NCBI RefSeq assembly: GCF_027533845.1
Contig: NZ_JAPZVN010000003.1
Location: forward strand, 248,001-312,000
Reading direction: 5' to 3'
DNA: 64,000 nt
Source: Streptomyces sp. RPT161
GTDB lineage: Bacteria > Actinomycetota > Actinomycetes > Streptomycetales > Streptomycetaceae
A program made the position numbers and the translations under genes. Within the stretch, counting starts at the first letter, position 1. Each line of letters begins with the position of its first letter. A model generated the notes under the pieces. That model was not told the origin of the DNA and made no database searches. It was given only the letters and a program-made list of their open reading frames with translations. Shown one piece after another: positions 1 to 64,000 of this stretch.

Positions 1-277
1 AGCCGTAGGCGCGCCAGCCCGCCAGCGGTACCCGGTCGAGCGCCGCTTGTATCCGCCGCCAGGGGGTCCCGGCCCAGGGCTGGTCACCGCCGAAGGTGCT
101 GCGCACACGACGTGCGTCGACGCGGATCTCCCCCAGCGGATTTCCCGCGACGTACCATCGCTGCCCGCGCTCGTACACCACGTGGTCGCCGAGCAGGCCG
201 GAGCCCACCAGCTGGGCGACGACCGCGAGCGGGTCGAACCGGCCCTCGACCAGCGCCTCCCGGTAGCTGTCTGTCAC
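1..277 (-). CDS. Salicylate synthase (MbtI/Irp9-like), N-terminal part only
   Basis: Only the first 92 residues are in the window; the gene runs off the left edge. The predicted enzyme converts chorismate to salicylate, the aryl cap of phenolate siderophores. The fragment has the N-terminal pattern of MbtI/Irp9-type enzymes: a stretch reading YERGQRWYVAG, then GEIRVDARRV, then a segment ending GWRAYG, which corresponds to the family's GWxAFE/GWRAYG stretch. The GTG start at 277 overlaps the stop of the upstream NRPS (GTGA, 274-277), so translation is coupled. The chorismate-binding catalytic half is not visible. The family call rests on a short N-terminus plus the context of an aryl-carrier-protein NRPS. 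A salicyl-AMP ligase is not in the window and would be expected further left. Confidence 0.68.
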   Translation of the reverse strand, partial: MTDSYREALVEGRFDPLAVVAQLVGSGLLGDHVVYERGQRWYVAGNPLGEIRVDARRVRSTFGGDQPWAGTPWRRIQAALDRVPLAGWRAYG

Positions 278-3200
278 GATGCCGTCTCCCTCACGGTGAT
301 CGGTGCGGCGATGAGCTCGGCGACGTGGCGCGCGTTCTGCTCCTCGATGCAGCTGAAGTGGTTGCCTTCGATGTCGGTGACCTGCATGTCCCCGATGCAG
401 ACCGCGCGCCAGAAGGCGAGGGTCGTCTCGTCCATCCCCGGTGCGAAGCCGGACGCCCCGTTCGGGCGCAGGAAGCGGATGTCACCGGCGTACGGCGCTG
501 GGGTGAACCGCGCGGACAGGAAGCTCTGCCGGAAGACACGGAACATCGCGCCGACCATCTCCGCCGGCATCTGTTGGCCCGTCGCCTCGGAGGCGGCGCG
601 GGCGTACTGAACGAATCGTTCCTCCCGGGTGTGGGCTTCGAGGCTTCGGAAGTAGGCGGCGACACGGTCCAGTTCGGGGTCACCTCCGACCTCGGCCAGG
701 GCGCCCTTGGGCACCCGTCCGTCGTGGCCCTCGACCACCTTCATGAAGGCGCGGACCATGGCGTCGGTGTCGACTTCGCCGAAGCCGGTCTGCTGCAGAG
801 AGATGTGAAGGTTGGGAATGAAGAGCATCTCGATCATCACGTCGTCCTCGACGTCGATCACCACGGGGTGGCTGCTCACCAGGATCAAGTCCTCGACCAG
901 TACGCCCCGTTCGTCCAGCCGCCGGGCCACTTCGGCGGCGAACAGGCCGCCCAGGCAGTAGCCGATCAGCTGGAAGCGGGTATGTCCCTCGGCCAGCAGT
1001 CGCTCGGCGTAGTCGTCGGCCAGCCGCTCGACCACCTCGGCCGGATCGAGCGAGGTGTAGGCCTCGGTGTCGTCGATGACGATTCCGAGCACCGGGCCGA
1101 GGTCCTGTGCGACCAGTTCCTTGGCCAGCGGCCGGAAGCAGTCCATCGTGCCGAGCCCGGCGTGGAACAGCACCCGCACCGGGCCGTCTCCACCGGTGCT
1201 GAAAGGCACCAGAACGGCGTTGCTGGAATCGGCGCGTCGCCCGGCAGGAGCGGCTGCGCGTATCTCCGGGCGTGCACGCAGGAATCGGCTCAGCGCCTCG
1301 ACGGTGGGATGGTTGAGCAGTTGGCGCAGCAGCGTGTCGAACGGTACGTCGGCGGCTTCCGGCAACTCCTCGCGCAGGCGTCCGGCCATCCTGGCCATGA
1401 TCAGGGAGTCGGCGCCGAGGTCGTAGAAGTTCTCGGTGCGGCCGATCCGGCCGACGGCCAGGGCGGCTGACCACAGCTCTGCGAGCTGGGCCTCGAAGGG
1501 GTCGGCGGGTTCGTCAGCGCGCGCCGCACGGATGCCGCCGACCGACGCGGGCCGCCAACCCTGCAGCGTACGGCGGTCGATCTTGCCGTTGCCGGTGAGC
1601 GGGAGCGCGTCGACGATCTGCAGGTGTGACGGGAGCATGTGGGACGGGAGGCGAGCGGCCAGATGGCGCAGCAGGTCCGCCTCGGTCACTGTTGCCCGGT
1701 CGGTCTTCAGGCGGGCGGCGAAGAGGTGGACGCCCTGAGGCGCGAGGGTGTGGTCGTCGGCGGGCAGGCAAAGCACGTTTTCGACGCCGGTGACCTTCGC
1801 CAGCAGTTCCAGCCACTGGTCCCGGTCGAGGTACGACGAGCCGTTCGTACGGCGGGGATCCTCGGGGGCGGTCATCATGAACGCCTGGGAGGCCAGGATC
1901 CACGGGTGTTCCCGGGTCGGCTCGGTCAGCACCAGCCACCCCCCGGGGGCGACCAGTTCGGCGAGCCGGGCGAGCGCCGCCTCGGTGTCGCGGGCGTTCT
2001 CCAGCACGCCCGCGGCCAGCACCACGTCGAAGGAGTTCGGTGCCAGACCCTGCGCGCGGTGGTCCGCGTCGACGTCGAAGACCCCGAAACGCACCCACGG
2101 ATGTGCGCCGAAGCGGTTGCGCGCCTCGGGCAGGAAGAACGGCGAGACGTCGGTGAACAGGTAGTCGGTCGCGAAGCCTTCGGCGAGCGTGGCGAGGACG
2201 CCCTCGGTGGTACCGCCGGTTCCAGCTCCCGCTTCGAGGACCCGCAGCGGGCGGCCCGCCGGGTGCTGCTCGGCGATGTGCCGGAAGAGCGAGGAGACGG
2301 CGCCGTTGAGGTAGCGGGCCATGCTGTGCTCGCGGTACAGCGCGTGGGCCGTGTCGAACTTCCCCTCGGGAAAGAGCAGTTCGACCGGGTCCTGCTCGCC
2401 GGTCAGCAAGGCGGGCAGCCGTTCGGCGTTGCGTCGCAGATAGGCGAGGAACTGCGGGGAGCCCAGCTCGTCCGTCCAGGCCGCGGAGACCTCCGCCCAG
2501 CGTTCGGCCGCCGCTTCCTCGTCGACGGGGCCGAGGTCGGCTTGCGCCAGCACCGCCCGCCAGCGCCCGACCAGCCACTCGTGGCGCGGGGCGATCGCGG
2601 CCCCCGCTGCCTCCACCTCGCGCAGCGCATGAGCCATCGAGGTGAGCACGGCCGTATCGAGTCGCTCGACATACGTCTCGACCTGTGCACGGGTCAGGCC
2701 CTCGGCGACCTCGTCCGCCAAGGCGCCCACCGGGGCGGGGACCTCGCCGCCGCTCCGGGCGGCGCGGGCGCACTCGGCCACCGCCAGCAGGCCGGTTTCG
2801 GAGCCGGAACCGTCCAGGACGACGCCCGCAGCGGCGACGGCCGGGTGCTCCAGCAGCGCGGCCTCGATCTCCCCGAGCTCGATCCGGTGGCCCCGGAGTT
2901 TGACCTGGGTGTCCTCCCGTCCGAGGAACTCGATTTCCCCGCCGGGCAGATAGCGGCCGAAGTCGCCGGTGCGGTACAGCCGTTGGCCGTCGTGCGGGTG
3001 GGTGATGAAGCGGTACGCCGTGGTCTCGTGGTCGCCGAGATAGCCCTCGGCGAGTCCCGCTCCGGAGATGTACAGCTCACCGACCGTCCAGACCGGGCAG
3101 TCGCGCAGCGCGGTGTCCAGCACTCGGAAGCCCTGGTTGGCGAGGGGTACGCCGTACGGGATGCTCCGCCAGTCCGGGGTCAGGCCGCTGTACGGGTGGT

Positions 3201-5664
3201 GGATGGACCAGATCGACGCCTCGGTGGCGCCGCCCAGGCTGATCACCCGCAGCCCGGGCAGGCGCCGGGTGATCGCGTCGGGCAGGGTGATCGGGATCCA
3301 GTCGCCGGAGAGCAGGGCAAGGCGCAGCGTGGGCAGCGCGATCCCCGGCTCGGTCTCCAGGTAGGTGGCGAGCATCTGCATCAGCGCGGGTACCGAGTTC
3401 CACACCGTCACGTCGTGCTCGGCGATCAGCGCGGCCCAGTGTGAGGGGTCGGCGCGTCGCCCGGCGTCCGGGTAGACCAGGGCGCCGCCCACCGCGAGAG
3501 GGCCGAAGATGTCGTAGACGGAGAGGTCGAAGCCGAGGTTGGCCAGACCCAGGACGCGGTCCTCACCAGTGACGCCGAAGCGGCGGTTGATGTCGGCGAT
3601 GGTGTTACCCGCGGCGCGGTGGCTGATCACCACGCCCTTGGGGCGTCCGGTGGAGCCGGAGGTGTAGATGACGTAGGCGGGTTGGTCCGGGTCGCCGCCG
3701 GTCGGCACGGTTGCCGGTGTGGTGGAGGGCAGTCGGTCCACCGCGATGATGTGCGTGCCTTCCGGCCAGTCGGCCTCCACCCAGGACTGGGTCAGCACGT
3801 GGCGTACCTCGGCGTCCGCGAGGATGGCGGCGCGGCGCAGCGGTGGCTGGACGGTGTCAACCGGCAGGTAGACGGCCTCGCAGAGCAGCGTCCCGAGTAC
3901 GGCCGTGACTTGTTCGACGCCCTTGTCCATGACGATCGCTGTGCGCTCCCCCGGCGTACAGCCGGCCGCGCGCAGAGCCTCGGCGACAGCGGTGGCCTGG
4001 CCTGCCAGTTCGCCGTAGGAGACAACGCCGTGCGGGCCGTACACCGCGGGTCGTTCCGGGGAGCGCGCCGCGTGGGCGAACACCGGCTGGTGCAGCAGGG
4101 TGTCGGGCAGGGGCGCCGCGGTGTCGTTGACTCGGCGGCGTTCCTGCTCCTGCCAGGCGGGCAGCGGGACGGACTCCCCGGCGTCCCAGGTCTCCTCGCT
4201 GGTGGCGAGGGCGCGCAGCAGCGCTTCGAAGGCGGCGTACATGTCGTCTACGACGCCTTCGGGGAAGACTCCTTCGCGGGTGTCCCAGTTGACCTGCAGT
4301 CCTTCGGTGTCGTCCATCGCCTGGCAGTCGATGAACACCTGCGGTGTCTGGGTGATGCCGAAGCCGCCCAGCCGACCGGAGACGTGGCGGCCGTCCTTGC
4401 CGTCGCCCAGACCGATGGCGCTGGTGAACACGATCGGCATGAGAGCGGCCTCGCGCCCGCGCCTGCGGGCGAGTTCACGCAGTACCTCGACTCCGGAGCA
4501 CAGCCGGTGGTCGAGGTCGTCGAAGAGCTGACCGCTGACCACCTTGGCGCGTTCGGTGAACGAGTTACCCGTGTTCCAGTCCACGGCCAGCGGGTTGACG
4601 GAGGTGAAGTCGCCGACGATCCGGTCGACGTCCGGGTGCAGCGGCAGTCGGCCCAGCACGGTGAGGTTGAGGGAGAAGCGGGACGTACGGGCCCACCGCT
4701 CGATCACGGCCGCGTAGGCGGCCAGGACGGCCGAGGACGGGGTGAGTCCGCGCCGTTGGGCACGCTGTTTGAACTGCTCCCAGGCGGAGCTGTCGAGCCT
4801 CAGGAAGCGGCGTCGGAAGCGAGGCTCCGACTGGCTGTCGGCCGTCGGCAGTTCCGGTGCGGGCGGAAGCTCGTCGATCCGGGCCCACCAGTAGTCCCTG
4901 TCGCGCTGGTAGCGGCTGCTCTCGCGCAACTGGCGTTCCGCCAGCAGGTAGTCGCGGAACCGGACACCCAGCTCAGGCAGTTCACAGGCAGGGGCCGCGT
5001 GCAGGGCCTCGAACTCGGCCAGTAGCAACCGGATGCTGGCCCAGTCCGCAATCAGGAAGTCCAAGGACAGGTGCAACACGGCGCGGTCGGGACATCGGCT
5101 GACCCGCAGGTCGAACAGCGGCCACCGGGTGGTCTCGTGCACCTGGTGGCCCAGTTCCTCCCGCACGGCGTCCAGCGCACTCTCGATCCGCTCGTTGTCC
5201 GCCTCCCGCAGGTCGGCCGCCGGAACGGACAGGTGGGGGACGCTCGGCAGGACCCTCTGGGAGCCGTCGGCCTCGATGACGGCCCGCAGCATGTCGTGGC
5301 GGTCGATGAGCCGGTTCCACGCCGCCTCGACGCGCTCCGGGTCGAGGTCGGGGTAGTTCACCTCCAGGTAGACGTGGCAGGCGACCCCGCCGTAGCCGAA
5401 GGCGTCATTGCGCCCGAGGAGGTATGCGGCCTGGACGTCGGTGAGGGGGAACGGCTCGTGTGCGGCCCGCGGTGCGGGCGTGATGACGGTCGGGGTGCTC
5501 TCGGCCCGCAGGTGTTCGATGACGGCGGACTTCGCGCTCCGCAGCGCGTCGCGCTGCTGCGGGGTGAGGGCGCCCTTGGGAGCCCGGTAGCGCAGTTCAC
5601 CGGACTCCTCCCACAACGTCACTCCGCTGCGGCGTAGTTCGGCGATCAGCTCTGCTGGGCTCAT
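274..5664 (-). CDS. NRPS, docking-Cy-A(MT)-PCP-TE, terminal Cys module (PchF-like)
   Basis: This 1796-residue protein is the last assembly-line module. An N-terminal TubC-type docking domain (1-52) is followed by a heterocyclization domain with motif DFLIADWAS (DxxxxDxxS, about 205) and an A domain (YTSGSTGRPKG about 670). The A-domain pocket reads like cysteine (FDLSVYD, VWNSVPAL, LLSGDW, LGGATEASIW). A SAM methyltransferase (EAGAGTGGT about 1145) is inserted before the final A motif (NGKID about 1360). A PCP (GADSL about 1418) and a thioesterase whose nucleophile elbow reads GYCLGG (about 1568) complete it. It should add, cyclise and methylate a third Cys and release the chain. The ATG at 5664 was chosen because the docking domain begins there; the open frame upstream is low-complexity shadow. 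The stop overlaps the salicylate synthase start. Confidence 0.93.
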   Translation of the reverse strand: MSPAELIAELRRSGVTLWEESGELRYRAPKGALTPQQRDALRSAKSAVIEHLRAESTPTVITPAPRAAHEPFPLTDVQAAYLLGRNDAFGYGGVACHVYLEVNYPDLDPERVEAAWNRLIDRHDMLRAVIEADGSQRVLPSVPHLSVPAADLREADNERIESALDAVREELGHQVHETTRWPLFDLRVSRCPDRAVLHLSLDFLIADWASIRLLLAEFEALHAAPACELPELGVRFRDYLLAERQLRESSRYQRDRDYWWARIDELPPAPELPTADSQSEPRFRRRFLRLDSSAWEQFKQRAQRRGLTPSSAVLAAYAAVIERWARTSRFSLNLTVLGRLPLHPDVDRIVGDFTSVNPLAVDWNTGNSFTERAKVVSGQLFDDLDHRLCSGVEVLRELARRRGREAALMPIVFTSAIGLGDGKDGRHVSGRLGGFGITQTPQVFIDCQAMDDTEGLQVNWDTREGVFPEGVVDDMYAAFEALLRALATSEETWDAGESVPLPAWQEQERRRVNDTAAPLPDTLLHQPVFAHAARSPERPAVYGPHGVVSYGELAGQATAVAEALRAAGCTPGERTAIVMDKGVEQVTAVLGTLLCEAVYLPVDTVQPPLRRAAILADAEVRHVLTQSWVEADWPEGTHIIAVDRLPSTTPATVPTGGDPDQPAYVIYTSGSTGRPKGVVISHRAAGNTIADINRRFGVTGEDRVLGLANLGFDLSVYDIFGPLAVGGALVYPDAGRRADPSHWAALIAEHDVTVWNSVPALMQMLATYLETEPGIALPTLRLALLSGDWIPITLPDAITRRLPGLRVISLGGATEASIWSIHHPYSGLTPDWRSIPYGVPLANQGFRVLDTALRDCPVWTVGELYISGAGLAEGYLGDHETTAYRFITHPHDGQRLYRTGDFGRYLPGGEIEFLGREDTQVKLRGHRIELGEIEAALLEHPAVAAAGVVLDGSGSETGLLAVAECARAARSGGEVPAPVGALADEVAEGLTRAQVETYVERLDTAVLTSMAHALREVEAAGAAIAPRHEWLVGRWRAVLAQADLGPVDEEAAAERWAEVSAAWTDELGSPQFLAYLRRNAERLPALLTGEQDPVELLFPEGKFDTAHALYREHSMARYLNGAVSSLFRHIAEQHPAGRPLRVLEAGAGTGGTTEGVLATLAEGFATDYLFTDVSPFFLPEARNRFGAHPWVRFGVFDVDADHRAQGLAPNSFDVVLAAGVLENARDTEAALARLAELVAPGGWLVLTEPTREHPWILASQAFMMTAPEDPRRTNGSSYLDRDQWLELLAKVTGVENVLCLPADDHTLAPQGVHLFAARLKTDRATVTEADLLRHLAARLPSHMLPSHLQIVDALPLTGNGKIDRRTLQGWRPASVGGIRAARADEPADPFEAQLAELWSAALAVGRIGRTENFYDLGADSLIMARMAGRLREELPEAADVPFDTLLRQLLNHPTVEALSRFLRARPEIRAAAPAGRRADSSNAVLVPFSTGGDGPVRVLFHAGLGTMDCFRPLAKELVAQDLGPVLGIVIDDTEAYTSLDPAEVVERLADDYAERLLAEGHTRFQLIGYCLGGLFAAEVARRLDERGVLVEDLILVSSHPVVIDVEDDVMIEMLFIPNLHISLQQTGFGEVDTDAMVRAFMKVVEGHDGRVPKGALAEVGGDPELDRVAAYFRSLEAHTREERFVQYARAASEATGQQMPAEMVGAMFRVFRQSFLSARFTPAPYAGDIRFLRPNGASGFAPGMDETTLAFWRAVCIGDMQVTDIEGNHFSCIEEQNARHVAELIAAPITVRETAS

Positions 5665-5732
5665 GCTTGTCTCGGCCTTCTGTCTGGTTGGGTCGCGGCG
5701 GAACGACGGCGGCTGAGGGGGGTCGCCATGGG

Positions 5733-6428
5733 TCATCCCTTCGGCACCGCGGCGGTGAAGGCGGCGCCGTGCAGCCTGTCGGGGTCCAGGTCGGCCTTGA
5801 GGCCGGCCAGTTCCACGCCGAGGAGCCCGGTCCGCGGCGCGGGTTCGACGGCAAGCCACCGGTCCCCGCCGATCAGCGCGTCGAAGCAGCGCCGGTCGGT
5901 ATCGGCCACCCCCATCCGGACCCGGGCGATGCCGTGAGCGCCGTTGGGGTGTACGACGTGTGCGGGGCGCTGCGGCGGGTCGTAGGCGGAGACGACGAAG
6001 GGCAGCCGGGAGGGGCGCGGGGCGAGGAACTGGTACCGGACGAGCTGGCCGTCCGGCCGGGTGCGCCGTCCCTTGACGACCCGCGAGAGGGGAACTCCCG
6101 CCGCGCGCAGCGTGGTCCGGGTCTGGTGCAGGGCCAACTCGTCCGTCTCCAAGGCGAGATCGCGCCATCCCTCGCCGGGCCGGGCCCAGCGCATGAGGCG
6201 CTCGCCCGCGCCCGGCCCGTAGGCGGCCCCGAGTGGCCACCGCAACAGGCGGAAGGCCGTGTGCAGTTGGAAGAACTCGATGAACGGCCCCTCGGCGAAC
6301 CACAGCAGCGCGTTGTGTGCCCGCGCGGGGTCGCTGCCGTACTCCACGGTGAATCCGAGTTCCGTGAAGTCCCTGACGAGGGCCCGGACGTCGTCGACCT
6401 TGTAGACGAGATGGCTGGTTCTCAGCAT
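5733..6428 (-). CDS. VOC/glyoxalase-like protein in metallophore operon
   Basis: A 231-residue protein with a glyoxalase-type N-terminus (HLVYKVDDVRALVRDF, then ELGFTVEYGS) and a second beta-rich repeat near HVVHPNGAHGIARVRMGV, as in the Glyoxalase_3-like branch of the vicinal oxygen chelate superfamily. VOC folds bind a divalent metal and catalyse isomerisation, lyase or dioxygenase steps, or act as binding or resistance proteins. The ATG at 6428 lies 7 bp inside the end of the upstream reductase-methyltransferase gene, so the two are translationally coupled, and the NRPS begins 68 bp downstream. Its role in the pathway is unknown. Tailoring, configurational editing or intracellular metal-complex binding are all possible. 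Confidence 0.75.
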   Translation of the reverse strand: MLRTSHLVYKVDDVRALVRDFTELGFTVEYGSDPARAHNALLWFAEGPFIEFFQLHTAFRLLRWPLGAAYGPGAGERLMRWARPGEGWRDLALETDELALHQTRTTLRAAGVPLSRVVKGRRTRPDGQLVRYQFLAPRPSRLPFVVSAYDPPQRPAHVVHPNGAHGIARVRMGVADTDRRCFDALIGGDRWLAVEPAPRTGLLGVELAGLKADLDPDRLHGAAFTAAVPKG

Positions 6429-8668
6429 GGTGCGGTCCTTGCGGCGAAGAGGCGCTGGCCCAGTGGTGCCAGCGGATGGTCCTCGCCGGGCAGCGTGAGC
6501 ACGTTGTCGATACCGGCGTCGCCGAGTACGTCCAGCCACTGGCGGCGCGCGAGGAAGGTGGTGCCCGAGTCGAGGCGGGTGTCTTGGGGGGCGGTCATCA
6601 TGAACGCCTGCGAGATGAGGATCTCCAGGTGCTCCCGGGCCGGTTCGGTGATCAGCAGCCAGCCGCCGGGGACCAGCAGCTCGACCAGGCCGCGGACGGT
6701 CGTGCCGGTGTCCCGCGCGTTGTTCAGTACACCGGCTGCGATGACGACGTCGGCGGAGCCCGACGCGTACCCCTGGGCGCGGGGGTCCCGGTCGATGTCG
6801 AACAGGTCGAAGTGGATCCACGGGTGCCGCGCGAAACGCTCGCGGGCCGGGGCGAGGAAGAACTTCGAGACGTCCGTGAAGAGGTAGTCGGCTCTCACGC
6901 CGCCCTCGGCCAGCGCCGCGGTCACCGCTTCGGTGGTCGCGCCCGTTCCCGCCCCGACCTCGACGATGCGCAGCGGGCCCGGCCCCGGATGCCCCGCGGC
7001 GACGGCGCGTACCGTGGCCGCGACCGCGGTGTTGAGGTATCGGGCTGTGACGGTGTCGCGGTAGACGGAGTCAGCCAGTGCCGAGCGGCCTTCGGGGAAG
7101 AGCAGGAGCGCGGCCTGCTGCTCGCCGGTCATCAGCTGGGGCAGACGTTGCGCGTTGCGCCGGAGGTAGTCGATGAATTCGGGCGGCCCCAGTCGGCCGG
7201 TCCACGATTCGGCGGCCAGGTCCCATGCTCGGCTGGTGGCGGCCTCGTCGACCATGCTGGTGGAGCGGAACACGTCGCCCTCGCGCTCGACCAGGCCGTG
7301 CTCCACCAGCTCCCGGAGCCAACGCTCGATCAGCCAGTGGTGCGCGGGTGCCACACTTCCCGCGGTGAGGATCTCCGGCATGCCGCGGCCCGACTCGTCC
7401 AGCCCCTGGGTTTGCAACGTGAGCAGCACCGAGGACAGTACGGCTTCGTCAAGGCGCTTCACGAAGGCCTCGACGTGGTCGGCGGTGACTCCGCACACCT
7501 GCGCCTCCGCGCTGGTCACCGCCTGGGCGACGACGCCGTGCAGGGTGGCGGGTGTGCGCTGCCGCCCGGTCGGGCCACGTCCTGCCCCGACAGCGGCCAC
7601 GGCGGCGGCCAGGTCGCCGACCGACACCGGCTGGTGGACCTGCTGGGGGCGCAGTGCGGGATAGCCCAGCTGCGAGGTGACGTCCTGCCACATGCGGCAC
7701 AGCGTCAGGTGATACTGGTCGGGGCGCTCGCCGCCGGGCTCCCCCAGGATGGCGGCACGCAGCGCGAGCAGGTCGCCGCCGATCGCGGCGGGCCACAGCT
7801 CACCCAACACCTGGCGGTACCCCGGCTGTTGGGACGGCCCCAGAACGGTCGTGCTCGGCTCCCCCAGATGATCCGTGCCGGGCCCCGTGAAGTCGAAGTG
7901 GTTCTTGGCCGCATCGGGGATGTGCAGGCGCGGGCTCCAGGTGACCGGGCCGTGCGTGTCGCCGAGGGTGAGCCTGCCGCCCGCCGTACCGATGGTCGCC
8001 TGGTGCAGAAGGGGCAGATGGTTGTCGGGGTCGGCGGGATCGACCTGGTTGTGTACGCGCAGGGTGAGCGGCACGCCCCCGATCTGCCCGGTCAGAACGG
8101 AGAACGGGCCGTCGGCGCCGTCCGCCACATCCACCCGCCATGGTCGTACCGCCCCCAGCGCGTCGCCGAGGATGTGGAGCAGCGGGAAGGCGACCTGCAC
8201 CGAGCAGGCCGCGTCCACGTGGACGGCCGACTGCCGGGCGAGCAAGGCGCGGGCCGCCGCCGTGAACCCACGCACGGCAGGCAACCGGGCGTACAGGTCG
8301 CCGACCCGGAAGTGGACACCCCGGCGGCGTGCCTCGCGCAGGCACGCGACCAGGTCGTCGTGGTGCACCGGCTGCTCCTGCAACACGTTGACGCCGCTGC
8401 GGATCAGACGCAGTGCCAGCTCGGTGCCCACCCCGCCCATCACCCCGGAGCGCAGGACGACGCAGGCCAGGTCGGTGCGGTCGGGCAGGTCCGCGGGGTC
8501 GGTGAACAGCGGGACGCCGTAGCGCTCGGCGCACGCGACCGAACGCCCGCTGCCCTTGGCGAGCACACCGATGACCTCGAACTCCTCCGGCAGCGCGGCG
8601 AGCGCGGACAGGTAGAACTGGCCGAACGTCGTCCCGCACACGATCACACGCAGCCTGCGACCGTTCAC
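6422..8668 (-). CDS. Thiazolinyl imine reductase fused to SAM methyltransferase
   Basis: A 748-residue two-part protein. Residues 1 to about 390 match the PchG/Irp3/YbtU family, which uses NADPH to reduce one thiazoline to a thiazolidine while the intermediate is carrier-bound: a Rossmann start (RLRVIVCGTTFGQFYL), then VLQEQPVHHDD. Residues about 395-748 are a methyltransferase closely resembling the one embedded in the downstream NRPS A domain, including the helical lead-in (YLRRNAQRLP, MTGEQ), SAM motif EVGAGTGATT (about 573), DYLFTDVS and QAFMMTAP. The GTG at 8668 overlaps the preceding stop (GTGA). Known family members are reductase only and about 350 residues, so the fusion suggests sequential reduction and N- or C-methylation. 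Confidence 0.88.
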   Translation of the reverse strand: MNGRRLRVIVCGTTFGQFYLSALAALPEEFEVIGVLAKGSGRSVACAERYGVPLFTDPADLPDRTDLACVVLRSGVMGGVGTELALRLIRSGVNVLQEQPVHHDDLVACLREARRRGVHFRVGDLYARLPAVRGFTAAARALLARQSAVHVDAACSVQVAFPLLHILGDALGAVRPWRVDVADGADGPFSVLTGQIGGVPLTLRVHNQVDPADPDNHLPLLHQATIGTAGGRLTLGDTHGPVTWSPRLHIPDAAKNHFDFTGPGTDHLGEPSTTVLGPSQQPGYRQVLGELWPAAIGGDLLALRAAILGEPGGERPDQYHLTLCRMWQDVTSQLGYPALRPQQVHQPVSVGDLAAAVAAVGAGRGPTGRQRTPATLHGVVAQAVTSAEAQVCGVTADHVEAFVKRLDEAVLSSVLLTLQTQGLDESGRGMPEILTAGSVAPAHHWLIERWLRELVEHGLVEREGDVFRSTSMVDEAATSRAWDLAAESWTGRLGPPEFIDYLRRNAQRLPQLMTGEQQAALLLFPEGRSALADSVYRDTVTARYLNTAVAATVRAVAAGHPGPGPLRIVEVGAGTGATTEAVTAALAEGGVRADYLFTDVSKFFLAPARERFARHPWIHFDLFDIDRDPRAQGYASGSADVVIAAGVLNNARDTGTTVRGLVELLVPGGWLLITEPAREHLEILISQAFMMTAPQDTRLDSGTTFLARRQWLDVLGDAGIDNVLTLPGEDHPLAPLGQRLFAARTAPC

Positions 8669-9741
8669 AGGGCTCCCTCCTCGACCACGACCAGCTGATC
8701 GATCGTTGTTTCCAGTACCGTCAGTTCGCATCTGCCGCGCAGCCGTCCGACCGTGGCCGACGGGTCAAGCGCCGTCGCGGCGTGCCGGACTCCGGCCGGT
8801 ACCTCGCCGCGCAGCACGGCCAGCGTGGCGGCGGCGGTCATGGCGCCGGTGAGCTCGGCGATGCCGGGAGCGCGAAGGACCGCCGTGCGGGTGGCCGCCT
8901 CGCCCGCCGCCGTGGTGCCGTCAAGTTGAACCAGCAAGGTCGCATACGGGGTGCGCCCGGCGGCGTCCAGCGCGGTGGCCCGGCACAGGTCGGCCGCAGC
9001 CTCGTCTGGCGGCCGCGTACGGGCGGCGTCGAGCGCGGCGCCCACGTGCTCGCCGTCCAGCACGGTGTACCAGTGGCCGTGGATGAGCGAGAGGTCACGG
9101 GCCAGTTGCTCGCCCTCCGCGTCGAGGTACGGGATCGCGCTGACCTCGCGCGGGAAGAACGGTAGGGTGACCGCCGCCTGCCGGGTCAGTGCGGCGGAGC
9201 GGCGGTTGCCGTTCCGCCAGGCGGCGAGCGGCTCGTTGTCGCCGCCTAGGACGCCGTGCAGATAGTCCTCGGCGCCGGTGCGGGTGAACCGGTCGAGGAC
9301 TCCGGCGTAGCAGGTCAGGGCTTGTACGGTGGTGAACTCCCGGGCCGCCAGCCAGCGGGGCAGCAGGCCGGACAGGCCGGGCAGGGCGCCTGCGGCGAAG
9401 ACCGCGCAGCGCCCGCCCACGTACTCCCGTACTGCGTCCCCGCCCGCGTCGACGTGGTGTGCTCCGGCCGCCAGCGCCGCACGGGCCACACGTGCGGCGG
9501 TCCGGTGCGACGGCCCGGCGCAACCCACGACCACCTCGCAGCCATGGACGAACGCCGCCAGTGAGGCGTCGTCGTCGACGTCGACCAGGGCCGTCTCGAC
9601 CGTGCCGGGCAGGGCGGCCGCAGCACGCTGAGCCGCCGTCAGGTTCCGGCCGCCGATGCGCAGCGGACCCGCGCCCCACTCGCTCAGCAGGCGGGCTGCC
9701 TGCGCACCGACCGCGCCATAGCCGCCGATGACGCCGATCAC
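8665..9741 (-). CDS. Saccharopine dehydrogenase-like NAD(P)-binding protein
   Basis: A 358-residue protein with an N-terminal dinucleotide-binding motif (GVIGGYGAVGAQAARLL) and a layout typical of the Sacchrp_dh_NADP family, with HHVDAGGDAVREYVGG and a long alpha/beta C-terminal part. Such proteins form or cleave opine C-N bonds or reduce imines and enoyl groups. The gene starts with GTG at 9741, overlapping the NRPS stop at 9738 (GTGA), and its own stop overlaps the reductase-methyltransferase start. It is therefore an integral part of the metallophore transcript. It may be a second reductase acting on a thiazoline or imine, or it may reduce the released product. The substrate cannot be read from sequence. 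Confidence 0.75.
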   Translation of the reverse strand: MIGVIGGYGAVGAQAARLLSEWGAGPLRIGGRNLTAAQRAAAALPGTVETALVDVDDDASLAAFVHGCEVVVGCAGPSHRTAARVARAALAAGAHHVDAGGDAVREYVGGRCAVFAAGALPGLSGLLPRWLAAREFTTVQALTCYAGVLDRFTRTGAEDYLHGVLGGDNEPLAAWRNGNRRSAALTRQAAVTLPFFPREVSAIPYLDAEGEQLARDLSLIHGHWYTVLDGEHVGAALDAARTRPPDEAAADLCRATALDAAGRTPYATLLVQLDGTTAAGEAATRTAVLRAPGIAELTGAMTAAATLAVLRGEVPAGVRHAATALDPSATVGRLRGRCELTVLETTIDQLVVVEEGAL

Positions 9742-12700
9742 AGGGCGCCCTCTTCCATCTCGTCCGTCGCCGCCAGTTCCTCGGCGAGAGCCGCTGTCAC
9801 CTGGGCGAGGCTCGGTCCTGCGAACAACCGCCGCAGGGGCAGTTCAACCCCGTAGCGCTGCTTCACGCGCTCGATGAGCCGGGTGGCCAGCAGGCTGTCG
9901 CCGCCCAGCTCGAAGAAGCTGCGCCTTCTGCCGACCGTTGCGCGACCGAGCAACTCGGCCCACAGCACCGCGATTTCCTGTTCCAGGCCGCCCTGCGGGG
10001 CTTCGTCCAAGTCCTCGGAGCCGTCCGCTGCGGCGAGCGCGGCGAGAGCCACGTGGTCCACCTTGCCGTTGGCGCTCAGCGGCAGCCAGGGCAGGACCTC
10101 GACGCGCTCGGGCACCATGTGCGCGGGAAGGCGCGTGGCCACGTGGGCCCGCAGCCCCACCGGGTCCAGGTCGACGGCCGCTTCAGGGCGCCGCGCCCAC
10201 AGCAACTCGATGCCGGGTGAACCCATGGGGCGGTAGCCCACCTCGCTCAGGCCGGCTCGGGACAGCAGCTCGGCCCAACGTGAGCCGGGCAGCATCGGAG
10301 AACCCGCCTTCTGGCGTTCGCGGTCGAAGCCGTAGTAGCCACGGTCGAGAAGGGACCCCGTCAGCAGGACGATGGGCGTCAACTCGGCTCGCTCGGCGGC
10401 GATCAGCGTGCCGCCGCTTCGGGCGAGCAGGGCGGCCAGCGCGGGGCCCTGAGCGGGGTCCGGGTAACGGTGCAGGGCGTTCACGGCCACCACCGCGTCG
10501 AACCGGTGCCGCAAGTCGTCGGAGATTCGGCGCAGTTGGCGGCAGGCCGTGCGATGTGGCAGCTCTTCCAGACGGCGGCTCGCCTCGGCGACCATGGTCG
10601 GGGCGGGGTCGAGCAGGGTGTAGCGCACCTGATCCGGGTCGAGGAGACCCAACAGGCGGGCCGCGGTCCGGCCGTCTCTGCCACCGAGCTCGGCGACCTC
10701 GACGGGCCTGCCCGCTTTCTCCGCCAGGTCGGCCAGGCGGCGGGCGATCTCTGAGATGACCTGGGCGGTCCCCGGGTCCTGGTCGGCGAGGCTCACCGGG
10801 GACAGAGCATCGTCGTCGAGCAGTACGGCCGGGTCGAGGCGGCCGGCGAGGATCTGCCGGTAGTCCTCCAGCCGCTCCAGCAGCCGGGCGTGGACGCGGG
10901 CGATGAGGCCGCCGTACTCGTCGGTGCCTACCTGTGGTTGGGTGCGGGTGAGTGCGGAGGGAAGGCCGGGTCCGGCACCGTATGCCCCCGCCTCTTCGAC
11001 CAGAACCTTCTGTTCGACCAGCCAGCGCAGCCACAGCCGCAGGGTCGGCAGGTGCTCGTCCGCCACGCTCAACCGCGTGGCGAAATCGTGTGGTGCTCCA
11101 TCAGCGAGCTCGTCCAGGCGGAGCAACCTGATGAGGACGGCCTCGACCGCCTCGCCCTCCTGCTGGAGCGTGCGGGCGCGCTCCGCCAGAGCGTCGGCGC
11201 TCGGCTCGGCGCCCTCGGCGTCAAACGACCGCGGCGGCGTGGCCGGGACGACGGCGGCGAGCAGTTGGCGGGCCGCGGCGTCACCGGTGACGGTGACGAC
11301 GGCGCGGCCGACACCAGGATGGCCCCCCAACGCCGCCTCGATCTCGCCCAGTTCGATCCGGTGGCCGCGTACCTTGACCTGGCGGTCGGCCCGTCCGAGG
11401 AACTCCAGCGTCCCGTCCGGCCAGTACCGGCCCAGGTCGCCCGTGCGGTACCACCGCTCACCACCGAGCTGTACAAACCGACGAGCCGTCACATCGGGCG
11501 CGCCACGGTAGCCACGGGCCACCCCCGCGCCGCCGATCCACAGCTCACCGGTCACCCAGTCCGGGCAGTCCCGTCCCAAGGTGTCCACCACCCGGTAACG
11601 CTGGTTGCGCAGCGGAAACCCGTACGGGATCGACCGCCACCCCGGCTCCACCTCGGCCACCTCGAACGCGTTGGACCAGATCGCCGCCTCGGTGGCACCG
11701 CCAAGAGCGACGAACCGGCAGTCGGGCCGCCGCGCCGCAAGCCGCCCGGGCAGATCGAGACCCACCCAGTCGCCGGAAACCAACACCAACCGCAAAGGAT
11801 CAGGAGCCTGCTCCCCCTCCGCGACCACCAACAACATGTCCAGCAACGCGGGCACCGAGTTCCACACCGTCACCCCATGACTGCGAACCAACTCCAGCCA
11901 ACGCCGGGCATCACGCCGCGACTCCTCCTCGACCAGCACCACCGCACCACCCACCGATAGCGGTCCGAACACGTCGAACACCGACAAGTCGAAATCCAGG
12001 GCGGACAACGCCAGCGTCTTGTCCTCGGAGCCGATGGCGAAGCGGGTGTTGATGTCGTCGACGGTGTTCACCGCCGCCGCATGCGTGATCTCCACACCCT
12101 TCGGCTCACCGGTCGATCCCGAAGTGAAGATCACGTACGCGAGTGCGTCCGGATCGGAGTCGACGGGCCGCGGCGCGGGCTCGGCCGAGACGATGTCGTC
12201 CATCACCAGCGGCCGAAGCGACTCCTTCCACGCCGACGCCGCCCGACCGGCCTCGTCGGTGACGACGAAGTGGACGTCGGCCAGGCGATGGATGCGATCC
12301 CGGCGCGCTGCCGGCTGGTCCGGGCCGACCGGCAGGTACGCCGCTCCGGCCGCCAGCACCCCGAGCACCGCGGCGATCTGGTCGGGCCCCTTGGGTAGCG
12401 TCACCGCGACCAACTCGCCTTGTCGCACGCCATGTTCAACGAGGAGCGCGGTCAATCGGAGTGCGCGTTCCGCGAGTTGGCCGTAGCTGAGCCGTTCCTG
12501 GTCGCCCCACCGCAGCGCGACGCGGTCAGGCCGCTCGGCGGCATGCTGGAAGAATCCCGCGTGAAGCAGCTGAGCCGGGGCCGTGGTACCAGTCGCGTTG
12601 ACCTCGGCACGAGTGTCCCGCTGGGACCCGGGGAGCAGATCCGGTACGGCCGAGTCCCAGTCACCCCAGCCAAGCCAGTCGAGCAGCCGAAGATAGGCGT

Positions 12701-15700
12701 CGAACATCGCGTCGACCAGGCCGTCCGGGAAGAGTTCCTCGACGACGTCCCAGTTGAGGTGGACACCGCCGTCGGCGGCATCCGTGACCTGGTGGTCGAG
12801 CCACACCTGCGGGGTCTGCGACACCCCCCACACGTAGTCGGTGAACAGCCCCGAGCCGGGTTCACTGCCGACGCCGAGAGCGCTGGTGAACACGACGGGC
12901 ATGGTCGTCTCGGGTTCGCCGGTGTGCCGGGCGAGTTCACGCAGTACCCAGACGGCTGACACCTCCCGGCGGTCGAGCGCTTCCCACAGCTCCTGCTGCA
13001 CGCGCCGCGCCTTTGCCAGCCAGCTCTCCCCCGGCTGCGGACGGCAGGCGACGAGCATCAGCGAGGTGAAGTCGCCCAGCACGTTGGCGATGTCCGGGTG
13101 GACGTCCTTGCGGTCGAAGAGTGTGAGGTTGAGCGTCAGGTCGGCTCTGGCGCTCCACCGGCCGAGTACCTCGGCGAAGGCGGCGAGCAGCACGGCAGAT
13201 GCGGTGAGACCGTGTTCGCGAGCCCGGTCGGTGATCGGCCGCCAGTGCGCGGCGCTGATCCGGGCCTCGCGCCGGGTGAAGCGCGGTCGGTGAACCGAGG
13301 CCGGATCCACGGCCAGCGGGAGCTGCGGCGCTGGCGGGAGGTCGGGCAGGCGTTCGGTCCAGTACTCCTGCGCGGCGGCAAGGGCGGCGGGTTCCGGAGC
13401 GGCGCCCAGCACGTAGTCACGGAAGGAGACACCCACCGGGGGAAGTTGGGCGCCCAAGTCCTCGTAGACGGCGCCGAGTTCGGTGTAGAAGGTGAGGATG
13501 CTGAGGGCGTCGAGGACGATGTTGTCCACGCCGATTCCGAGCCGGGTGCGGTTTTCCGAGCGGGCGGCACGGATCGAGAAGAGCGGCCAGCGCGCCGGGT
13601 CGAACACCTGGTGCGAGGCGGCGTTCCGCAGTTCCTCGAAGGCGGCCTCGGGCTCGGGCCCGGCCTCGGTGACGGTGACGCGGTAGCGGGGCACGTCGGG
13701 CAGGATGCGCTGCCGGCCGTGTTCGTCAACGACGGCCCGCAGCATCTCGTGCCGCCGCACCAGGCGGTCGACGGCCGCCTCAAGGCGCTCCACGTCGAGG
13801 TCCAGCACGTCGTACTCGCGGTAGAAGTGGCAGCCGACCCCGCCGAGGGTGAAGCCCTCACCCCGGCCGAGCCAGTAGGCGCGCTGGACGTCGGTGAGCG
13901 GGAACGGCTCCAGCCGGTGCTCCGGATCGGCGGCCAGGACGGGCCTGGACCGCGTGGTGTCGTCCAGCCTCAGGGTGGCGGCGAAGTCGGCGAGCACGGG
14001 GTGCCTGAAGAGCTGGGCGAGTGTGACGTCGGCGAAGCCGTCCGCGCGCAGCCGTCCGACCAGCCGTGTCGCGAGCAGGGAGTCGCCGCCGAGGGCGAAG
14101 AAGTCATGTTCGCGGCCGACTTCGGCCACTCCCAGGATCTCGGACCAGGCCGCGGCAGCACGCCGCTCGATCTGGCCGGTCGGCCGGGTGACGGACACGG
14201 CGCCCTGGACGTCGTGGTGCCCGAGCGTGCGGCGCAGGGCAGCGCGGTCGACCTTGCCGTTCGGTGTCAGTGGCAGTTCGGGCAGCAGGGCGATCCGCTC
14301 GGGCACCATCGCCGAAGGCAGTCGCTCCGCCAGGAAGGCACGGAGCCCGGTGAGGTCCGGTACCTCGGTGTCATGGTTGCGTGACCGTCCCGCGGCTATC
14401 TCGGCCAGCGCCTTCCAGTCCGGTACGGGCTCGGGCGACGCGTCCGTGACAGCGGCGGCCAGTCCGCCGTCCTCGCAGACGACCGCGATGCCCTGGCCGA
14501 CACCGGGAAAGTCCCGCAACGCGGCTTCGACTTCGCCGAGTTCGATCCGGTGGCCGCGCACCTTGACCTGACGGTCGGCCCGGCCGAGGAACTCCAACGT
14601 TCCATCAGGCCAGTAGCGGCCCAGGTCCCCCGTCCGGTACCAGCGCTCGCCTCCGGCCTCGACGAACCGATCCGCCGTTAGTTCAGGCGCACTGCGGTAG
14701 CCACGGGCAACCCCCGCGCCACCGATCCACAACTCACCCGTAACCCAGTCCGGGCAGTCACGCCCCGACGCGTCCACCACCCGGTAGCGCTGGTTCCGCA
14801 ACGGACACCCGTACGGGACGGAACGCCATGCCGGATCCACCTCGGCGACCTCGAACGCGTTCGACCAGATCGCCGCCTCCGTTGCCCCACCCAACGCGAT
14901 GAACCGGCACCCCGGCCGCAACACCGCAAGCCGCCCCGGCAGATCAAGCCCCACCCAGTCACCAGAGACCAACACCAACCGCAGCGGCTCGGGAGGCGCT
15001 TCGCCCTCCGCCACGATCAGCAACATCTCCAGCAGCGCCGGAACGGTGTTCCACACTGTCACCCCGTGACGCCGGACCAGTTCCAGCCAACGTCCGGCGT
15101 CTCGGCGTGCCTCCTCCTCGATCAACACCACCGTCCCACCGACCGACAAAGGTCCGAAGACGTCGAACACCGACAGATCGAAGTCCAGTGCTGACAGCGC
15201 AAGGGTGCGATCCTCAGGTCCGATGGCGAAGCGCTCGTTGATGTCGTCAACGGTGTTCATCGCCGCCGCATGCGTTATCTCCACGCCCTTGGGCTCACCG
15301 GTCGAGCCCGAGGTGTAGATCACGTAGGCGAGGTCAGCGGGGTCCCCGGGCACGGGTTCGAGCAGTGGCGTGACGCCCTCCGGTACGGCGAGGTCGTCGA
15401 GGACGAGCCGCACTCCGGCGGTGCGGTGGATGCGTTCGCGCCGCAACTCGGGCTGGTCGGCGCCGAGCGGCAGGTAGGCCGCACCGGCGGCGAGTACCCC
15501 CAGGACCGCCGTGATCTGCTCCGGCCCCTTGGGCAGGGTGACCGTGACCAGGTCTCCGGGACCGACGCCCTGGGACCTCAGATGGGCGGCGAGGGCGAGT
15601 GCCCGTCCGGCCAACTCTCCGTAGCTGAGCGAGCGGTCCAGGCCCCAACTCAGTGCGACCGCCCGGGGGTTGCGGGCGGCGTACGCGAAGAAGCCGTCAT

Positions 15701-17387
15701 GCAGCCGCGTACCTGGGATCGGCCCCGCCGTGTCGTTGACACGGGCCCGCACCGCGAGTTGAGCCTCCGGGAGAAGGGCGGGGACGGGCTCGCCCCAGGC
15801 GTCCTGGTCGGACAGCAGACGGTCGAGCAGTCGGCTGTAGGCATCAAACATGGCGTCAGGGACACCGGGCGCGAAGGAGTCCTCGCGGACGTCCCAGTTG
15901 ACCAGCAGCCCGCCGTTCACCTCGGTCACCTGTGCGTCCAGCCACACCTGCGGTCCCTGCGAAATGATCCAGGACGGCTCGCCGAACGCTTCGCGGACCT
16001 CGGCCGGGAACAGCTCGCCCAGGCCGAGGGCGCTGGTGTAGACGACGGGGGCGAGGATCTGTTCGCCGTGCAGGCGGGACGCGTCGCGCAGGACCTCGAC
16101 TCCTGAGTATCCGGCGTGCGCGGCGTCGGCGTGGAAGCGCGCCTGCAGCCGGGCGGCGCGTTCGGCGAAGGATCCGGGTGTGGCGCCGTCCCAGGCCAGC
16201 AGCACCGATGAGGTGAAGTCGCCGACCAGATCGCTGACTTCGGCATGCAGTGGTTCGCGGTCGAAGAGCGGGAGATTGAGCAGGAAGCGCGGTTGCGCAC
16301 TGAAGACGGTCAGCGTCTCAGCGAAGACGGCGGCCAGTGCCATGGCCAGGGTCAGGCCGTGCCGTCGGGCCAGCTGGTCGAGACATCGCATCGTCTCCGG
16401 ATCCAGCCATCGGTGCCGACGCACCGCGACGGCCGTGGCCGAGGCCGCCACGAGCGGCAGCTGAGGAGCGGCGGGCAGATCAGGAAGATGCCTGCGCCAG
16501 TAGTCGCGGTCGGCGTCGAGCGCTGCCGCACGGGGCTGCGCGTTCCGGGCGGCACGCCGCTCGGCGAGATAGCGGGGAAAGCTGTAGTCCAGCGCGGGCA
16601 GCGGCGTGCCGGGATCCGCGTAACCGCGGGCGAGATCGGCGAGCAGAACCCTCAGGCTCAGCGCGTCGGCCGCGACCATGTCCAGGTTGACGTGGACGCG
16701 GGTGCCGCCGGGGCGGATACCGGGTGGCAGCAACGAGAGTTGGATGTCGAAGACATCACCGGCCGCGATGTCCATACGGCGGTGGGACAGGCGTTGCCGG
16801 ATGTCGTCCAACTCCCGCTCAGCCTCGGCGGCGGGCAGCGTGCGCAGGTCGTGGACCCGTAGTCCGGGCCAGTTGCTCCGTGCGACGATCTGTTGGCGGC
16901 CGTCATCGAGGATCCGTACCCGCAGCATGCCATGGCGTGCGAGCAGCGCCCGCACGGCCGATTCGAGGCGGACCGGCTCGACCTGCTCGCCGTCGAACTC
17001 GTTGTAGAAGTGCGCCGCCACGCCGCCGAGTTGCTGGCCCTCGGCGCGACCGACCCAGTACGCGTGTTGCATCAGCGCGAGTTCGAAGGGCTCGGACTCG
17101 TCCACGCGCGGGGCGCCGGTCGGCACCAGGTCGGACGTCGCACCGGCTTGCGAGGCAGCTGCGACCAGTTCGCACCAGGCTGCCACGGTCGGCTCGGCGG
17201 CCAGTTGCGGGAAGCTGATGTCCAGGCCGGACCGCCGCAGTCGGCCCGCCAGCCTCATCATCGCGAGTGAGTCCAGTCCGAGGGCGATGAGGTTCTCGTC
17301 CTCACCGACCTCCTGCTTCGGCAACCCGAGCAACTCCGCGACCTCGTCGGCCAGCTCAGCTGCGGCCATTTCGCGATCCTGCGACAC
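9738..17387 (-). CDS. NRPS, ArCP-Cy-A-PCP-Cy-A(MT-like)-PCP, two Cys modules
   Basis: This 2549-residue enzyme starts the assembly line. An aryl carrier domain (GLDSL about 40) receives salicylate. Cy1 (DMVAADALS about 236), A1 (YTSGSTGEPKG about 692) and PCP1 (GGDSL about 1102) follow. Then come Cy2 (DNIVLDALS about 1290), A2 (about 1759), an inserted methyltransferase-like region (about 2050-2405) and PCP2 (about 2495). Both A domains carry FDLSVFD, VWN(T/S)VPALL, VSGDW and LGGATEAAIW, the pattern of Cys-activating domains. The insert has ELGGRDGRT where a SAM motif is expected, recalling the MT-like epimerase of PchE. GTG at 17387 has a purine-rich RBS (GGGGAGAGGG) just upstream. A Zur-type box overlaps the promoter. 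The protein is a pyochelin starter synthetase with one extra module. Confidence 0.94.
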   Translation of the reverse strand: MSQDREMAAAELADEVAELLGLPKQEVGEDENLIALGLDSLAMMRLAGRLRRSGLDISFPQLAAEPTVAAWCELVAAASQAGATSDLVPTGAPRVDESEPFELALMQHAYWVGRAEGQQLGGVAAHFYNEFDGEQVEPVRLESAVRALLARHGMLRVRILDDGRQQIVARSNWPGLRVHDLRTLPAAEAERELDDIRQRLSHRRMDIAAGDVFDIQLSLLPPGIRPGGTRVHVNLDMVAADALSLRVLLADLARGYADPGTPLPALDYSFPRYLAERRAARNAQPRAAALDADRDYWRRHLPDLPAAPQLPLVAASATAVAVRRHRWLDPETMRCLDQLARRHGLTLAMALAAVFAETLTVFSAQPRFLLNLPLFDREPLHAEVSDLVGDFTSSVLLAWDGATPGSFAERAARLQARFHADAAHAGYSGVEVLRDASRLHGEQILAPVVYTSALGLGELFPAEVREAFGEPSWIISQGPQVWLDAQVTEVNGGLLVNWDVREDSFAPGVPDAMFDAYSRLLDRLLSDQDAWGEPVPALLPEAQLAVRARVNDTAGPIPGTRLHDGFFAYAARNPRAVALSWGLDRSLSYGELAGRALALAAHLRSQGVGPGDLVTVTLPKGPEQITAVLGVLAAGAAYLPLGADQPELRRERIHRTAGVRLVLDDLAVPEGVTPLLEPVPGDPADLAYVIYTSGSTGEPKGVEITHAAAMNTVDDINERFAIGPEDRTLALSALDFDLSVFDVFGPLSVGGTVVLIEEEARRDAGRWLELVRRHGVTVWNTVPALLEMLLIVAEGEAPPEPLRLVLVSGDWVGLDLPGRLAVLRPGCRFIALGGATEAAIWSNAFEVAEVDPAWRSVPYGCPLRNQRYRVVDASGRDCPDWVTGELWIGGAGVARGYRSAPELTADRFVEAGGERWYRTGDLGRYWPDGTLEFLGRADRQVKVRGHRIELGEVEAALRDFPGVGQGIAVVCEDGGLAAAVTDASPEPVPDWKALAEIAAGRSRNHDTEVPDLTGLRAFLAERLPSAMVPERIALLPELPLTPNGKVDRAALRRTLGHHDVQGAVSVTRPTGQIERRAAAAWSEILGVAEVGREHDFFALGGDSLLATRLVGRLRADGFADVTLAQLFRHPVLADFAATLRLDDTTRSRPVLAADPEHRLEPFPLTDVQRAYWLGRGEGFTLGGVGCHFYREYDVLDLDVERLEAAVDRLVRRHEMLRAVVDEHGRQRILPDVPRYRVTVTEAGPEPEAAFEELRNAASHQVFDPARWPLFSIRAARSENRTRLGIGVDNIVLDALSILTFYTELGAVYEDLGAQLPPVGVSFRDYVLGAAPEPAALAAAQEYWTERLPDLPPAPQLPLAVDPASVHRPRFTRREARISAAHWRPITDRAREHGLTASAVLLAAFAEVLGRWSARADLTLNLTLFDRKDVHPDIANVLGDFTSLMLVACRPQPGESWLAKARRVQQELWEALDRREVSAVWVLRELARHTGEPETTMPVVFTSALGVGSEPGSGLFTDYVWGVSQTPQVWLDHQVTDAADGGVHLNWDVVEELFPDGLVDAMFDAYLRLLDWLGWGDWDSAVPDLLPGSQRDTRAEVNATGTTAPAQLLHAGFFQHAAERPDRVALRWGDQERLSYGQLAERALRLTALLVEHGVRQGELVAVTLPKGPDQIAAVLGVLAAGAAYLPVGPDQPAARRDRIHRLADVHFVVTDEAGRAASAWKESLRPLVMDDIVSAEPAPRPVDSDPDALAYVIFTSGSTGEPKGVEITHAAAVNTVDDINTRFAIGSEDKTLALSALDFDLSVFDVFGPLSVGGAVVLVEEESRRDARRWLELVRSHGVTVWNSVPALLDMLLVVAEGEQAPDPLRLVLVSGDWVGLDLPGRLAARRPDCRFVALGGATEAAIWSNAFEVAEVEPGWRSIPYGFPLRNQRYRVVDTLGRDCPDWVTGELWIGGAGVARGYRGAPDVTARRFVQLGGERWYRTGDLGRYWPDGTLEFLGRADRQVKVRGHRIELGEIEAALGGHPGVGRAVVTVTGDAAARQLLAAVVPATPPRSFDAEGAEPSADALAERARTLQQEGEAVEAVLIRLLRLDELADGAPHDFATRLSVADEHLPTLRLWLRWLVEQKVLVEEAGAYGAGPGLPSALTRTQPQVGTDEYGGLIARVHARLLERLEDYRQILAGRLDPAVLLDDDALSPVSLADQDPGTAQVISEIARRLADLAEKAGRPVEVAELGGRDGRTAARLLGLLDPDQVRYTLLDPAPTMVAEASRRLEELPHRTACRQLRRISDDLRHRFDAVVAVNALHRYPDPAQGPALAALLARSGGTLIAAERAELTPIVLLTGSLLDRGYYGFDRERQKAGSPMLPGSRWAELLSRAGLSEVGYRPMGSPGIELLWARRPEAAVDLDPVGLRAHVATRLPAHMVPERVEVLPWLPLSANGKVDHVALAALAAADGSEDLDEAPQGGLEQEIAVLWAELLGRATVGRRRSFFELGGDSLLATRLIERVKQRYGVELPLRRLFAGPSLAQVTAALAEELAATDEMEEGAL

Positions 17388-17465
17388 GTGGGCCCTCTCC
17401 CCGTGATGTGGACGTGCACCCGGTTCTCGCTCCCGGGTTCGACTGTTACGACCACACCCCCTACT

Positions 17466-17480
17466 TGGAAGTGATTATCA
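17466..17480. promoter_or_regulatory. Zur-type operator over the NRPS promoter
   Basis: TGGAAGTGATTATCA matches the actinobacterial Zur consensus TGAAAATGATTTTCA at 12 of 15 positions. On the minus strand it overlaps a plausible -10 (TATGAT) with TTGCCT upstream as -35, about 80-95 bp before the NRPS GTG. It lies in the 221-bp divergent region shared with the MFS gene, so both directions could be repressed when zinc is plentiful. An iron (DmdR/IdeR) box was looked for here and not found. Confidence 0.6.
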
Positions 17481-17608
17481 TATGCATTAAGCCGCTCAGG
17501 CAAGGCCCTTGAAGAGTGAACGTTCGACTCGCGCGCAACGGAGCTGTCCGGGCGGTGAATTGAGACCCCGAACACGTCGACGCTCGACGCCATACAGAGA
17601 GGGCGACC

Positions 17609-19207
17609 ATGAGCACTACGGAAGCGGACCCCGTCGAGGCGGGGGCCCCGCCCGAGGTTCGGAGCAGCAGGCGCTGGACGACAGCCGTGACCTCACTCGC
17701 GGCGGCGATGATGACCCTGGACATCACCGTGGTCAACGTGGCGCTGCCGCGCATCGGCGCGGATCTGGACGCCTCACTGGACAGCCTCCAGTGGATCGTC
17801 AACGCCTACACGCTGTCCTTCGCCGCCCTGCTGCTCACGGCGGGCTCGGTGTCCGACCGGATCGGCCGCCGCAGGATCTTCCTCGCGGGTGTCGCCGTCT
17901 TCACCGCCGCCTCGGCCGTGTGCGCGCTGGCCCCGAACACGGCGGTCCTCATCGCGGCACGGGCAGCGCAGGGCGTTGGGGGCGCGATGGCGTTCGGCAC
18001 CGCGCTCGCCCTGATCGCCGGTGCGTTCGAGGGTGCTCCGGCGCGATCCCGCACCACCGCCATCGGGCTGTTCACCGCGGGCGGCGCGGTCTCGGCGGCA
18101 CTCGGTCCCTTGGTCGGCGGCTCGATCGTGGAGTGGCTCAGCTGGCCGTTCCTGTTCGCGGTCAATGTGCCGATCGGGCTGCTCATCCTGGCCGGCACCG
18201 CGCGGAAGGTACCCGAGAGCGTGGCCACCGACGCCCCCGCGAACGTCGACCACGCCGGAGCGGTGCTGGCCGTACTGGCGCTGTTCGCCCTCAACTACGG
18301 TTTGCTGGCCGGATCGGAGAAGGGCTGGACGGCGGCCGACGTGCTCACGGCACTCATCGTGGGTGGGGTCCTGGCCGTCGCGTTCGCCGCCGTGCAGTGG
18401 CGGCTCGGCCCGACCGCCATGCTGGACCTGCGGCTGTTCGCCATCCCCAGCTTCAGCGGTGCGGTTCTGCTGAGCTTCGCCGCCCGGGTCTTCAGCTTCG
18501 GGCTGCTGCCGTTTCTGACTCTCTGGCTCGGCGGCATGCTGAGGCTCACCCCCTTCCAGGTCGGCCTCGTCCTGCTCGCGCAGTCCGTGGCGCTGGTGAT
18601 AGCGGCGCCGGTGAGCAGCCTGCTGACCAAGGTGATGTCGGTCTCCAAGGTGCTGGCGCTGGGCTCGGCCGTGGTCGGGGTGGGCATGTTCCTGGCGGTG
18701 GGGATCGGCCCGCACGACAGATGGACGGCTGTCCTGCCCATGCTGGTCCTCCTGGGTGCCGGAGCCGGCCTGACGCTTCCTCACCTACTCGCGCTGGCCG
18801 TGGGCGTGGTGCCCGCCTCGCGGGCGGGCACCGCATCAGGTGCGGCCAACAGTTTCTTCCCCCTCGGCACCGCGACCGGCGTCGCCGCCTTCGGCATAGT
18901 GCTGACCAGCAAGGTCGACACCACCATGAACGCCGCTACCCTCAGCCGGTTCGATCTGCCCCCTGGTCACGCCGCTCAGCTGCGCCAGCTCGTCACCGCT
19001 GGTCAATTCGACGCGCTGGGCGCCGCCGTCCCGGGGACGGTCCGCGGTCAGGTACTCGAACTGGCCCGTTCCGCGTACACCGGAGCGCTGTCGACGATCT
19101 TCCTCATCGCCGGTGTCGCGGGTCTACTGGCGGCGGTCGCCAGCCTGGTACTGGTCCGCGAGAAGGACAACTTCGAAGCCGCACAAGCGGCTTCGAGCAG
19201 CGGCTGA
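17609..19207 (+). CDS. MFS exporter, DHA2 (14-TMS) family
   Basis: A 532-residue membrane protein with the drug:H+ antiporter signature of the EmrB/QacA branch: an N-terminal helix with LDITVVNVALP (motif D1), WIVNAYTLSFAALLL, GSVSDRIGRRRIF (motif A), and AARAAQGVGGAM with a following GLFTAGGAVSAALGPLVGG (motif C). Length and hydrophobic pattern fit 14 segments. It is divergent from the metallophore NRPS operon and shares its Zur-box-containing promoter region. The natural inference is export of the apo-metallophore. MFS proteins also occur in related systems (YbtX affects zinc uptake in Yersinia), so a role in import or recycling is not excluded. Confidence 0.9.
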   Translation: MSTTEADPVEAGAPPEVRSSRRWTTAVTSLAAAMMTLDITVVNVALPRIGADLDASLDSLQWIVNAYTLSFAALLLTAGSVSDRIGRRRIFLAGVAVFTAASAVCALAPNTAVLIAARAAQGVGGAMAFGTALALIAGAFEGAPARSRTTAIGLFTAGGAVSAALGPLVGGSIVEWLSWPFLFAVNVPIGLLILAGTARKVPESVATDAPANVDHAGAVLAVLALFALNYGLLAGSEKGWTAADVLTALIVGGVLAVAFAAVQWRLGPTAMLDLRLFAIPSFSGAVLLSFAARVFSFGLLPFLTLWLGGMLRLTPFQVGLVLLAQSVALVIAAPVSSLLTKVMSVSKVLALGSAVVGVGMFLAVGIGPHDRWTAVLPMLVLLGAGAGLTLPHLLALAVGVVPASRAGTASGAANSFFPLGTATGVAAFGIVLTSKVDTTMNAATLSRFDLPPGHAAQLRQLVTAGQFDALGAAVPGTVRGQVLELARSAYTGALSTIFLIAGVAGLLAAVASLVLVREKDNFEAAQAASSSG

Positions 19208-19273
19208 CCAGAGGTCGAGGTCTGCCGGGGGTCTGCCACCAGTGGGGGTGGCAGACCTCATCGGCACTGGTCA
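19204..19273. terminator. Bidirectional terminator, MFS / thioesterase
   Basis: Between the converging genes, GGTCTGCCACC (19230-19240) pairs with GGTGGCAGACC (19247-19257). An outer CTGACCAG/CTGGTCAG pair (19204-19211 and 19266-19273) can extend the structure. There is no T-run, as usual in high-GC actinomycetes. Confidence 0.7.
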
Positions 19274-20026
19274 GGGTGGTGCGATGGCGTTTCCGGCGAG
19301 TTGCCGCCGGATGGCGGCGATCACCTCACGGGGACGTTCCGAAAGGTAGAAGTGGCCGCCCGGGAAGGTCAGCAGCTCGAAGGGTGCCGAGGTCCAGTCC
19401 CGCCAGCCGTCGGCTTCCTCGGCGGTGAGTTCGGTGTCGTCCGCCCCGATGAGCGCCGTCACGGGACACGGCAGGAGGCCCACCGGCTGGGGATCGTAGT
19501 TCTCGATCAGCCGGTAGTCGCCGCGGATGGCCGGCAGGACCAGTTGACGGAGTTCGGGCATGGCCAGCAGGGCGGCGTCGGTGCCGCCGAGGCGGGCGAG
19601 TTCGGCACACAGGGCGTTGTCGTCGAGCAGATGAATGGTGCCGCGGCGATGGTGCTGAGGTGCCTCACGGGCCGAAACGAACAGGTGGACCGGCGCGGGG
19701 TGCCCCTGACGGAGGAGATGCGACACGAGTTCATGGCCGACCGCCGCGCCCATGCTGTGCCCGAAAACGGCCCAGGGCCGGTCCAGTAGCGGTGCCACCG
19801 CGGTCGCGAGGCCGGAGACCAGCCCGGGGAGGTCCGCCGGAATGGGGTCGTCGAGGCGGTCCTCGCGGCCCGGCGGGCAGGCGAGCAGAAGCTCGACCCG
19901 AGGCGGGAGCAAAGCGGACCACTCCCGGTAAAGACCGGTCGAACCGCCCGCGTGCGGCAGGCAGACCAGTCGTAGTGCGGCGTTCGGAAGGGGGTGGGGG
20001 CGGCGCAGCCAGCGTTCCGCGGTCAT
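19271..20026 (-). CDS. Type II thioesterase (PchC/YbtT-like editing hydrolase)
   Basis: A 251-residue alpha/beta hydrolase of the external NRPS/PKS thioesterase family: LVCLPHAGGS near the N-terminus, nucleophile elbow GHSMGA, and a C-terminal GGHFYL histidine. Such enzymes remove misprimed or stalled acyl groups from carrier proteins; PchC and YbtT do this for pyochelin and yersiniabactin. It is the last gene of the transport operon, 17 bp after the triple-fusion transporter gene, rather than in the NRPS operon. This ties import and biosynthesis to common regulation. It keeps a canonical Ser, unlike the Cys in the embedded thioesterase domain of the terminal NRPS. Confidence 0.92.
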   Translation of the reverse strand: MTAERWLRRPHPLPNAALRLVCLPHAGGSTGLYREWSALLPPRVELLLACPPGREDRLDDPIPADLPGLVSGLATAVAPLLDRPWAVFGHSMGAAVGHELVSHLLRQGHPAPVHLFVSAREAPQHHRRGTIHLLDDNALCAELARLGGTDAALLAMPELRQLVLPAIRGDYRLIENYDPQPVGLLPCPVTALIGADDTELTAEEADGWRDWTSAPFELLTFPGGHFYLSERPREVIAAIRRQLAGNAIAPP

Positions 20027-20043
20027 GGCGGGTGTCCTCAGTG

Positions 20044-22521
20044 TCAGGGTTGATCAGTGATTCCTGCCGGGGCGGGACGTGCCATCGGCAAGGACGGTAC
20101 GGCGGCCAGGAGTTCGGCGGTCACCGGATCGGTCGGTGCGCTGAGCAGCCGGTCGGTCGGGCCGCTCTCCCTGATCCGGCCGTCGGCGAGCACCGCGAGC
20201 TGTCCGCCGAGCCGTGCGGGCACGGTGAGGTCGTGGGTGACAACGACCAGGGCGACGCCCAGTTCCCGCCGCAGCCCAGCCAGCAGGGCGATCACGGTGT
20301 CGGCGGTCGGCGCGTCGAGGGCGCTGGTCACCTCGTCGCACAGCAGCACCGCGGGTTCGACCGCCAACGCCCTCGCCAGTGCCACTCGTTGGCGCTGCCC
20401 GCCCGACAGGTGCTCCGGGCGGCGGTCGGCGTGCTCGGCTGCCAGCCCGACCCGTTCCAGCAGCTGGTGAACCTCGCGCCACAGCGCTTCCGCGTGCAGC
20501 TCGGGACGGTACTGACTGAGCGGGCGAGCGATGATCCGGCCGACGGTGTGGCGCGGGTTGAGCGAGTCGTGCGGGTCCTGCGGAACGAGTTGCAGCATCC
20601 GCAGCCGATCGCGGGACCGTCCGCGCAGTCCGTGCGGCACCTCGGCACCGGCCAGGCGCAGATCGCCCGACCAGTCGGGGTGCAGACCGGTGAGGCAGCG
20701 CAACAAGGTGGTCTTGCCGCCGCCCGAGGGGCCGACCACGCTGAGGCAACCGCCGGGATCGACGGACAGGTCGATGGCGGTCAGCACGCGCCGGGTACCG
20801 CGCCGGGCCTCCAGCCCGCGCAGGACCAGAGCGGGCGTGTCTGCCTGGTTCGCCACCTCGCGCGGTCCGGGCAGTGCGGTCATCCGGGCGGCGTCGACCA
20901 GCCGACGGGCGGTGGCGCTCGCAGGGCGGGCGAGTACCTCCGCCACCGGACCGCGCTCCACCAGGCGTCCCGCGTCGAGGACGGCCACTTCGTCGGCCAC
21001 CGAGGCGACCTGGGCCAGGTCGTGCGCGACCAGCAGGATGGCCGGGCCGCCGTCCTCGCGCAGCCGTTTGATGTCGGCGAGCAGTGCCGCCGCGGTGGCC
21101 GGGTCCAGGGCGCTGGTGGGTTCGTCGAGCACCAGCAGGTCAGGCCTGTGGGCGAGCGCGGCGGCCAGCGCGACCCGCTGGCGCTGGCCGCCGGAGAGCT
21201 GGTGCGGAAAGCGGCGCAGAAAGGCGTCGTCGCACGGGAGTTGGACCGCCCGCAATGCGGACCGGATCCGCACGGGCCGTTGCGCGCGGGGCACCGAGCG
21301 GGCTCTCAGGAACTCCCCGATGTGGTCGCCCACCCGCATCGTGGGAGCGAGCGAGGTGCGCGGATCCTGCGGGACATAACCAGCGTGGCGGCTGCGCAGC
21401 CGCCGAAGCGCCCGCTCGGTCAGCCCGAGAACCGGGAGCCCGCCCAGGTGCACCTCGCCTTGCCGCAACTCCAGTCCCGGGCTCAGTTCTCCGAGGGCGG
21501 CCAGCGCCAGCGTGGTCTTCCCACTCCCCGACGGCCCGACCAGCGCGAGGACTCGGCCCGGGGCAAGTTCGAGGTCGACGCCGTCGACGACGGAACGTCT
21601 ACCGGACGGCCCGTCTGCCTCCACGGTCAGACCGCGCAGCCGCAGCACCGGGGCACCTGCGACGGTATCCGCCGTCACGGCCACCGGCCGCCGGCGGGTC
21701 CGCGGCTGGCGGGCGGCGGGGAAGACCGCGTCCACGAGCAGGTTGGCGGCCAGCAGCAGCACGAGGATGCCGACGGCGGGCACGGCCACCGCCAGGGGTT
21801 GCAGCGACAGCCCGTCCCGGTTCTCAAGGACCATCAACCCCCAGTCCGCGGCCGGGGGTTGAGCCCCGTAACCGAGGAATCCCGCCGTTGAGACGACGAA
21901 CACCGCTCCCACGAAGCGCACGGCGGCATCGGCCGCGAGCACCGGCGCGAGATTGGGCAGCACCTCACGCAGCAGGACGTACGCCGTGCGCTCACCGCGC
22001 GCGACCGCGGCCTCCACGTAGTCATGCTGGAGGGCCTGCAAGGTGGTGGCTCGTACCACCCTGACGATCTCCGGCAGCAGGACCACGGCGGTGGCGGCTC
22101 CGACCCCGGCCACTCCACGGCCCAGAGCCACCACGGTAAGGCTGAGCAGCAGGAACGCGGGCAGGCTCAACAACACGTCGGCCACACGCAGCACCACCGC
22201 GTCGATCCGGCCGCCGCGCAGCGCCGCCAGCATGCCAGCCGACGCGCCCAGCGCGTACGCGGCGGCGAGCGCCGCCAGCGAGAGCAGCACCAGTGTCCGG
22301 CCGCCGGCCAGGAACCGGCTGAGCACGTCGGCGCCGAGATGGTCCGTGCCCAGCGGGGTCGATCCGCCTGCCGGACCGTACGGCATGTCCAGCACCTCGC
22401 CCGTCCCGTGCGGGGCGAGCAACGGCCCGAGCAGGGCGAGCAGCACGGCTGCCGCCAGCACGGCACCCGCCACGATGGCACGCAGCTTTCCGCGGTCGCG
22501 GACCGGGGCGGCCTTGTCCAT
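20044..22521 (-). CDS. ABC transporter triple fusion: permease-ATPase-ATPase
   Basis: One continuous 825-residue frame combines three functions normally encoded separately in the Dpp/Opp/Nik family. Residues 1 to about 285 are a DppC/NikC-type permease (PLGTDHLGADVLSR, then the EAA loop around VEAAVARGERTAYVLLREVLPN). Residues about 295-545 are a first ATPase (Walker A GPSGSGKTT about 333, LSGGQRQR, LLVLDEPTSALD). Residues about 560-815 are a second ATPase (GPSGGGKTT about 597, LSGGQRQR, VLLCDEVTSALD). The ATG at 22521 lies two bases after the stop of the partner permease. With the binding protein and permease upstream it would import the metal-metallophore complex or a peptide-like or nickel-type ligand. 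Confidence 0.92.
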   Translation of the reverse strand: MDKAAPVRDRGKLRAIVAGAVLAAAVLLALLGPLLAPHGTGEVLDMPYGPAGGSTPLGTDHLGADVLSRFLAGGRTLVLLSLAALAAAYALGASAGMLAALRGGRIDAVVLRVADVLLSLPAFLLLSLTVVALGRGVAGVGAATAVVLLPEIVRVVRATTLQALQHDYVEAAVARGERTAYVLLREVLPNLAPVLAADAAVRFVGAVFVVSTAGFLGYGAQPPAADWGLMVLENRDGLSLQPLAVAVPAVGILVLLLAANLLVDAVFPAARQPRTRRRPVAVTADTVAGAPVLRLRGLTVEADGPSGRRSVVDGVDLELAPGRVLALVGPSGSGKTTLALAALGELSPGLELRQGEVHLGGLPVLGLTERALRRLRSRHAGYVPQDPRTSLAPTMRVGDHIGEFLRARSVPRAQRPVRIRSALRAVQLPCDDAFLRRFPHQLSGGQRQRVALAAALAHRPDLLVLDEPTSALDPATAAALLADIKRLREDGGPAILLVAHDLAQVASVADEVAVLDAGRLVERGPVAEVLARPASATARRLVDAARMTALPGPREVANQADTPALVLRGLEARRGTRRVLTAIDLSVDPGGCLSVVGPSGGGKTTLLRCLTGLHPDWSGDLRLAGAEVPHGLRGRSRDRLRMLQLVPQDPHDSLNPRHTVGRIIARPLSQYRPELHAEALWREVHQLLERVGLAAEHADRRPEHLSGGQRQRVALARALAVEPAVLLCDEVTSALDAPTADTVIALLAGLRRELGVALVVVTHDLTVPARLGGQLAVLADGRIRESGPTDRLLSAPTDPVTAELLAAVPSLPMARPAPAGITDQP

Positions 22522-22523
22522 GC

Positions 22524-23492
22524 TCAACTCAGGCTCCTTGCCGCCGGATTGAGTGCGGCGGCGAGCAGGTCCGCCAGCAGGTTGAGGGTGACCGTCACGG
22601 CGGCGACCAGCAGGGTCACGCCCTGCACCACGGGCACGTCGCGCGCGGCCGTGGCGTCCACCAGGGCCGCGGCCAGCCCGGGGTAGCCGAACAGCGTCTC
22701 GGCGACCAGGGTTCCGCCGAGCAGGTAGGCGAGGTAGCGGGCCAGCACCGGCACCGCCGGAACCACGGCCGCCGGGAGCACCCAGCGCAGCACGACACGA
22801 TGCTCCGGCACACCGCCGAGCCGGGCCGTGCGCGCCGCGTCCGAGGCATTGGCCGCGATCACTCCGGCGCGCACCAGCCGGACGTTCTGGGCCAGGCTCA
22901 CCGAGAGCAGCGTGAGCACCGGAAGCACCAGGATCTGCGGCTGCGTCAGCACGCTGTGCCCGGCCGAGGGCACGGACACCGAGGGCAGCCAGCCCAGCCC
23001 GACGGCGAACAGCAGCACCAGCAGCGTGCCGATGACGAACTCGGGCATGCTGACCAGGGTGAGCGTCGCGGTCGACACCACCCGGTCCGCGGCCCGGCCG
23101 GCCCGTATCCCCGCCCACAGGCCGAGGCCGATGGCGATCGGCACCAGCAGCGCCGCCGCGACGGCCCCGAGCAGCAGGGAGTTCCCGGCCCGTTCGGCGA
23201 TCAGCCCGGACACCGGGCGCCCGCTGGCGTAGGAGGTGCCGAGGTCACCGTGGAGGGCGTGCCACAGCCAGTGGCCGTAGCGGACCCACGCGGGCTGGTC
23301 CAGGCCGAGACTGTGGCGCAGTTGGGCGATCTGCTTCGGCCCGGCCCGCCCACCCAGCCGGGCGGCCGCCGCGTCGCCGGGCGCGAGCGTGGTCGCCGCG
23401 AACACCAGCACCGATGCGGCCAGCAAGGTGCCCGCCGCGGCGCCCAGCCGACGCAGCCACCATGTCCGCCGAGCGGTCTGGGTGGGTCTCAC
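22524..23492 (-). CDS. ABC permease, DppB/NikB-type
   Basis: A 322-residue permease of the binding-protein-dependent peptide/nickel family. The N-terminal helix ends VFAATTLAPGD, followed by the usual LGLDQP and HGDLGTSYASGRPV segment. The EAA-type loop around ARTARLGGVPEHRVVLRWVLP docks the ATPase. The GTG at 23492 overlaps the binding-protein stop (GTGA), a better start than upstream in-frame codons lying inside that gene. It would pair with the permease half of the downstream triple-fusion protein to form the channel. Confidence 0.9.
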   Translation of the reverse strand: MRPTQTARRTWWLRRLGAAAGTLLAASVLVFAATTLAPGDAAAARLGGRAGPKQIAQLRHSLGLDQPAWVRYGHWLWHALHGDLGTSYASGRPVSGLIAERAGNSLLLGAVAAALLVPIAIGLGLWAGIRAGRAADRVVSTATLTLVSMPEFVIGTLLVLLFAVGLGWLPSVSVPSAGHSVLTQPQILVLPVLTLLSVSLAQNVRLVRAGVIAANASDAARTARLGGVPEHRVVLRWVLPAAVVPAVPVLARYLAYLLGGTLVAETLFGYPGLAAALVDATAARDVPVVQGVTLLVAAVTVTLNLLADLLAAALNPAARSLS

Positions 23493-25078
23493 GAGCTGAG
23501 GAAGGCGTCGCGCAGACACGGGTAGTCGAAGACTCCATGCGGCTGGATGCCATGGACAGCGGGCGTTGAGGCCGCGATCGGGGGAATCCGCGCGAACACC
23601 GCGTCCCCACCGTGGTCGTACAGGTAGTGCTGGACGTCATGCACCGCGCTGGTGCGCTTGGCGTCCCCGACGGCGGCGTGCATGGCGGTCAGCAGGCCGT
23701 CCAGGGTGGCGTTGGACGGTCCGGTGAACGGGTAGGAGGCCTTGGAGCCGTAGTACAGGGAGAGTTGCAGCGGCAGTGGCTGGGCGTGGTAAAGGTTCGT
23801 CTGCAGCGGTGTGTGGAGCAGGGTCTTGATGTCGGTGTAGTAGTCCGCGGCCGGGATCTTGTCCACCGCCACCGACATGCCTGCCGCGTGGGCCTGTTGG
23901 ACGAACGCGGTGGCGCTCTCGAGTGTCCCGTACTCGTAGTCGCTGGTGCGCACGGAGAAGTCGGTTCCGCCCAGCCCCGCCGATGACAGCAACTTGCGGG
24001 CCTGCTCGGGATCGTGGGCGCGGGGCGGCAACGATGTGTCGTACCAGGCCTGGTGGCGGCCGAGCGCGTCATCGGCGACCTCGCCGTAGCCGAGGGTGAC
24101 GGTACGCACCATCGCGTCCCGGTCGACAGCGAGGCGCAACGCCTGTACGGCCTCGGGCTTGGCGAACGGCGCCATGCCGAGGTTCATGGTGAAGGACAGG
24201 TCGCTCCACAGCTCCTTGGGGGCGCTCAGGATCCGCAGGGCCGGGTTCTTCTCCTCGGCGCGGGCGGTGGCGAGGGTGAGCCCGCCCGCGTAGTCGAACT
24301 GGCCCGCCTTCACTCCGTTGAGGCGGGCACCGGCGTCGGAGACTGAGAACAGCTCGATCTCGTCAAGGTAGGGGCCGCCCTTCGCCGATCCCCAGTAGTC
24401 CTTGCGGGCGACGAGCAGGCTGCTGCTGCCACCGGTCCAGCTCTTGAGGACGAACGGGCCGGAGCCGGGAGCGTGCGCGAAGTCCTTGGTGCCGTCGGGG
24501 AAGACGAACATCGACTGGGCGAGCACGAGGTCGAAGAAGCCGTCAGGTCCCTTGAGTTGCAGCTCCAGGGTGTGCGCGTCACGCACCGTTGACTTCGCCG
24601 GGTCGAGACCGCCCAGCACCCCGCTCTGAGTGGTCGGGTTGGAGGCGAGCGTGCGGAGGCTGAACAACACATCCTCGGCCGTGAGTTGACGGCCGTTGCT
24701 GAAGGTCACGCCGTTGCGCACGCGAACGGTCCAGCGGGTGGCGTCCGCGTTGGGCTTGACCGACTGGGCGAGCCGCCACGTGGTGGAGCTGCCGTCGATC
24801 TCGCCGATGGTGTCCCAGATCAGCCTCGCCCTGACGTAGTCGATGGCGCTCCCGGTCGCCTGGAGCACGTTCGTCGACTCGCCGCTGGAACCGGCGAAGG
24901 CCGCACGCAGTCTGCCCCCGCGACGCGGCGGGACCGACGCCGATGCCGTGTCGGCGCTGAGCGGCGAATGGGTCGTCGCGCTGCTGCACGCCGCCAGCAG
25001 ACCACCGCCGACCACCACTCCGGCTGCTGTGCCGATGGTGCGCAGCATGGACCTGCGGGATATCTGATGTGCGCTCAC
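23489..25078 (-). CDS. Tat lipoprotein, peptide/nickel-type (SBP_bac_5) binding protein
   Basis: A 529-residue extracellular solute receptor. The N-terminus carries a twin-arginine SRRSMLR motif, a hydrophobic core and a lipobox LLAACSS. It is thus probably exported folded by Tat and lipid-anchored. Family hallmarks follow: WTVRVRNGVTFSNGRQLTAEDVLFSL, GSGPFVLKSW and a C-terminal peptide-binding lobe. The GTG at 25078 has a GAGGA RBS; upstream in-frame codons lack one. It is first in the uptake operon and placed to bind the loaded metallophore. The family also binds nickel, opine-metal complexes and peptides, so the ligand is inferred from context. Confidence 0.9.
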   Translation of the reverse strand: MSAHQISRRSMLRTIGTAAGVVVGGGLLAACSSATTHSPLSADTASASVPPRRGGRLRAAFAGSSGESTNVLQATGSAIDYVRARLIWDTIGEIDGSSTTWRLAQSVKPNADATRWTVRVRNGVTFSNGRQLTAEDVLFSLRTLASNPTTQSGVLGGLDPAKSTVRDAHTLELQLKGPDGFFDLVLAQSMFVFPDGTKDFAHAPGSGPFVLKSWTGGSSSLLVARKDYWGSAKGGPYLDEIELFSVSDAGARLNGVKAGQFDYAGGLTLATARAEEKNPALRILSAPKELWSDLSFTMNLGMAPFAKPEAVQALRLAVDRDAMVRTVTLGYGEVADDALGRHQAWYDTSLPPRAHDPEQARKLLSSAGLGGTDFSVRTSDYEYGTLESATAFVQQAHAAGMSVAVDKIPAADYYTDIKTLLHTPLQTNLYHAQPLPLQLSLYYGSKASYPFTGPSNATLDGLLTAMHAAVGDAKRTSAVHDVQHYLYDHGGDAVFARIPPIAASTPAVHGIQPHGVFDYPCLRDAFLSS

Positions 25079-25171
25079 AGAGTCCTCACTCGAAGCGGGC
25101 GGGAGGCAGGGGCCGACCACGGTGACGCCCGTCACGACTTCGGGCGGGTGCGCCGCACGCTGGCGATGACC

Positions 25172-25201
25172 ACCCTAGAGTAAAACGATAACGCTTTTCA
25201 A
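25172..25201 (-). promoter_or_regulatory. Uptake-operon promoter with weak Zur-like box
   Basis: Reading the minus strand, TTGAAA (25196-25201) and TAGGGT (25172-25177) are separated by 18 bp and form a good vegetative promoter about 95-120 bp before the GTG. The 15-mer CGATAACGCTTTTCA (25186-25200, plus strand) matches the Zur consensus at 11 of 15 positions and overlaps the -35 region. The operator call is tentative, the promoter call firmer. The remaining sequence to 25431 shows nothing else. Confidence 0.4.
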
Positions 25202-25431
25202 TAAGAATGGCGGAGACTGCGTCTTGCGCCTGGAGGATCGCGACGGTTCACCCTTCTACGCACTGAGGCCGACAGGGGGAGGAGGAAGGCAACAGGGTCA
25301 CCACACCGCAACAGCCTCCGTCGGCCCGGTGGGGTCGCCGGGAGGCTGAACGGTCCCATCCGATTGCCACGCCCCGGCACCGGTTCCTGGCCCGCTACCG
25401 GAGCGAGCCCGCTGAGGGACCGTCCGCGGGA

Positions 25432-26559
25432 TCAGTTCGGTTCTGCGGCCTTGGGCTTCCAGCGGTGTTCGACCTTGGCCAGCCGCCAGTAGGTCAGTGC
25501 GCAGGCCCAGACCACCACGAACAGGCCGACGATGATGAAGCCCACGTTGTTCAGGTCGATGCCGGAGATCCAGTTGGTGACCGCGTCGTCCAGGTTGAGC
25601 TGGTCGTGCAGCACGCCGACCAGTTCGATGGTGCCGATGAGGAAGGCGACCGCGATGGACAGGCCGGTGATGGTGAGGTTGTAGTAGACCTTGCGCACCG
25701 GGTTGGAGAACGCCCAGTGGTAGGCGAAGTTCATGAAGGTGCCGTCAAGGGTGTCGAACAGGCTCATTCCGGCGGCGAACAGCAGCGGCAGGCACAAGAT
25801 CGCGTACCAGGGCAGTCCGGCGGCGGCGCCGGAGCCCGCCATCACCATCAATGTCACCTCGGTGGCGGTGTCGAAGCCGATGCCGAACAGCAGGCCCACC
25901 GGGTACATCTGGCCGGGACGGGTGATGGACTTGGTGAGCCGTCCCAGGATGCGGTTCATGAAGCCGCGCGAATCCAGGTGCTTCTCCAGTTCGTGCTCGT
26001 CGAACTGACCCGCCCGCATGGCCTTGAAGACCCGGTAGATGCCAGCCAGGGAGAGCAGGTTGAGGGCGGCGATCAGATAGAGGAAGCCCCCGGAGACGCT
26101 GGTGCTGACCACGCCGAGCGTCTGGCGGGTACTGGAGTTGTCATTGGTCAAGGTGGTGGCGAAACGCGCTCCGGCCGCGATACCGCCGGCGAGCAGGACC
26201 ACGATGGTGGAGTGGCCGAGGGCGAACCAGAACCCGACCGAGATGGGGCGCTTGCCGTCGGCCATCAACTTGCGGGTGGTGTTGTCGATGGCCGCGATGT
26301 GGTCGGCGTCGAAGGCGTGCCGCATGCCCAGGGTGTACGCGGTGACGCCCAGCCCGAGGCCGAAGACCTGCTTGCCGACGGTGTAGTGGTGTGGCGCCAC
26401 CATCGCCACCAGGATCGCGAAGGCGACGATGTGCAGTGCGGCTATCACCGCCAGCAGACCGCCGGTGCGTATCCAGTCCTTGCGTTCCCAGCGGATCACC
26501 GGCGTGGCCGGAATCACCACTTCTGCGGCGGCTGTGGCGGAGTTTTCAGACAGGGTCAT
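25432..26559 (-). CDS. NiCoT-family nickel/cobalt transporter, B12-riboswitch controlled
   Basis: A 375-residue integral membrane permease with the NiCoT signatures RHAFDADHIAAIDN, LGHSTIVV, FGIGFDTATEV and GMSLFDTLDGTFM. The family imports Ni2+ or Co2+ energised by the membrane potential. The ATG at 26559 (MTLSENS) was chosen because the upstream in-frame stretch lies inside the cobalamin riboswitch. Riboswitch control points to cobalt, since nickel genes in this group usually answer to Nur. The gene sits between the metallophore uptake operon and the RamB-like regulator gene and is transcribed alone. Substrate choice between Co and Ni is inferred from regulation only. Confidence 0.93.
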   Translation of the reverse strand: MTLSENSATAAAEVVIPATPVIRWERKDWIRTGGLLAVIAALHIVAFAILVAMVAPHHYTVGKQVFGLGLGVTAYTLGMRHAFDADHIAAIDNTTRKLMADGKRPISVGFWFALGHSTIVVLLAGGIAAGARFATTLTNDNSSTRQTLGVVSTSVSGGFLYLIAALNLLSLAGIYRVFKAMRAGQFDEHELEKHLDSRGFMNRILGRLTKSITRPGQMYPVGLLFGIGFDTATEVTLMVMAGSGAAAGLPWYAILCLPLLFAAGMSLFDTLDGTFMNFAYHWAFSNPVRKVYYNLTITGLSIAVAFLIGTIELVGVLHDQLNLDDAVTNWISGIDLNNVGFIIVGLFVVVWACALTYWRLAKVEHRWKPKAAEPN

Positions 26560-26611
26560 CTCAGGGAGCCTCTCCAGCACCTCGTGGACGGGGACTTGTG
26601 CGGTGCCGTGG

Positions 26612-26785
26612 CCGGTCTCCTGGCTGACGGGTCGAACGCCGACGTACCCGACCTTCCCAGCGACCCGAAAGTCACCAGTGGCGACCGCCTGGCGGCGGAG
26701 GTGCGTCAACTCCCCAATCACAGTGGCGAGGGCCGCTCCGGACTTCAGCCCTTGTCAGGGCTGTCACCGGTCTTCCCGAGCACCA
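26612..26785 (-). promoter_or_regulatory. Cobalamin riboswitch upstream of the NiCoT gene
   Basis: On the plus strand the mirror of the class signature is visible: GTCTCCTGGCTGACGGG (26615-26631), CCCGACCTTCCC (26647-26658), CACAGTGGCGAGG (26719-26731) with TCCGGA (26737-26742), then CACCGG. These are the reverse complements of the conserved B12-box and core elements. The aptamer ends about 50 nt before the ATG, which favours translational control. Rest of the 26560-27004 gap: a 13-bp palindrome CTTGGTTACCAAG at 26848-26860, otherwise nothing. Confidence 0.82.
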
Positions 26786-27004
26786 CGGCGGGACCACGGT
26801 AGAGGTCCGGCCATTGTGGCTACAAGTCTGCGAAGGTGCGCAGGTGTCTTGGTTACCAAGGTGAAATGCGGCGAGAACGACCGCATGCACCTGGTTCCGC
26901 CGGACCGCGCGCACCAACGCGCCACTGACGAACCACCGGCATCCGGGACACCGCGGTCTCCCAGGCACTGAGGCTGCTCCGCGCATCCGGCGCATTGGAT
27001 TCGG

Positions 27005-28408
27005 TCAGGCCTGGTGATCATTCACCGGGTACGGAACGAACGTACTGGCGTTCTGGTCGATTCTCAGGGCGCGTCCGAGGGGTGGCACGGCGCGCTGGGG
27101 GCAGTCGAGACGTTCGCAGACGCGGCAGCCCATGCCGATGGGGGTCGCGGCGGAGTTGTTGCGGAGGTCAAGGCCGTCGGAGTAGACGAGCCGTGCGGCA
27201 TGGCGGATCTCGCAACCGAGCCCGATGGCGAAGGTCTTGCCGGGTTCGCCCCAGCCGCCGCGGTGTCGGGTGACCGCACGGGCTGTCCACAAGTAGCGCT
27301 GTCCGTCGGGCATTTCGGCGATCTGGACGTGGATGCGACCGGACGCGCTGAACGCCTCGTAGACGTTCCACAGCGGGCAGGTGCCACCGGCCCGGGAGAA
27401 GTGGAAGCCGGTGGCGGACTGCCGTTTGGACATGTTGCCCGCGCGGTCGACGCGGACGAAGGAGAAGGGCACGCCGCGCAGACGAGGGCGCTGTAGCGTG
27501 CTCAGGCGGTGGCAGACGGTCTCGTAGCCGAAGCCGTAGCGGTCGGTCAGGCGCTCGACGTCGTAGCGCACCTCCTCGGCCGCCGCGTGGAAGACGCGGT
27601 ACGGCAGGATCAGCGCGGCGGCGAAGTAGTTGGCGATGCCGATGCGGGCCAGCGCGTGTGCGGGCGATCCGGCCGGGAAGTCCTCGGCGGCTTGGCGGTC
27701 CAGTTCGTCGTCGTACTCCAGCAGGGCGAGCTGAGTCGCCATGCGGAAGGCGCGTTGTCCGGGACGAAGATGCGTGGACAGGTGGAGGGTGCGGGTCCCC
27801 TGGTCGTAGTGGTGCAGATGGTCGCCGGCATCTGCGGACAGGCGCACGCCGTGGCGGTTGAGCCGGGCCGTGAGGGCCTGGACGACGTCGCCGGGGTGGA
27901 TGCCGATCTCCTCTGCGAGGTGTTCGGCCGCGAGGTCGGTGTCGTGCAGGTAGTTCTGACGGCGGTAGAAGAAGTCCCGGATCTCCTCGTGGGGTGAGCG
28001 GGGTGTCTCCTGGTCGCAGCCGCGCCTGTCCGTGCTACTGGCGAGCCGCTCGGCAAGGGCCTGGTTGCGGCGTCCCAGGTCGACCAGGACCCGGGCCACG
28101 GCGGGCATCCGGGAGGCGAGTTCCACGAAGTCGGACGGCGACACACGGGCTTCGGCGATCTCAGCGGCCAGCGTCTCCCGGAGGTCCGCCACAAGACGGG
28201 TCGTATCGCGTTCGGAGAAGAAGCCGGGGTCAACGCCGAAGGCTTCGGTGAGCCTGAGCAGGACGGGAACGGTCAGTGGACGGGAGTCGTGCTCCATCTG
28301 GTTCAGATAGCTGGGTGAGATGGCGAGGACGCGGGCCAACTCGGCCTGGCTCATCGAACGTTCCTCGCGCAGCCGCCGCAGCCGCGCCCCCGCGTAGGTC
28401 TTGCTCAC
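27005..28408 (-). CDS. RamB/ScfR-type regulator (XRE HTH plus short-chain acyl sensor)
   Basis: A 467-residue transcription factor. The XRE helix-turn-helix ([19 protein letters not shown], then SPSYLNQMEHDSRPLT) is followed by a central ImmA/IrrE-like segment and a C-terminal short-chain acyl-CoA regulator domain with conserved Cys (GGTCPLWN, CRVCERLDCPQR). RamB in Corynebacterium and its relatives control aceA, aceB and acetate or propionate genes. The GTG at 28408 has a strong AGGAAGGAG RBS. The gene is divergent from aceA over a 379-bp region holding RamB-like sites, consistent with local control of the glyoxylate genes and autoregulation. Confidence 0.88.
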   Translation of the reverse strand: MSKTYAGARLRRLREERSMSQAELARVLAISPSYLNQMEHDSRPLTVPVLLRLTEAFGVDPGFFSERDTTRLVADLRETLAAEIAEARVSPSDFVELASRMPAVARVLVDLGRRNQALAERLASSTDRRGCDQETPRSPHEEIRDFFYRRQNYLHDTDLAAEHLAEEIGIHPGDVVQALTARLNRHGVRLSADAGDHLHHYDQGTRTLHLSTHLRPGQRAFRMATQLALLEYDDELDRQAAEDFPAGSPAHALARIGIANYFAAALILPYRVFHAAAEEVRYDVERLTDRYGFGYETVCHRLSTLQRPRLRGVPFSFVRVDRAGNMSKRQSATGFHFSRAGGTCPLWNVYEAFSASGRIHVQIAEMPDGQRYLWTARAVTRHRGGWGEPGKTFAIGLGCEIRHAARLVYSDGLDLRNNSAATPIGMGCRVCERLDCPQRAVPPLGRALRIDQNASTFVPYPVNDHQA

Positions 28409-28466
28409 CGCACTCCTTCCTGGCCGGGACGCCCTCAGCCTATGGGAACCGTCCACCGCCGCGCCC

Positions 28467-28513
28467 TTCGCAAAGTTGGCAATCAACGGGGTGAAGATTC
28501 GCTGAAGTTGGCA
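28467..28513. promoter_or_regulatory. RamB-like operator and direct repeat
   Basis: TTCGCAAAGTT (28467-28477) differs by one base from the corynebacterial RamB element TTTGCAAAGTT. It runs into AAGTTGGCA (28473-28481), repeated exactly at 28505-28513, 32 bp later, about three helical turns. The pair lies just upstream of the regulator gene in the intergenic region shared with aceA. Confidence 0.5.
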
Positions 28514-28529
28514 TACAGCCACGCTTGAT

Positions 28530-28542
28530 GGCACTCAGTGCC
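28530..28542. repeat. 13-bp perfect palindrome, copy 1
   Basis: GGCACTCAGTGCC is perfectly self-complementary around its central base and recurs identically at 28711-28723. It looks like an operator half of a two-site arrangement in the regulator-aceA intergenic region. Confidence 0.55.
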
Positions 28543-28710
28543 CGATGCCAGAGTCTCAGTGCGGCCCGCCGGACTCCGGCGACCGTCAGCCAAGCCGGGC
28601 GCGATTCATGCCCTGACATCGGAGATCCCGGTAGTGGCGACGGCCCGCTCAAGCAGCATTGCTCAGCTCCGCCCGGCGACACCAAAGGGCCGACTGTGCC
28701 CGGCAGTTCA

Positions 28711-28723
28711 GGCACTCAGTGCC
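28711..28723. repeat. 13-bp perfect palindrome, copy 2
   Basis: Second identical GGCACTCAGTGCC, 181 bp from the first and 65 bp before the aceA start codon, a position fitting repression or activation of aceA. Confidence 0.55.
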
Positions 28724-28787
28724 ACACCTGTCCGCGGCGGCAGGTTGGCTTGGCAGACGAACACAACCGAGGGAGACGGTGACACCC

Positions 28788-30071
<1,284 letters not shown>

Positions 30072-30170
30072 GCCACCTCCGGGCGCCGTCCGGTCCGCCC
30101 CGGCCGAGCGGGGGTCGTACGACCGTCCCCGTCCGACCCCTGCTCCCCTCTCTCCCGCAGGAGAACCCCG

Positions 30171-31769
30171 ATGACCACCAGTGCTCTGACCCACCGTGTC
30201 CGCGTCCTCGCCGCTGCGGGTGACCGGCACGACGAGATCCTCACACCCGCCGCCCTGGACTTCGTCGGCCGGCTGGCCGCGGCGTTCGGTCGGCGTCGGC
30301 AGGACCTGCTGAAGGAACGCCGCCGACAGGCCCTGCGGCTGGCCAGCGGCTCCCCACTCGACTTCCCGATGGTCACCTCCGCCATCCGTGCCGACCCCTC
30401 GTGGCGCGTCGCACCGTCCGCTGCCGGGCTGACCGACCGCCGTGTCGAGATCACCGGGCCGCCGGACCGCCGCATGGCGGTCAACGCCCTCAACTCCGGT
30501 GCCCGCGTGTGGATGGCCGACTTCGAGGACGCCACGGCACCGACCTGGGACAACGTCATCGGTGGCCAGCTGACCCTGCTCGACGTCGTCGAGCGGCGCA
30601 TCGACTTCACCACAGAGGAAGGCAAGGAGTACCGGCTCGCCGCCCCAGACCAGCTCGCCACCATCGTCGTCCGGCCACGCGGCTGGCACCTCGACGAGGA
30701 GCACCTGGAGATCGGGGGCAGCCCGGTGCCCGCCGCACTTGTCGACTTCGGCCTGTACTTCTTCCACTGCGCGCAGCGGCAGATCGACGCCGGGTACGGC
30801 CCGTACTTCTACCTTCCGAAGCTGGAGAACCGGTACGAGGCCCGGCTGTGGAACGACGTGTTCGTCGCCGCCCAGGAGCTGTTGGGCATTCCACGGGGCA
30901 CGGTTCGCGCGACCGTCCTGATCGAGACGATCACCGCCGCCTTCGAGATGGAGGAAATCCTCCACGAGCTTCGCGAACACAGCTCCGGCCTCAACGCGGG
31001 CCGTTGGGACTACCTGTTCAGCCTGATCAAGACCTTCGGGCACCGCACCGACTTCCTCCTGCCGGACCGTGCGAAGGTGACGATGACCGCCCCCTTCATG
31101 CGGGCGTATACCGAACTGCTCGTCCGCACCTGCCACAAGCGCGGTGCCCACGCGATCGGCGGCATGGCCGCGCAGGTGCCCAGCAAGGACCCGGCGGCCC
31201 ACGAGGCCGTGCTCGCCAAGGTCCGGCTGGACAAGGAACGCGAGGCGGAGGACGGCTTCGACGGCTCCTGGGTCGCCCATCCCGGTCTCGTGCCGGTGTG
31301 CCGTGAGGTGTTCGACGGTGTGCTGGGCGAGCGGCCCCACCAGATCGACCGGTCCCGGGACGACGTGGCGGTCACGGCGGCGGACCTGCTGTCCGTGCGC
31401 AGGATCAGTGGGCCGCCCACGGCCGAAGGCGTGCGCACCAACATCGCGGTCACGCTGAGGTACTTCGCTGCCTGGCTGCGCGGCCAGGGCGCCGTCGCCC
31501 TGTACGGCCTCATGGAGGACGCGGCCACCGCCGAGATCGGCCGCGTGCAGATCTGGCAGTGGCTGCGGCATCGGGTGACGGACCGGGAGGCGGTCCTGGG
31601 GCTGCTCGACGAGGAACTCGCGGCGTTCGGCGCCGAGTATCCGTGGGCGCCACTGGACGAGGTGCGGGCGCTCTTCGAACGCACCGCCCTGGCTGGCGAG
31701 TTGCCGCTCTTCTTCACTGCGGACGCCTACACCCGCCACCTCGTGCGCCGTGCGGAGCAGCTGTCATGA
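30171..31769 (+). CDS. aceB: Malate synthase A
   Basis: A 532-residue enzyme condensing glyoxylate with acetyl-CoA to malate. Family hallmarks are WMADFEDATAPTW, VVRPRGWHLDEEH with the catalytic Arg, LIETITAAFEMEEIL with the metal-binding Glu, and MAAQVPSKDP in the acetyl-CoA region. The ATG at 30171 follows an AGGAGAA RBS. It follows aceA and is translationally coupled (ATGA at 31766-31769) to a 3-hydroxyacyl-CoA dehydrogenase gene. The three likely share the RamB/ScfR-type control seen upstream of aceA. Confidence 0.97.
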   Translation: MTTSALTHRVRVLAAAGDRHDEILTPAALDFVGRLAAAFGRRRQDLLKERRRQALRLASGSPLDFPMVTSAIRADPSWRVAPSAAGLTDRRVEITGPPDRRMAVNALNSGARVWMADFEDATAPTWDNVIGGQLTLLDVVERRIDFTTEEGKEYRLAAPDQLATIVVRPRGWHLDEEHLEIGGSPVPAALVDFGLYFFHCAQRQIDAGYGPYFYLPKLENRYEARLWNDVFVAAQELLGIPRGTVRATVLIETITAAFEMEEILHELREHSSGLNAGRWDYLFSLIKTFGHRTDFLLPDRAKVTMTAPFMRAYTELLVRTCHKRGAHAIGGMAAQVPSKDPAAHEAVLAKVRLDKEREAEDGFDGSWVAHPGLVPVCREVFDGVLGERPHQIDRSRDDVAVTAADLLSVRRISGPPTAEGVRTNIAVTLRYFAAWLRGQGAVALYGLMEDAATAEIGRVQIWQWLRHRVTDREAVLGLLDEELAAFGAEYPWAPLDEVRALFERTALAGELPLFFTADAYTRHLVRRAEQLS

Positions 31770-32635
31770 GCGGAGACATTCAGCGTGTCGGGGTGGTCGG
31801 CGGCGGCCAGATGGGTGCGGGCATCGCCGAGGTGTGCGCGCGGGCCGGGCTGGACACGGTGGTCTGCGAGGCCGACACCGCAGCCGCCCGCGCCGCGCGG
31901 GAACGCGTGACCTCGTCACTGGACCGTGCCGTACGCCGGGGCAAGTTGGAGTCGGCCGCAGCGCGGGACGCCCTCGCCCGCCTGGTCTTCACCGGGAGCC
32001 TGGAAGACCTGGCCGACCGGCAGTTGGTCGTCGAAGCCGTCACCGAGAACACGAACGCCAAGACCGACGTGTTCGCCGCGCTGGACAAGATCGTCGAAGA
32101 CCCGACGGCGGTCCTGGCGACGAACACCTCCTCCATCCCCGTCATGCGTCTGGGCATCGCCACCAACCGGGCCGACCGGGTCGTCGGGCTGCACTTCTTC
32201 AATCCGGTGCCCGTGCTCCCGCTGGTGGAGTTGGTGGTCTCCCTCCACACGTCCCTGGAGACGGTAGCCGTCGTGGAGGACTTCGCCGCGGGGACCCTGG
32301 GCAAGACGGTCGTCCGCTCCCAGGACCGGGCCGGGTTCGTCGTCAACGCGCTGCTCATTCCCTACCTGTTGGCGGCGATCCGGATGGCGGAGTCAGGCTT
32401 CGCCACCGCGGCCGACGTCGACACGGGCATGGAGCTGGGCTGCGCCCACCCCATGGGGCCGCTGAGGCTGGCCGACCTGATCGGGCTGGACACCGTCGCC
32501 TCGATCGCCGAATCGCTCCACGAGGAGTTCAAGGAACCCCTCTACGCCCCTCCTCCGCTGCTCCAGCGGATGGTGGAGGCGGGGCTGCTGGGCCGCAAGA
32601 CCGGCCGGGGGTTCCACGTGTACGGCCGGGACTAG
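31766..32635 (+). CDS. 3-hydroxybutyryl-CoA dehydrogenase
   Basis: A 289-residue NAD(P)-dependent dehydrogenase interconverting acetoacetyl-CoA and 3-hydroxybutyryl-CoA. The N-terminal Rossmann motif is GVVGGGQMGAGIAEV. The catalytic region reads NTSSIP followed by GLHFFNPVPVLPLVELV, and the C-terminal domain holds the LGRKTGRGFHVY ending. The ATG at 31766 overlaps the malate synthase stop. Coupling to glyoxylate-cycle genes suggests use of C4 or poly-hydroxybutyrate-derived carbon. It can also feed crotonyl-CoA into the ethylmalonyl-CoA route, whose product needs the B12-dependent mutase encoded 9 kb away. Confidence 0.93.
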   Translation: MSGDIQRVGVVGGGQMGAGIAEVCARAGLDTVVCEADTAAARAARERVTSSLDRAVRRGKLESAAARDALARLVFTGSLEDLADRQLVVEAVTENTNAKTDVFAALDKIVEDPTAVLATNTSSIPVMRLGIATNRADRVVGLHFFNPVPVLPLVELVVSLHTSLETVAVVEDFAAGTLGKTVVRSQDRAGFVVNALLIPYLLAAIRMAESGFATAADVDTGMELGCAHPMGPLRLADLIGLDTVASIAESLHEEFKEPLYAPPPLLQRMVEAGLLGRKTGRGFHVYGRD

Positions 32636-32711
32636 GCATCCCGGCGCAACCGGGCTGAGGGGCCCGGGTCGCACCGCCGACAGCGGGAGCCGGCGGTTGC
32701 TCACAGGGGAA

Positions 32712-32744
32712 GGGCGGGAAGCGCGAGTGCGGCGCTTCCCGCCC
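32712..32744. terminator. Strong hairpin terminator after the aceAB unit
   Basis: GGGCGGGAAGCGC (32712-32724) and GCGCTTCCCGCCC (32732-32744) form a perfect 13-bp stem with a 7-nt loop. A very similar hairpin occurs at 36146-36176. Confidence 0.7.
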
Positions 32745-32752
32745 TCGTGCCC

Positions 32753-32793
32753 GCCGGTGCAGCTGGTTCGGCCCGTCCGCCGGGCCGAACAGG
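32753..32793 (+). repeat. Duplicated leader segment (copy A)
   Basis: Starting GCCGGTGCAGCTGG, this 41-nt stretch matches 36271-36311 at 27 of the first 29 positions. In the metE leader the copy is the immediate 5' part of the cobalamin riboswitch; here it lies about 200 nt upstream of the riboswitch core. Confidence 0.6.
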
Positions 32794-32947
32794 ACGCGCC
32801 CCGAAGCCGATGCTGGGCTTCGCGTGCTTTCCAGAGTCAAACGCCAGCACCGGACAAAGCGGCCATAACGAGCTGTTCCGGGACGCATCCCTGGACGAAC
32901 GGCACCATAACGCCGGTGAGCAAAGCGCCTTGCGTGCTAGTGTGCGC

Positions 32948-33200
32948 CTGCCGAAAATCTGCACGATGGTGCAGGTGTTCGGCAGCGCGCCAGGCAGCGA
33001 AGCCGGTGACCCCCGTGCCACACGGGCCAGTCCGGCGCTGTCCCGCAACTGTGAGGGCCGTCTCCACCACGCCCGAGCCAGGTCGCCTCCTGCCGCGCTA
33101 CGACATCGACCCTCGTGGGAAGGGCGATCCGTCTCCGTCGGCGCGCGCTGGTGCGCGGCCCGTCGACGGGTTGGCTTCTTCCCGCCCTCACGGGAGGAAG
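32948..33200 (+). promoter_or_regulatory. Cobalamin riboswitch upstream of btuF-type gene
   Basis: Core signature: GAAGCCGGTGACCCC (32999-33013), CAGTCCGGCGCTGTCCCGCAACTGT (33028-33052, conserved bases), and GCCCGAGCCAGGTCGCCTCCTGCC (33071-33094). An extra hairpin CTGCCGAA...TTCGGCAG (32948-32984) precedes it. The expression platform is visible: CTTCTTCCCG pairs with CGGGAGGAAG (33191-33200) and hides the RBS just before ATG 33207, so B12 should block translation. Confidence 0.88.
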
Positions 33201-33206
33201 TGGCGC

Positions 33207-34214
33207 ATGACGCGCCAACCTGTACGGCTTCGGCCTCGGCGGCACAGACCGCTCGTCCGCGTCGCGTCGACAGCGACCGCCGTGTTCACAGCCGCAGCGA
33301 TCCTCGTCGGCTGCGGCTCCAAGAGTTCCGGCGCCGGCACCTCGTCCGCCTCGGCGTCGGGATCATCCACTGCCTCGTCGTTCCCGGTCACGGTGACCTC
33401 GGCGAGCGGCAAGGTCACGGTCAAAAGCCGACCGCAGCACATCGTGTCGCTCTCGCCGACCGCGACCGAGGACCTCTACGCCGTCGGTGCGGGCAAGCAG
33501 GTCGTCGCAGTGGACTCCAACTCCAACTATCCGGCGGGCGCCCCCGTCACCAGCCTCAGTGGTGTGTCCCCGAACGTCGAAGCGATCGTCAAGTACAACC
33601 CGGACCTGGTCGTCGCCTCACAGGACTCCGGTGGGCTGGTGGCCGGGCTGCGCAAGCTGGGCGTACCGGTCCTGATCGAGCCCGCGGCGACGACTGTCGA
33701 CGGCGCCTATGCGCAGATCGACCAGATAGGCCAGGCCACCGGCCACACGACGCAGGCAGCACAGACAGTCGCCGGCATGAAGTCCGCGATAGCCGCCACG
33801 GTGAAGCAGGCCGGTGCCCGCCATGCCAATCTGAGCTACTACTGGGAGCTGGGGGCCAACCCCTACTACTCGGCGACCTCTTCGACCTTCGTCGGGCAGA
33901 TCGCGTCCCTGTTCGGCCTGAAGAACATCGCTGACAAGGCAGACAAGGCTTCCGACGGCGGATATCCGCAGCTGTCTCAGGAGTACATCCTCTCGGCACA
34001 GCCGCAGCTGATCTTCCTCACTGACAACCAGTCATCCGACGGCGCTCAGAGCCCCGCGGTCGTCGCGGCCCGGCCCGGCTGGTCAGGGATTCCGGCGGTG
34101 AAGAACAAGGAGATCATCGCCCTGAACGACGATGTCGCCTCCCGCTGGGGTCCGCGTCTGCCCCAGCTGGTCGCGCAGATCTCGCAGGCGGTCGAGAAGG
34201 CTCCCTCCCGTTGA
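33207..34214 (+). CDS. btuF: Cobalamin (or cobinamide) ABC transporter, binding lipoprotein
   Basis: A 335-residue TroA/BtuF-fold receptor. It has a twin-arginine-rich N-terminus, a hydrophobic signal and a lipobox ILVGCGS. The conserved start of the mature domain is IVSLSPTATEDLYAVGAGKQVVAVD, and VEAIVKYNPDLVVAS and VPVLIEPAATTVDGAY follow. The family binds B12 or Fe-siderophores. The cobalamin riboswitch in its leader decides for corrinoid uptake. It heads a btuFCD-like operon with permease and ATPase following. The ATG at 33207 has its RBS GGAGGAAG in the riboswitch's sequestering hairpin. Confidence 0.88.
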   Translation: MTRQPVRLRPRRHRPLVRVASTATAVFTAAAILVGCGSKSSGAGTSSASASGSSTASSFPVTVTSASGKVTVKSRPQHIVSLSPTATEDLYAVGAGKQVVAVDSNSNYPAGAPVTSLSGVSPNVEAIVKYNPDLVVASQDSGGLVAGLRKLGVPVLIEPAATTVDGAYAQIDQIGQATGHTTQAAQTVAGMKSAIAATVKQAGARHANLSYYWELGANPYYSATSSTFVGQIASLFGLKNIADKADKASDGGYPQLSQEYILSAQPQLIFLTDNQSSDGAQSPAVVAARPGWSGIPAVKNKEIIALNDDVASRWGPRLPQLVAQISQAVEKAPSR

Positions 34215-34233
34215 GCCGGGAGGGGCAGCGGCT

Positions 34234-35265
34234 GTGAGCAGGGTCGGAATGCGGGGCCGCACCCTGCGCGCCTACGGCATCGCGGTGGTGTTCCTGGCCA
34301 CCGCGGTGCTCGTCGGCGCGATGGCCGGGGCAGCGGACCTCAACCCGCTCGCGACGGCCGCCGCGCTGCTGGACCGGGTGCCGTTGGTGCACCTGCCATC
34401 AGGGCTGAGCCCGCTGGACCGCGCGGTGCTGTTCCAGATCCGGCTGCCGCGCGTCGTGCTCGCAGCGCTCGTCGGCGGGCTGCTCTCGCTGGCCGGAGCG
34501 GGCTACCAGGGCGTGTTCCGCAACCCTTTGGTCGACTCGTCGCTGCTGGGCGCGTCGGCGGGTGCCGGCCTCGGTGCGACGGTCGCCATCGTCTGCCTCG
34601 GCGGCGCGGCACCCGAAGCCGTGCCGGTGGCCGCGTTCGTCGGGTCGCTGGCCGGGGTCGCCGTCGCCTATCTGGCCGGTGCGGCGGGCGGACCGGGCAC
34701 CGCGACGCTGCTGCTGGCCGGGCTGGCGGTTTCGATGTTCCTGACCGCCGTCCAGACCTACGTGCTCCAGCGCTCGGCCCAGGACATCCAACAGGTGTAC
34801 TCCTGGCTCCTGGGCTCCCTGTCCGCCGCCACCTGGCACCAGACGCTGGAGATCCTGCCCTACGCGGCGGTCGGCATCGTCATCGTGCTGCTGCACGGCA
34901 GGCATCTCGACGTGCTGTCCGTCGGGGACGAGGAGAGCCGCTCCCTCGGTATGCACCCCGCGCGGATCAGGCTGGCCGTCGTGGCGGCCTGCGCACTGGC
35001 CGCGGCAAGCGCCGTGGCTGTGAGCGGGCTGATCGGATTCGTCGGCATCATCGTGCCGCATGCGGTGCGCCGCCTGGCCGGGACGTCCTATCGGCTCGTG
35101 CTACCACTGTCGCTGCTGTTCGGCGCGGGTTTCCTGGTGCTCGCCGACACTCTGGCGCGCACCGTTGTGGCACCGGCCGAGCTGCCCATCGGCGTCGTCA
35201 CCGCACTGATCGGCTCACCCGCATTCATCTGGATCCTGCGCACCACCCGAACGGTGCGCACATGA
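34234..35265 (+). CDS. btuC: Cobalamin ABC transporter permease (BtuC/FecCD family)
   Basis: A 343-residue permease of the FecCD family with about ten membrane helices. Diagnostic segments are FQIRLPRVVLAALVGGLLSLAGAGYQ near the N-terminus, FRNPLVDSSLLG, SWLLGSLS and the ATPase-contacting VSGLIGFVGIIVPHAVRRLAG. The GTG at 34234 was chosen since an RBS (GGGAGGGG) lies nine bases upstream; earlier in-frame codons are inside the binding-protein gene. It is 19 bp downstream of btuF and overlaps the ATPase gene (ATGA, 35262-35265). Confidence 0.92.
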   Translation: MSRVGMRGRTLRAYGIAVVFLATAVLVGAMAGAADLNPLATAAALLDRVPLVHLPSGLSPLDRAVLFQIRLPRVVLAALVGGLLSLAGAGYQGVFRNPLVDSSLLGASAGAGLGATVAIVCLGGAAPEAVPVAAFVGSLAGVAVAYLAGAAGGPGTATLLLAGLAVSMFLTAVQTYVLQRSAQDIQQVYSWLLGSLSAATWHQTLEILPYAAVGIVIVLLHGRHLDVLSVGDEESRSLGMHPARIRLAVVAACALAAASAVAVSGLIGFVGIIVPHAVRRLAGTSYRLVLPLSLLFGAGFLVLADTLARTVVAPAELPIGVVTALIGSPAFIWILRTTRTVRT

Positions 35266-36083
35266 GCCGACGCGCCGAAGGCGGGATCGATGCCAACGGG
35301 CAGGGCGGCCTCCGCGCGGACGGGATCGACGTCGACCTGGACCGCACCCCCGTCGTGCGCGGGGTCTCATGCGCCGTCGCCTCCGGTGGCTGGCTGGCAC
35401 TCATCGGCCCGAACGGCGCGGGCAAGTCGACCCTGCTGCGCGCCATCGCCGGCCTGCTGCCTCACCGGGGCAGGGTCGTCGTCGACTGCACGGACATCGG
35501 CCGCCTACGCGCCCGGGAGAGAGCTCGGCTGCTCGCCTACGTGCCGCAGGCTCCCGTACTCCCGCCCGACATGACGGTTGAGGAGTACGTGCTGCTCGGC
35601 CGTACGCCACACCTCGGCTACCTCGCCAGCCCCAGCGGGCGTGACCGCCAGGCGGCGGCGCGCATGCTGGCCGCGCTCGACCTCACCCACTACGCCGACC
35701 GTCGCCTGGCCGCGCTCTCCGGCGGCGAGCGGCAACGCGCCGCGCTCGCCAGGGCCCTGGCCCAGGAACCCCGCCTGCTGCTGCTCGACGAACCCACCTC
35801 GGCACTGGACCTCGGGCACCAGCAACACGTCCTCGACCTCGTCGACGAGCTGCGCCACACGCAGCGCCTGACCGTGGTCGCCACCCTGCACGACCTGACC
35901 ACCGCCGCCCAGTACGCGGACCAACTGGTGCTGCTCAACGAGGGACGGGTGGCGGCGAGCGGCACTCCGGTCGAGGTCATCACCCAGGAGCTGATCGCCC
36001 GCGTCTACGGGGCAAGGGTGTCCGTGACCACGGACACCAACGGGCGCCCGGTGGTCACCCCGCTACGTGAGCCCCGGATGTGA
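35262..36083 (+). CDS. btuD: Cobalamin ABC transporter ATPase
   Basis: A 273-residue ATPase of the BtuD/FecE type with Walker A GPNGAGKST, signature LSGGERQRAAL, Walker B LLLLDEPTSALD and switch region LHDLTTAAQYAD. It energises import through the FecCD-type permease encoded just upstream. Its ATG overlaps the permease stop. The operon ends with a GC-rich hairpin at 36146-36176. Confidence 0.93.
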   Translation: MSRRAEGGIDANGQGGLRADGIDVDLDRTPVVRGVSCAVASGGWLALIGPNGAGKSTLLRAIAGLLPHRGRVVVDCTDIGRLRARERARLLAYVPQAPVLPPDMTVEEYVLLGRTPHLGYLASPSGRDRQAAARMLAALDLTHYADRRLAALSGGERQRAALARALAQEPRLLLLDEPTSALDLGHQQHVLDLVDELRHTQRLTVVATLHDLTTAAQYADQLVLLNEGRVAASGTPVEVITQELIARVYGARVSVTTDTNGRPVVTPLREPRM

Positions 36084-36145
36084 CGAGGCATCGTCTGCCC
36101 GGCCGCACCACCGGTGCAGGGATCCGGAGGCTGCTCACCGGGAAT

Positions 36146-36176
36146 GGCGGGAGGCGCGAGGGCGGCGCTTCCCGCC
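36146..36176. terminator. Hairpin terminator after the btu operon
   Basis: GGCGGGAGGCGC (36146-36157) pairs with GCGCTTCCCGCC (36165-36176), one G-T wobble. Flanks from about 36130 resemble those of the 32712-32744 hairpin, so the element is repeated. Confidence 0.6.
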
Positions 36177-36270
36177 CTCCGCTCATTTCACGCACCGCGA
36201 CCGCGTGTTTCAGCTCACCATCCGAATGATGGACGTGCTGCACCCGGTCATTGGACGGCCCCTTAGGCTG

Positions 36271-36640
36271 GCCGGTGCAGCTGGATCGCCCCGTCCGCCA
36301 GGCGGGATGCGTCGTAAGAGGGAACCCGGTGGGAATCCGGGACTGCCCCGCAGCGGTGAGCGGGAACGACCGCCGTCATACGCACTGGGCCCATCCGGGC
36401 CTGGGAAGCGACGGCCAGTAGGTGTCCTCCTCGGTGAGGACGTGCCCGCGAGTCCGAAGACCTGCCAACTGCCCGCGTACGAACGACTCGTGCGCGGACA
36501 TCCCGGTGACCTCGAGGGCGGGTCGGCGTACATACCAGGCGGAGGACCGCGCATGCCGCGCGGGGTCGTGCCGCCCGGTCCGTCACCCTTCGCGTCCTCG
36601 TCCCGTACCGGGATCTCAGGGATTCATCTCGCGAAGGAGA
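36271..36640 (+). promoter_or_regulatory. Cobalamin riboswitch and leader of metE
   Basis: Core motifs: GGGAACCCGGTGGGAATCC (36320-36338), GACTGCCCCGCAGCGGTGAG (36341-36360), ACGGCCAGTAGG (36411-36422) and GCGAGTCCGAAGACCTGCC (36448-36466). About 180 nt of leader follow to the GAAGGAGA RBS (36633-36640), where GGAGATCTCC and upstream GGGATCTC can pair. B12 should switch off metE when MetH can work. The 5' end duplicates 32753-32793. Confidence 0.9.
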
Positions 36641-36645
36641 TCTCC

Positions 36646-38964
36646 GTGACCACCAAGTCCGCAGCCGCGGCAGCACGGGCCACCGTGTACGGCTACCCAC
36701 GCCAGGGACGCAGCCGGGAACTGAAGAAGGCGATCGAGGGCTACTGGAAGGGCCGCGTCACCGCTGCCGACCTCCGCGCCACAGCAGCCGAACTTCGCCG
36801 CGCGAACTGGCAGGAGCTGGTCGGAACCGGTATCCACGAGGTGCCGACCGGCGACTTCTCGTACTACGACCACGTCCTGGACACCACCGTCATGGTCGGT
36901 GCGATCCCCGAACGCCATCGCGCCGCCGTCGAATCGGACGCCATGGACGGCTACTTCGCGATGGCCCGCGGCACCCAGGACGTGGCGCCGCTGGAGATGA
37001 CCAAGTGGTTCGACACCAACTACCACTATCTCGTACCGGAGTTGGGCCCGGACACGGTCTTCACTGCCGACCCGGGCAAGCAGGTCGCGGAGTTCAAGGA
37101 GGCCCTCGCTCTGGGCCTGACGCCGCGGCCCGTCATCGTCGGCCCCGTCACCTACCTCCTTCTCGCCAAGCCCGCGCCCGGCGTGGCAGCTGGCTTCGAC
37201 CCGCTGACGCTGCTGGACCGGCTGCTGCCGGTGTACGCCGAGGTCCTCGCCGACCTGCGGGCCGCGGGCGCCCAGTGGGTGCAGCTCGACGAGCCCGCCC
37301 TGGTCCAGGACCGCACCCCAGCCGAACTGAACGCCGTCCAGCGCGCTTACCGCGCCCTCGGCACACTCGCCGACCGGCCCAAGCTACTGGTCGCCTCCTA
37401 CTTCGACCGGCTCGGCGATGCCCTGCCGATACTGGCCAAGGCCCCGGTCGAGGGGCTGGCCCTGGACTTCACGGAGACCGCGGCCGCCAACCTGGACGCA
37501 CTCGCCGCGGTCGGCGGACTGCCCGGCAAACGCCTGGTCGCAGGCGTGGTCAACGGCCGCAACATCTGGGTCAACGACATGGAGAAGTCCCTGGCCACGC
37601 TCGGCACCCTGCTGGGTCTGGCCGACCGGGTCGACGTGGCCGCCTCCTGCTCGCTGCTGCACGTCCCGCTCGACGCGACCACCGAGCGGGACATCGAGCC
37701 GCAGATCCTGCGCTGGCTCGCCTTCGCCCGCCAAAAAGCCGCCGAGATCGTCACCCTCGCCAGGGGCCTCACCCACGGCACCGACGCCATCGCCGCCGAA
37801 CTCTCCGCCAACCGGACCGCCCTGGCCTCCCGCAACAGCTCCCCCATCACCCGCGATCCCACCGTGCGGGCCCGTAGCTCCGCCGCCACGGACGCCGACG
37901 CCCGCCGCTCCCAGACGTATCCGCAGCGGTCCGCCGCCCAGCGCGCGCACCTCAACCTGCCGCTGCTGCCGACCACCACGATCGGCTCCTTCCCGCAGAC
38001 AGGTGAACTGCGTACCGCGCGTGCCGACTTGCGGGCGGGCCGGATCGACACGGCTGGCTACGAGGAACGCATCAGGGCCGAGATCCGGGAGGTGGTCTCC
38101 TTCCAGGAGAAGACCGGCCTGGACGTCCTGGTGCACGGCGAGGCCGAACGCAACGACATGGTGCAGTACTTCGCCGAGCGGCTCACCGGCTACCTCGCCA
38201 CCCAGCACGGCTGGGTGCAGTCCTACGGCACGCGCTATGTCCGCCCGCCGATCCTCGCGGGCGACATCTCCCGACCGGAGCCGATGACGGTGCGCTGGAC
38301 GACGTACGCCCAGTCCCTCACCGACCGGCCCGTCAAGGGCATGCTCACCGGTCCCGTCACCATGCTCGCCTGGTCCTTCGTCCGCGACGACCAGTCCCGG
38401 GCCGAGACCGCCCGCCAGGTCGCCCTCGCCCTTCGGGACGAGGTCAACGACCTTGAGGCGGCCGGGACTTCGGTCATCCAGGTGGACGAGCCCGCGCTGC
38501 GCGAGACCCTGCCACTGCGCGCCGCCGACCGCCCCACCTACCTGGCCTGGGCCACGGAGGCCTTCCGGCTCACGACCAGCGGGGTGCGCCCGGACACCCA
38601 GATCCACACCCACATGTGCTACGCCGAGTTCGGTGACATCATCCAGGCCATCGACGACCTCGACGCCGACGTCATCAGCCTGGAGGCCGCCCGCTCCCAC
38701 ATGCAGGTCGCCCACGAACTGGCCGCCCACGGCTACCCGCGTGAGGCAGGGCCCGGCGTGTACGACATCCACTCCCCACGGGTGCCGAGCGCACAGGAGG
38801 TCGCGGCCCTACTGCGCACCGCGCTGAAGGCGATCCCCGCCGAACGACTGTGGGTCAACCCCGACTGCGGGTTGAAGACCCGCGGTTGGCCGGAGACCCG
38901 TGACTCGCTGGAGAGCCTGGTCACCGCGGCCCGCACGGTTCGCGCTGAGCTGCTCCCGTCCTGA
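36646..38964 (+). CDS. metE: Cobalamin-independent methionine synthase
   Basis: A 772-residue zinc enzyme transferring the methyl group of methyl-tetrahydrofolate-polyglutamate to homocysteine. N-terminal and C-terminal barrels are both complete: [15 protein letters not shown] at the start, and the catalytic C-terminal half with zinc ligands in [12 protein letters not shown] and [11 protein letters not shown] plus QVDEPALRE. The GTG at 36646 has RBS GAAGGAGA; the frame upstream is the riboswitch. B12 repression of metE is well known. Placed between zinc and cobalt loci, it is itself a major zinc consumer. A 12-bp hairpin follows. Confidence 0.97.
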
Positions 38965-38980
38965 ACCTGCCGATCACGAA

Positions 38981-39009
38981 GGGCCGGGACGCCTCGCGCG
39001 TCCCGGCCC
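38981..39009. terminator. Terminator between metE and ferredoxin-like gene
   Basis: GGGCCGGGACGC (38981-38992) and GCGTCCCGGCCC (38998-39009) form a perfect 12-bp stem with a 5-nt loop between two converging genes. Confidence 0.75.
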
Positions 39010-39102
39010 CGGCTGGCGGGCGACTGACCATCGCCCCGGACCGGCGCACGTACGTACCGTATCCGGTGGGACCCCTGGTCCCAGATCGGCGCGGAGTACC
39101 GT

Positions 39103-39516
39103 TCAGGAAGGCGCGCGCCGCCGCGGCGGCGTGAAGGCGTACAGGTCGAGGATCTCCGGCCGGGGAGCGACACCAGGGCCGCCGGCGCGCACCCAGGTTG
39201 CGATGTCCTCGGTCGCGTCCGGGTCGTTGACCAGCCCCAGCCAGACCGGCCGGGCGCCGGCGGCCCGGCCAGCGGAGGAGGGCTGTACGACAATGACGTT
39301 GGCCTGGTCGCACACATCCAGGCAGGCGGAGACGCGCACGGGTGCCTCGGCTCGCAGGCGCGCGGTCTGCGCCGCGTGATCGACACCCCTCACCTTGGAA
39401 CTACCGCAGCAGCAGTCCCGGCACACGACGACCCGGCACTGCACCGGGTCAGCCGCCCGCGCAGCCGCGTCGCCGTCGGAGGCCTCTTCTATGGGTCTCT
39501 CGGGCACGCCGAACAC
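39103..39516 (-). CDS. Thioredoxin-like 2Fe-2S ferredoxin-type protein, B12 regulon
   Basis: A 137-residue protein with [11 protein letters not shown] near residue 30 and [16 protein letters not shown] further on. The Cys spacing matches thioredoxin-like 2Fe-2S ferredoxins often found beside cobalamin or cobalt genes in actinomycetes. The GTG at 39516 follows a GGAGAGAGG RBS. Earlier in-frame starts fall inside the riboswitch. It is transcribed alone and converges on metE. In other genomes it usually accompanies cobalt transporters or cob genes, which are absent here, so it is an orphan of that set. Its function is unproven; cobalt or corrinoid redox chemistry is a reasonable guess. Confidence 0.75.
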
Positions 39517-39566
39517 CCCTCTCTCCGGGGAGATCCGCCCCGGGTCCGTCGAGGAGGCGACCGCGT

Positions 39567-39705
39567 GAGTCTCCTGGCTCTCGGGTCGATGCTCGTCCCG
39601 GCCTTCCCACCCGTCGCGGGGCAGTGGCCAGTTGGGATCCGCTCGCCGATCACAGTGGCGGGACCGCGCCGGATTCACACCGGCTTCCTCGGACCGCCGT
39701 CGCCT
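39567..39705 (-). promoter_or_regulatory. Cobalamin riboswitch upstream of ferredoxin-like gene
   Basis: Plus-strand mirror of the class: GAGTCTCCTGGCTCTCGGG (39567-39585), CCCGGCCTTCCC (39597-39608), GGGGCAGTGGCC (39618-39629), ATCACAGTGGCGGGACCG (39649-39666) and GCCGGATTCACACCGG (39668-39683). It is the most canonical of the four here and ends about 50 nt before the GTG. From 39706 to 39981 nothing else is recognisable. Confidence 0.9.
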
Positions 39706-39981
39706 TGTCTCCGTTCATCATTCCATCCGGCAGTCGCCCCCACCCCGCAGACCCCTGCGAAGCCCTCGGAGCGCGTCCGTCTTCGTCCGGCCCTCTTCGA
39801 CGCCGTTGTTCCGGCCGAGCTGCCAGGGTCTGCGTGTGTCGCCAACTTTCCCGACTACCCGGCATGCACCGGAACATCGACCGTTTCCGCATCTCGTCAA
39901 CACGCTGCCGCACGAAGCGCAGACATTGCACCCGATTGACGCGACATGGCGCCACGGGCGACTATCCCCGCCGGAGGGAAC

Positions 39982-40548
39982 ATGGACGTCAACACCACCG
40001 TCTACCCCGGTGAGTCGGCGCTCACGATCGTCGAGGAGTTCGTGCATCTGCGGCGTCTGTCAACGCAGGGCCACTCCACGCGGCACGTCGAGCGGCAAAT
40101 CGGTGGCATGCGCGACCGGCTTGCCCACGACGTCCGCAAACCGGGATTCCTGGCGGTCACAGCGAGCATCGGCAGTCGGCTGTGCGGCTTCGGCACGGCC
40201 GTGCGGTCGGTGGACCCCGTTCCCACGCATCCCGCGCCGGACGCCTGACGTTCGCACCAGCCGCTGGCGGACGCGATGCAGATCACGGACCTGACGGTTG
40301 CACCCGTGGCCCGAGGCAGAGGTGTCGGCACGAGGCTGCTGGACGTCCTGCTGCTGCCCGCGCTGGACGACCGGGCCTGGGTGGCCGCCGATCCGGGCGA
40401 CCGGGCCACGCTGGCCTTCCTCCGCTGTCGGGGCTGGCGGCAGATCGTCTTCCCGTCTCCCGGCAAGCCAACCGACGGGCGTGCGCAGCTCGTCCTTCTC
40501 GCTCCGCGCCATCCAGCGCTCACCGACGCGTCAACCGCTTCGCGCTGA
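39982..40548 (+). pseudogene. GNAT acetyltransferase interrupted by an in-frame TGA
   Basis: Two halves of one GNAT protein lie in the same frame. Residues 1-88 end ...HPAPDA at TGA 40246-40248. Reading resumes with QITDLTVAPVARGRGVGTRLLDVLLLP, the acetyl-CoA-binding motif A. Combined length is 188 codons plus the internal stop, normal for the family. One substitution (for example CGA to TGA) explains it. The first ATG at 39982 has a GGAGGGAA RBS. It could be a true pseudogene, a readthrough case or a sequencing error. The substrate is unknown. Confidence 0.75.
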
Positions 40549-40650
40549 GGGCCGGGCGCCAACTCCCACCACGTGCGCGGTCGCACGTCACACACTTGAA
40601 GAGAACAAGGTCACAATCGCGCCCTCTGCCGCTCGTCTGTCGACCTGCCC

Positions 40651-40663
40651 TAGCATCCGGGCA
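40651..40663 (+). promoter_or_regulatory. Probable leaderless promoter of mutA
   Basis: TAGCAT (40651-40656) is a good -10 hexamer and lies only 6 nt before the mutA ATG, placing the predicted transcript start at or near the A of ATG. No purine-rich RBS is present upstream of the codon. The -35 is weak. Confidence 0.4.
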
Positions 40664-42473
40664 TGACGGTCCTGCCTGACGACGGGCTCTCCCTGGCAGC
40701 CGAGTTTCCTGACGCGACACACGAGCAGTGGCAGCACCTGGTAGCGGGTGTTCTACGCAAGTCGGGCAAGGAAGTCTCGGACGCCGAGGCGGAGCACGCC
40801 CTGTCCACCGCGCTGGAGGACGGGCTGCGCACCCTGCCCCTGTACAGCGCGCGCGACACCGCGCCCGACCCCGGTCTGCCCGGCTTCGCGCCCTTCGTGC
40901 GCAGCGGCCGGGCCGAGGGGAACACGGTCGGCGGCTGGGACGTGCGCCAGCAGCACACGGTCGTGGACGCTGGCTCAGTCCTGACCGACCTGGAGAACGG
41001 CGTCACTTCCCTGTGGCTGGTCGTCGGCGAGTCCACCGGCATCCCCGTTCCGTCGCTCGACCGCGCCCTCGATGGCGTCTACCTCGATCTGGCACCCGTC
41101 GTCCTGGACGCGGGTGCCGAAGTCGAGCCAGCCGCACGGCGGTTGCTGCGGCTGTACGAGGAACGGGGCGTCGCGGCGGACGCGGCACGCGGCAACCTGG
41201 GCGCCGACCCGCTGGGCCACGAGGCCCGCACCGGAGGCTCGTACGACTTCGCGCCCGTGGCCGAGTTGGCCCAGCTGTGCGCCGCGCGGCATCCGGGGCT
41301 GCGGGCGCTGACCGTGGACGCCCTGCCCTACCACGAGGCAGGGGGTTCGGCGGCACAGGAGCTGGGCTGCTCCCTGGCGACGGGTGTCGCCTATCTGCGC
41401 GGGCTGACCCGGGCGGGGTTGGATGTCGAGCAGGCCTGTGCCCAACTGGAGTTCCGGTACGCCGCGACCGCCGACCAGTTCCTGACCGTCGCCAAGTTGC
41501 GCGCGGCGCGTCGGCTGTGGGCTCGGGTGGCCGAGGTCTGCGGGGCACCGCGGGCGGGCGCGCAGCTCCAGCACGCGGTGACCTCGCCGGTGATGATGAC
41601 GCGCCGCGACCCGTGGGTGAACATGCTGCGCACCACGGTCGCGACACTGGCCGCGGGCGTGGGGGGCGCCGACGCGGTGACCGTGCTGCCCTTCGACCAC
41701 GCGCTCGGTCTACCGGACGCCTTCGCACGTCGCATCGCCCGCAACACCTCCACCATCCTCATCGAGGAGTCGCACCTGTCCCGGGTGATCGACCCGGCGG
41801 GCGGCTCCTGGTACGTGGAGCGGCTGACCGACGAAGTCGCCCACTCTGCCTGGGAGTTCTTCCAGGAGATCGAGCGATCGGGCGGTCAGGCGGCCGCCCT
41901 GCGCTCCGGCATGGTCCGCGAACGGCTGGCCGCTACCTGGTCGGTGCGCAGCGCGAAGCTCGCCAAGCGGCGTGAACCGGTCACCGGGGTCAGCGAGTTC
42001 CCGTACCTGGCCGAGAAGCCGGTCGTCCGTGCTCCCGCGCCCAAGGCACCGTCCGGGGGCCTGCCCCGCGTGCGGCGGGACGAGGCGTTCGAGGCGCTGC
42101 GTGCCCGTTCCGACGCCCATCTGGCCGCGACGGGGGCCCGGCCCCGTGTCCATCTGACCGCTCTCGGGCCGGCCGCCGCACACACCGCGCGGCTCACCTT
42201 CGCCGCCAACCTCTTCCAGGCGGGCGGCATCGAGCCCGTCACCGAGGAGACGTTCGAGGAGAGCGGGGCGCGGGAGGTCTGCCTGTGCTCCAGCGACGCG
42301 GTGTACGAGGAGCAGGCCGAGGCCACCGCACAGGCGCTGCGGGCGGCGGGCGCGCGGCACGTGTTCGTCGCGGGCCGTCCCGGAACGTACGCGGGCGTGG
42401 ACGCCTACGTCTTCGCCGGCTGCGACGCCGTCGCCGTACTCTCCGCCACGCTCGACCGCATGGGAGTGTCCTG

Positions 42474-42474
<1 letters not shown>
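40663..42474 (+). CDS. mutA: Methylmalonyl-CoA mutase, small subunit
   Basis: A 603-residue non-catalytic partner of the heterodimeric mutase. It shares the TIM-barrel fold ([51 protein letters not shown], then [18 protein letters not shown]). Its C-terminal flavodoxin-like domain lacks the DxHxxG motif that coordinates cobalt, as usual for this subunit. The stop overlaps the mutB start by one base (TGATG). It is first in mutA-mutB-meaB, which converts (R)-methylmalonyl-CoA to succinyl-CoA. The direction links propionate and branched-chain degradation to the TCA cycle, or provides methylmalonyl-CoA for polyketides in reverse. Confidence 0.96.
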
Positions 42475-44651
<2,177 letters not shown>

Positions 44652-44663
44652 GGCCGTGAACCC

Positions 44664-45656
44664 ATGGCCATCGACCTCGACACGTACGTCAAGGGCGTCC
44701 TCGACGGCAAGCGGGCGGTCGTCGCCCGCGCGATCACCCTCGTCGAATCCACCCGCCCCCAACACCGGGCACTGGCCCAGGAGTTGCTGACCGAGCTGCT
44801 GCCGCACAGCGGGAAGGCCCGGCGGATCGGGGTCAGCGGTGTACCGGGCGTGGGCAAGTCCACGTTCATCGACGCCTTCGGCACGCTGCTGACCGGGCTC
44901 GGACACCGGGTGGCCGTCCTGGCGGTCGACCCGTCCTCCACCAGGACCGGCGGCTCGATCCTCGGTGACAAGACTCGGATGGAGCGCCTGGCCGTCGACC
45001 CGGCGGCCTTCGTCCGGCCCTCCCCCACCGCCGGCACGCTCGGCGGTGTCGCCAAGGCCACCCGCGAGTCGATCGTGGTGATGGAGGCCGCCGGCTACGA
45101 CGTGGTGCTGGTGGAGACGGTCGGCGTCGGCCAGTCCGAGACGGCCGTCGCCAACATGGTCGACTCCTTCCTTCTGCTCACCCTGGCCCGCACCGGAGAC
45201 CAGTTGCAGGGCATCAAGAAGGGCGTTCTGGAGCTGGCCGACGTGATCGCCGTCAACAAGGCGGACGGTCCGCACGAACGCGACGCCCGCACGGCGGCGC
45301 GTGAACTGGCCGGTGCGCTGCGGCTGATGCACGGCAAGGATGCCTTCTGGACACCGCCGGTGCTCAGTTGCAGCGCACGGGAGTCGACCGGCCTGGACAC
45401 CGTCTGGGAGCGGCTGGAGCAACACCGCACGCTGCTGGACTCCAACGGCCGCCTCACTGCCCGACGTCGCGACCAGCAGGTCGACTGGACCTGGACCATG
45501 GTCCGCGACGAACTACTGGGCCGCCTGCACGCCGACCCGGCGGTCCGCTCCCTCGCACCCGCCCTGGAGCAGCAGGTCAGGAACGGTGAGCTGACGGCCA
45601 CACTAGCCGCAGAACGCATCCTGGACGCCTTCACACCGTCAAGGCTGCGCGACTGA
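44664..45656 (+). CDS. meaB: MeaB-type G-protein chaperone of methylmalonyl-CoA mutase
   Basis: A 330-residue P-loop GTPase of the ArgK/MeaB family. Walker A is GVPGVGKST, switch and base motifs are AVDPSSTRTGGSILGDKTRM, ETVGVGQSE and NKAD. It gates cofactor loading and protects mutase from inactivation. It lies 12 bp after mutB and completes the operon. The former assignment as an arginine/ornithine transport kinase does not fit the context. Confidence 0.96.
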   Translation: MAIDLDTYVKGVLDGKRAVVARAITLVESTRPQHRALAQELLTELLPHSGKARRIGVSGVPGVGKSTFIDAFGTLLTGLGHRVAVLAVDPSSTRTGGSILGDKTRMERLAVDPAAFVRPSPTAGTLGGVAKATRESIVVMEAAGYDVVLVETVGVGQSETAVANMVDSFLLLTLARTGDQLQGIKKGVLELADVIAVNKADGPHERDARTAARELAGALRLMHGKDAFWTPPVLSCSARESTGLDTVWERLEQHRTLLDSNGRLTARRRDQQVDWTWTMVRDELLGRLHADPAVRSLAPALEQQVRNGELTATLAAERILDAFTPSRLRD

Positions 45657-45803
45657 CGAAACGTCTCCCGCACCGCAACCTGTGGGCGAGGCGGCTGGTG
45701 TCGCGCCGACGCGAAAGCGGGTCCGCAGGTGGCCGAAGCGGTTCCAGAGGACTGGCCGCCCGCGACGCTTACCGTCGGCCACCAGGTACCTGTGTCGCGT
45801 AAC

Positions 45804-46253
45804 TCAGTGAGTCTGTGGTTGCCGCTCAGCGCAGTGCGGGCAGATGCCGGTGAGTTCGACGGTGTGTCGTACGTTCGCGAACCCGGAAGTTACCGCGATC
45901 TTTTCTGCCCAGTTCTCCACAGGCCCGGAGTCGACGGGCAAGCTGAGGCCGCACTCCGTGCACAGCAGGTAGTGGCGATGGTCAGCGCCGGGGCGGTAGC
46001 GGAAGAGGCGTTCACCCTTGGTGTCCCGTACGACGTCGACGCGTCCGGCATCGGCGAGCGCGGTCAGCGTACGGTACACCGTGGACAGCCCGACAGGCGA
46101 TCCACCGGACAGCAGACGTTTGTGCAGGGCCTGGGCGCTGACGAAGTCCCCCGCCGCGACCAAGTCGGCCAGTATGATTTCGCGTTGCGGCGTCGGGCGT
46201 CCGATCGCCGCCACTTCCTGGGATGGCTCGCTGTGAGGTCGGTTCCTTGACAT
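45804..46253 (-). CDS. zur: Zinc uptake regulator (Fur family)
   Basis: A 149-residue repressor with the Fur-family winged helix (RPTPQREIILADLVAAGDFVSAQALH, LSTVYRTLTALADAGRVD) and dimerisation part with sensing-site HRHYLLCTECG and the structural pair ICPHC. ATG at 46253 (MSRNRPH) was preferred over an upstream start that would overlap znuB. Fur, Nur and Zur cannot be split by eye, but it is the last gene of a znuACBB unit with Zur boxes. It probably represses its own operon, and likely the metallophore genes. It may be a second copy if the organism also has the usual chromosomal zur. Confidence 0.87.
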   Translation of the reverse strand: MSRNRPHSEPSQEVAAIGRPTPQREIILADLVAAGDFVSAQALHKRLLSGGSPVGLSTVYRTLTALADAGRVDVVRDTKGERLFRYRPGADHRHYLLCTECGLSLPVDSGPVENWAEKIAVTSGFANVRHTVELTGICPHCAERQPQTH

Positions 46254-46323
46254 CACCGGGCTTTCCCTAAGCTCTCCGCAGGATCTGCGGTACGAGTGGG
46301 CGAACTGGGCGGGGGCTGGGCGG

Positions 46324-47154
46324 TCATGCCGCGCTTTCACCGGCAAGCGGTGCCTGGGGCCTGCTGTATGCGTTGCGGATCCAGCGTCCCCCGTGGGCCA
46401 GGAGGTAGCCAGCGAAGGCGAAGGCGGTCACGAAGAAGCCGACGGGCCAGTTGGTTTGGTAGGCCGCGGCGATCGATGCCCAGGCGGTCAGTAGCGCGAT
46501 CACCACCGACAGGACGACGGCGTGCAGCGGTCGGTCGGTGAGACAGCGGGCCGTGGCCGCGGGGCCGACCATCAGGCTGAACATCAGCAGAGCGCCGACA
46601 ACCGGTACGGCCGTGGTGGTGGCCAGGGCGACCACGACGAGAAAGGCCATGTCGATGCGGTGGTTGCGGATGCCACGTGCGGCGGCCAGCTCGGGTGCCA
46701 CCGAGGTGAGCAGCAGCGGCCGGTAGAGCACGGCGATCGCGCCCAGGCACAGCGCGCCGAGCAGCGCCGTCAGACCGATCTCGTTGCCGCTGACCCCCAG
46801 TACCTCTCCGAACAGCAACGAGTAGATCTCGGGGGCGTACTCGGTGCTCCAACCCAGGAACAGCGAACCCGCACCGAGCAGCATCACCAACGCCAGGGCG
46901 GTCACCACGTCATGACGGCCGCGGCGGCCGAGCATGCCGATGCCGAGCGAGGCTCCGAGCGCGAACGCCCCAAGCCCGAAGATGGTGTTGAGGCCGAGCA
47001 GGCTGGCTCCGGCGGCCCCCGCGAAGGCGGCCTCCGGCACGGCGTGGGCGACGAACGCCGATCCACGCAGGACGACGAAGAATCCGACGACGGGGGCGAC
47101 GACAGCCACGATGGTCGCCACAACCCACGCGTTGAGCATGTAGTCCGCGAACAC
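46324..47154 (-). CDS. znuB: Zinc ABC transporter permease (ZnuB-type, second copy)
   Basis: A 276-residue ABC-3 family permease with about eight helices. The N-terminus reads VVAPVVGFFVVLRGSAFVAHAVPEAAFAGAAG and the conserved cytoplasmic coupling segment is ELAAARGIRNHRIDMAFLVVVALATTTAVPVVGALL. GTG at 47154 follows the stop of the other permease by one base. Two different permease genes in one operon suggest a heterodimeric channel, seen in several manganese/zinc transporters of actinobacteria. zur follows 70 bp downstream. Confidence 0.9.
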   Translation of the reverse strand: MFADYMLNAWVVATIVAVVAPVVGFFVVLRGSAFVAHAVPEAAFAGAAGASLLGLNTIFGLGAFALGASLGIGMLGRRGRHDVVTALALVMLLGAGSLFLGWSTEYAPEIYSLLFGEVLGVSGNEIGLTALLGALCLGAIAVLYRPLLLTSVAPELAAARGIRNHRIDMAFLVVVALATTTAVPVVGALLMFSLMVGPAATARCLTDRPLHAVVLSVVIALLTAWASIAAAYQTNWPVGFFVTAFAFAGYLLAHGGRWIRNAYSRPQAPLAGESAA

Positions 47155-47155
47155 G

Positions 47156-48088
47156 TCAGCCCTGCCTCACCGTTGGCAGTGGTTGCCCTGTGACCGGTGC
47201 CCCGGCCCGGCGTTGTCGGACGCGTGCCGTCCGAAGGCGGCTGCCGAGGCCGGTGAGCAGGTAGACGGTGAAGAGCACGGCCACCACGCAGAAGCTCACC
47301 GGCCACCCCTTACCGGCTGGCGGCCAGCGGTAGCTGTCGTAGGCCAGGACGATGCCGACCCACGTCGATACCATCCCGATGACGCCGGCCAACACCATCG
47401 CCACGGCTGGGCGCTTGGTCAGTCGTAGCGCGGTCGCGGCAGGTCCGATCAGCAGTGCGGAGCTGAGGATCGTGCCCACCGTCACCGAGGAGAGTGCCGC
47501 CGACAGTGCCAGGAGCATGAGGAACGCGACGCCCAACGTTCGCACCGGGATGCCGCGGGCCGCCGCCAGCTCCGAGCTGACCGAACTGAGCAACAGCGGA
47601 CGGTACAGCAGAGCGAGGAGCACCAGGCAGACGATGCCGAGCAGGATCATGGCCGGCAGGGTGATGCCGTTGAGCGCGAACAGGGAACCGAACAAGATGG
47701 TGATGGTCACCCCTGTCGTGCTGTTGACGATCGTCTCGAAGTAGAGGAACAGGGCTGACAGGCCGAGCGCGGTGCTCAGCACCAGCCCGGTCGCCACGTC
47801 CCGGCCACTGCGTCGCTGTGTGCCGACCAGTTCCATTGCTCCGGCGACGATGAAGCCGCTGGTGACGAAACCCCACAGGGGTGTGATGCCGACCAGGAAC
47901 GCGGCGGAGCCGCCAAGGGTGCCCAAGGCACTCAACGCGTGCCCGGCAAAGGACTGTCCGCGCAGCACGGTGATGACGCCCACCGCTCCCGAGACGAGTG
48001 CGACGACCGCCCCGGCGAGGACCGCCGTGCGCACCGGCTCGCTGTGGCCGAAGCCCGGGGCGAAGAGGGCGTGCAGGATGCCTTCCAT
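47156..48088 (-). CDS. znuB: Zinc ABC transporter permease (ZnuB-type, first copy)
   Basis: A 310-residue ABC-3 permease with the family pattern VLRGQSFAGHALSALGTLGG near the N-terminus and SELAAARGIPVRTLGVAFLMLLALSAALSSVTVGTILSSALLIGPAATALRL in the coupling region. The start is ATG 48088; a GTG one codon earlier is possible. The ATPase gene ends 7 bp upstream. It is similar to but clearly diverged from its neighbour, so the pair is an old duplication rather than a recent one. Confidence 0.9.
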   Translation of the reverse strand: MEGILHALFAPGFGHSEPVRTAVLAGAVVALVSGAVGVITVLRGQSFAGHALSALGTLGGSAAFLVGITPLWGFVTSGFIVAGAMELVGTQRRSGRDVATGLVLSTALGLSALFLYFETIVNSTTGVTITILFGSLFALNGITLPAMILLGIVCLVLLALLYRPLLLSSVSSELAAARGIPVRTLGVAFLMLLALSAALSSVTVGTILSSALLIGPAATALRLTKRPAVAMVLAGVIGMVSTWVGIVLAYDSYRWPPAGKGWPVSFCVVAVLFTVYLLTGLGSRLRTARVRQRRAGAPVTGQPLPTVRQG

Positions 48089-48095
48089 CACAACC

Positions 48096-48947
48096 TCACC
48101 GCCCCTCCACAGACGCGTCGGCGGCGGGGGCTCCTGACTGCCGGGGAATCGCGTCGAGCGAGACGTGCGAACCGGAGACGACCAGGACTCGTCCGTCGAC
48201 CCGAAGGACGTTGACCTGGTGGCCGTACAGCTTGCTCAGCACCTCGGTACGCACCACGTCGTCGGTCGTCCCGACCGCCACCCGGCCACCGGCCACATAG
48301 ACGACTCGGTCCATCACGGGAAGCAGCGGGTTCATATCGTGTGCGGAGAGCAGGACCGCGATGCGCTGCTGCTCCGCGATGCGGGCGAGGAGATCGACGA
48401 TCTCCTGGCCGCTGCGGATGTCGAGATTGGCCAACGGCTCGTCCATCAACAGCAGTTGCGGACGGCTGATGAGCGCGTGGGCGATCAGTACGCGCTGCAG
48501 CTCGCCGCCGGAGAGGTTGCCGACCCGGGCGTCGGCGAACGCCGTGGCGTCGACGGCATCGAGCATCTCCTCGACACGTTGCCGGCGTTGCCGGGACGGA
48601 GTGCGCGGTCCGACCTTCTCGCCGTCCAGCCCGAGGGCGACCAGGTCGCTGGCGCGCAGCGGGGCATCGGGGTCGATCAGCACTTTCTGCGGGACGTAGC
48701 CGACCGAACGGTTACGCCGCGCGAGCGGGCGGCCGTTGACCAGGACTGTGCCTTCCGCGGGTGCCAGCAGTCCCATGACGACCCGCAGGATCGTTGTCTT
48801 GCCGGCACCGTTGGAGCCGATGAGGCCGGTGAACTCCCCTGGCGCAAGTGAGAATCCCACTTCGTCGAGGATCTGCCGTCCTCCCCGCCACACGCTGACG
48901 CCCTCAAGGGCGAGGACGTCACCGCGTCGCATCTCGTCGCCGATCAT
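48096..48947 (-). CDS. znuC: Zinc ABC transporter ATPase
   Basis: A 283-residue ATPase: Walker A GSNGAGKTT, signature LSGGELQR, Walker B LLLMDEPLANLD and switch SAHDMNPLL. The ATG at 48947 overlaps the binding-protein stop (TGATG). The roughly 45-residue tail after YVAGGRVAVGTTDDV resembles the extended C-terminus of metal-type ATPases. It energises zinc (possibly manganese) import through the two permeases encoded directly downstream. Confidence 0.92.
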   Translation of the reverse strand: MIGDEMRRGDVLALEGVSVWRGGRQILDEVGFSLAPGEFTGLIGSNGAGKTTILRVVMGLLAPAEGTVLVNGRPLARRNRSVGYVPQKVLIDPDAPLRASDLVALGLDGEKVGPRTPSRQRRQRVEEMLDAVDATAFADARVGNLSGGELQRVLIAHALISRPQLLLMDEPLANLDIRSGQEIVDLLARIAEQQRIAVLLSAHDMNPLLPVMDRVVYVAGGRVAVGTTDDVVRTEVLSKLYGHQVNVLRVDGRVLVVSGSHVSLDAIPRQSGAPAADASVEGR

Positions 48948-49912
48948 CACAGGGTCGGCGCCGACTTGCCGTTGGCCACGGCGTTCCTCAACGCGGAGAC
49001 CTCGGCGTTCATCCAGGACTGGTAGGTGTAGCCGGGCGTCGGCATGGTCTCGTAGACCCCGACGACGGGGATGTTGTTCTGCTTGGCCAGCGTCATCAGC
49101 GACTGCGTCAGGGAGTCGGTGACCTGCTGGTTGTAGACGAAGACCTTCGCCTTGTGCTGGGTGAACAGCGCCTTCTCGGTGGCGACGTCCTGCGGTGAGG
49201 GGTCGGTGCCGTTCATCACGTCGGCCTGGAACGCCCAGGGGGTCAGGTTCTTGAAGCCGAGCGCGTCGAGCAGGTAGTCGGCCACCGGCTCGGTGGTCGC
49301 CACCGCAGCGCCGGGAGCGGATGCCTTGAGTTGCGAGATCGCCTGGTTCCAGGGCTGGAGTGAGTTGTCGAACTTGGCGGCGTTCGCTTCGAAGTCGGCC
49401 TTGTGCGATGGGTCCATGGCCGACAGGTCCGCGGCGATGGCCTTCGCCACCGCGGGCATCGTCGTCGGCTTGAACCACAGATGCGGGTTCGGCGTGGAGT
49501 CCGGCAGGCCGAGCAGCTTCTGCACGTCGATCACCTGACGGTGGGAGTTGCTCGATGCCTGCTCTGTCTTGCCCATGAAGTCGTCGTAGCCCACTCCGTT
49601 CTGGACGATGAGCTGGGCGGAGCTGACGGTGTGCGCGACCTTGGGGTTCGCCTCGAAGGTGTGCGGGTCCGTGTTCGGGTTGCTCATGATCCCGGTCACC
49701 GACACGTACTGACCGCCGATCTGGCTGACGACATCGGCGTACTCGTTCTCCGCCGCCACCACCTGGATCGTCTTACCGGTGCTGGCGGCGCCGGTCTTCG
49801 ACGAAGAGGACGAGCACGCGGTGGCCGTCACGGCTGTCAGGGCCGCCACGGCGGCGATGAGCCCAGTGCGTATGGACGACCGGGCGGGACGGGAGGCGGG
49901 GGCGGCAGACAC
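48947..49912 (-). CDS. znuA: Zinc ABC transporter binding lipoprotein (cluster A-I)
   Basis: A 321-residue periplasmic-type receptor with signal and lipobox (VTATACSS). Metal ligands visible are His in TDPHTFE, His in NPHLWF, a Glu in TTEPVADY where classical ZnuA has His, and an acidic residue in VYETMP. No His-rich loop is present. The H-H-E-E/D set is closer to manganese/mixed receptors, yet the Zur boxes upstream argue for zinc. The GTG at 49912 was chosen for its AAGGAG RBS nine bases away; the frame continues upstream without an RBS. It heads the operon znuA-znuC-znuB-znuB-zur. Confidence 0.88.
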   Translation of the reverse strand: MSAAPASRPARSSIRTGLIAAVAALTAVTATACSSSSSKTGAASTGKTIQVVAAENEYADVVSQIGGQYVSVTGIMSNPNTDPHTFEANPKVAHTVSSAQLIVQNGVGYDDFMGKTEQASSNSHRQVIDVQKLLGLPDSTPNPHLWFKPTTMPAVAKAIAADLSAMDPSHKADFEANAAKFDNSLQPWNQAISQLKASAPGAAVATTEPVADYLLDALGFKNLTPWAFQADVMNGTDPSPQDVATEKALFTQHKAKVFVYNQQVTDSLTQSLMTLAKQNNIPVVGVYETMPTPGYTYQSWMNAEVSALRNAVANGKSAPTL

Positions 49913-49993
49913 GCGGGGGCTCCTTCGAACGATGCCGACAGACAGCCGCGCAGCGGCACGCTCCATCGGTGCGGTGATGCCGACAACAGTAGA

Positions 49994-50036
49994 TGGAAAT
50001 GATTTTCATATCCACTAAGGATGAAAATCATTGCCA
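49994..50036. promoter_or_regulatory. Two Zur boxes upstream of znuA
   Basis: TGGAAATGATTTTCA (49994-50008) matches the Zur consensus at 14 of 15 positions. On the opposite strand TGGCAATGATTTTCA (complement of 50022-50036) matches at 13 of 15. Their 28-bp spacing suits cooperative binding. On the minus strand the first box lies just upstream of a possible -10 TACTGT. The second reaches into the TetR remnant. Confidence 0.85.
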
Positions 50037-50336
50037 CTCCTTGACCGGCTCCGCGGCTGCCCCATGGTCAACACCCATACCGAGTTCCCCGACCCGCAGC
50101 ACCCCGCAAACCGTGTGGCGGTCACCCACGAGCGGCGGGTCCGCCAGTGGATGCGTGACTTGGCAGCCGACGCCTGCGCTGCCGACCCCGAGCAGCTCGC
50201 CGACGATCTACTCGTCGTCCTCAATGGCGTCTACGTCACCGCCACCGTCCTCGGCCCCCAGGGCCCGGCCCAGCGCACCGGTGAGCTCGCCCGTCGCCTC
50301 ATCTGGACTGCCTGCGACGAACCTGGCCGCCCCTGA
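50031..50336 (+). pseudogene. TetR-family regulator, 5'-truncated remnant
   Basis: About 100 residues matching only the ligand-binding C-terminal half of TetR regulators: RLRGCPMVNTHTEFPDPQHP followed by the last two helices (RQWMRDLAADACAADPEQLADDLL, VLNGVYVTATVLGPQGPAQR). The DNA-binding helix-turn-helix is missing because the sequence upstream is the Zur operator and znuA promoter. A small protein could still be made from this promoter, but it would not bind DNA. It marks a deletion or insertion junction next to the znu locus. Confidence 0.75.
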
Positions 50337-50385
50337 ATCCCGCGTCGCCGCCAGGCCGTCGACCGCAGTCCCACGCCACTCGCCT

Positions 50386-50546
50386 GCCGAACTCCTTCCC
50401 CGCCCCATCCACGAGGTGTCCCGTTGGATGGGGGCACGAATCCATCAAGGTCACGGTGGACCGGTACGGCCACCCGACCCACCTGACCCAGGGCGGCAGC
50501 GACCGCTGCCGCCAGGCCGTCGAGACGGCCTTCGGTCAGCACCTGT
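50386..50546 (+). pseudogene. Tyrosine integrase C-terminal remnant with frameshift
   Basis: Frame 1 reads PIHEVSRWMG up to a run of five G (50430-50434). One base out of frame the text continues HESIKVTVDRYGHPTHL and then AVETAFGQ. Together this is the C-terminal end of a phage/ICE-type tyrosine recombinase, whose catalytic Tyr is in VDRYGH. The upstream catalytic domain is absent. A single G insertion plus truncation makes it non-functional. It adjoins the TetR remnant and the end of the C39-like gene. Confidence 0.7.
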
Positions 50547-51920
50547 TCAGCGCACCCCAACGCTGGCCAGCGCAGCCCTGCGAGCTGCCGAAATGGTGGT
50601 GGGCCAGTACACGTAGCAGATGCCCCCGCTACCGCCCACCACCTGGCCCTTCGCGTTGTAGCGCTTCGTCCTCAGCCAGATGTTCTCGAACTGGCGCCGC
50701 TTGTAGACGCGCCGGACCGCAGCGTCGTCAGCGCTGAACGGGTCGTTGGCGATCACGTCGCCGGTCGGCGTGAAGCCGACCACGCACATCAGGTGGCCCG
50801 CAGTGCCGTAACCGGCGCCGTCGAGTTCCGAGGCGAGGAAGGACTGGGACGTTATCACCGGGATGCCGTGCCGGATCAGCCGTTCCACGTCGTTCAGGGA
50901 GCGCAGCCGGGTGATCACCGCCTCCATCTCGTGGTAGCTCGCGGCGTACGCTGCGTTGAACGGCCAGTTGCCGCAGCCCTGGTACTGCCAGTCGTAGGTG
51001 TACCGGGCCGCCTGGTCGACCTGCGGGTCGGCGAACGACGGGTTGACCCAGGCGAGTTGGGCGGGGGTGGGTCTGCGCCCCCAGTACTCGACCACCATCT
51101 GCGAGGAGGTCGGGCTGCACCATGCCTCCCCGCCGTTGTTGTACTCGGGGTACTGGCCCTTGTGGACCTCCTGCGAGTAGCGCGGCACTCGCAGTTCGTG
51201 CCCCGCGCCCTCCCCCGGTTTCGACGCGGGCACCGTGAAGCGGTCCGGTACGGCGGAGGCCATGGCGCCGATCCGCCAGACGATCGGGGTCAGTTGGGTA
51301 CCCGGCCTGCGGTAGAGGGTCAGCCGCAGCCGGTAGGAGGCCAGCCGCAGCCCGCCGGCCGGATTGTCGATGGCGAAGGTGTCGGTGGAGATGCCGCTTC
51401 TGCCGTCGTCCTGGCCGTCCACCGAGGTGCGCTTGATGTCGGTGTCCCCGGACGCCCAGCGGCCCATCACGTACCACGGCGTCGTACCGCCGTCGCTGTA
51501 GGTGCCGCCCAACTCGGCCTGGAGCCACGTGCCTTGCGGGGTGTGCGCGTTCCACGAGGCGACCAGCTCGGTGGCGCCGAACGGCAGGGCGCGCGGCGGG
51601 GAGGTCCAGGTGGCGTACTCCCAGGTGCTGGTGGTCTTGGTGTGCGGGTCGGTGTACTCGACGGTGCCGACCGGACGGTCCAGCACGATGCCGGGGCGGC
51701 GGCCGGGCAGCGCCCTGGTGCCCCGCCCGGATCCGCAGCGCCAGTCGGTGTACGAGGTCCAGGAGTGGTAGTCCACGGGCGCCGCCTCCGGGCCGGGTGC
51801 GGGGGTGGCCGCCGGTCCCTCGGTACCGCGCGGCTCGGCGGACGCATGCGTCGCGGCGCTGGCGGTGGTGGCGGCCAGCGCGGTGACCAGGACGGCGCGG
51901 CGGGATGTCGGTCTTCTCAT
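50547..51920 (-). CDS. Secreted C39-like cysteine peptidase domain protein
   Basis: A 457-residue exported protein. It has a twin-arginine-type signal (RRPTSRRAVLVTALAA), a middle beta-rich region (about 60-250) and a C-terminal Peptidase_C39_2 domain with the Cys in GGEAWCSPTSSQMVVEYWG, His in AGHLMCVVGF and Asp in IANDPFS. Members are secreted papain-like enzymes of unknown substrate, common in Streptomyces. The ATG at 51920 begins the signal. The gene stands alone and converges on the integrase scar. Confidence 0.85.
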   Translation of the reverse strand: MRRPTSRRAVLVTALAATTASAATHASAEPRGTEGPAATPAPGPEAAPVDYHSWTSYTDWRCGSGRGTRALPGRRPGIVLDRPVGTVEYTDPHTKTTSTWEYATWTSPPRALPFGATELVASWNAHTPQGTWLQAELGGTYSDGGTTPWYVMGRWASGDTDIKRTSVDGQDDGRSGISTDTFAIDNPAGGLRLASYRLRLTLYRRPGTQLTPIVWRIGAMASAVPDRFTVPASKPGEGAGHELRVPRYSQEVHKGQYPEYNNGGEAWCSPTSSQMVVEYWGRRPTPAQLAWVNPSFADPQVDQAARYTYDWQYQGCGNWPFNAAYAASYHEMEAVITRLRSLNDVERLIRHGIPVITSQSFLASELDGAGYGTAGHLMCVVGFTPTGDVIANDPFSADDAAVRRVYKRRQFENIWLRTKRYNAKGQVVGGSGGICYVYWPTTISAARRAALASVGVR

Positions 51921-52008
51921 GTGGCGGAACCCCCTTGTCGTTGACGCGTCGGGTCGGTTCTGTCGGACAACTGTCGTACCGGGTGGGGAGGTTGGCCAGC
52001 CCCCGCTG

Positions 52009-53148
52009 TCAGGTGGGCAGTACGACCAGCTCCCGGCCGGTGACGTTGAGCCGTTCGCCGCCGGTCTCGGTGACCACGGCGATGTCCTCGATACGGGCAC
52101 CGAAGCGGCCCGGCAGATAGATGCCCGGTTCGATGGAGAAGGCCATTCCGGGCTCAAGCGGCCGGTCGCTGCTCGCCACGATGTACGGCTCCTCGTGGGT
52201 CTCCAGGCCGATGCCGTGCCCAGTGCGGTGCAGGAAGTGCTCGCCGTATCCGGCGTCCTCGATGATGTCCCGGCCGATCGCGTCGAGTTCCCGCGCGGTG
52301 AGCCCGGGCCGTACCGCTTCGGTCTGCGCCTGCTGGGCCCGGCGCAGCACCGCGTACAACTCCCGGAAATCCGGGTCCGGTTCACCGACCGCGTAGGTGC
52401 GGGTGGAGTCCGAGCAGTAGCCGTCGGCCGTGGTGCCGCCGATGTCCACGACCACCGGGTCGCCGGCCCTGATCACCCGGTCGGAGACCTCGTGGTACGG
52501 GCTGGCGCCGTTCGGTCCGGCGGCCACGATGACGAAGTCGCAGGTGGCATGGCCCGCCTCGATGATCGCGTCGGCGATGTCCCGGGCCACCTCGCGCTCG
52601 GTGCGGCCCGGCCGCAGCCACTCCCCGATCCTGCGGTGCACCCGGTCGATCGCCGCCCCGGCCCGGCGCAGTGCGGCCACCTCGGCCGGGCTCTTGCGCA
52701 TCCGCAGCTCCCGTAGCACCACACCGGCCAGGCTCTGCTCCGCGTCCGGCAGCGCGGCGCGGAACGCCAGCACCTTCTCCGCCCACATGTGGTCGTCCAC
52801 CGCGACCCGCCTGGTCCGAGCGGGCAGCCGGTCGGCGACCAGCGCGTAGGGGTCGTCGGTCTCCGCCCAGCCGATGATCTCGACGCCGAGGCCACCGACC
52901 GGCGAGGCCTCGGCGGCCGCCTTCTCCAGCGCGGGCACCACCAGCACCGGCTCACCCTGCGCCGGGCACACCAGGCAGGTGAGCCGCTCCAGCGGCAGTG
53001 CGTGGTATCCGGTCAGATACCGCAGATCCGGCCCGGGCGAGATCAGCAGCGCGTCCAGTCCGGCCGCGGCGGCGGCCCGGCAGGCCGTGGCGAGCCGGTC
53101 GGCCGGGTAGAGGTCCGCGGTGGCGGAGGCATCGTGGGAGTCAGTCAC
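52009..53148 (-). CDS. M24 family Xaa-Pro aminopeptidase-like metallopeptidase
   Basis: A 379-residue pita-bread peptidase with an N-terminal creatinase-like domain (GPDLRYLTGYHALPLERL) and the full metal-ligand set: VVVDIGGTTADGYCSDSTRTY (two Asp), HRTGHGIGLETHE (His), EPGMAFSIEPGIY (Glu) and GARIEDIAVV (Glu). It should remove N-terminal residues preceding proline using Mn, Co or Zn. The GTG at 53148 has a short AAGG RBS. Genes for the C39-like peptidase and a P-loop kinase flank it; no operon is evident. Confidence 0.93.
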   Translation of the reverse strand: MTDSHDASATADLYPADRLATACRAAAAAGLDALLISPGPDLRYLTGYHALPLERLTCLVCPAQGEPVLVVPALEKAAAEASPVGGLGVEIIGWAETDDPYALVADRLPARTRRVAVDDHMWAEKVLAFRAALPDAEQSLAGVVLRELRMRKSPAEVAALRRAGAAIDRVHRRIGEWLRPGRTEREVARDIADAIIEAGHATCDFVIVAAGPNGASPYHEVSDRVIRAGDPVVVDIGGTTADGYCSDSTRTYAVGEPDPDFRELYAVLRRAQQAQTEAVRPGLTARELDAIGRDIIEDAGYGEHFLHRTGHGIGLETHEEPYIVASSDRPLEPGMAFSIEPGIYLPGRFGARIEDIAVVTETGGERLNVTGRELVVLPT

Positions 53149-53219
53149 GGCCTTACCGTAAACGCCGCCCGCGCGGGGCGCATCGGGCCCGCGGAAGGAC
53201 GCGCCGTAGGCTGATCGCG

Positions 53220-53822
53220 ATGGACCAACACCACGCCCGCTCCGCCACGCTGGCCCGGCTCGCCGCCCGGCTGCGTGCTCTGCCGCCGTCCTGCGGCCCG
53301 GTGCGGCTGGTCGCGGTGGACGGGCACGCGGGCTCCGGCAAGAGCACCTTCGCCGCCCGGCTGTCCGAGGCACTCGACGGCGCGCCCGTGGTGCATCTGG
53401 ACGATCTCGCCACCCACGAGGAGTTCTTCGGCTGGACCGGGCGGCTGCGCGAGCAGGTGCTGGAGCCGCTGGGCCGGGGGGTTGCGGCGCGGTACGCGGT
53501 GTACGACTGGACCGCGTCCCGGTTTGCCACCTTCGCCCAGGTGCCGTGTGCGCCCGTGGTGCTGATCGAAGGCGTGGGGGCGGGGCGACTGGAGGTACGC
53601 CCGTTTCTGGCGGGACTGGTGTGGATGGAGTTTCCCCGGGACCACTCCTGGGAGCGCGGCCGGCATCGCGACGGCCCGGAGCTCCACGGCTTCTGGCAGG
53701 GCTGGACGCGGGCCGAGGCCGATCACTTCGCGGCCGATCCGTCTCGTCCTTTCGCCGATCTGCTGGTACTGCAGAGGTCGGATGGATACGAGGTACTACC
53801 GGGACCGATGTGCCGGTCCTGA
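53220..53822 (+). CDS. Small P-loop kinase, uridine-kinase-like
   Basis: A 200-residue soluble protein with Walker A DGHAGSGKST, a HLDDLATHEEFFGW segment that resembles the nucleoside-binding region of uridine kinases, and VLIEGVGAGRLEV as the Walker-B-like strand. Family relatives are annotated uridine kinase or ATP-binding protein, but the true substrate is unknown. The ATG at 53220 is divergent from the M24 peptidase gene, with 71 bp between. Confidence 0.8.
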   Translation: MDQHHARSATLARLAARLRALPPSCGPVRLVAVDGHAGSGKSTFAARLSEALDGAPVVHLDDLATHEEFFGWTGRLREQVLEPLGRGVAARYAVYDWTASRFATFAQVPCAPVVLIEGVGAGRLEVRPFLAGLVWMEFPRDHSWERGRHRDGPELHGFWQGWTRAEADHFAADPSRPFADLLVLQRSDGYEVLPGPMCRS

Positions 53823-53908
53823 ACGGCCTTGCTCCTCACGTACGGTGACAGTGCGCGGCCGGTGAGCTGCGACGGCGAAATGTCTGGCACCAAGTGTCCG
53901 ATGGCGGC

Positions 53909-54016
53909 TTGACCTGGGGGGCGTACAGGACTTACGTTCTGAATGCGCGGTCGGCAGCCGACCGCCCGATGACACGAAGCCCCCGGTTGTTCCCCCGTGA
54001 CCGGGGGCTTCGTCCT
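53909..54016 (+). ncRNA. Candidate small RNA with own promoter and terminator
   Basis: TTGACC (53909-53914) and TACGTT (53933-53938) with an 18-bp spacer form a consensus-like vegetative promoter. A transcript from about 53945 would hold the hairpin GCGGTCGGC/GCCGACCGC and end at the 14-bp terminator 53974-54013, giving roughly 70 nt. No plausible reading frame or RBS is present. The class is not recognised. It lies in the 482-bp gap between the kinase and AAA genes. Confidence 0.45.
53974..54013. terminator. Strong 14-bp stem terminator
   Basis: ACGAAGCCCCCGGT (53974-53987) pairs perfectly with ACCGGGGGCTTCGT (54000-54013) over a 12-nt loop. Confidence 0.8.
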
Positions 54017-54316
54017 GTGCGGGCTAAGCGGAATGCCCTCTTTGTCGGGAACGTTCTCACCCTGTGTCACGGTCGGCCCAGCGCCTTTGGGCGACGGCCG
54101 GTTCGCCATGTGTAACCTGAGAGTGCGGTGCGCCGCTCTCTACCCCACGCAACACCGCAGGTACGATGCCGAAGGGGGCGGCAGGCCGTCGCGGTCGGTC
54201 CGCTCCCACGCCAACTTCCTTGGCGGTTAGGCCCGTTCGACTGCAACACAGTTCGACAGGACCGTTCGCAGGAGTGGCGTTGGCAGGCCACGGGGGGCAC
54301 GGTTGTGGGGGACCTG
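54014..54316 (+). other. Leader region of the AAA gene, no gene seen
   Basis: About 300 bp between the terminator and the AAA ATPase start. It should contain that gene's promoter. A GC-rich inverted stretch around 54080-54104 is visible, but no coding sequence, tRNA or known RNA motif was recognised. Confidence 0.4.
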
Positions 54317-56200
54317 ATGGACTTCGGTACTGAGCGCTCCGGCGCCCCCGCCGATCTGGCGTGGCTGCGCGCCGTCGACGCCTGCACGGTGGGAGCGTAC
54401 GCGCAGGCCGAGGAGGAGTTCCGGGCGGCGGTACGGCTCGATCCGGGCATGGCCGACGCCTGGCTGGGACTGCACGCGCTGCGCGCCGACACCTCCACCG
54501 CCCTGCTGCGGATGTACCGGCACCGGGACCGGTTCGGGGAGCAGCGCAAACGCCACAGCCGCTCGCTCAACTCCTGGTACTGGCTGGGCTGGTGGGTGCA
54601 ACCGGTGCTGGAGTCACCGCGCGACCTGCTGCTGGCCCACGCCTCGCACTGGCTGGACGGCCGCCATGTGGCCGACCTGGACCGGGCGTTGGCGGAGTGC
54701 CCACCGGTGGACACCGATTCGCAGGTCCGCTTCCTGCACGCCTGCCGGGCGTACCTGGTCAAGGACTGGGAGCAGTTGGTCCGGCACACCGAGCCACTGC
54801 TGGACGATCCCATACTGGGCATAGAGGCGGGCCTGTTCGGCGGCATGGCCCGGGTACGACTGGAGATGTGCGGGCAGGCGGAGCCGCTGCTGGCCGCCGC
54901 GCTGATGCGCTGCCGCAGCGAACTGCCGCAGCGCAAGGAACTGCGCTACTGGCTGGCCCGCGCCTACGAGGGCACCGGCCGCTCCGCCGCCGCGCTGCCG
55001 CTGTACCGGGCGGTTCACCGGGTGGACCCCACCTTCATGGACACCGCCGCCCGACTGGCGGCGATCACCGAGGCCGAGGACGGTCTGGACGAGGCCCAGG
55101 ACCTGGCGACCGTGACACTCGCCGGAGTCGGCCAGTTCGGCCCGGACGGCGCGCCCGACGGCGAGCAGGGCCCGCTCCCCGACCCGGACCCCGGCCGCGC
55201 GTCCGACGGCCCTCCGGCGTCCTCCTCCCCCGCTCCCGCCCCGGGGGACGACGACGCGGTACGGGAGAAGGCGGTGCTGCCGGTGACCCCGATACCGCCG
55301 GAGATACCGATGGGCACCCCCGATCCGGTGCTACTCGCCAACGCGCTGGCCGAGTTGGAGCGGATGGTGGGTCTGGAACCGGTCAAGCGGCAGGTCAAGG
55401 CGCTGTCCGCGCAGCTTCGGATGGCCCGGCTGCGGGCCGGTCAGGGGCTTCCGGTGCAGCCGCCGAAGCGGCACTTCGTCTTCTCCGGCCCCTCGGGCAC
55501 CGGCAAGACCACGGTGGCCCGCATTCTCGGCCGGGTCTTCTTCGCCCTCGGACTGCTCGGCGGCGACCACCTGGTGGAGGCCCAACGGGCCGACCTGGTC
55601 GGCGAGTTCCTGGGTCAGACGGCGGTCAAGGCCAATGAACTGATCGACTCCGCGCTGGGCGGCGTACTGTTCGTGGACGAGGCGTACAGCCTGTCCAACT
55701 CCGGTTACAGCAAGGGCGACGCGTACGGCGAGGAAGCGTTGCAGGTGCTGCTGAAGCGGGCCGAGGACAACCGCGACCGACTGGTGGTGATCCTCGCCGG
55801 GTACCCCGAGGGGATGGACCGGCTGCTCGCCGCCAATCCCGGCCTGAGTTCCCGCTTCACCACCCGGGTGGACTTCCCCAGCTACCGGCCGCTCGAACTG
55901 ACGAAGATCGGCGAGGTGCTGGCCGCCGAGGGCGGCGACCGCTGGGACGAGGAGGCCCTGGACGAACTGCGCAGCATCGCCGGTCACGTGGTGGCACAGG
56001 ACTGGATCGACGAGCTGGGCAACGGGCGCTTCCTGCGCACCCTGTACGAGAAGAGTTGCGCGTACCGCGACTTACGCCTGTCCATGTACGACGGCACGCC
56101 GACTCGCGTGGACCTGTCCACGCTTCGACTCCCCGACCTCATGCAGGCGTACGGTGAGGTCCTCTCGGGCCGAGGCCCGGGCCAACCACCGCTGGACTGA
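54317..56200 (+). CDS. AAA ATPase, CbxX/EccA-like, with N-terminal TPR region
   Basis: A 627-residue protein. The N-terminal 300 residues form TPR-like helices (YAQAEEEFRAAVRLDPGMADAWLGL). A Pro/Asp-rich linker follows. The C-terminal AAA domain of the CbxX/CfqX family has Walker A GPSGTGKTT, Walker B GGVLFVDEAYSL and sensor VVILAGYPEGMDRLL. This arrangement matches EccA of type VII secretion, although no other ESX gene is nearby. ATG 54317 is preferred; GTG 54305 in frame is also possible. A 21-bp hairpin follows. Confidence 0.9.
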   Translation: MDFGTERSGAPADLAWLRAVDACTVGAYAQAEEEFRAAVRLDPGMADAWLGLHALRADTSTALLRMYRHRDRFGEQRKRHSRSLNSWYWLGWWVQPVLESPRDLLLAHASHWLDGRHVADLDRALAECPPVDTDSQVRFLHACRAYLVKDWEQLVRHTEPLLDDPILGIEAGLFGGMARVRLEMCGQAEPLLAAALMRCRSELPQRKELRYWLARAYEGTGRSAAALPLYRAVHRVDPTFMDTAARLAAITEAEDGLDEAQDLATVTLAGVGQFGPDGAPDGEQGPLPDPDPGRASDGPPASSSPAPAPGDDDAVREKAVLPVTPIPPEIPMGTPDPVLLANALAELERMVGLEPVKRQVKALSAQLRMARLRAGQGLPVQPPKRHFVFSGPSGTGKTTVARILGRVFFALGLLGGDHLVEAQRADLVGEFLGQTAVKANELIDSALGGVLFVDEAYSLSNSGYSKGDAYGEEALQVLLKRAEDNRDRLVVILAGYPEGMDRLLAANPGLSSRFTTRVDFPSYRPLELTKIGEVLAAEGGDRWDEEALDELRSIAGHVVAQDWIDELGNGRFLRTLYEKSCAYRDLRLSMYDGTPTRVDLSTLRLPDLMQAYGEVLSGRGPGQPPLD

Positions 56201-56211
56201 GGACCTTTCAC

Positions 56212-56259
56212 GGGACTGCGGCCCCCTGACCCCGCGGTGGGTCAGGGGGCCGCAGTCCC
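56212..56259. terminator. 21-bp stem bidirectional terminator
   Basis: The left arm 56212-56232 (GGGACTGCGG, then CCCCCTGACCC) and right arm 56239-56259 are perfectly complementary with a 6-nt loop, between converging AAA and CBS genes. Confidence 0.85.
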
Positions 56260-56265
56260 CGGGCG

Positions 56266-57363
56266 TCAGCCCGCCATCGCGGACGGCCGCGCTGACGGTG
56301 CGGCCTCGGGGCGCCGGGGCTCCGCGACGATCCGGTGGGCGGGGTCTCGAACCTCGCCGACCAGCATCTCCAGCACGTCCTCCAGTGCCACGAGTCCCAG
56401 CGTGCGGCCGTCGGCGTCAGTGACAGCCGCCAGGTGGGACGCCGCGCGCCGCATGGCGGTAAGCGCGTCGTCCAACGGGAGTTCGGCCCGCAGCGTCGTC
56501 ATCGGACGCCACAGCCTACGCGGCACCGGGCGGTCGCCCTCGTCCGTCTCCTGAAGCTCCAGCACGTCCTTGACGTGCAGATAACCCAGGAACGCCCCAT
56601 CAGCCCCGGCCACCGGGAAGCGCGAGTAGCCGGTACGGACGGTGAGTTGCTCGACCTCGTACGGTGTGACCTGCGGCCCCACCGTCACCAGCGCGGACGG
56701 CTGCAGCAGTACGTCGGTGACCGGTCGGGTGCCCAACTCCAGGGCGTCCTCAAGGCGTTCCAGGTCACCGGGGTCGAGCAGTCCGGCCTGCCGGGAGTCC
56801 GCCAGCAGATAGCTGAGCTGCTCACTGGTGAAGGCCGCCTCGATCTCGTCGCGCGGCTCCACCCGGAACAGCTTCAGCACCAGCCGCGCGCAGGCCCCCA
56901 GCACCACGATCACCGGGCGGAACAACCGTGCGAAGGCGACCAGTCCGGGGCCCAGCCACAGCGCCGTCTTCTCCGGCGCGGCCATCGCCAGGTTCTTCGG
57001 CACCAACTCGCCGATGACGAGGTGGAAGAAGACCACGAAGGCGAGCGCGACCACATAGCCGATCGGATGCACCAGCCCCTCGGGCACCCGTAGCGCGGCG
57101 AACACCGGCTCCAGCAGTGCCGCGACGGTCGGCTCCGCCACCGCGCCGAGGGTCAACGAGCAGACGGTGACGCCGAACTGCGCGGCGGCCATCATCTGCG
57201 GCAGGTTCTCCAGCCCGTGCAGCACGGTACGGGCCCGCCGCTGCCGCTCCGCGAGCGGCTCCACCTGGCTGCGCCGCACCGAGACCATGGCGAACTCGGC
57301 GCCCACGAAGAACCCGTTGCCGAGTACCAGCAGTAGCGCGAACAGAAGTTGCAGGAAGCTCAT
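56266..57363 (-). CDS. CNNM/CorC-type membrane protein (DUF21-CBS), second of pair
   Basis: A 365-residue protein with an N-terminal DUF21 transmembrane domain (LVLGNGFFVGAEFAMVSVRRSQ, FHLVIGELVPKNLAM) and a CBS pair (VLLQPSALVTVGP to LVALEDVLEMLVGEV). It lacks a full C-terminal CorC_HlyC domain, being shorter than its partner. Such proteins are linked to Mg2+ or Co2+ efflux and resistance. Its ATG overlaps the upstream gene's stop (ATGA at 57360-57363), so the two form a coupled pair and may hetero-oligomerise. Confidence 0.92.
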   Translation of the reverse strand: MSFLQLLFALLLVLGNGFFVGAEFAMVSVRRSQVEPLAERQRRARTVLHGLENLPQMMAAAQFGVTVCSLTLGAVAEPTVAALLEPVFAALRVPEGLVHPIGYVVALAFVVFFHLVIGELVPKNLAMAAPEKTALWLGPGLVAFARLFRPVIVVLGACARLVLKLFRVEPRDEIEAAFTSEQLSYLLADSRQAGLLDPGDLERLEDALELGTRPVTDVLLQPSALVTVGPQVTPYEVEQLTVRTGYSRFPVAGADGAFLGYLHVKDVLELQETDEGDRPVPRRLWRPMTTLRAELPLDDALTAMRRAASHLAAVTDADGRTLGLVALEDVLEMLVGEVRDPAHRIVAEPRRPEAAPSARPSAMAG

Positions 57364-58688
57364 CGCTCCTCCTCCTGCCCGTCACCGGTGCGCACCAGTC
57401 GTATCCGCTCGGCCCGGTGGTGCACCACCTCACGCACCCGCAGCTCCCAGCCAGGCAGCCGGGCGATGTCGCCGGGGCGCGGAATACGGCCCAGCAGATC
57501 GGCGACCAGTCCGGCCACCGTCTCGTACGGTCCCTGCGGCACGGCCAGCCCGATCCTGGCCAGCACGTCGGCCCGGCAGCTGCCGTCCGCGTCCCAGGCG
57601 GGGTGGCCGTCCTGGGCCGTGGCCTGGGCCAGCTCGGGGGTGTCGGCACCCTCGTGGTCGTGCTCGTCACGCACCTCGCCGACCAGTTCCTCCACGATGT
57701 CCTCCAGCGTCACCACACCCGCCGTGCCGCCGTACTCGTCGACCACCACCGCCATCGGCTGCTCGTTGCGCAGCCGCTCCAGCAGCGGCTGGACCGGCAG
57801 CGTCTCCGGGACCAGCAGCGGCGGCACCGCGATCCGGCCCACGGGCGTGACGGCCCGCAGCGGGGCGGGGACGGCGAGGGCGGCCTTGAGGTGGACCACA
57901 CCGACCACCTCGTCCAGCCGCTCCCGGTAGACCGGGAAGCGGGACAGGCCGGTGGCCCGGGTGAGGTTGAGCACGTCGGCAGCGGTCGTGGTGTCCTCCA
58001 GCGCGCTGACCTTGACCCGTGCGGTCATCACCGACTGGGCGGTCAGCTCACCGAGGTTGATGGTGCGCACGAACAGGTCGGCGGTGTCCTCCTCTATGGC
58101 ACCGGCCCGCGCCGAGTGGCGGGCCAGCGACACCAGTTCGGTGGGGGTGCGGGCGGACGCCAACTCGTCGGCCGGCTCCACGCCCAGGGCACGCACCAGC
58201 CGGTTGGCCGCCGAGTTGAGCGCCTGGATGACGGGCCGGAAGGCCCGGGAGAAGGCCCGCTGCGGACCGGCCACCATCCGGGCCACCTGCAGCGGCCGGG
58301 AGACGGCCCAGTTCTTGGGCACCAGCTCGCCGATGACCATCTGCACCGCCGAGGCGGCGATCATGCCGAGCACCACGCCCACCCCGGGCGCCACCGCGCC
58401 CGGCAGCCCGATCGCGGTGAGCGGGCCGGTGAGCAGCCGGGCCAGCGCGGGCTCGGCGAGCATGCCGACCACCAGCGAGGTGATGGTGATGCCCAGCTGG
58501 GTGCCGGAGAGCTGGAAGGAGAGCTTACGCAGGGCCGCGACCACGCTGCGGGCCCGTCGGTCCCCGCCCGCCGCGGCCCGCTCGGCCTCCGGCCGTTCCA
58601 CGGTGACCAGGCCGAACTCGGCGGCCACGAAGAATCCGTTGGCGAGGATCAGGAGAAGTGCCGCACCGAGCAGCAGGAGGGAACTCAT
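57360..58688 (-). CDS. CNNM/CorC-type membrane protein (DUF21-CBS-CorC_HlyC), first of pair
   Basis: A 442-residue protein with DUF21 membrane domain (LILANGFFVAAEFGLVTVERPE, VIGELVPKNWAVSRP), a CBS pair (VMTARVKVSALEDTT to GGTAGVVTLEDIVEELVGEV) and a C-terminal CorC_HlyC-like module (DADGSCRADVLARIG). The ATG at 58688 (MSSLLLL) was selected; an upstream in-frame codon adds six residues. Proposed function in the family is divalent cation (Mg/Co) transport, unproven here. Confidence 0.92.
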   Translation of the reverse strand: MSSLLLLGAALLLILANGFFVAAEFGLVTVERPEAERAAAGGDRRARSVVAALRKLSFQLSGTQLGITITSLVVGMLAEPALARLLTGPLTAIGLPGAVAPGVGVVLGMIAASAVQMVIGELVPKNWAVSRPLQVARMVAGPQRAFSRAFRPVIQALNSAANRLVRALGVEPADELASARTPTELVSLARHSARAGAIEEDTADLFVRTINLGELTAQSVMTARVKVSALEDTTTAADVLNLTRATGLSRFPVYRERLDEVVGVVHLKAALAVPAPLRAVTPVGRIAVPPLLVPETLPVQPLLERLRNEQPMAVVVDEYGGTAGVVTLEDIVEELVGEVRDEHDHEGADTPELAQATAQDGHPAWDADGSCRADVLARIGLAVPQGPYETVAGLVADLLGRIPRPGDIARLPGWELRVREVVHHRAERIRLVRTGDGQEEER

Positions 58689-58903
58689 GCCGCCACCACC
58701 ACGCATGAAGCGTTCACAGCGGAGGCGGCGCAGGTACTACAGGACGATTCGTCCATCGCCGGTTAGATGTCACTCCTTGGATCGTTCCGGTCTCCCCCGC
58801 GGCGTAGCGGGGTGGGCGCACACGCGCCATGTACCTCAAGAGTAGTCAAGCGGCGGCGCCCAGGGGGAGGCCCGCCCACGCCATCAGGGCGTTATGTCCG
58901 GTT

Positions 58904-59404
58904 TCACCGGTGGTCGCGACCGCCCGTGCCGTACCCGTCGACCAGCGCCCGCAGCTGTCGGGCGTGCCGCAGCGCCTGCTCCCTGGCCATCCCCGGCTGG
59001 ATGCCCATGGCGGCCAGGCTGGTGCCGTCGGCGAGGTCGAGATAGACCCAGGGATCACCCGCACGCAGGTTGACCCGCAGCACTTCGGCCCATTCCAGGC
59101 GGCGCTTGGTGGTGAGGTTGACGACGGTCACCCCGCCTGGGTCCGCGACCACCTTGGGGCGGCTGAGCAGCACCAGCAGCGCGAAGATCAGCAGCCCGGT
59201 GCTGATCATGGTGGACCGGTCGGTCACCGTCCACGGATCCGGCATCGCCAGGGCGACCACGGTGAACGTGACCAGCATCACACTGCCGACCGACAGCAGC
59301 ACCGCCCGGGTCCTGGTGGGCCGGAAGGTCACCGGCAGCTCGGGCAGCGGGTCGGAAGCGGGCATCTCGGCGGGCTTCCCGGTACGGGGCGAGGCGGCGG
59401 TCAC
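58904..59404 (-). CDS. PH-domain membrane protein (bPH_6 type)
   Basis: A 166-residue protein with two membrane segments (AVLLSVGSVMLVTFTVVALAM and STGLLIFALLVLLS) and a C-terminal bacterial PH-like domain (ADPGGVTVVNLTTKRRLEWAEVLRVNL). GTG at 59404 overlaps the hisG stop (GTGA), so it is coupled to histidine genes as in many Streptomyces. The function is unknown. Nothing beyond a possible promoter was seen in the 215 bp down to 58689. Confidence 0.88.
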   Translation of the reverse strand: MTAASPRTGKPAEMPASDPLPELPVTFRPTRTRAVLLSVGSVMLVTFTVVALAMPDPWTVTDRSTMISTGLLIFALLVLLSRPKVVADPGGVTVVNLTTKRRLEWAEVLRVNLRAGDPWVYLDLADGTSLAAMGIQPGMAREQALRHARQLRALVDGYGTGGRDHR

Positions 59405-60249
59405 AGGCGGCAGGCGTGGATGCCGGTGGTGAGGATGGCCCGGGCGCCCAGCTCGTACAGGTCGTCCATGATCCGCTGGGCCTCGCGGGACGGCACCATG
59501 GAGCGGACCGCTACCCAGCCCTCGTGGTGCAGCGGGGAGATCGTCGGCGACTCCAGGCCCGGGGTGAGGGCGACCGCCGCCTCGACCTTCTCGGCACGGA
59601 TGTCGTAGTCCATCATCACGTACCGCCGGGCCACCAGGACGCCCTGCATACGGCGGAGGAACTGCTGGACCTTGGGGTCTTCGGTGGACGCGCCGGTGCG
59701 GCGGATGACCACCGCCTCGGACTCCAGGATCGGCTCGCCGATGATCTCCAGGCCCGCGTTGCGCAGCGTGGTGCCGGTCTCCACGACATCCGCGATGATC
59801 TCGGCGACGCCCAGCTGGATGGCGGTCTCCACCGCGCCGTCGAGGTGGACCACTGAGGCGTCCACGCCGTTGTCGGCGAGGTGCTTCTCGACCAGTCCGG
59901 CGAAGGAGGTGGCGATCGTCATGCCGCCGAACTCCTTGACGCTGTTGGCGGTGCCCGGACGAGTGGCGTACCGGAAGGTGGAGGCGGCGAAGCCGAGCTG
60001 CATGATCTCCTCGGCCTGCGCACCGGAGTCCAGCAGCAGGTCGCGGCCGGTGATGCCGATGTCGAGGCGACCGGAGCCGACGTACACGGCGATGTCCCGC
60101 GGGCGAAGGAAGAAGAACTCGACCTGGTTCTCCGCGTCCACCAGCACCAGTTCCCTGCGGTCCTTGCGCTGCCGGTAGCCGGCCTCATGCAGCATCGCCG
60201 ACGCAGGCTCGGACAGAGAACCCTTGTTGGGGACGGCGATGCGCAGCAT
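59401..60249 (-). CDS. hisG: ATP phosphoribosyltransferase (long form)
   Basis: A 282-residue enzyme catalysing the first step of histidine synthesis, ATP plus PRPP to phosphoribosyl-ATP. The N-terminal LRIAVPNKGSLSEPA and IGITGRDLLLDSG, and the PRPP loop DVVETGTTLRNAGL are present. The long form carries a C-terminal ACT-like regulatory domain for histidine inhibition. The ATG at 60249 (MLRIAVPNKG) is the family start. It lies 50 bp after hisE. Confidence 0.97.
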   Translation of the reverse strand: MLRIAVPNKGSLSEPASAMLHEAGYRQRKDRRELVLVDAENQVEFFFLRPRDIAVYVGSGRLDIGITGRDLLLDSGAQAEEIMQLGFAASTFRYATRPGTANSVKEFGGMTIATSFAGLVEKHLADNGVDASVVHLDGAVETAIQLGVAEIIADVVETGTTLRNAGLEIIGEPILESEAVVIRRTGASTEDPKVQQFLRRMQGVLVARRYVMMDYDIRAEKVEAAVALTPGLESPTISPLHHEGWVAVRSMVPSREAQRIMDDLYELGARAILTTGIHACRL

Positions 60250-60299
60250 GGGAACGGCTTCCTTCGGTGAGTGCGGGTGGCGTACGGACGGAAGGTGGC

Positions 60300-60581
60300 T
60301 CACAGGTGAGCGTATACGTCGTCCAGGGAGATTCCCCGGGCGACCATCATCACCTGAAGGTGGTACAGCAGCTGCGAGATCTCTTCGGCGGTGCGGTCGG
60401 CGCCCTCGTACTCGGCGGCCATCCACACCTCAGCGGCTTCCTCGACCACCTTCTTGCCGATGGTGTGCACGCCCGCCTGCACCAGTTCGGCGGTACGGGA
60501 CGTGCTCGGGTCGCCGCTGGCGGCCTTCCGCTGGAGCTCGGCGAAGAGTTCCTCGAATGTCTTCTTGGCCATGGTGGTCAC
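60300..60581 (-). CDS. hisE: Phosphoribosyl-ATP pyrophosphatase
   Basis: A 93-residue enzyme hydrolysing phosphoribosyl-ATP to the monophosphate form, second step of the histidine route. The MazG-type signature [17 protein letters not shown] and [14 protein letters not shown] is complete. Start at 60581, or the internal ATG at 60572 ([10 protein letters not shown]), which agrees with relatives better; neither has a strong RBS. It precedes hisG with a 50-bp gap. Confidence 0.96.
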
Positions 60582-60653
60582 ACTCTACGTGACGGCCCGC
60601 CCGTCACCCGCCACCACCCTCAAACGAGGGCGCCGCGCGCCCTTCCGTCGCTG

Positions 60654-61139
60654 CTAGCGCCAGGGCTCGGAGACCGACCGCAAGGTCGCCGCCGTGGCGA
60701 TCGCGGCGGTGACCGCCTCATGTCCCTTGTCCTCGGCGGAGCCAGGCAGTCCGGCCCGGTCCAGCGCCTGCGCCTCGGTGTCACAGGTCAACACGCCGAA
60801 GCCGATCGGCACTCCGGTGTCCACCGACACCTGCGTGAGCCCGGCCGTCACTCCCTGGCACACGTAGTCGAAGTGCGGGGTGCCGCCACGGATCACCACG
60901 CCGAGGGCCACCACCGCGTCATAGCCGCGACCGGCCAACACCTTGGCCACGACCGGGAGTTCGAAGCTGCCGGGTACCCGCAGCAGGGTCGGCTCGTCGA
61001 TGCCCAGTTCGTGCAGCGCCCGTAGCGCACCGTCGACCAGACCGTCCATCACCTGCTGGTGCCACTGCGCCGCGACCACGGCCACCCGCAGGTCACCGCA
61101 GTTCTTAACGCTCAGCTCTGGGGCGCCCTTACCGCTCAC
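60654..61139 (-). CDS. ribH: 6,7-dimethyl-8-ribityllumazine synthase
   Basis: A 161-residue enzyme joining ArP and dihydroxybutanone phosphate. Key segments are [51 protein letters not shown] and [14 protein letters not shown]. The GTG at 61139 has an AAGGAGAG RBS. It follows ribBA by 56 bp in the riboflavin operon. Confidence 0.97.
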
Positions 61140-61195
61140 ATCTCTCCTTAGGTGGGGTCCGAGGGGCAGTGCCCCCGGGGAAAACTAAACGCCGG

Positions 61196-62485
61196 TCACT
61201 GGTTTCCGCATGCGCCGGTCGGCGCTGCGGCGTCGAGCCACGGCAGTTCATGGCCCATCCGGTCGCGCTTGGTGCGCAGGTACCGCAGATTGTGCTCCCC
61301 GGCCTGCACCGGCATCGGCTCCCGGCCGGTGACGCGCAGACCGTGCGCGGTCAACGCCGCCACCTTCTGCGGGTTGTTGGTCATCAGCCGCAGCGACCGC
61401 ACGCCGAGGTCGGCGAGGATCTGGGCACCGGCGGCGTAGTCGCGGGAGTCGGCGGGCAGTCCCAGTTCCAGGTTGGCGTCCAGCGTGTCGCGGCCGCGCT
61501 CCTGGAGCTCGTAGGCGCGCAGCTTGTGCAGCAGGCCGATGCCGCGGCCCTCGTGCCCGCGCAGATACACCACCACGCCGCGGCCCTCGACGGCCACCTT
61601 CCGCATCGACTCCTCCAACTGCGGCCCGCAGTCGCAGCGCAGCGAGTGGAAGACGTCGCCGGTCAGGCATTCGGAGTGCATCCGCACCAGCACGTCCTCG
61701 CCCTGGCCGACCTCGCCGTACACCAGCGCGATGTGCTCGACACCGTCGGTGGTGCTGCGGTAGCCGTAGGCGCGGAAGTCGCCGAACTCGGTGGGCAGCG
61801 CGGTCGTCGCCTCACGGCGCACGGTGGGCTCGCTGGCCCTGCGGTAGGTGATCAGGTCCGCGATGGAGATGATCGCCAGCCCGTGCTTGCGGGCGAACGG
61901 CACCAGCTCTGGCAGCCGGGCCATGCTGCCGTCCTCGTTGGCGATCTCGCAGATCGCGGCGGCCGGGCGCAGCCCCGCCAGCCGGGCGAGGTCGACGCCC
62001 GCCTCGGTGTGCCCGTCCCGGGTGAGCACGCCGCCGGAGCGGGCGCGCAGCGGGAAGATGTGTCCGGGGCGCACGAAGTCGGTGGCCGCGCTGCCGGGGG
62101 CGGCGAGCATCCGCAGGGTGGTGGCGCGGTCGGCGGCGGAGATGCCGGTGCTGGTGCCGTGCTCGGGGGCCGCGTCCACGGAGACGGTGAAGGCGGTGCG
62201 CATCGACTCGGTGTTCTGCTGCACCATCTGCGGCAGGTCGAGGCGCTCCAGGTCGGGGGCCTCCAGTGGGGCGCAGATCAGGCCGCGGCACTCGGTCATC
62301 ATGAAGGCGACGAGTTCGGGCGTGGCGAGCTCCGCGGCGAAGACCAGGTCGCCCTCGTTCTCCCGGTCCTCGTCGTCGACCACCACGACCGGGCGTCCGG
62401 CCGCGATGTCGGCGATCGCCCGCTCGACGGGGTCCAGGGCGAAAGTGTCGCCGTCGGCGTCGTACCAGCTCTGCAGCGCGGTCAT
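61196..62485 (-). CDS. ribBA: Bifunctional DHBP synthase / GTP cyclohydrolase II
   Basis: A 429-residue fusion. The N-terminal half makes dihydroxybutanone phosphate from ribulose 5-phosphate ([31 protein letters not shown]). The C-terminal half opens GTP (GTP cyclohydrolase II) with zinc ligands in [18 protein letters not shown] and [10 protein letters not shown]. It supplies both precursors of riboflavin and lies between the PnuC-type gene and ribH. The GTP cyclohydrolase half is zinc-dependent. Confidence 0.97.
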
Positions 62486-62576
62486 GCTCGGCCCCTTGTG
62501 TTCGCTTCTCCGCCCTCGCGGCGCGAAGGTGCGGCTTTCACTGTTGTCTGCGGCCCGGCGGCCGCGAGTGCGACGC

Positions 62577-63227
62577 TCACGCGACTCCTTCCAGAACGGT
62601 CCCGGTGTTCGGAAGCACCCGGGTGCGCAGCCACCAGGCGCGCATGCCCGCGATCACGAGAATGAAGTAGACGCCGTAGACGAGGGCGGAGAAGACCAGC
62701 CCGCTGCTGAACGCCAGCGGCACACCGACCAGGTCCACCGCGAGCCAGGCGAACCAGAACTCGACCCAGCCACGGGCCTGCGCCACCATCGCGGCGAGGG
62801 TGCCGACGAATATGTACGCGTCCGGCCAGGGGTTCCAGGACAGCGCCGGGTAGGCCGTGAACAGCCCGCCGACGAGCAGCGTGCCGAGCGCCAACCCGGC
62901 CAGCAGCAGGCCGCGTTCCCGCCAGGTGGCGAAGCGCACCGCGACATCGCCCTCGGTGCGCAGCCCCCGCTGCCACCGGCCCCAGCCCCACAACGCCACG
63001 ACGATGACCACGAGTTGCTTGCCGATCCCACCGCTGAGGTGCGCGGTGGCGTACGCGACGACCAGGACCAGCCCGGAGAGCAGCTGTGCGGGCCAGCTCC
63101 ACACCGAGCGGCGCCAGCCGAGCGCGAGCGCGGCCAGGCCGAGCACGTTGCCGATCATGTCGGACCAGATGACGTGCTGTCCCAGTACGGAGAACGCCTG
63201 GCCGGACAGCCAGTGCAGGGCGCTCAC
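62577..63227 (-). CDS. PnuC-family transporter, probable riboflavin importer RibM
   Basis: A 216-residue membrane protein with about seven helices and the PnuC-family signatures [25 protein letters not shown] and [20 protein letters not shown]. Although PnuC proteins import nicotinamide riboside, members inside actinobacterial riboflavin operons (RibM) carry riboflavin. Its start overlaps the ribE stop (GTGA, 63224-63227). Confidence 0.9.
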
Positions 63228-63832
63228 CTGGCCACGTCCCCGGTACGGTCGCCCAGCAGCCGCTCGACGTACTTGGCGAGCACGTCCACCTCGAGGTTGA
63301 CCGGGTCGCCGGGCTGCTTGATGCCGAGCGTGGTCAGCGCGAGGGTGGTCGGGATCAGGCTGACGGTGAAGTGGTCGTCGGCCGCCTCGACCACGGTGAG
63401 GCTGATGCCGTCCACCGTGATCGAGCCCTTCTCCACCACGTACCGCGAAAGGGCCTTCGGCAGCGAGACCTTGACGATCTCCCAGTGCTCGGCGGGGGTG
63501 CGCTCCACGATGGTCCCGGTGCCGTCGACATGCCCCTGGACGAGGTGGCCGCCGAGCCGCCCGCCGAGCGCCATCGGCCGCTCAAGGTTGACCCGGGAGC
63601 CGGTGCGCAGCGCGCCCAGGCTGGAGCGGTGCAACGTTTCGGCCATCACATCGGCGGTGAAGGCGCCGTCCGCGGTCTCCACGACCGTGAGGCACACGCC
63701 GTTGACCGCGATCGAGTCGCCGTGCTTGGCGTCTTCGGCGACTACCGGGCCGCGCAGGGTGAAGCGGGACGCGTCACCCAGGTCCGCCACGGCGACGACC
63801 TCGCCCAGTTCTTCGACGATTCCGGTGAACAC
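63224..63832 (-). CDS. ribE: Riboflavin synthase, alpha chain
   Basis: A 202-residue two-lobed enzyme dismutating lumazine to riboflavin. The N-terminus MFTGIVEELG, the second-lobe GHLVQGHVDGTG and internal repeat pattern (SIAVNGVCLTVVE and SITVDGISLTVVE) are diagnostic. The GTG at 63832 directly follows the ribD stop, giving coupled translation. Confidence 0.97.
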   Translation of the reverse strand: MFTGIVEELGEVVAVADLGDASRFTLRGPVVAEDAKHGDSIAVNGVCLTVVETADGAFTADVMAETLHRSSLGALRTGSRVNLERPMALGGRLGGHLVQGHVDGTGTIVERTPAEHWEIVKVSLPKALSRYVVEKGSITVDGISLTVVEAADDHFTVSLIPTTLALTTLGIKQPGDPVNLEVDVLAKYVERLLGDRTGDVAR

Positions 63833-64000
63833 TCAGTTCTCCTCGGCAGCTTCGGCATCGGGGTGGGCCCGCAGGTCCCTCGATGAGGGGTGGTGGTCGG
63901 GCGACGGGTGGGACCGAACCAGGTGATCAGGTGACGGGTAGGCGGTGATGCGGATGTCGGGGCCGATGGGTTGCAGGTCGGCCACATCGAGCCGCAACGC
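63833..64000 (-). CDS. ribD: RibD, C-terminal fragment (pyrimidine deaminase/reductase)
   Basis: Only the last 55 residues are present; the gene enters from the right edge. The end of the reductase domain reads DVADLQPIGPDIRITAYP, as in RibD, followed by a His/Pro/Ser-rich tail. The stop abuts the ribE GTG, so it is the operon's first visible gene. The domain core and any FMN riboswitch lie outside. Confidence 0.7.
   Translation of the reverse strand, partial: ALRLDVADLQPIGPDIRITAYPSPDHLVRSHPSPDHHPSSRDLRAHPDAEAAEEN

Follow-up and report, generated by a model that had tools for sequence, protein, structure and literature searches.

Within the window analyzed here (a stretch of 64,000 nucleotides from Streptomyces sp. 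RPT161), a thiazolinyl imine reductase runs in frame into a methyltransferase (MT), which raises the question of where the MT half came from and what the joined protein would do. A preliminary description had placed this fusion at 6422..8668, and profile searches confirm that the two parts are joined there: thiazolinyl imide reductase (TIGR01761) and Methyltransf_12 share the single frame of one open reading frame (ORF; 6422–8731, minus strand, 769 aa).

The fusion gene and its two halves

The fusion gene (6422..8668; all features given below are on the minus strand) probably starts with the GTG at 8668, which closely follows a GGAGG-like site and overlaps the stop codon of the preceding gene; this start yields a protein of 748 aa. 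At the other end, the next gene begins with an ATG at 6428, with which the stop codon of the fusion (6424–6422) overlaps. Our literature searches found no published study of a reductase–MT fusion, and for one member the architecture has already been automatically named “bifunctional” by NCBI: the RefSeq protein WP_012797117.1, from an Anaerococcus prevotii plasmid, is called “bifunctional Gfo/Idh/MocA family oxidoreductase/class I SAM-dependent methyltransferase”. It has the architecture of the window fusion but is 27% identical to it, and its function is given by name only.

The N-terminal half (about aa 1–345; 7634..8668) is predicted to have the Irp3/YbtU fold. It matches TIGR01761 with 303.1 bits at residues 28–359 of the 769-aa ORF (curated cut-off, 188.8 bits) and 4GMF in a phmmer search (E = 5e-42), and its predicted fold matches 5KVQ in Foldseek (E = 3.1e-29, TMt 0.85). 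Irp3 and PchG use NADPH to reduce thiazolines held on a carrier protein to thiazolidines, and the whole reductase half of the window protein is like Irp3/YbtU and PchG in profile, in fold, and in the residues Glu98, His102, and Tyr126, which occur in 25, 23, and 24, respectively, of the 25 fused rows. Irp3 and PchG are stand-alone proteins, however, whereas the window reductase continues into the MT. In a reductase tree of 125 rows (built without L001–L003, ten near-identical loci, identical rows, and short rows), the fused reductases all fall within one clade of 53 rows (SH-aLRT 100). It had been considered that most orthologues might already have this architecture, with a known function; the architecture is indeed common in the fusion's own reductase branch (25 of the 53 rows), and we found no member with a tested function.

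The halves are separated by a linker (about aa 346–380; 7529..7633) that is variable in the alignment, and comparison with the Streptantibioticus ferralitis orthologue gave dN/dS values of 0.77 for the linker, 0.23 for the reductase, and 0.42 for the MT. Next come a helical lead-in (about aa 381–565; 6974..7528), which aligns with the lead-in of the terminal-NRPS MT described below, and a Rossmann core (aa 566–748; 6425..6973), with a Methyltransf_12 match (E = 2.8e-15, residues 590–692 of the 769-aa ORF) and an intact SAM motif I, VEVGAGTG. The best fold match of the predicted MT half is CurJ (5THY; Foldseek E = 3.2e-26, TMt 0.86), with an N-terminal helical domain and a class I core. Both halves are conserved together in the 25 aligned fusion sequences.

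The surrounding metallophore cluster

The fusion gene is flanked by a VOC/Glyoxalase_3 protein in the position of SrbJ/MchJ (5733..6428), whose ATG overlaps the fusion stop, and by a saccharopine-dehydrogenase-like (SDH-like) oxidoreductase in the position of SrbE/MchE (8665..9741), whose stop overlaps the fusion start. The terminal NRPS (274..5664, within ORF 274–6303, its start placed at the Met before the docking domain) comprises a TubC-type docking domain, Cy, A3, an embedded MT, PCP, and TE; by alignment and tree, this embedded MT (1711..2718) belongs to embedded clade A and has Glu where C-methyltransferases have their catalytic His. In the first NRPS (9738..17387), a profile search located a carrier domain, Cy-A1, Cy-A2 with an insert, and PCP. 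The cluster contains a salicylate synthase, an aryl-AMP ligase, a multi-Cys Cy-NRPS, and the SDH-like, reductase, and VOC proteins, and we take its A domains to be specific for Cys, their codes having been read by eye against the Cys code. Judged by its genes, it is a metallophore cluster of the sorangibactin/mupirochelin kind, primed with salicylate and incorporating three cysteines. No PKS was found among the scanned genes of this cluster, and no CYP105N1/SrbH-like P450 among the part of the ORFs that was scanned. The A2 insert (10200..11192) is an MT-fold domain that keeps the His and has a degenerate SAM motif (motif I, AELGGRDG), and it resembles the PchE-like epimerase type (cf. PMC8807600).

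For sorangibactin, in which srbF and srbG are separate MTs and srbI is the reductase, deletion of srbE/F/G or srbI abolished the product, which has N-methylthiazolidines (PMC10127202). An SDH-like protein, a reductase, and a VOC protein beside a salicylate-primed, multi-module heterocyclizing NRPS are common to the window and to the sorangibactin (SrbE/F/G/I/J) and mupirochelin (MchE/F/G/I/J) systems, but the MTs of those systems are separate genes, whereas the window MT is part of the reductase. Because the SDH, fusion, and VOC genes of the window overlap, there is no separate MT gene between them. The view of SrbF and SrbG as proven kin of the fused MT was dropped, since the stand-alone MT of a related Pantoea cluster is a small protein that our MT profile missed; SrbF and SrbG may not be kin of the fused MT, and the analogy may be one of position only.

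Proposed function and competing readings

The fusion protein is probably a bifunctional, trans-acting tailoring enzyme that reduces a thiazoline and then N-methylates the product, with an MT half that came from the embedded family, was freed, became fused, and spread across phyla; here we infer the substrate, the N-methylation, the coupling of both steps, the module served, and the free-standing intermediate stage. The N-terminal half would use NADPH to convert a carrier-bound thiazoline into a thiazolidine, acting in trans on the three-cysteine metallophore NRPS, and the C-terminal half would then methylate the nitrogen freshly exposed by the reduction, as the MT embedded in the PchF A domain, the pyochelin N-methyltransferase, does in cis. 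The PchF MT has the lead-in and Rossmann core of the window MT but sits in an NRPS A domain, whereas the window MT is fused to a reductase. These sequences are most economically read as encoding a coupled reduction and methylation. Part or all of the N-methylation could fall to the cluster's own embedded MT, which has Glu at the His column.

It is possible, if unlikely, that the halves instead serve different modules or act at different times, and that joining them does no more than bring both to the carrier protein, with methylation uncoupled from the reduction carried out by the same enzyme molecule. This would agree with the predicted model, in which the halves have no confident mutual placement (pLDDT below 50 at linker residues 361–373, pTM 0.55), with the occurrence of a stand-alone MT and a stand-alone reductase as separate genes in Pseudonocardiaceae and Kribbella, and with the two reducible rings that three cysteine modules would be expected to yield; the conservation of the fusion in distant phyla, however, suggests some gain from joining.

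Less likely again is that the MT half is a C-methyltransferase whose target is the ring carbon, the role predicted for the mupirochelin terminal MT (PMC10080011). The MT half shares its fold and N-terminal helical domain with CurJ-type PKS C-methyltransferases, and all 23 fused rows retain Glu at the second column of the dyad. C-methyltransferases have a catalytic His-Glu dyad (PMC9821293), however, and this dyad is incomplete in the window fusion: by alignment, Asn649 (codon 6722..6724) occupies the column of the catalytic His that CurJ-type enzymes have, and which is H in the five solved relatives with alignments shown, out of seven listed. The column holds Asn in 22 of the 23 fused rows (Asp in the other), in the six stand-alone MTs of the same clade (6/6), and in the further fusions L178, L179, and L181, the last with an altered motif I (LELGGGTA), whereas, among embedded MTs, 21 of the 24 from ORFs in which no TE is seen and 22 of the 60 terminal ones retain the His. 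C-methylation is disfavored by the missing His, and the reductase partner would provide a secondary amine rather than an acidic carbon. Asn is also found at this column in L102, an embedded MT that falls outside the fused clade, and in the two Burkholderia PchF-like proteins examined, L177 from a B. cenocepacia pyochelin-type operon and L180 from the matching B. arboris stretch, both of which read GALNNARD where the window fused MT reads GVLNNARD.

That the MT half is catalytically silent and acts as a carrier-protein docking domain is very improbable: the A2 insert of the same cluster is an MT fold that has lost its SAM chemistry, as is the PchE insert (PMC8807600), but the 25 aligned fusion sequences all share E570, G572, G574, T575, G576, and D599, and the dN/dS of the MT half lies below 1.

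Origin and spread of the methyltransferase half

The proposed homology of the C-terminal half to the MT of the terminal NRPS over its whole length, helical lead-in included, is real: the Rossmann cores are 61% identical (216 bits), and the lead-in alone is 41% identical over 174 alignment columns, with 122 bits versus 28.5 bits for the best of 200 shuffles. The MT-fold insert of the first NRPS is only 22% alike (45 bits). The lead-in was dropped as proof of an NRPS origin, since it is also present in PKS C-methyltransferases such as CurJ and does not by itself indicate an NRPS.

Domains entered the MT trees if they reached 170 bits and about 290 profile positions, a filter that excludes the epimerase-like inserts and both embedded remnants; identical sequences were entered once. 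The largest tree holds 103 of 117 qualifying domains (14 rows from ten near-identical loci were removed by hand), and the others hold 56 domains picked by hand or 70 (those 56 plus 14); fusion L181 is in no tree, and L178 and L179 are only in the 70-domain tree. In the phylogeny, the fused MT is not distant from NRPS-embedded MTs, and of the earlier proposal that it was copied from an NRPS, kinship to the embedded family stands while copying from this cluster's terminal NRPS does not. A recent local duplication of the terminal-NRPS MT and its joining to the reductase has a negligible probability: the two MTs are 53–54% identical, lead-in included, slightly above the 44–51% of listed embedded MTs from other genomes, but constraining them as one clade lowered lnL by 184 (p-AU 7.7e-48, under the model used), the trees group the window fused MT with fused MTs from several phyla and its embedded neighbor with embedded ones, and the path to that neighbor is longer than the paths to 14 of the 23 other fused MTs. 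Such a duplication would not be excluded by sequence identity on its own, as the same-cluster embedded MT (53%) is closer to the window fused MT than 12 of 23 other fused MTs by identity, and nearer than 9 of 23 by tree path.

The 25 fusions entered in the tree form, together with six stand-alone MTs, one MT clade (support 100/99) that spans Actinomycetota, Bacillota, Pseudomonadota, Bacteroidota, and one Aerophobetes MAG; the nearest kin of the window fused MT in the trees are fused MTs of a congener and of Streptomyces, Kitasatospora, and Alkalilimnicola. The occurrence of this fused protein in several phyla marks it, on sequence evidence, as an old, mobile design and not a local accident. 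For the fusion scan, two peptide words from the reductase half served as the search pattern and 80 of the 89 confirmed places were retained, which makes it a sample, not a census. Among the Gammaproteobacteria sampled for PchF references, the reductase was found in only 1 of 369 genomes, the centre genome. PchF-like MTs join the fused clade at 97/98 in the 70-domain tree, and their alternative grouping with embedded clade A has a p-AU of 0.51; the suggested link of the fused MT to the pyochelin N-methyltransferase thus consists of one residue and a long branch, and the grouping with clade A is not rejected.

The MT would have left the synthetase long ago, and the free gene that lies beside the reductase in some Actinomycetota would be a survivor of that stage; the freed MT would then have joined the reductase, and the fusion would have spread across phyla with its cluster. 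The order from embedded to free to fused depends on weakly supported branches, AU tests on the MT tree giving p = 0.108 for the five stand-alone MTs as a clade and p = 0.446 for a fused-only clade. The terminal module would have lost its embedded MT, or kept it in decayed form, in several fused clusters: across the 25 fused clusters this MT is intact in 16, a remnant in 2, and absent in 6, for example in Pelosinus and Cohnella, with the NRPS out of view in 1. A missing embedded MT alone does not show replacement by another enzyme, since L111, L112, and L115, clusters with a stand-alone reductase, show neither an MT in the terminal NRPS nor an MT of this kind next to the reductase. A count rule, under which MTs equal A domains minus one, was rejected because Citrobacter (L089), the Pseudonocardiaceae, and Sporomusa KB1 (L086) break it and because the flanks were short. 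Tentatively, and at somewhat less than an even chance, one trans polypeptide would perform reductive N-methylation on more than one carrier protein and would have replaced the cis-embedded MT in several lineages, the domain having passed from NRPS to free gene to fusion, and then between phyla.

Embedded tailoring domains are usually regarded as fixed parts of NRPS modules. Here, one MT family is seen embedded, lost or decayed, free-standing, and fused to an upstream enzyme in otherwise alike clusters, and the mobility of assembly-line domains thereby becomes testable. The fusion may provide a ready-made trans tool for N-methylthiazolidines, and product-structure predictions that count embedded MT domains only could overlook this methyl group.

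The fused gene and its cluster

A single gene at 6422-8668 on the reverse strand (748 codons plus stop) encodes a reductase half of the Irp3/YbtU type, a linker, and a methyltransferase (MT) half. Its GTG start (8668, reverse strand) is preceded by a GGAGG-like site. The gene overlaps both neighbours: at its start the end of a saccharopine-dehydrogenase-like (SDH-like) gene upstream, and at its stop the beginning of the VOC gene. The reductase half matches TIGR01761 (303 bits; cut-off 188.8), and the MT half matches Pfam Methyltransf_12. An AlphaFold2 model based on 25 aligned fusion proteins has mean pLDDT 88 and pTM 0.55, with low confidence for the linker at 361-373, so that each half is predicted confidently but their mutual placement is not. 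By Foldseek, the reductase half resembles Irp3 (5KVQ, TMt 0.85). For the MT half, including the helical lead-in that precedes its Rossmann core, the match is the CurJ C-methyltransferase (5THY, TMt 0.86). Against the S. ferralitis orthologue, dN/dS is 0.23 for the reductase, 0.42 for the MT, and 0.77 for the linker.

The SDH-like gene and a two-module NRPS (9738-17387) flank the fusion on one side. On the other lie the VOC gene and a terminal NRPS made up of docking domain, Cy, A, embedded MT, PCP, and TE. Genes for a salicylate-synthase-like protein (chorismate binding), an AMP ligase, and two exporter-type ABC proteins are found at the window's edge and beyond it to the left. Compared by eye with the specificity code for cysteine, the three A domains are presumably cysteine-type. 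In the MT-fold insert of A2 the SAM motif is gone (AELGGRDG) and the His remains, which fits the epimerase type of PchE (H1204/E1234; PMC8807600). The gene set is that of sorangibactin and mupirochelin; the reductase and MTs are separate genes in both of those systems (PMC10127202; PMC10080011), whereas here they are joined in one. Beside the cluster (20044-26721) are a NicT nickel transporter, a fused permease-ATPase, and a family-5 solute-binding protein of the type for oligopeptides or nickel; the metal bound by the metallophore may be other than iron.

Distribution of the fusion

In the order sample (391 genomes, E up to 1e-25), the reductase family occurs at 36 places in 34 genomes; all 36 were inspected, yielding three intact fusions, the window's genome among them, and one further place with the halves in different frames. 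The class sample has matches in 22 of 394 genomes (23 places, three common to the order sample), the window's own being the sole fused place. Both matches in the Bacillota sample (2 of 388 genomes) are fusions, one of them in the centre genome, picked for having the fusion. A species-level scan (one genome per species, 84,980 genomes) took two peptide words from the reductase half as its guide; 89 places were confirmed and 79 loci kept, of which 23 span both halves, 22 in one frame and L091 broken. The 23 loci belong to Streptomycetaceae, Alkalilimnicola, Citrobacter, Pluralibacter, Pelosinus, Sporomusa, Paenibacillus, Cohnella, Clostridium beijerinckii, a Lachnospiraceae MAG, a Halothermothrix MAG, Aquimarina, and an Aerophobetes MAG. 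From these counts, the fusion is rare overall, yet widely scattered, and since members in AT-rich organisms such as C. beijerinckii retain a single open frame, it is no artefact of GC-rich DNA.

L091 (1482-1550) and L187 probably come from one genome; in both, the frame changes between the halves, with the break within the linker, the cause being a sequencing error or a natural division of the gene. A Klebsiella pneumoniae plasmid typed as mobilizable (pINF237_01-VP, CP032834.1; L178) carries both NRPSs, the SDH-like and VOC genes, and a full-length fusion (11971-14220) annotated merely as "methyltransferase." L102, whose cluster also contains a stand-alone reductase and an embedded MT, holds a second, divergent reductase-MT fusion (9983-12199).

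Relationship of fused, stand-alone, and embedded methyltransferases

The preliminary description held that the fused MT is homologous over its whole length to the MT embedded in the terminal NRPS, and this is borne out: the cores share 61% identity (216 bits), and the lead-ins alone share 41% over 174 columns (122 bits, against a best of 28.5 bits in 200 shuffles). Because PKS C-methyltransferases also have the lead-in, it is a trait of the CurJ-fold family as a whole. The proposed copying from the terminal NRPS of the same cluster is rejected, in that the window's fused and embedded MTs fail as one clade (p-AU 7.7e-48). These two share 53% identity; 11 of 23 other fused MTs are more alike to the window's fused MT, and 14 of 23 are nearer to it by tree path than the window's embedded MT is, the contrast being weaker by plain identity than by tree.

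The MT trees (103 and 56 rows) are unrooted. All 25 fused MTs (24 in the 56-row tree) fall with six stand-alone MTs in clade B (100/99). Clade A (29 rows in the 103-row tree, 100/99) consists of most embedded MTs from the terminal NRPSs of such clusters, and the remaining rows, group C, are nearly all embedded MTs. Tests on the MT tree gave p 0.446 for a fused-only clade and p 0.108 for five stand-alone MTs as one clade, neither of them rejected. In the reductase tree (125 rows, unrooted, quick method, SH-aLRT support only), all 25 fused rows lie within a 53-row clade (100) comprising a 46-row inner group (91) and seven outer rows from Kribbella, four Pseudonocardiaceae, Micromonospora, and Actinopolymorpha. 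In Kribbella and the four Pseudonocardiaceae (5/5), a stand-alone MT gene on the opposite strand separates reductase from VOC. Micromonospora and Actinopolymorpha have an embedded MT, and no stand-alone MT of the fused kind was seen in their stretches, only distant MT-like ORFs (38 and 42 bits). This pattern among the outer reductases would suit an order of embedded, then free, then fused MT, on which the MT tree does not decide. Stand-alone reductases nested among the fused ones (Sporomusa ovata L101, others of Bacillota, Fibrobacter) point to a subsequent loss of the MT half.

The terminal NRPS retains an intact embedded MT in 16 of the 25 fused rows, a remnant of ~130 residues in two (L085, L095), and none in six (L080, L084, L086, L087, L089, L090); in one (L088) no terminal NRPS was seen. 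The terminal NRPS likewise has no MT in three stand-alone-reductase clusters (L111, L112, L115), which speaks against a simple swap of embedded for fused MT. In Sporomusa sp. KB1 (L086:9986-13485), where the terminal NRPS has no MT, the fusion is followed next door by a second, stand-alone MT copy, its sister in the 56-row tree (99/95). Two MT domains occupy one terminal-NRPS ORF in all five Fibrobacter MAG loci (L117-L121). Two stand-alone reductases per stretch occur in L124, L126-L132, and L135 (a Lachnospiraceae MAG, Finegoldia, Anaerococcus, and others), a pairing that suggests a putative separate reductase per ring.

Active site and proposed role

The column of the catalytic His of C-methyltransferases holds His in the five solved relatives with alignments shown (of seven listed). 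Of 23 fused MTs, 22 show Asn there and one Asp; stand-alone MTs have Asn in the six of clade B and His in two other rows. Among 60 terminal embedded rows the residue is Glu (27), His (22), Asp (5), Ala (5), or Asn (1; L102), and embedded rows without a TE in the ORF have His in 21 of 24. Another 22 rows, mostly from one set of loci, gave Asn in three fused MTs, Glu in two embedded MTs, His in 14 rows, and Asp in two, with one cut. An operon in B. cenocepacia (L177) contains genes like pchE (whose frame looks broken in the record), pchF, and pchG; the ORFs that come next match pchH, pchI, and fptA in size and order. The PchF-like MTs of L177 and of the matching B. arboris stretch (L180, MT alone analysed) read GALNNARD, with Asn at the key column, and PchF is an N-methyltransferase, as Patel and Walsh reportedly found in 2001. 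This residue speaks for N-methylation by the fused MT. PchF joins clade B (97/98), and placement with clade A is equally good (p 0.51); the phylogeny, as inferred from these sequences, does not decide between them. On a Kitasatospora linear plasmid (L189:9332-11113), a 593-aa "methyltransferase" contains an MT of the fused kind, with Gly at the key column (neither Asn nor His), preceded by an apparent A-domain remnant (by eye; Pfam finds the MT alone), and its annotated neighbours include no NRPS.

In the proposed mechanism, the reductase half would leave a secondary amine in a ring of the carrier-bound chain, and the MT half would then methylate this amine. We would guess that module 2, with its epimerase-like pseudo-MT insert, is served by the fused MT and module 3 by the embedded one, and that the fusion serves both where the embedded MT is missing. 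In RefSeq, one distant member already goes by the name of a bifunctional oxidoreductase/methyltransferase, and a literature search, mostly of open-access papers, found no study of a reductase-MT fusion. One sentence in the equibactin paper (PMC3672683) credits such reductases with a methyltransferase module; in its immediate context, that sentence concerns the yersiniabactin and pyochelin enzymes and reports no fusion. Neither the chemistry nor either of the two domain families is new.
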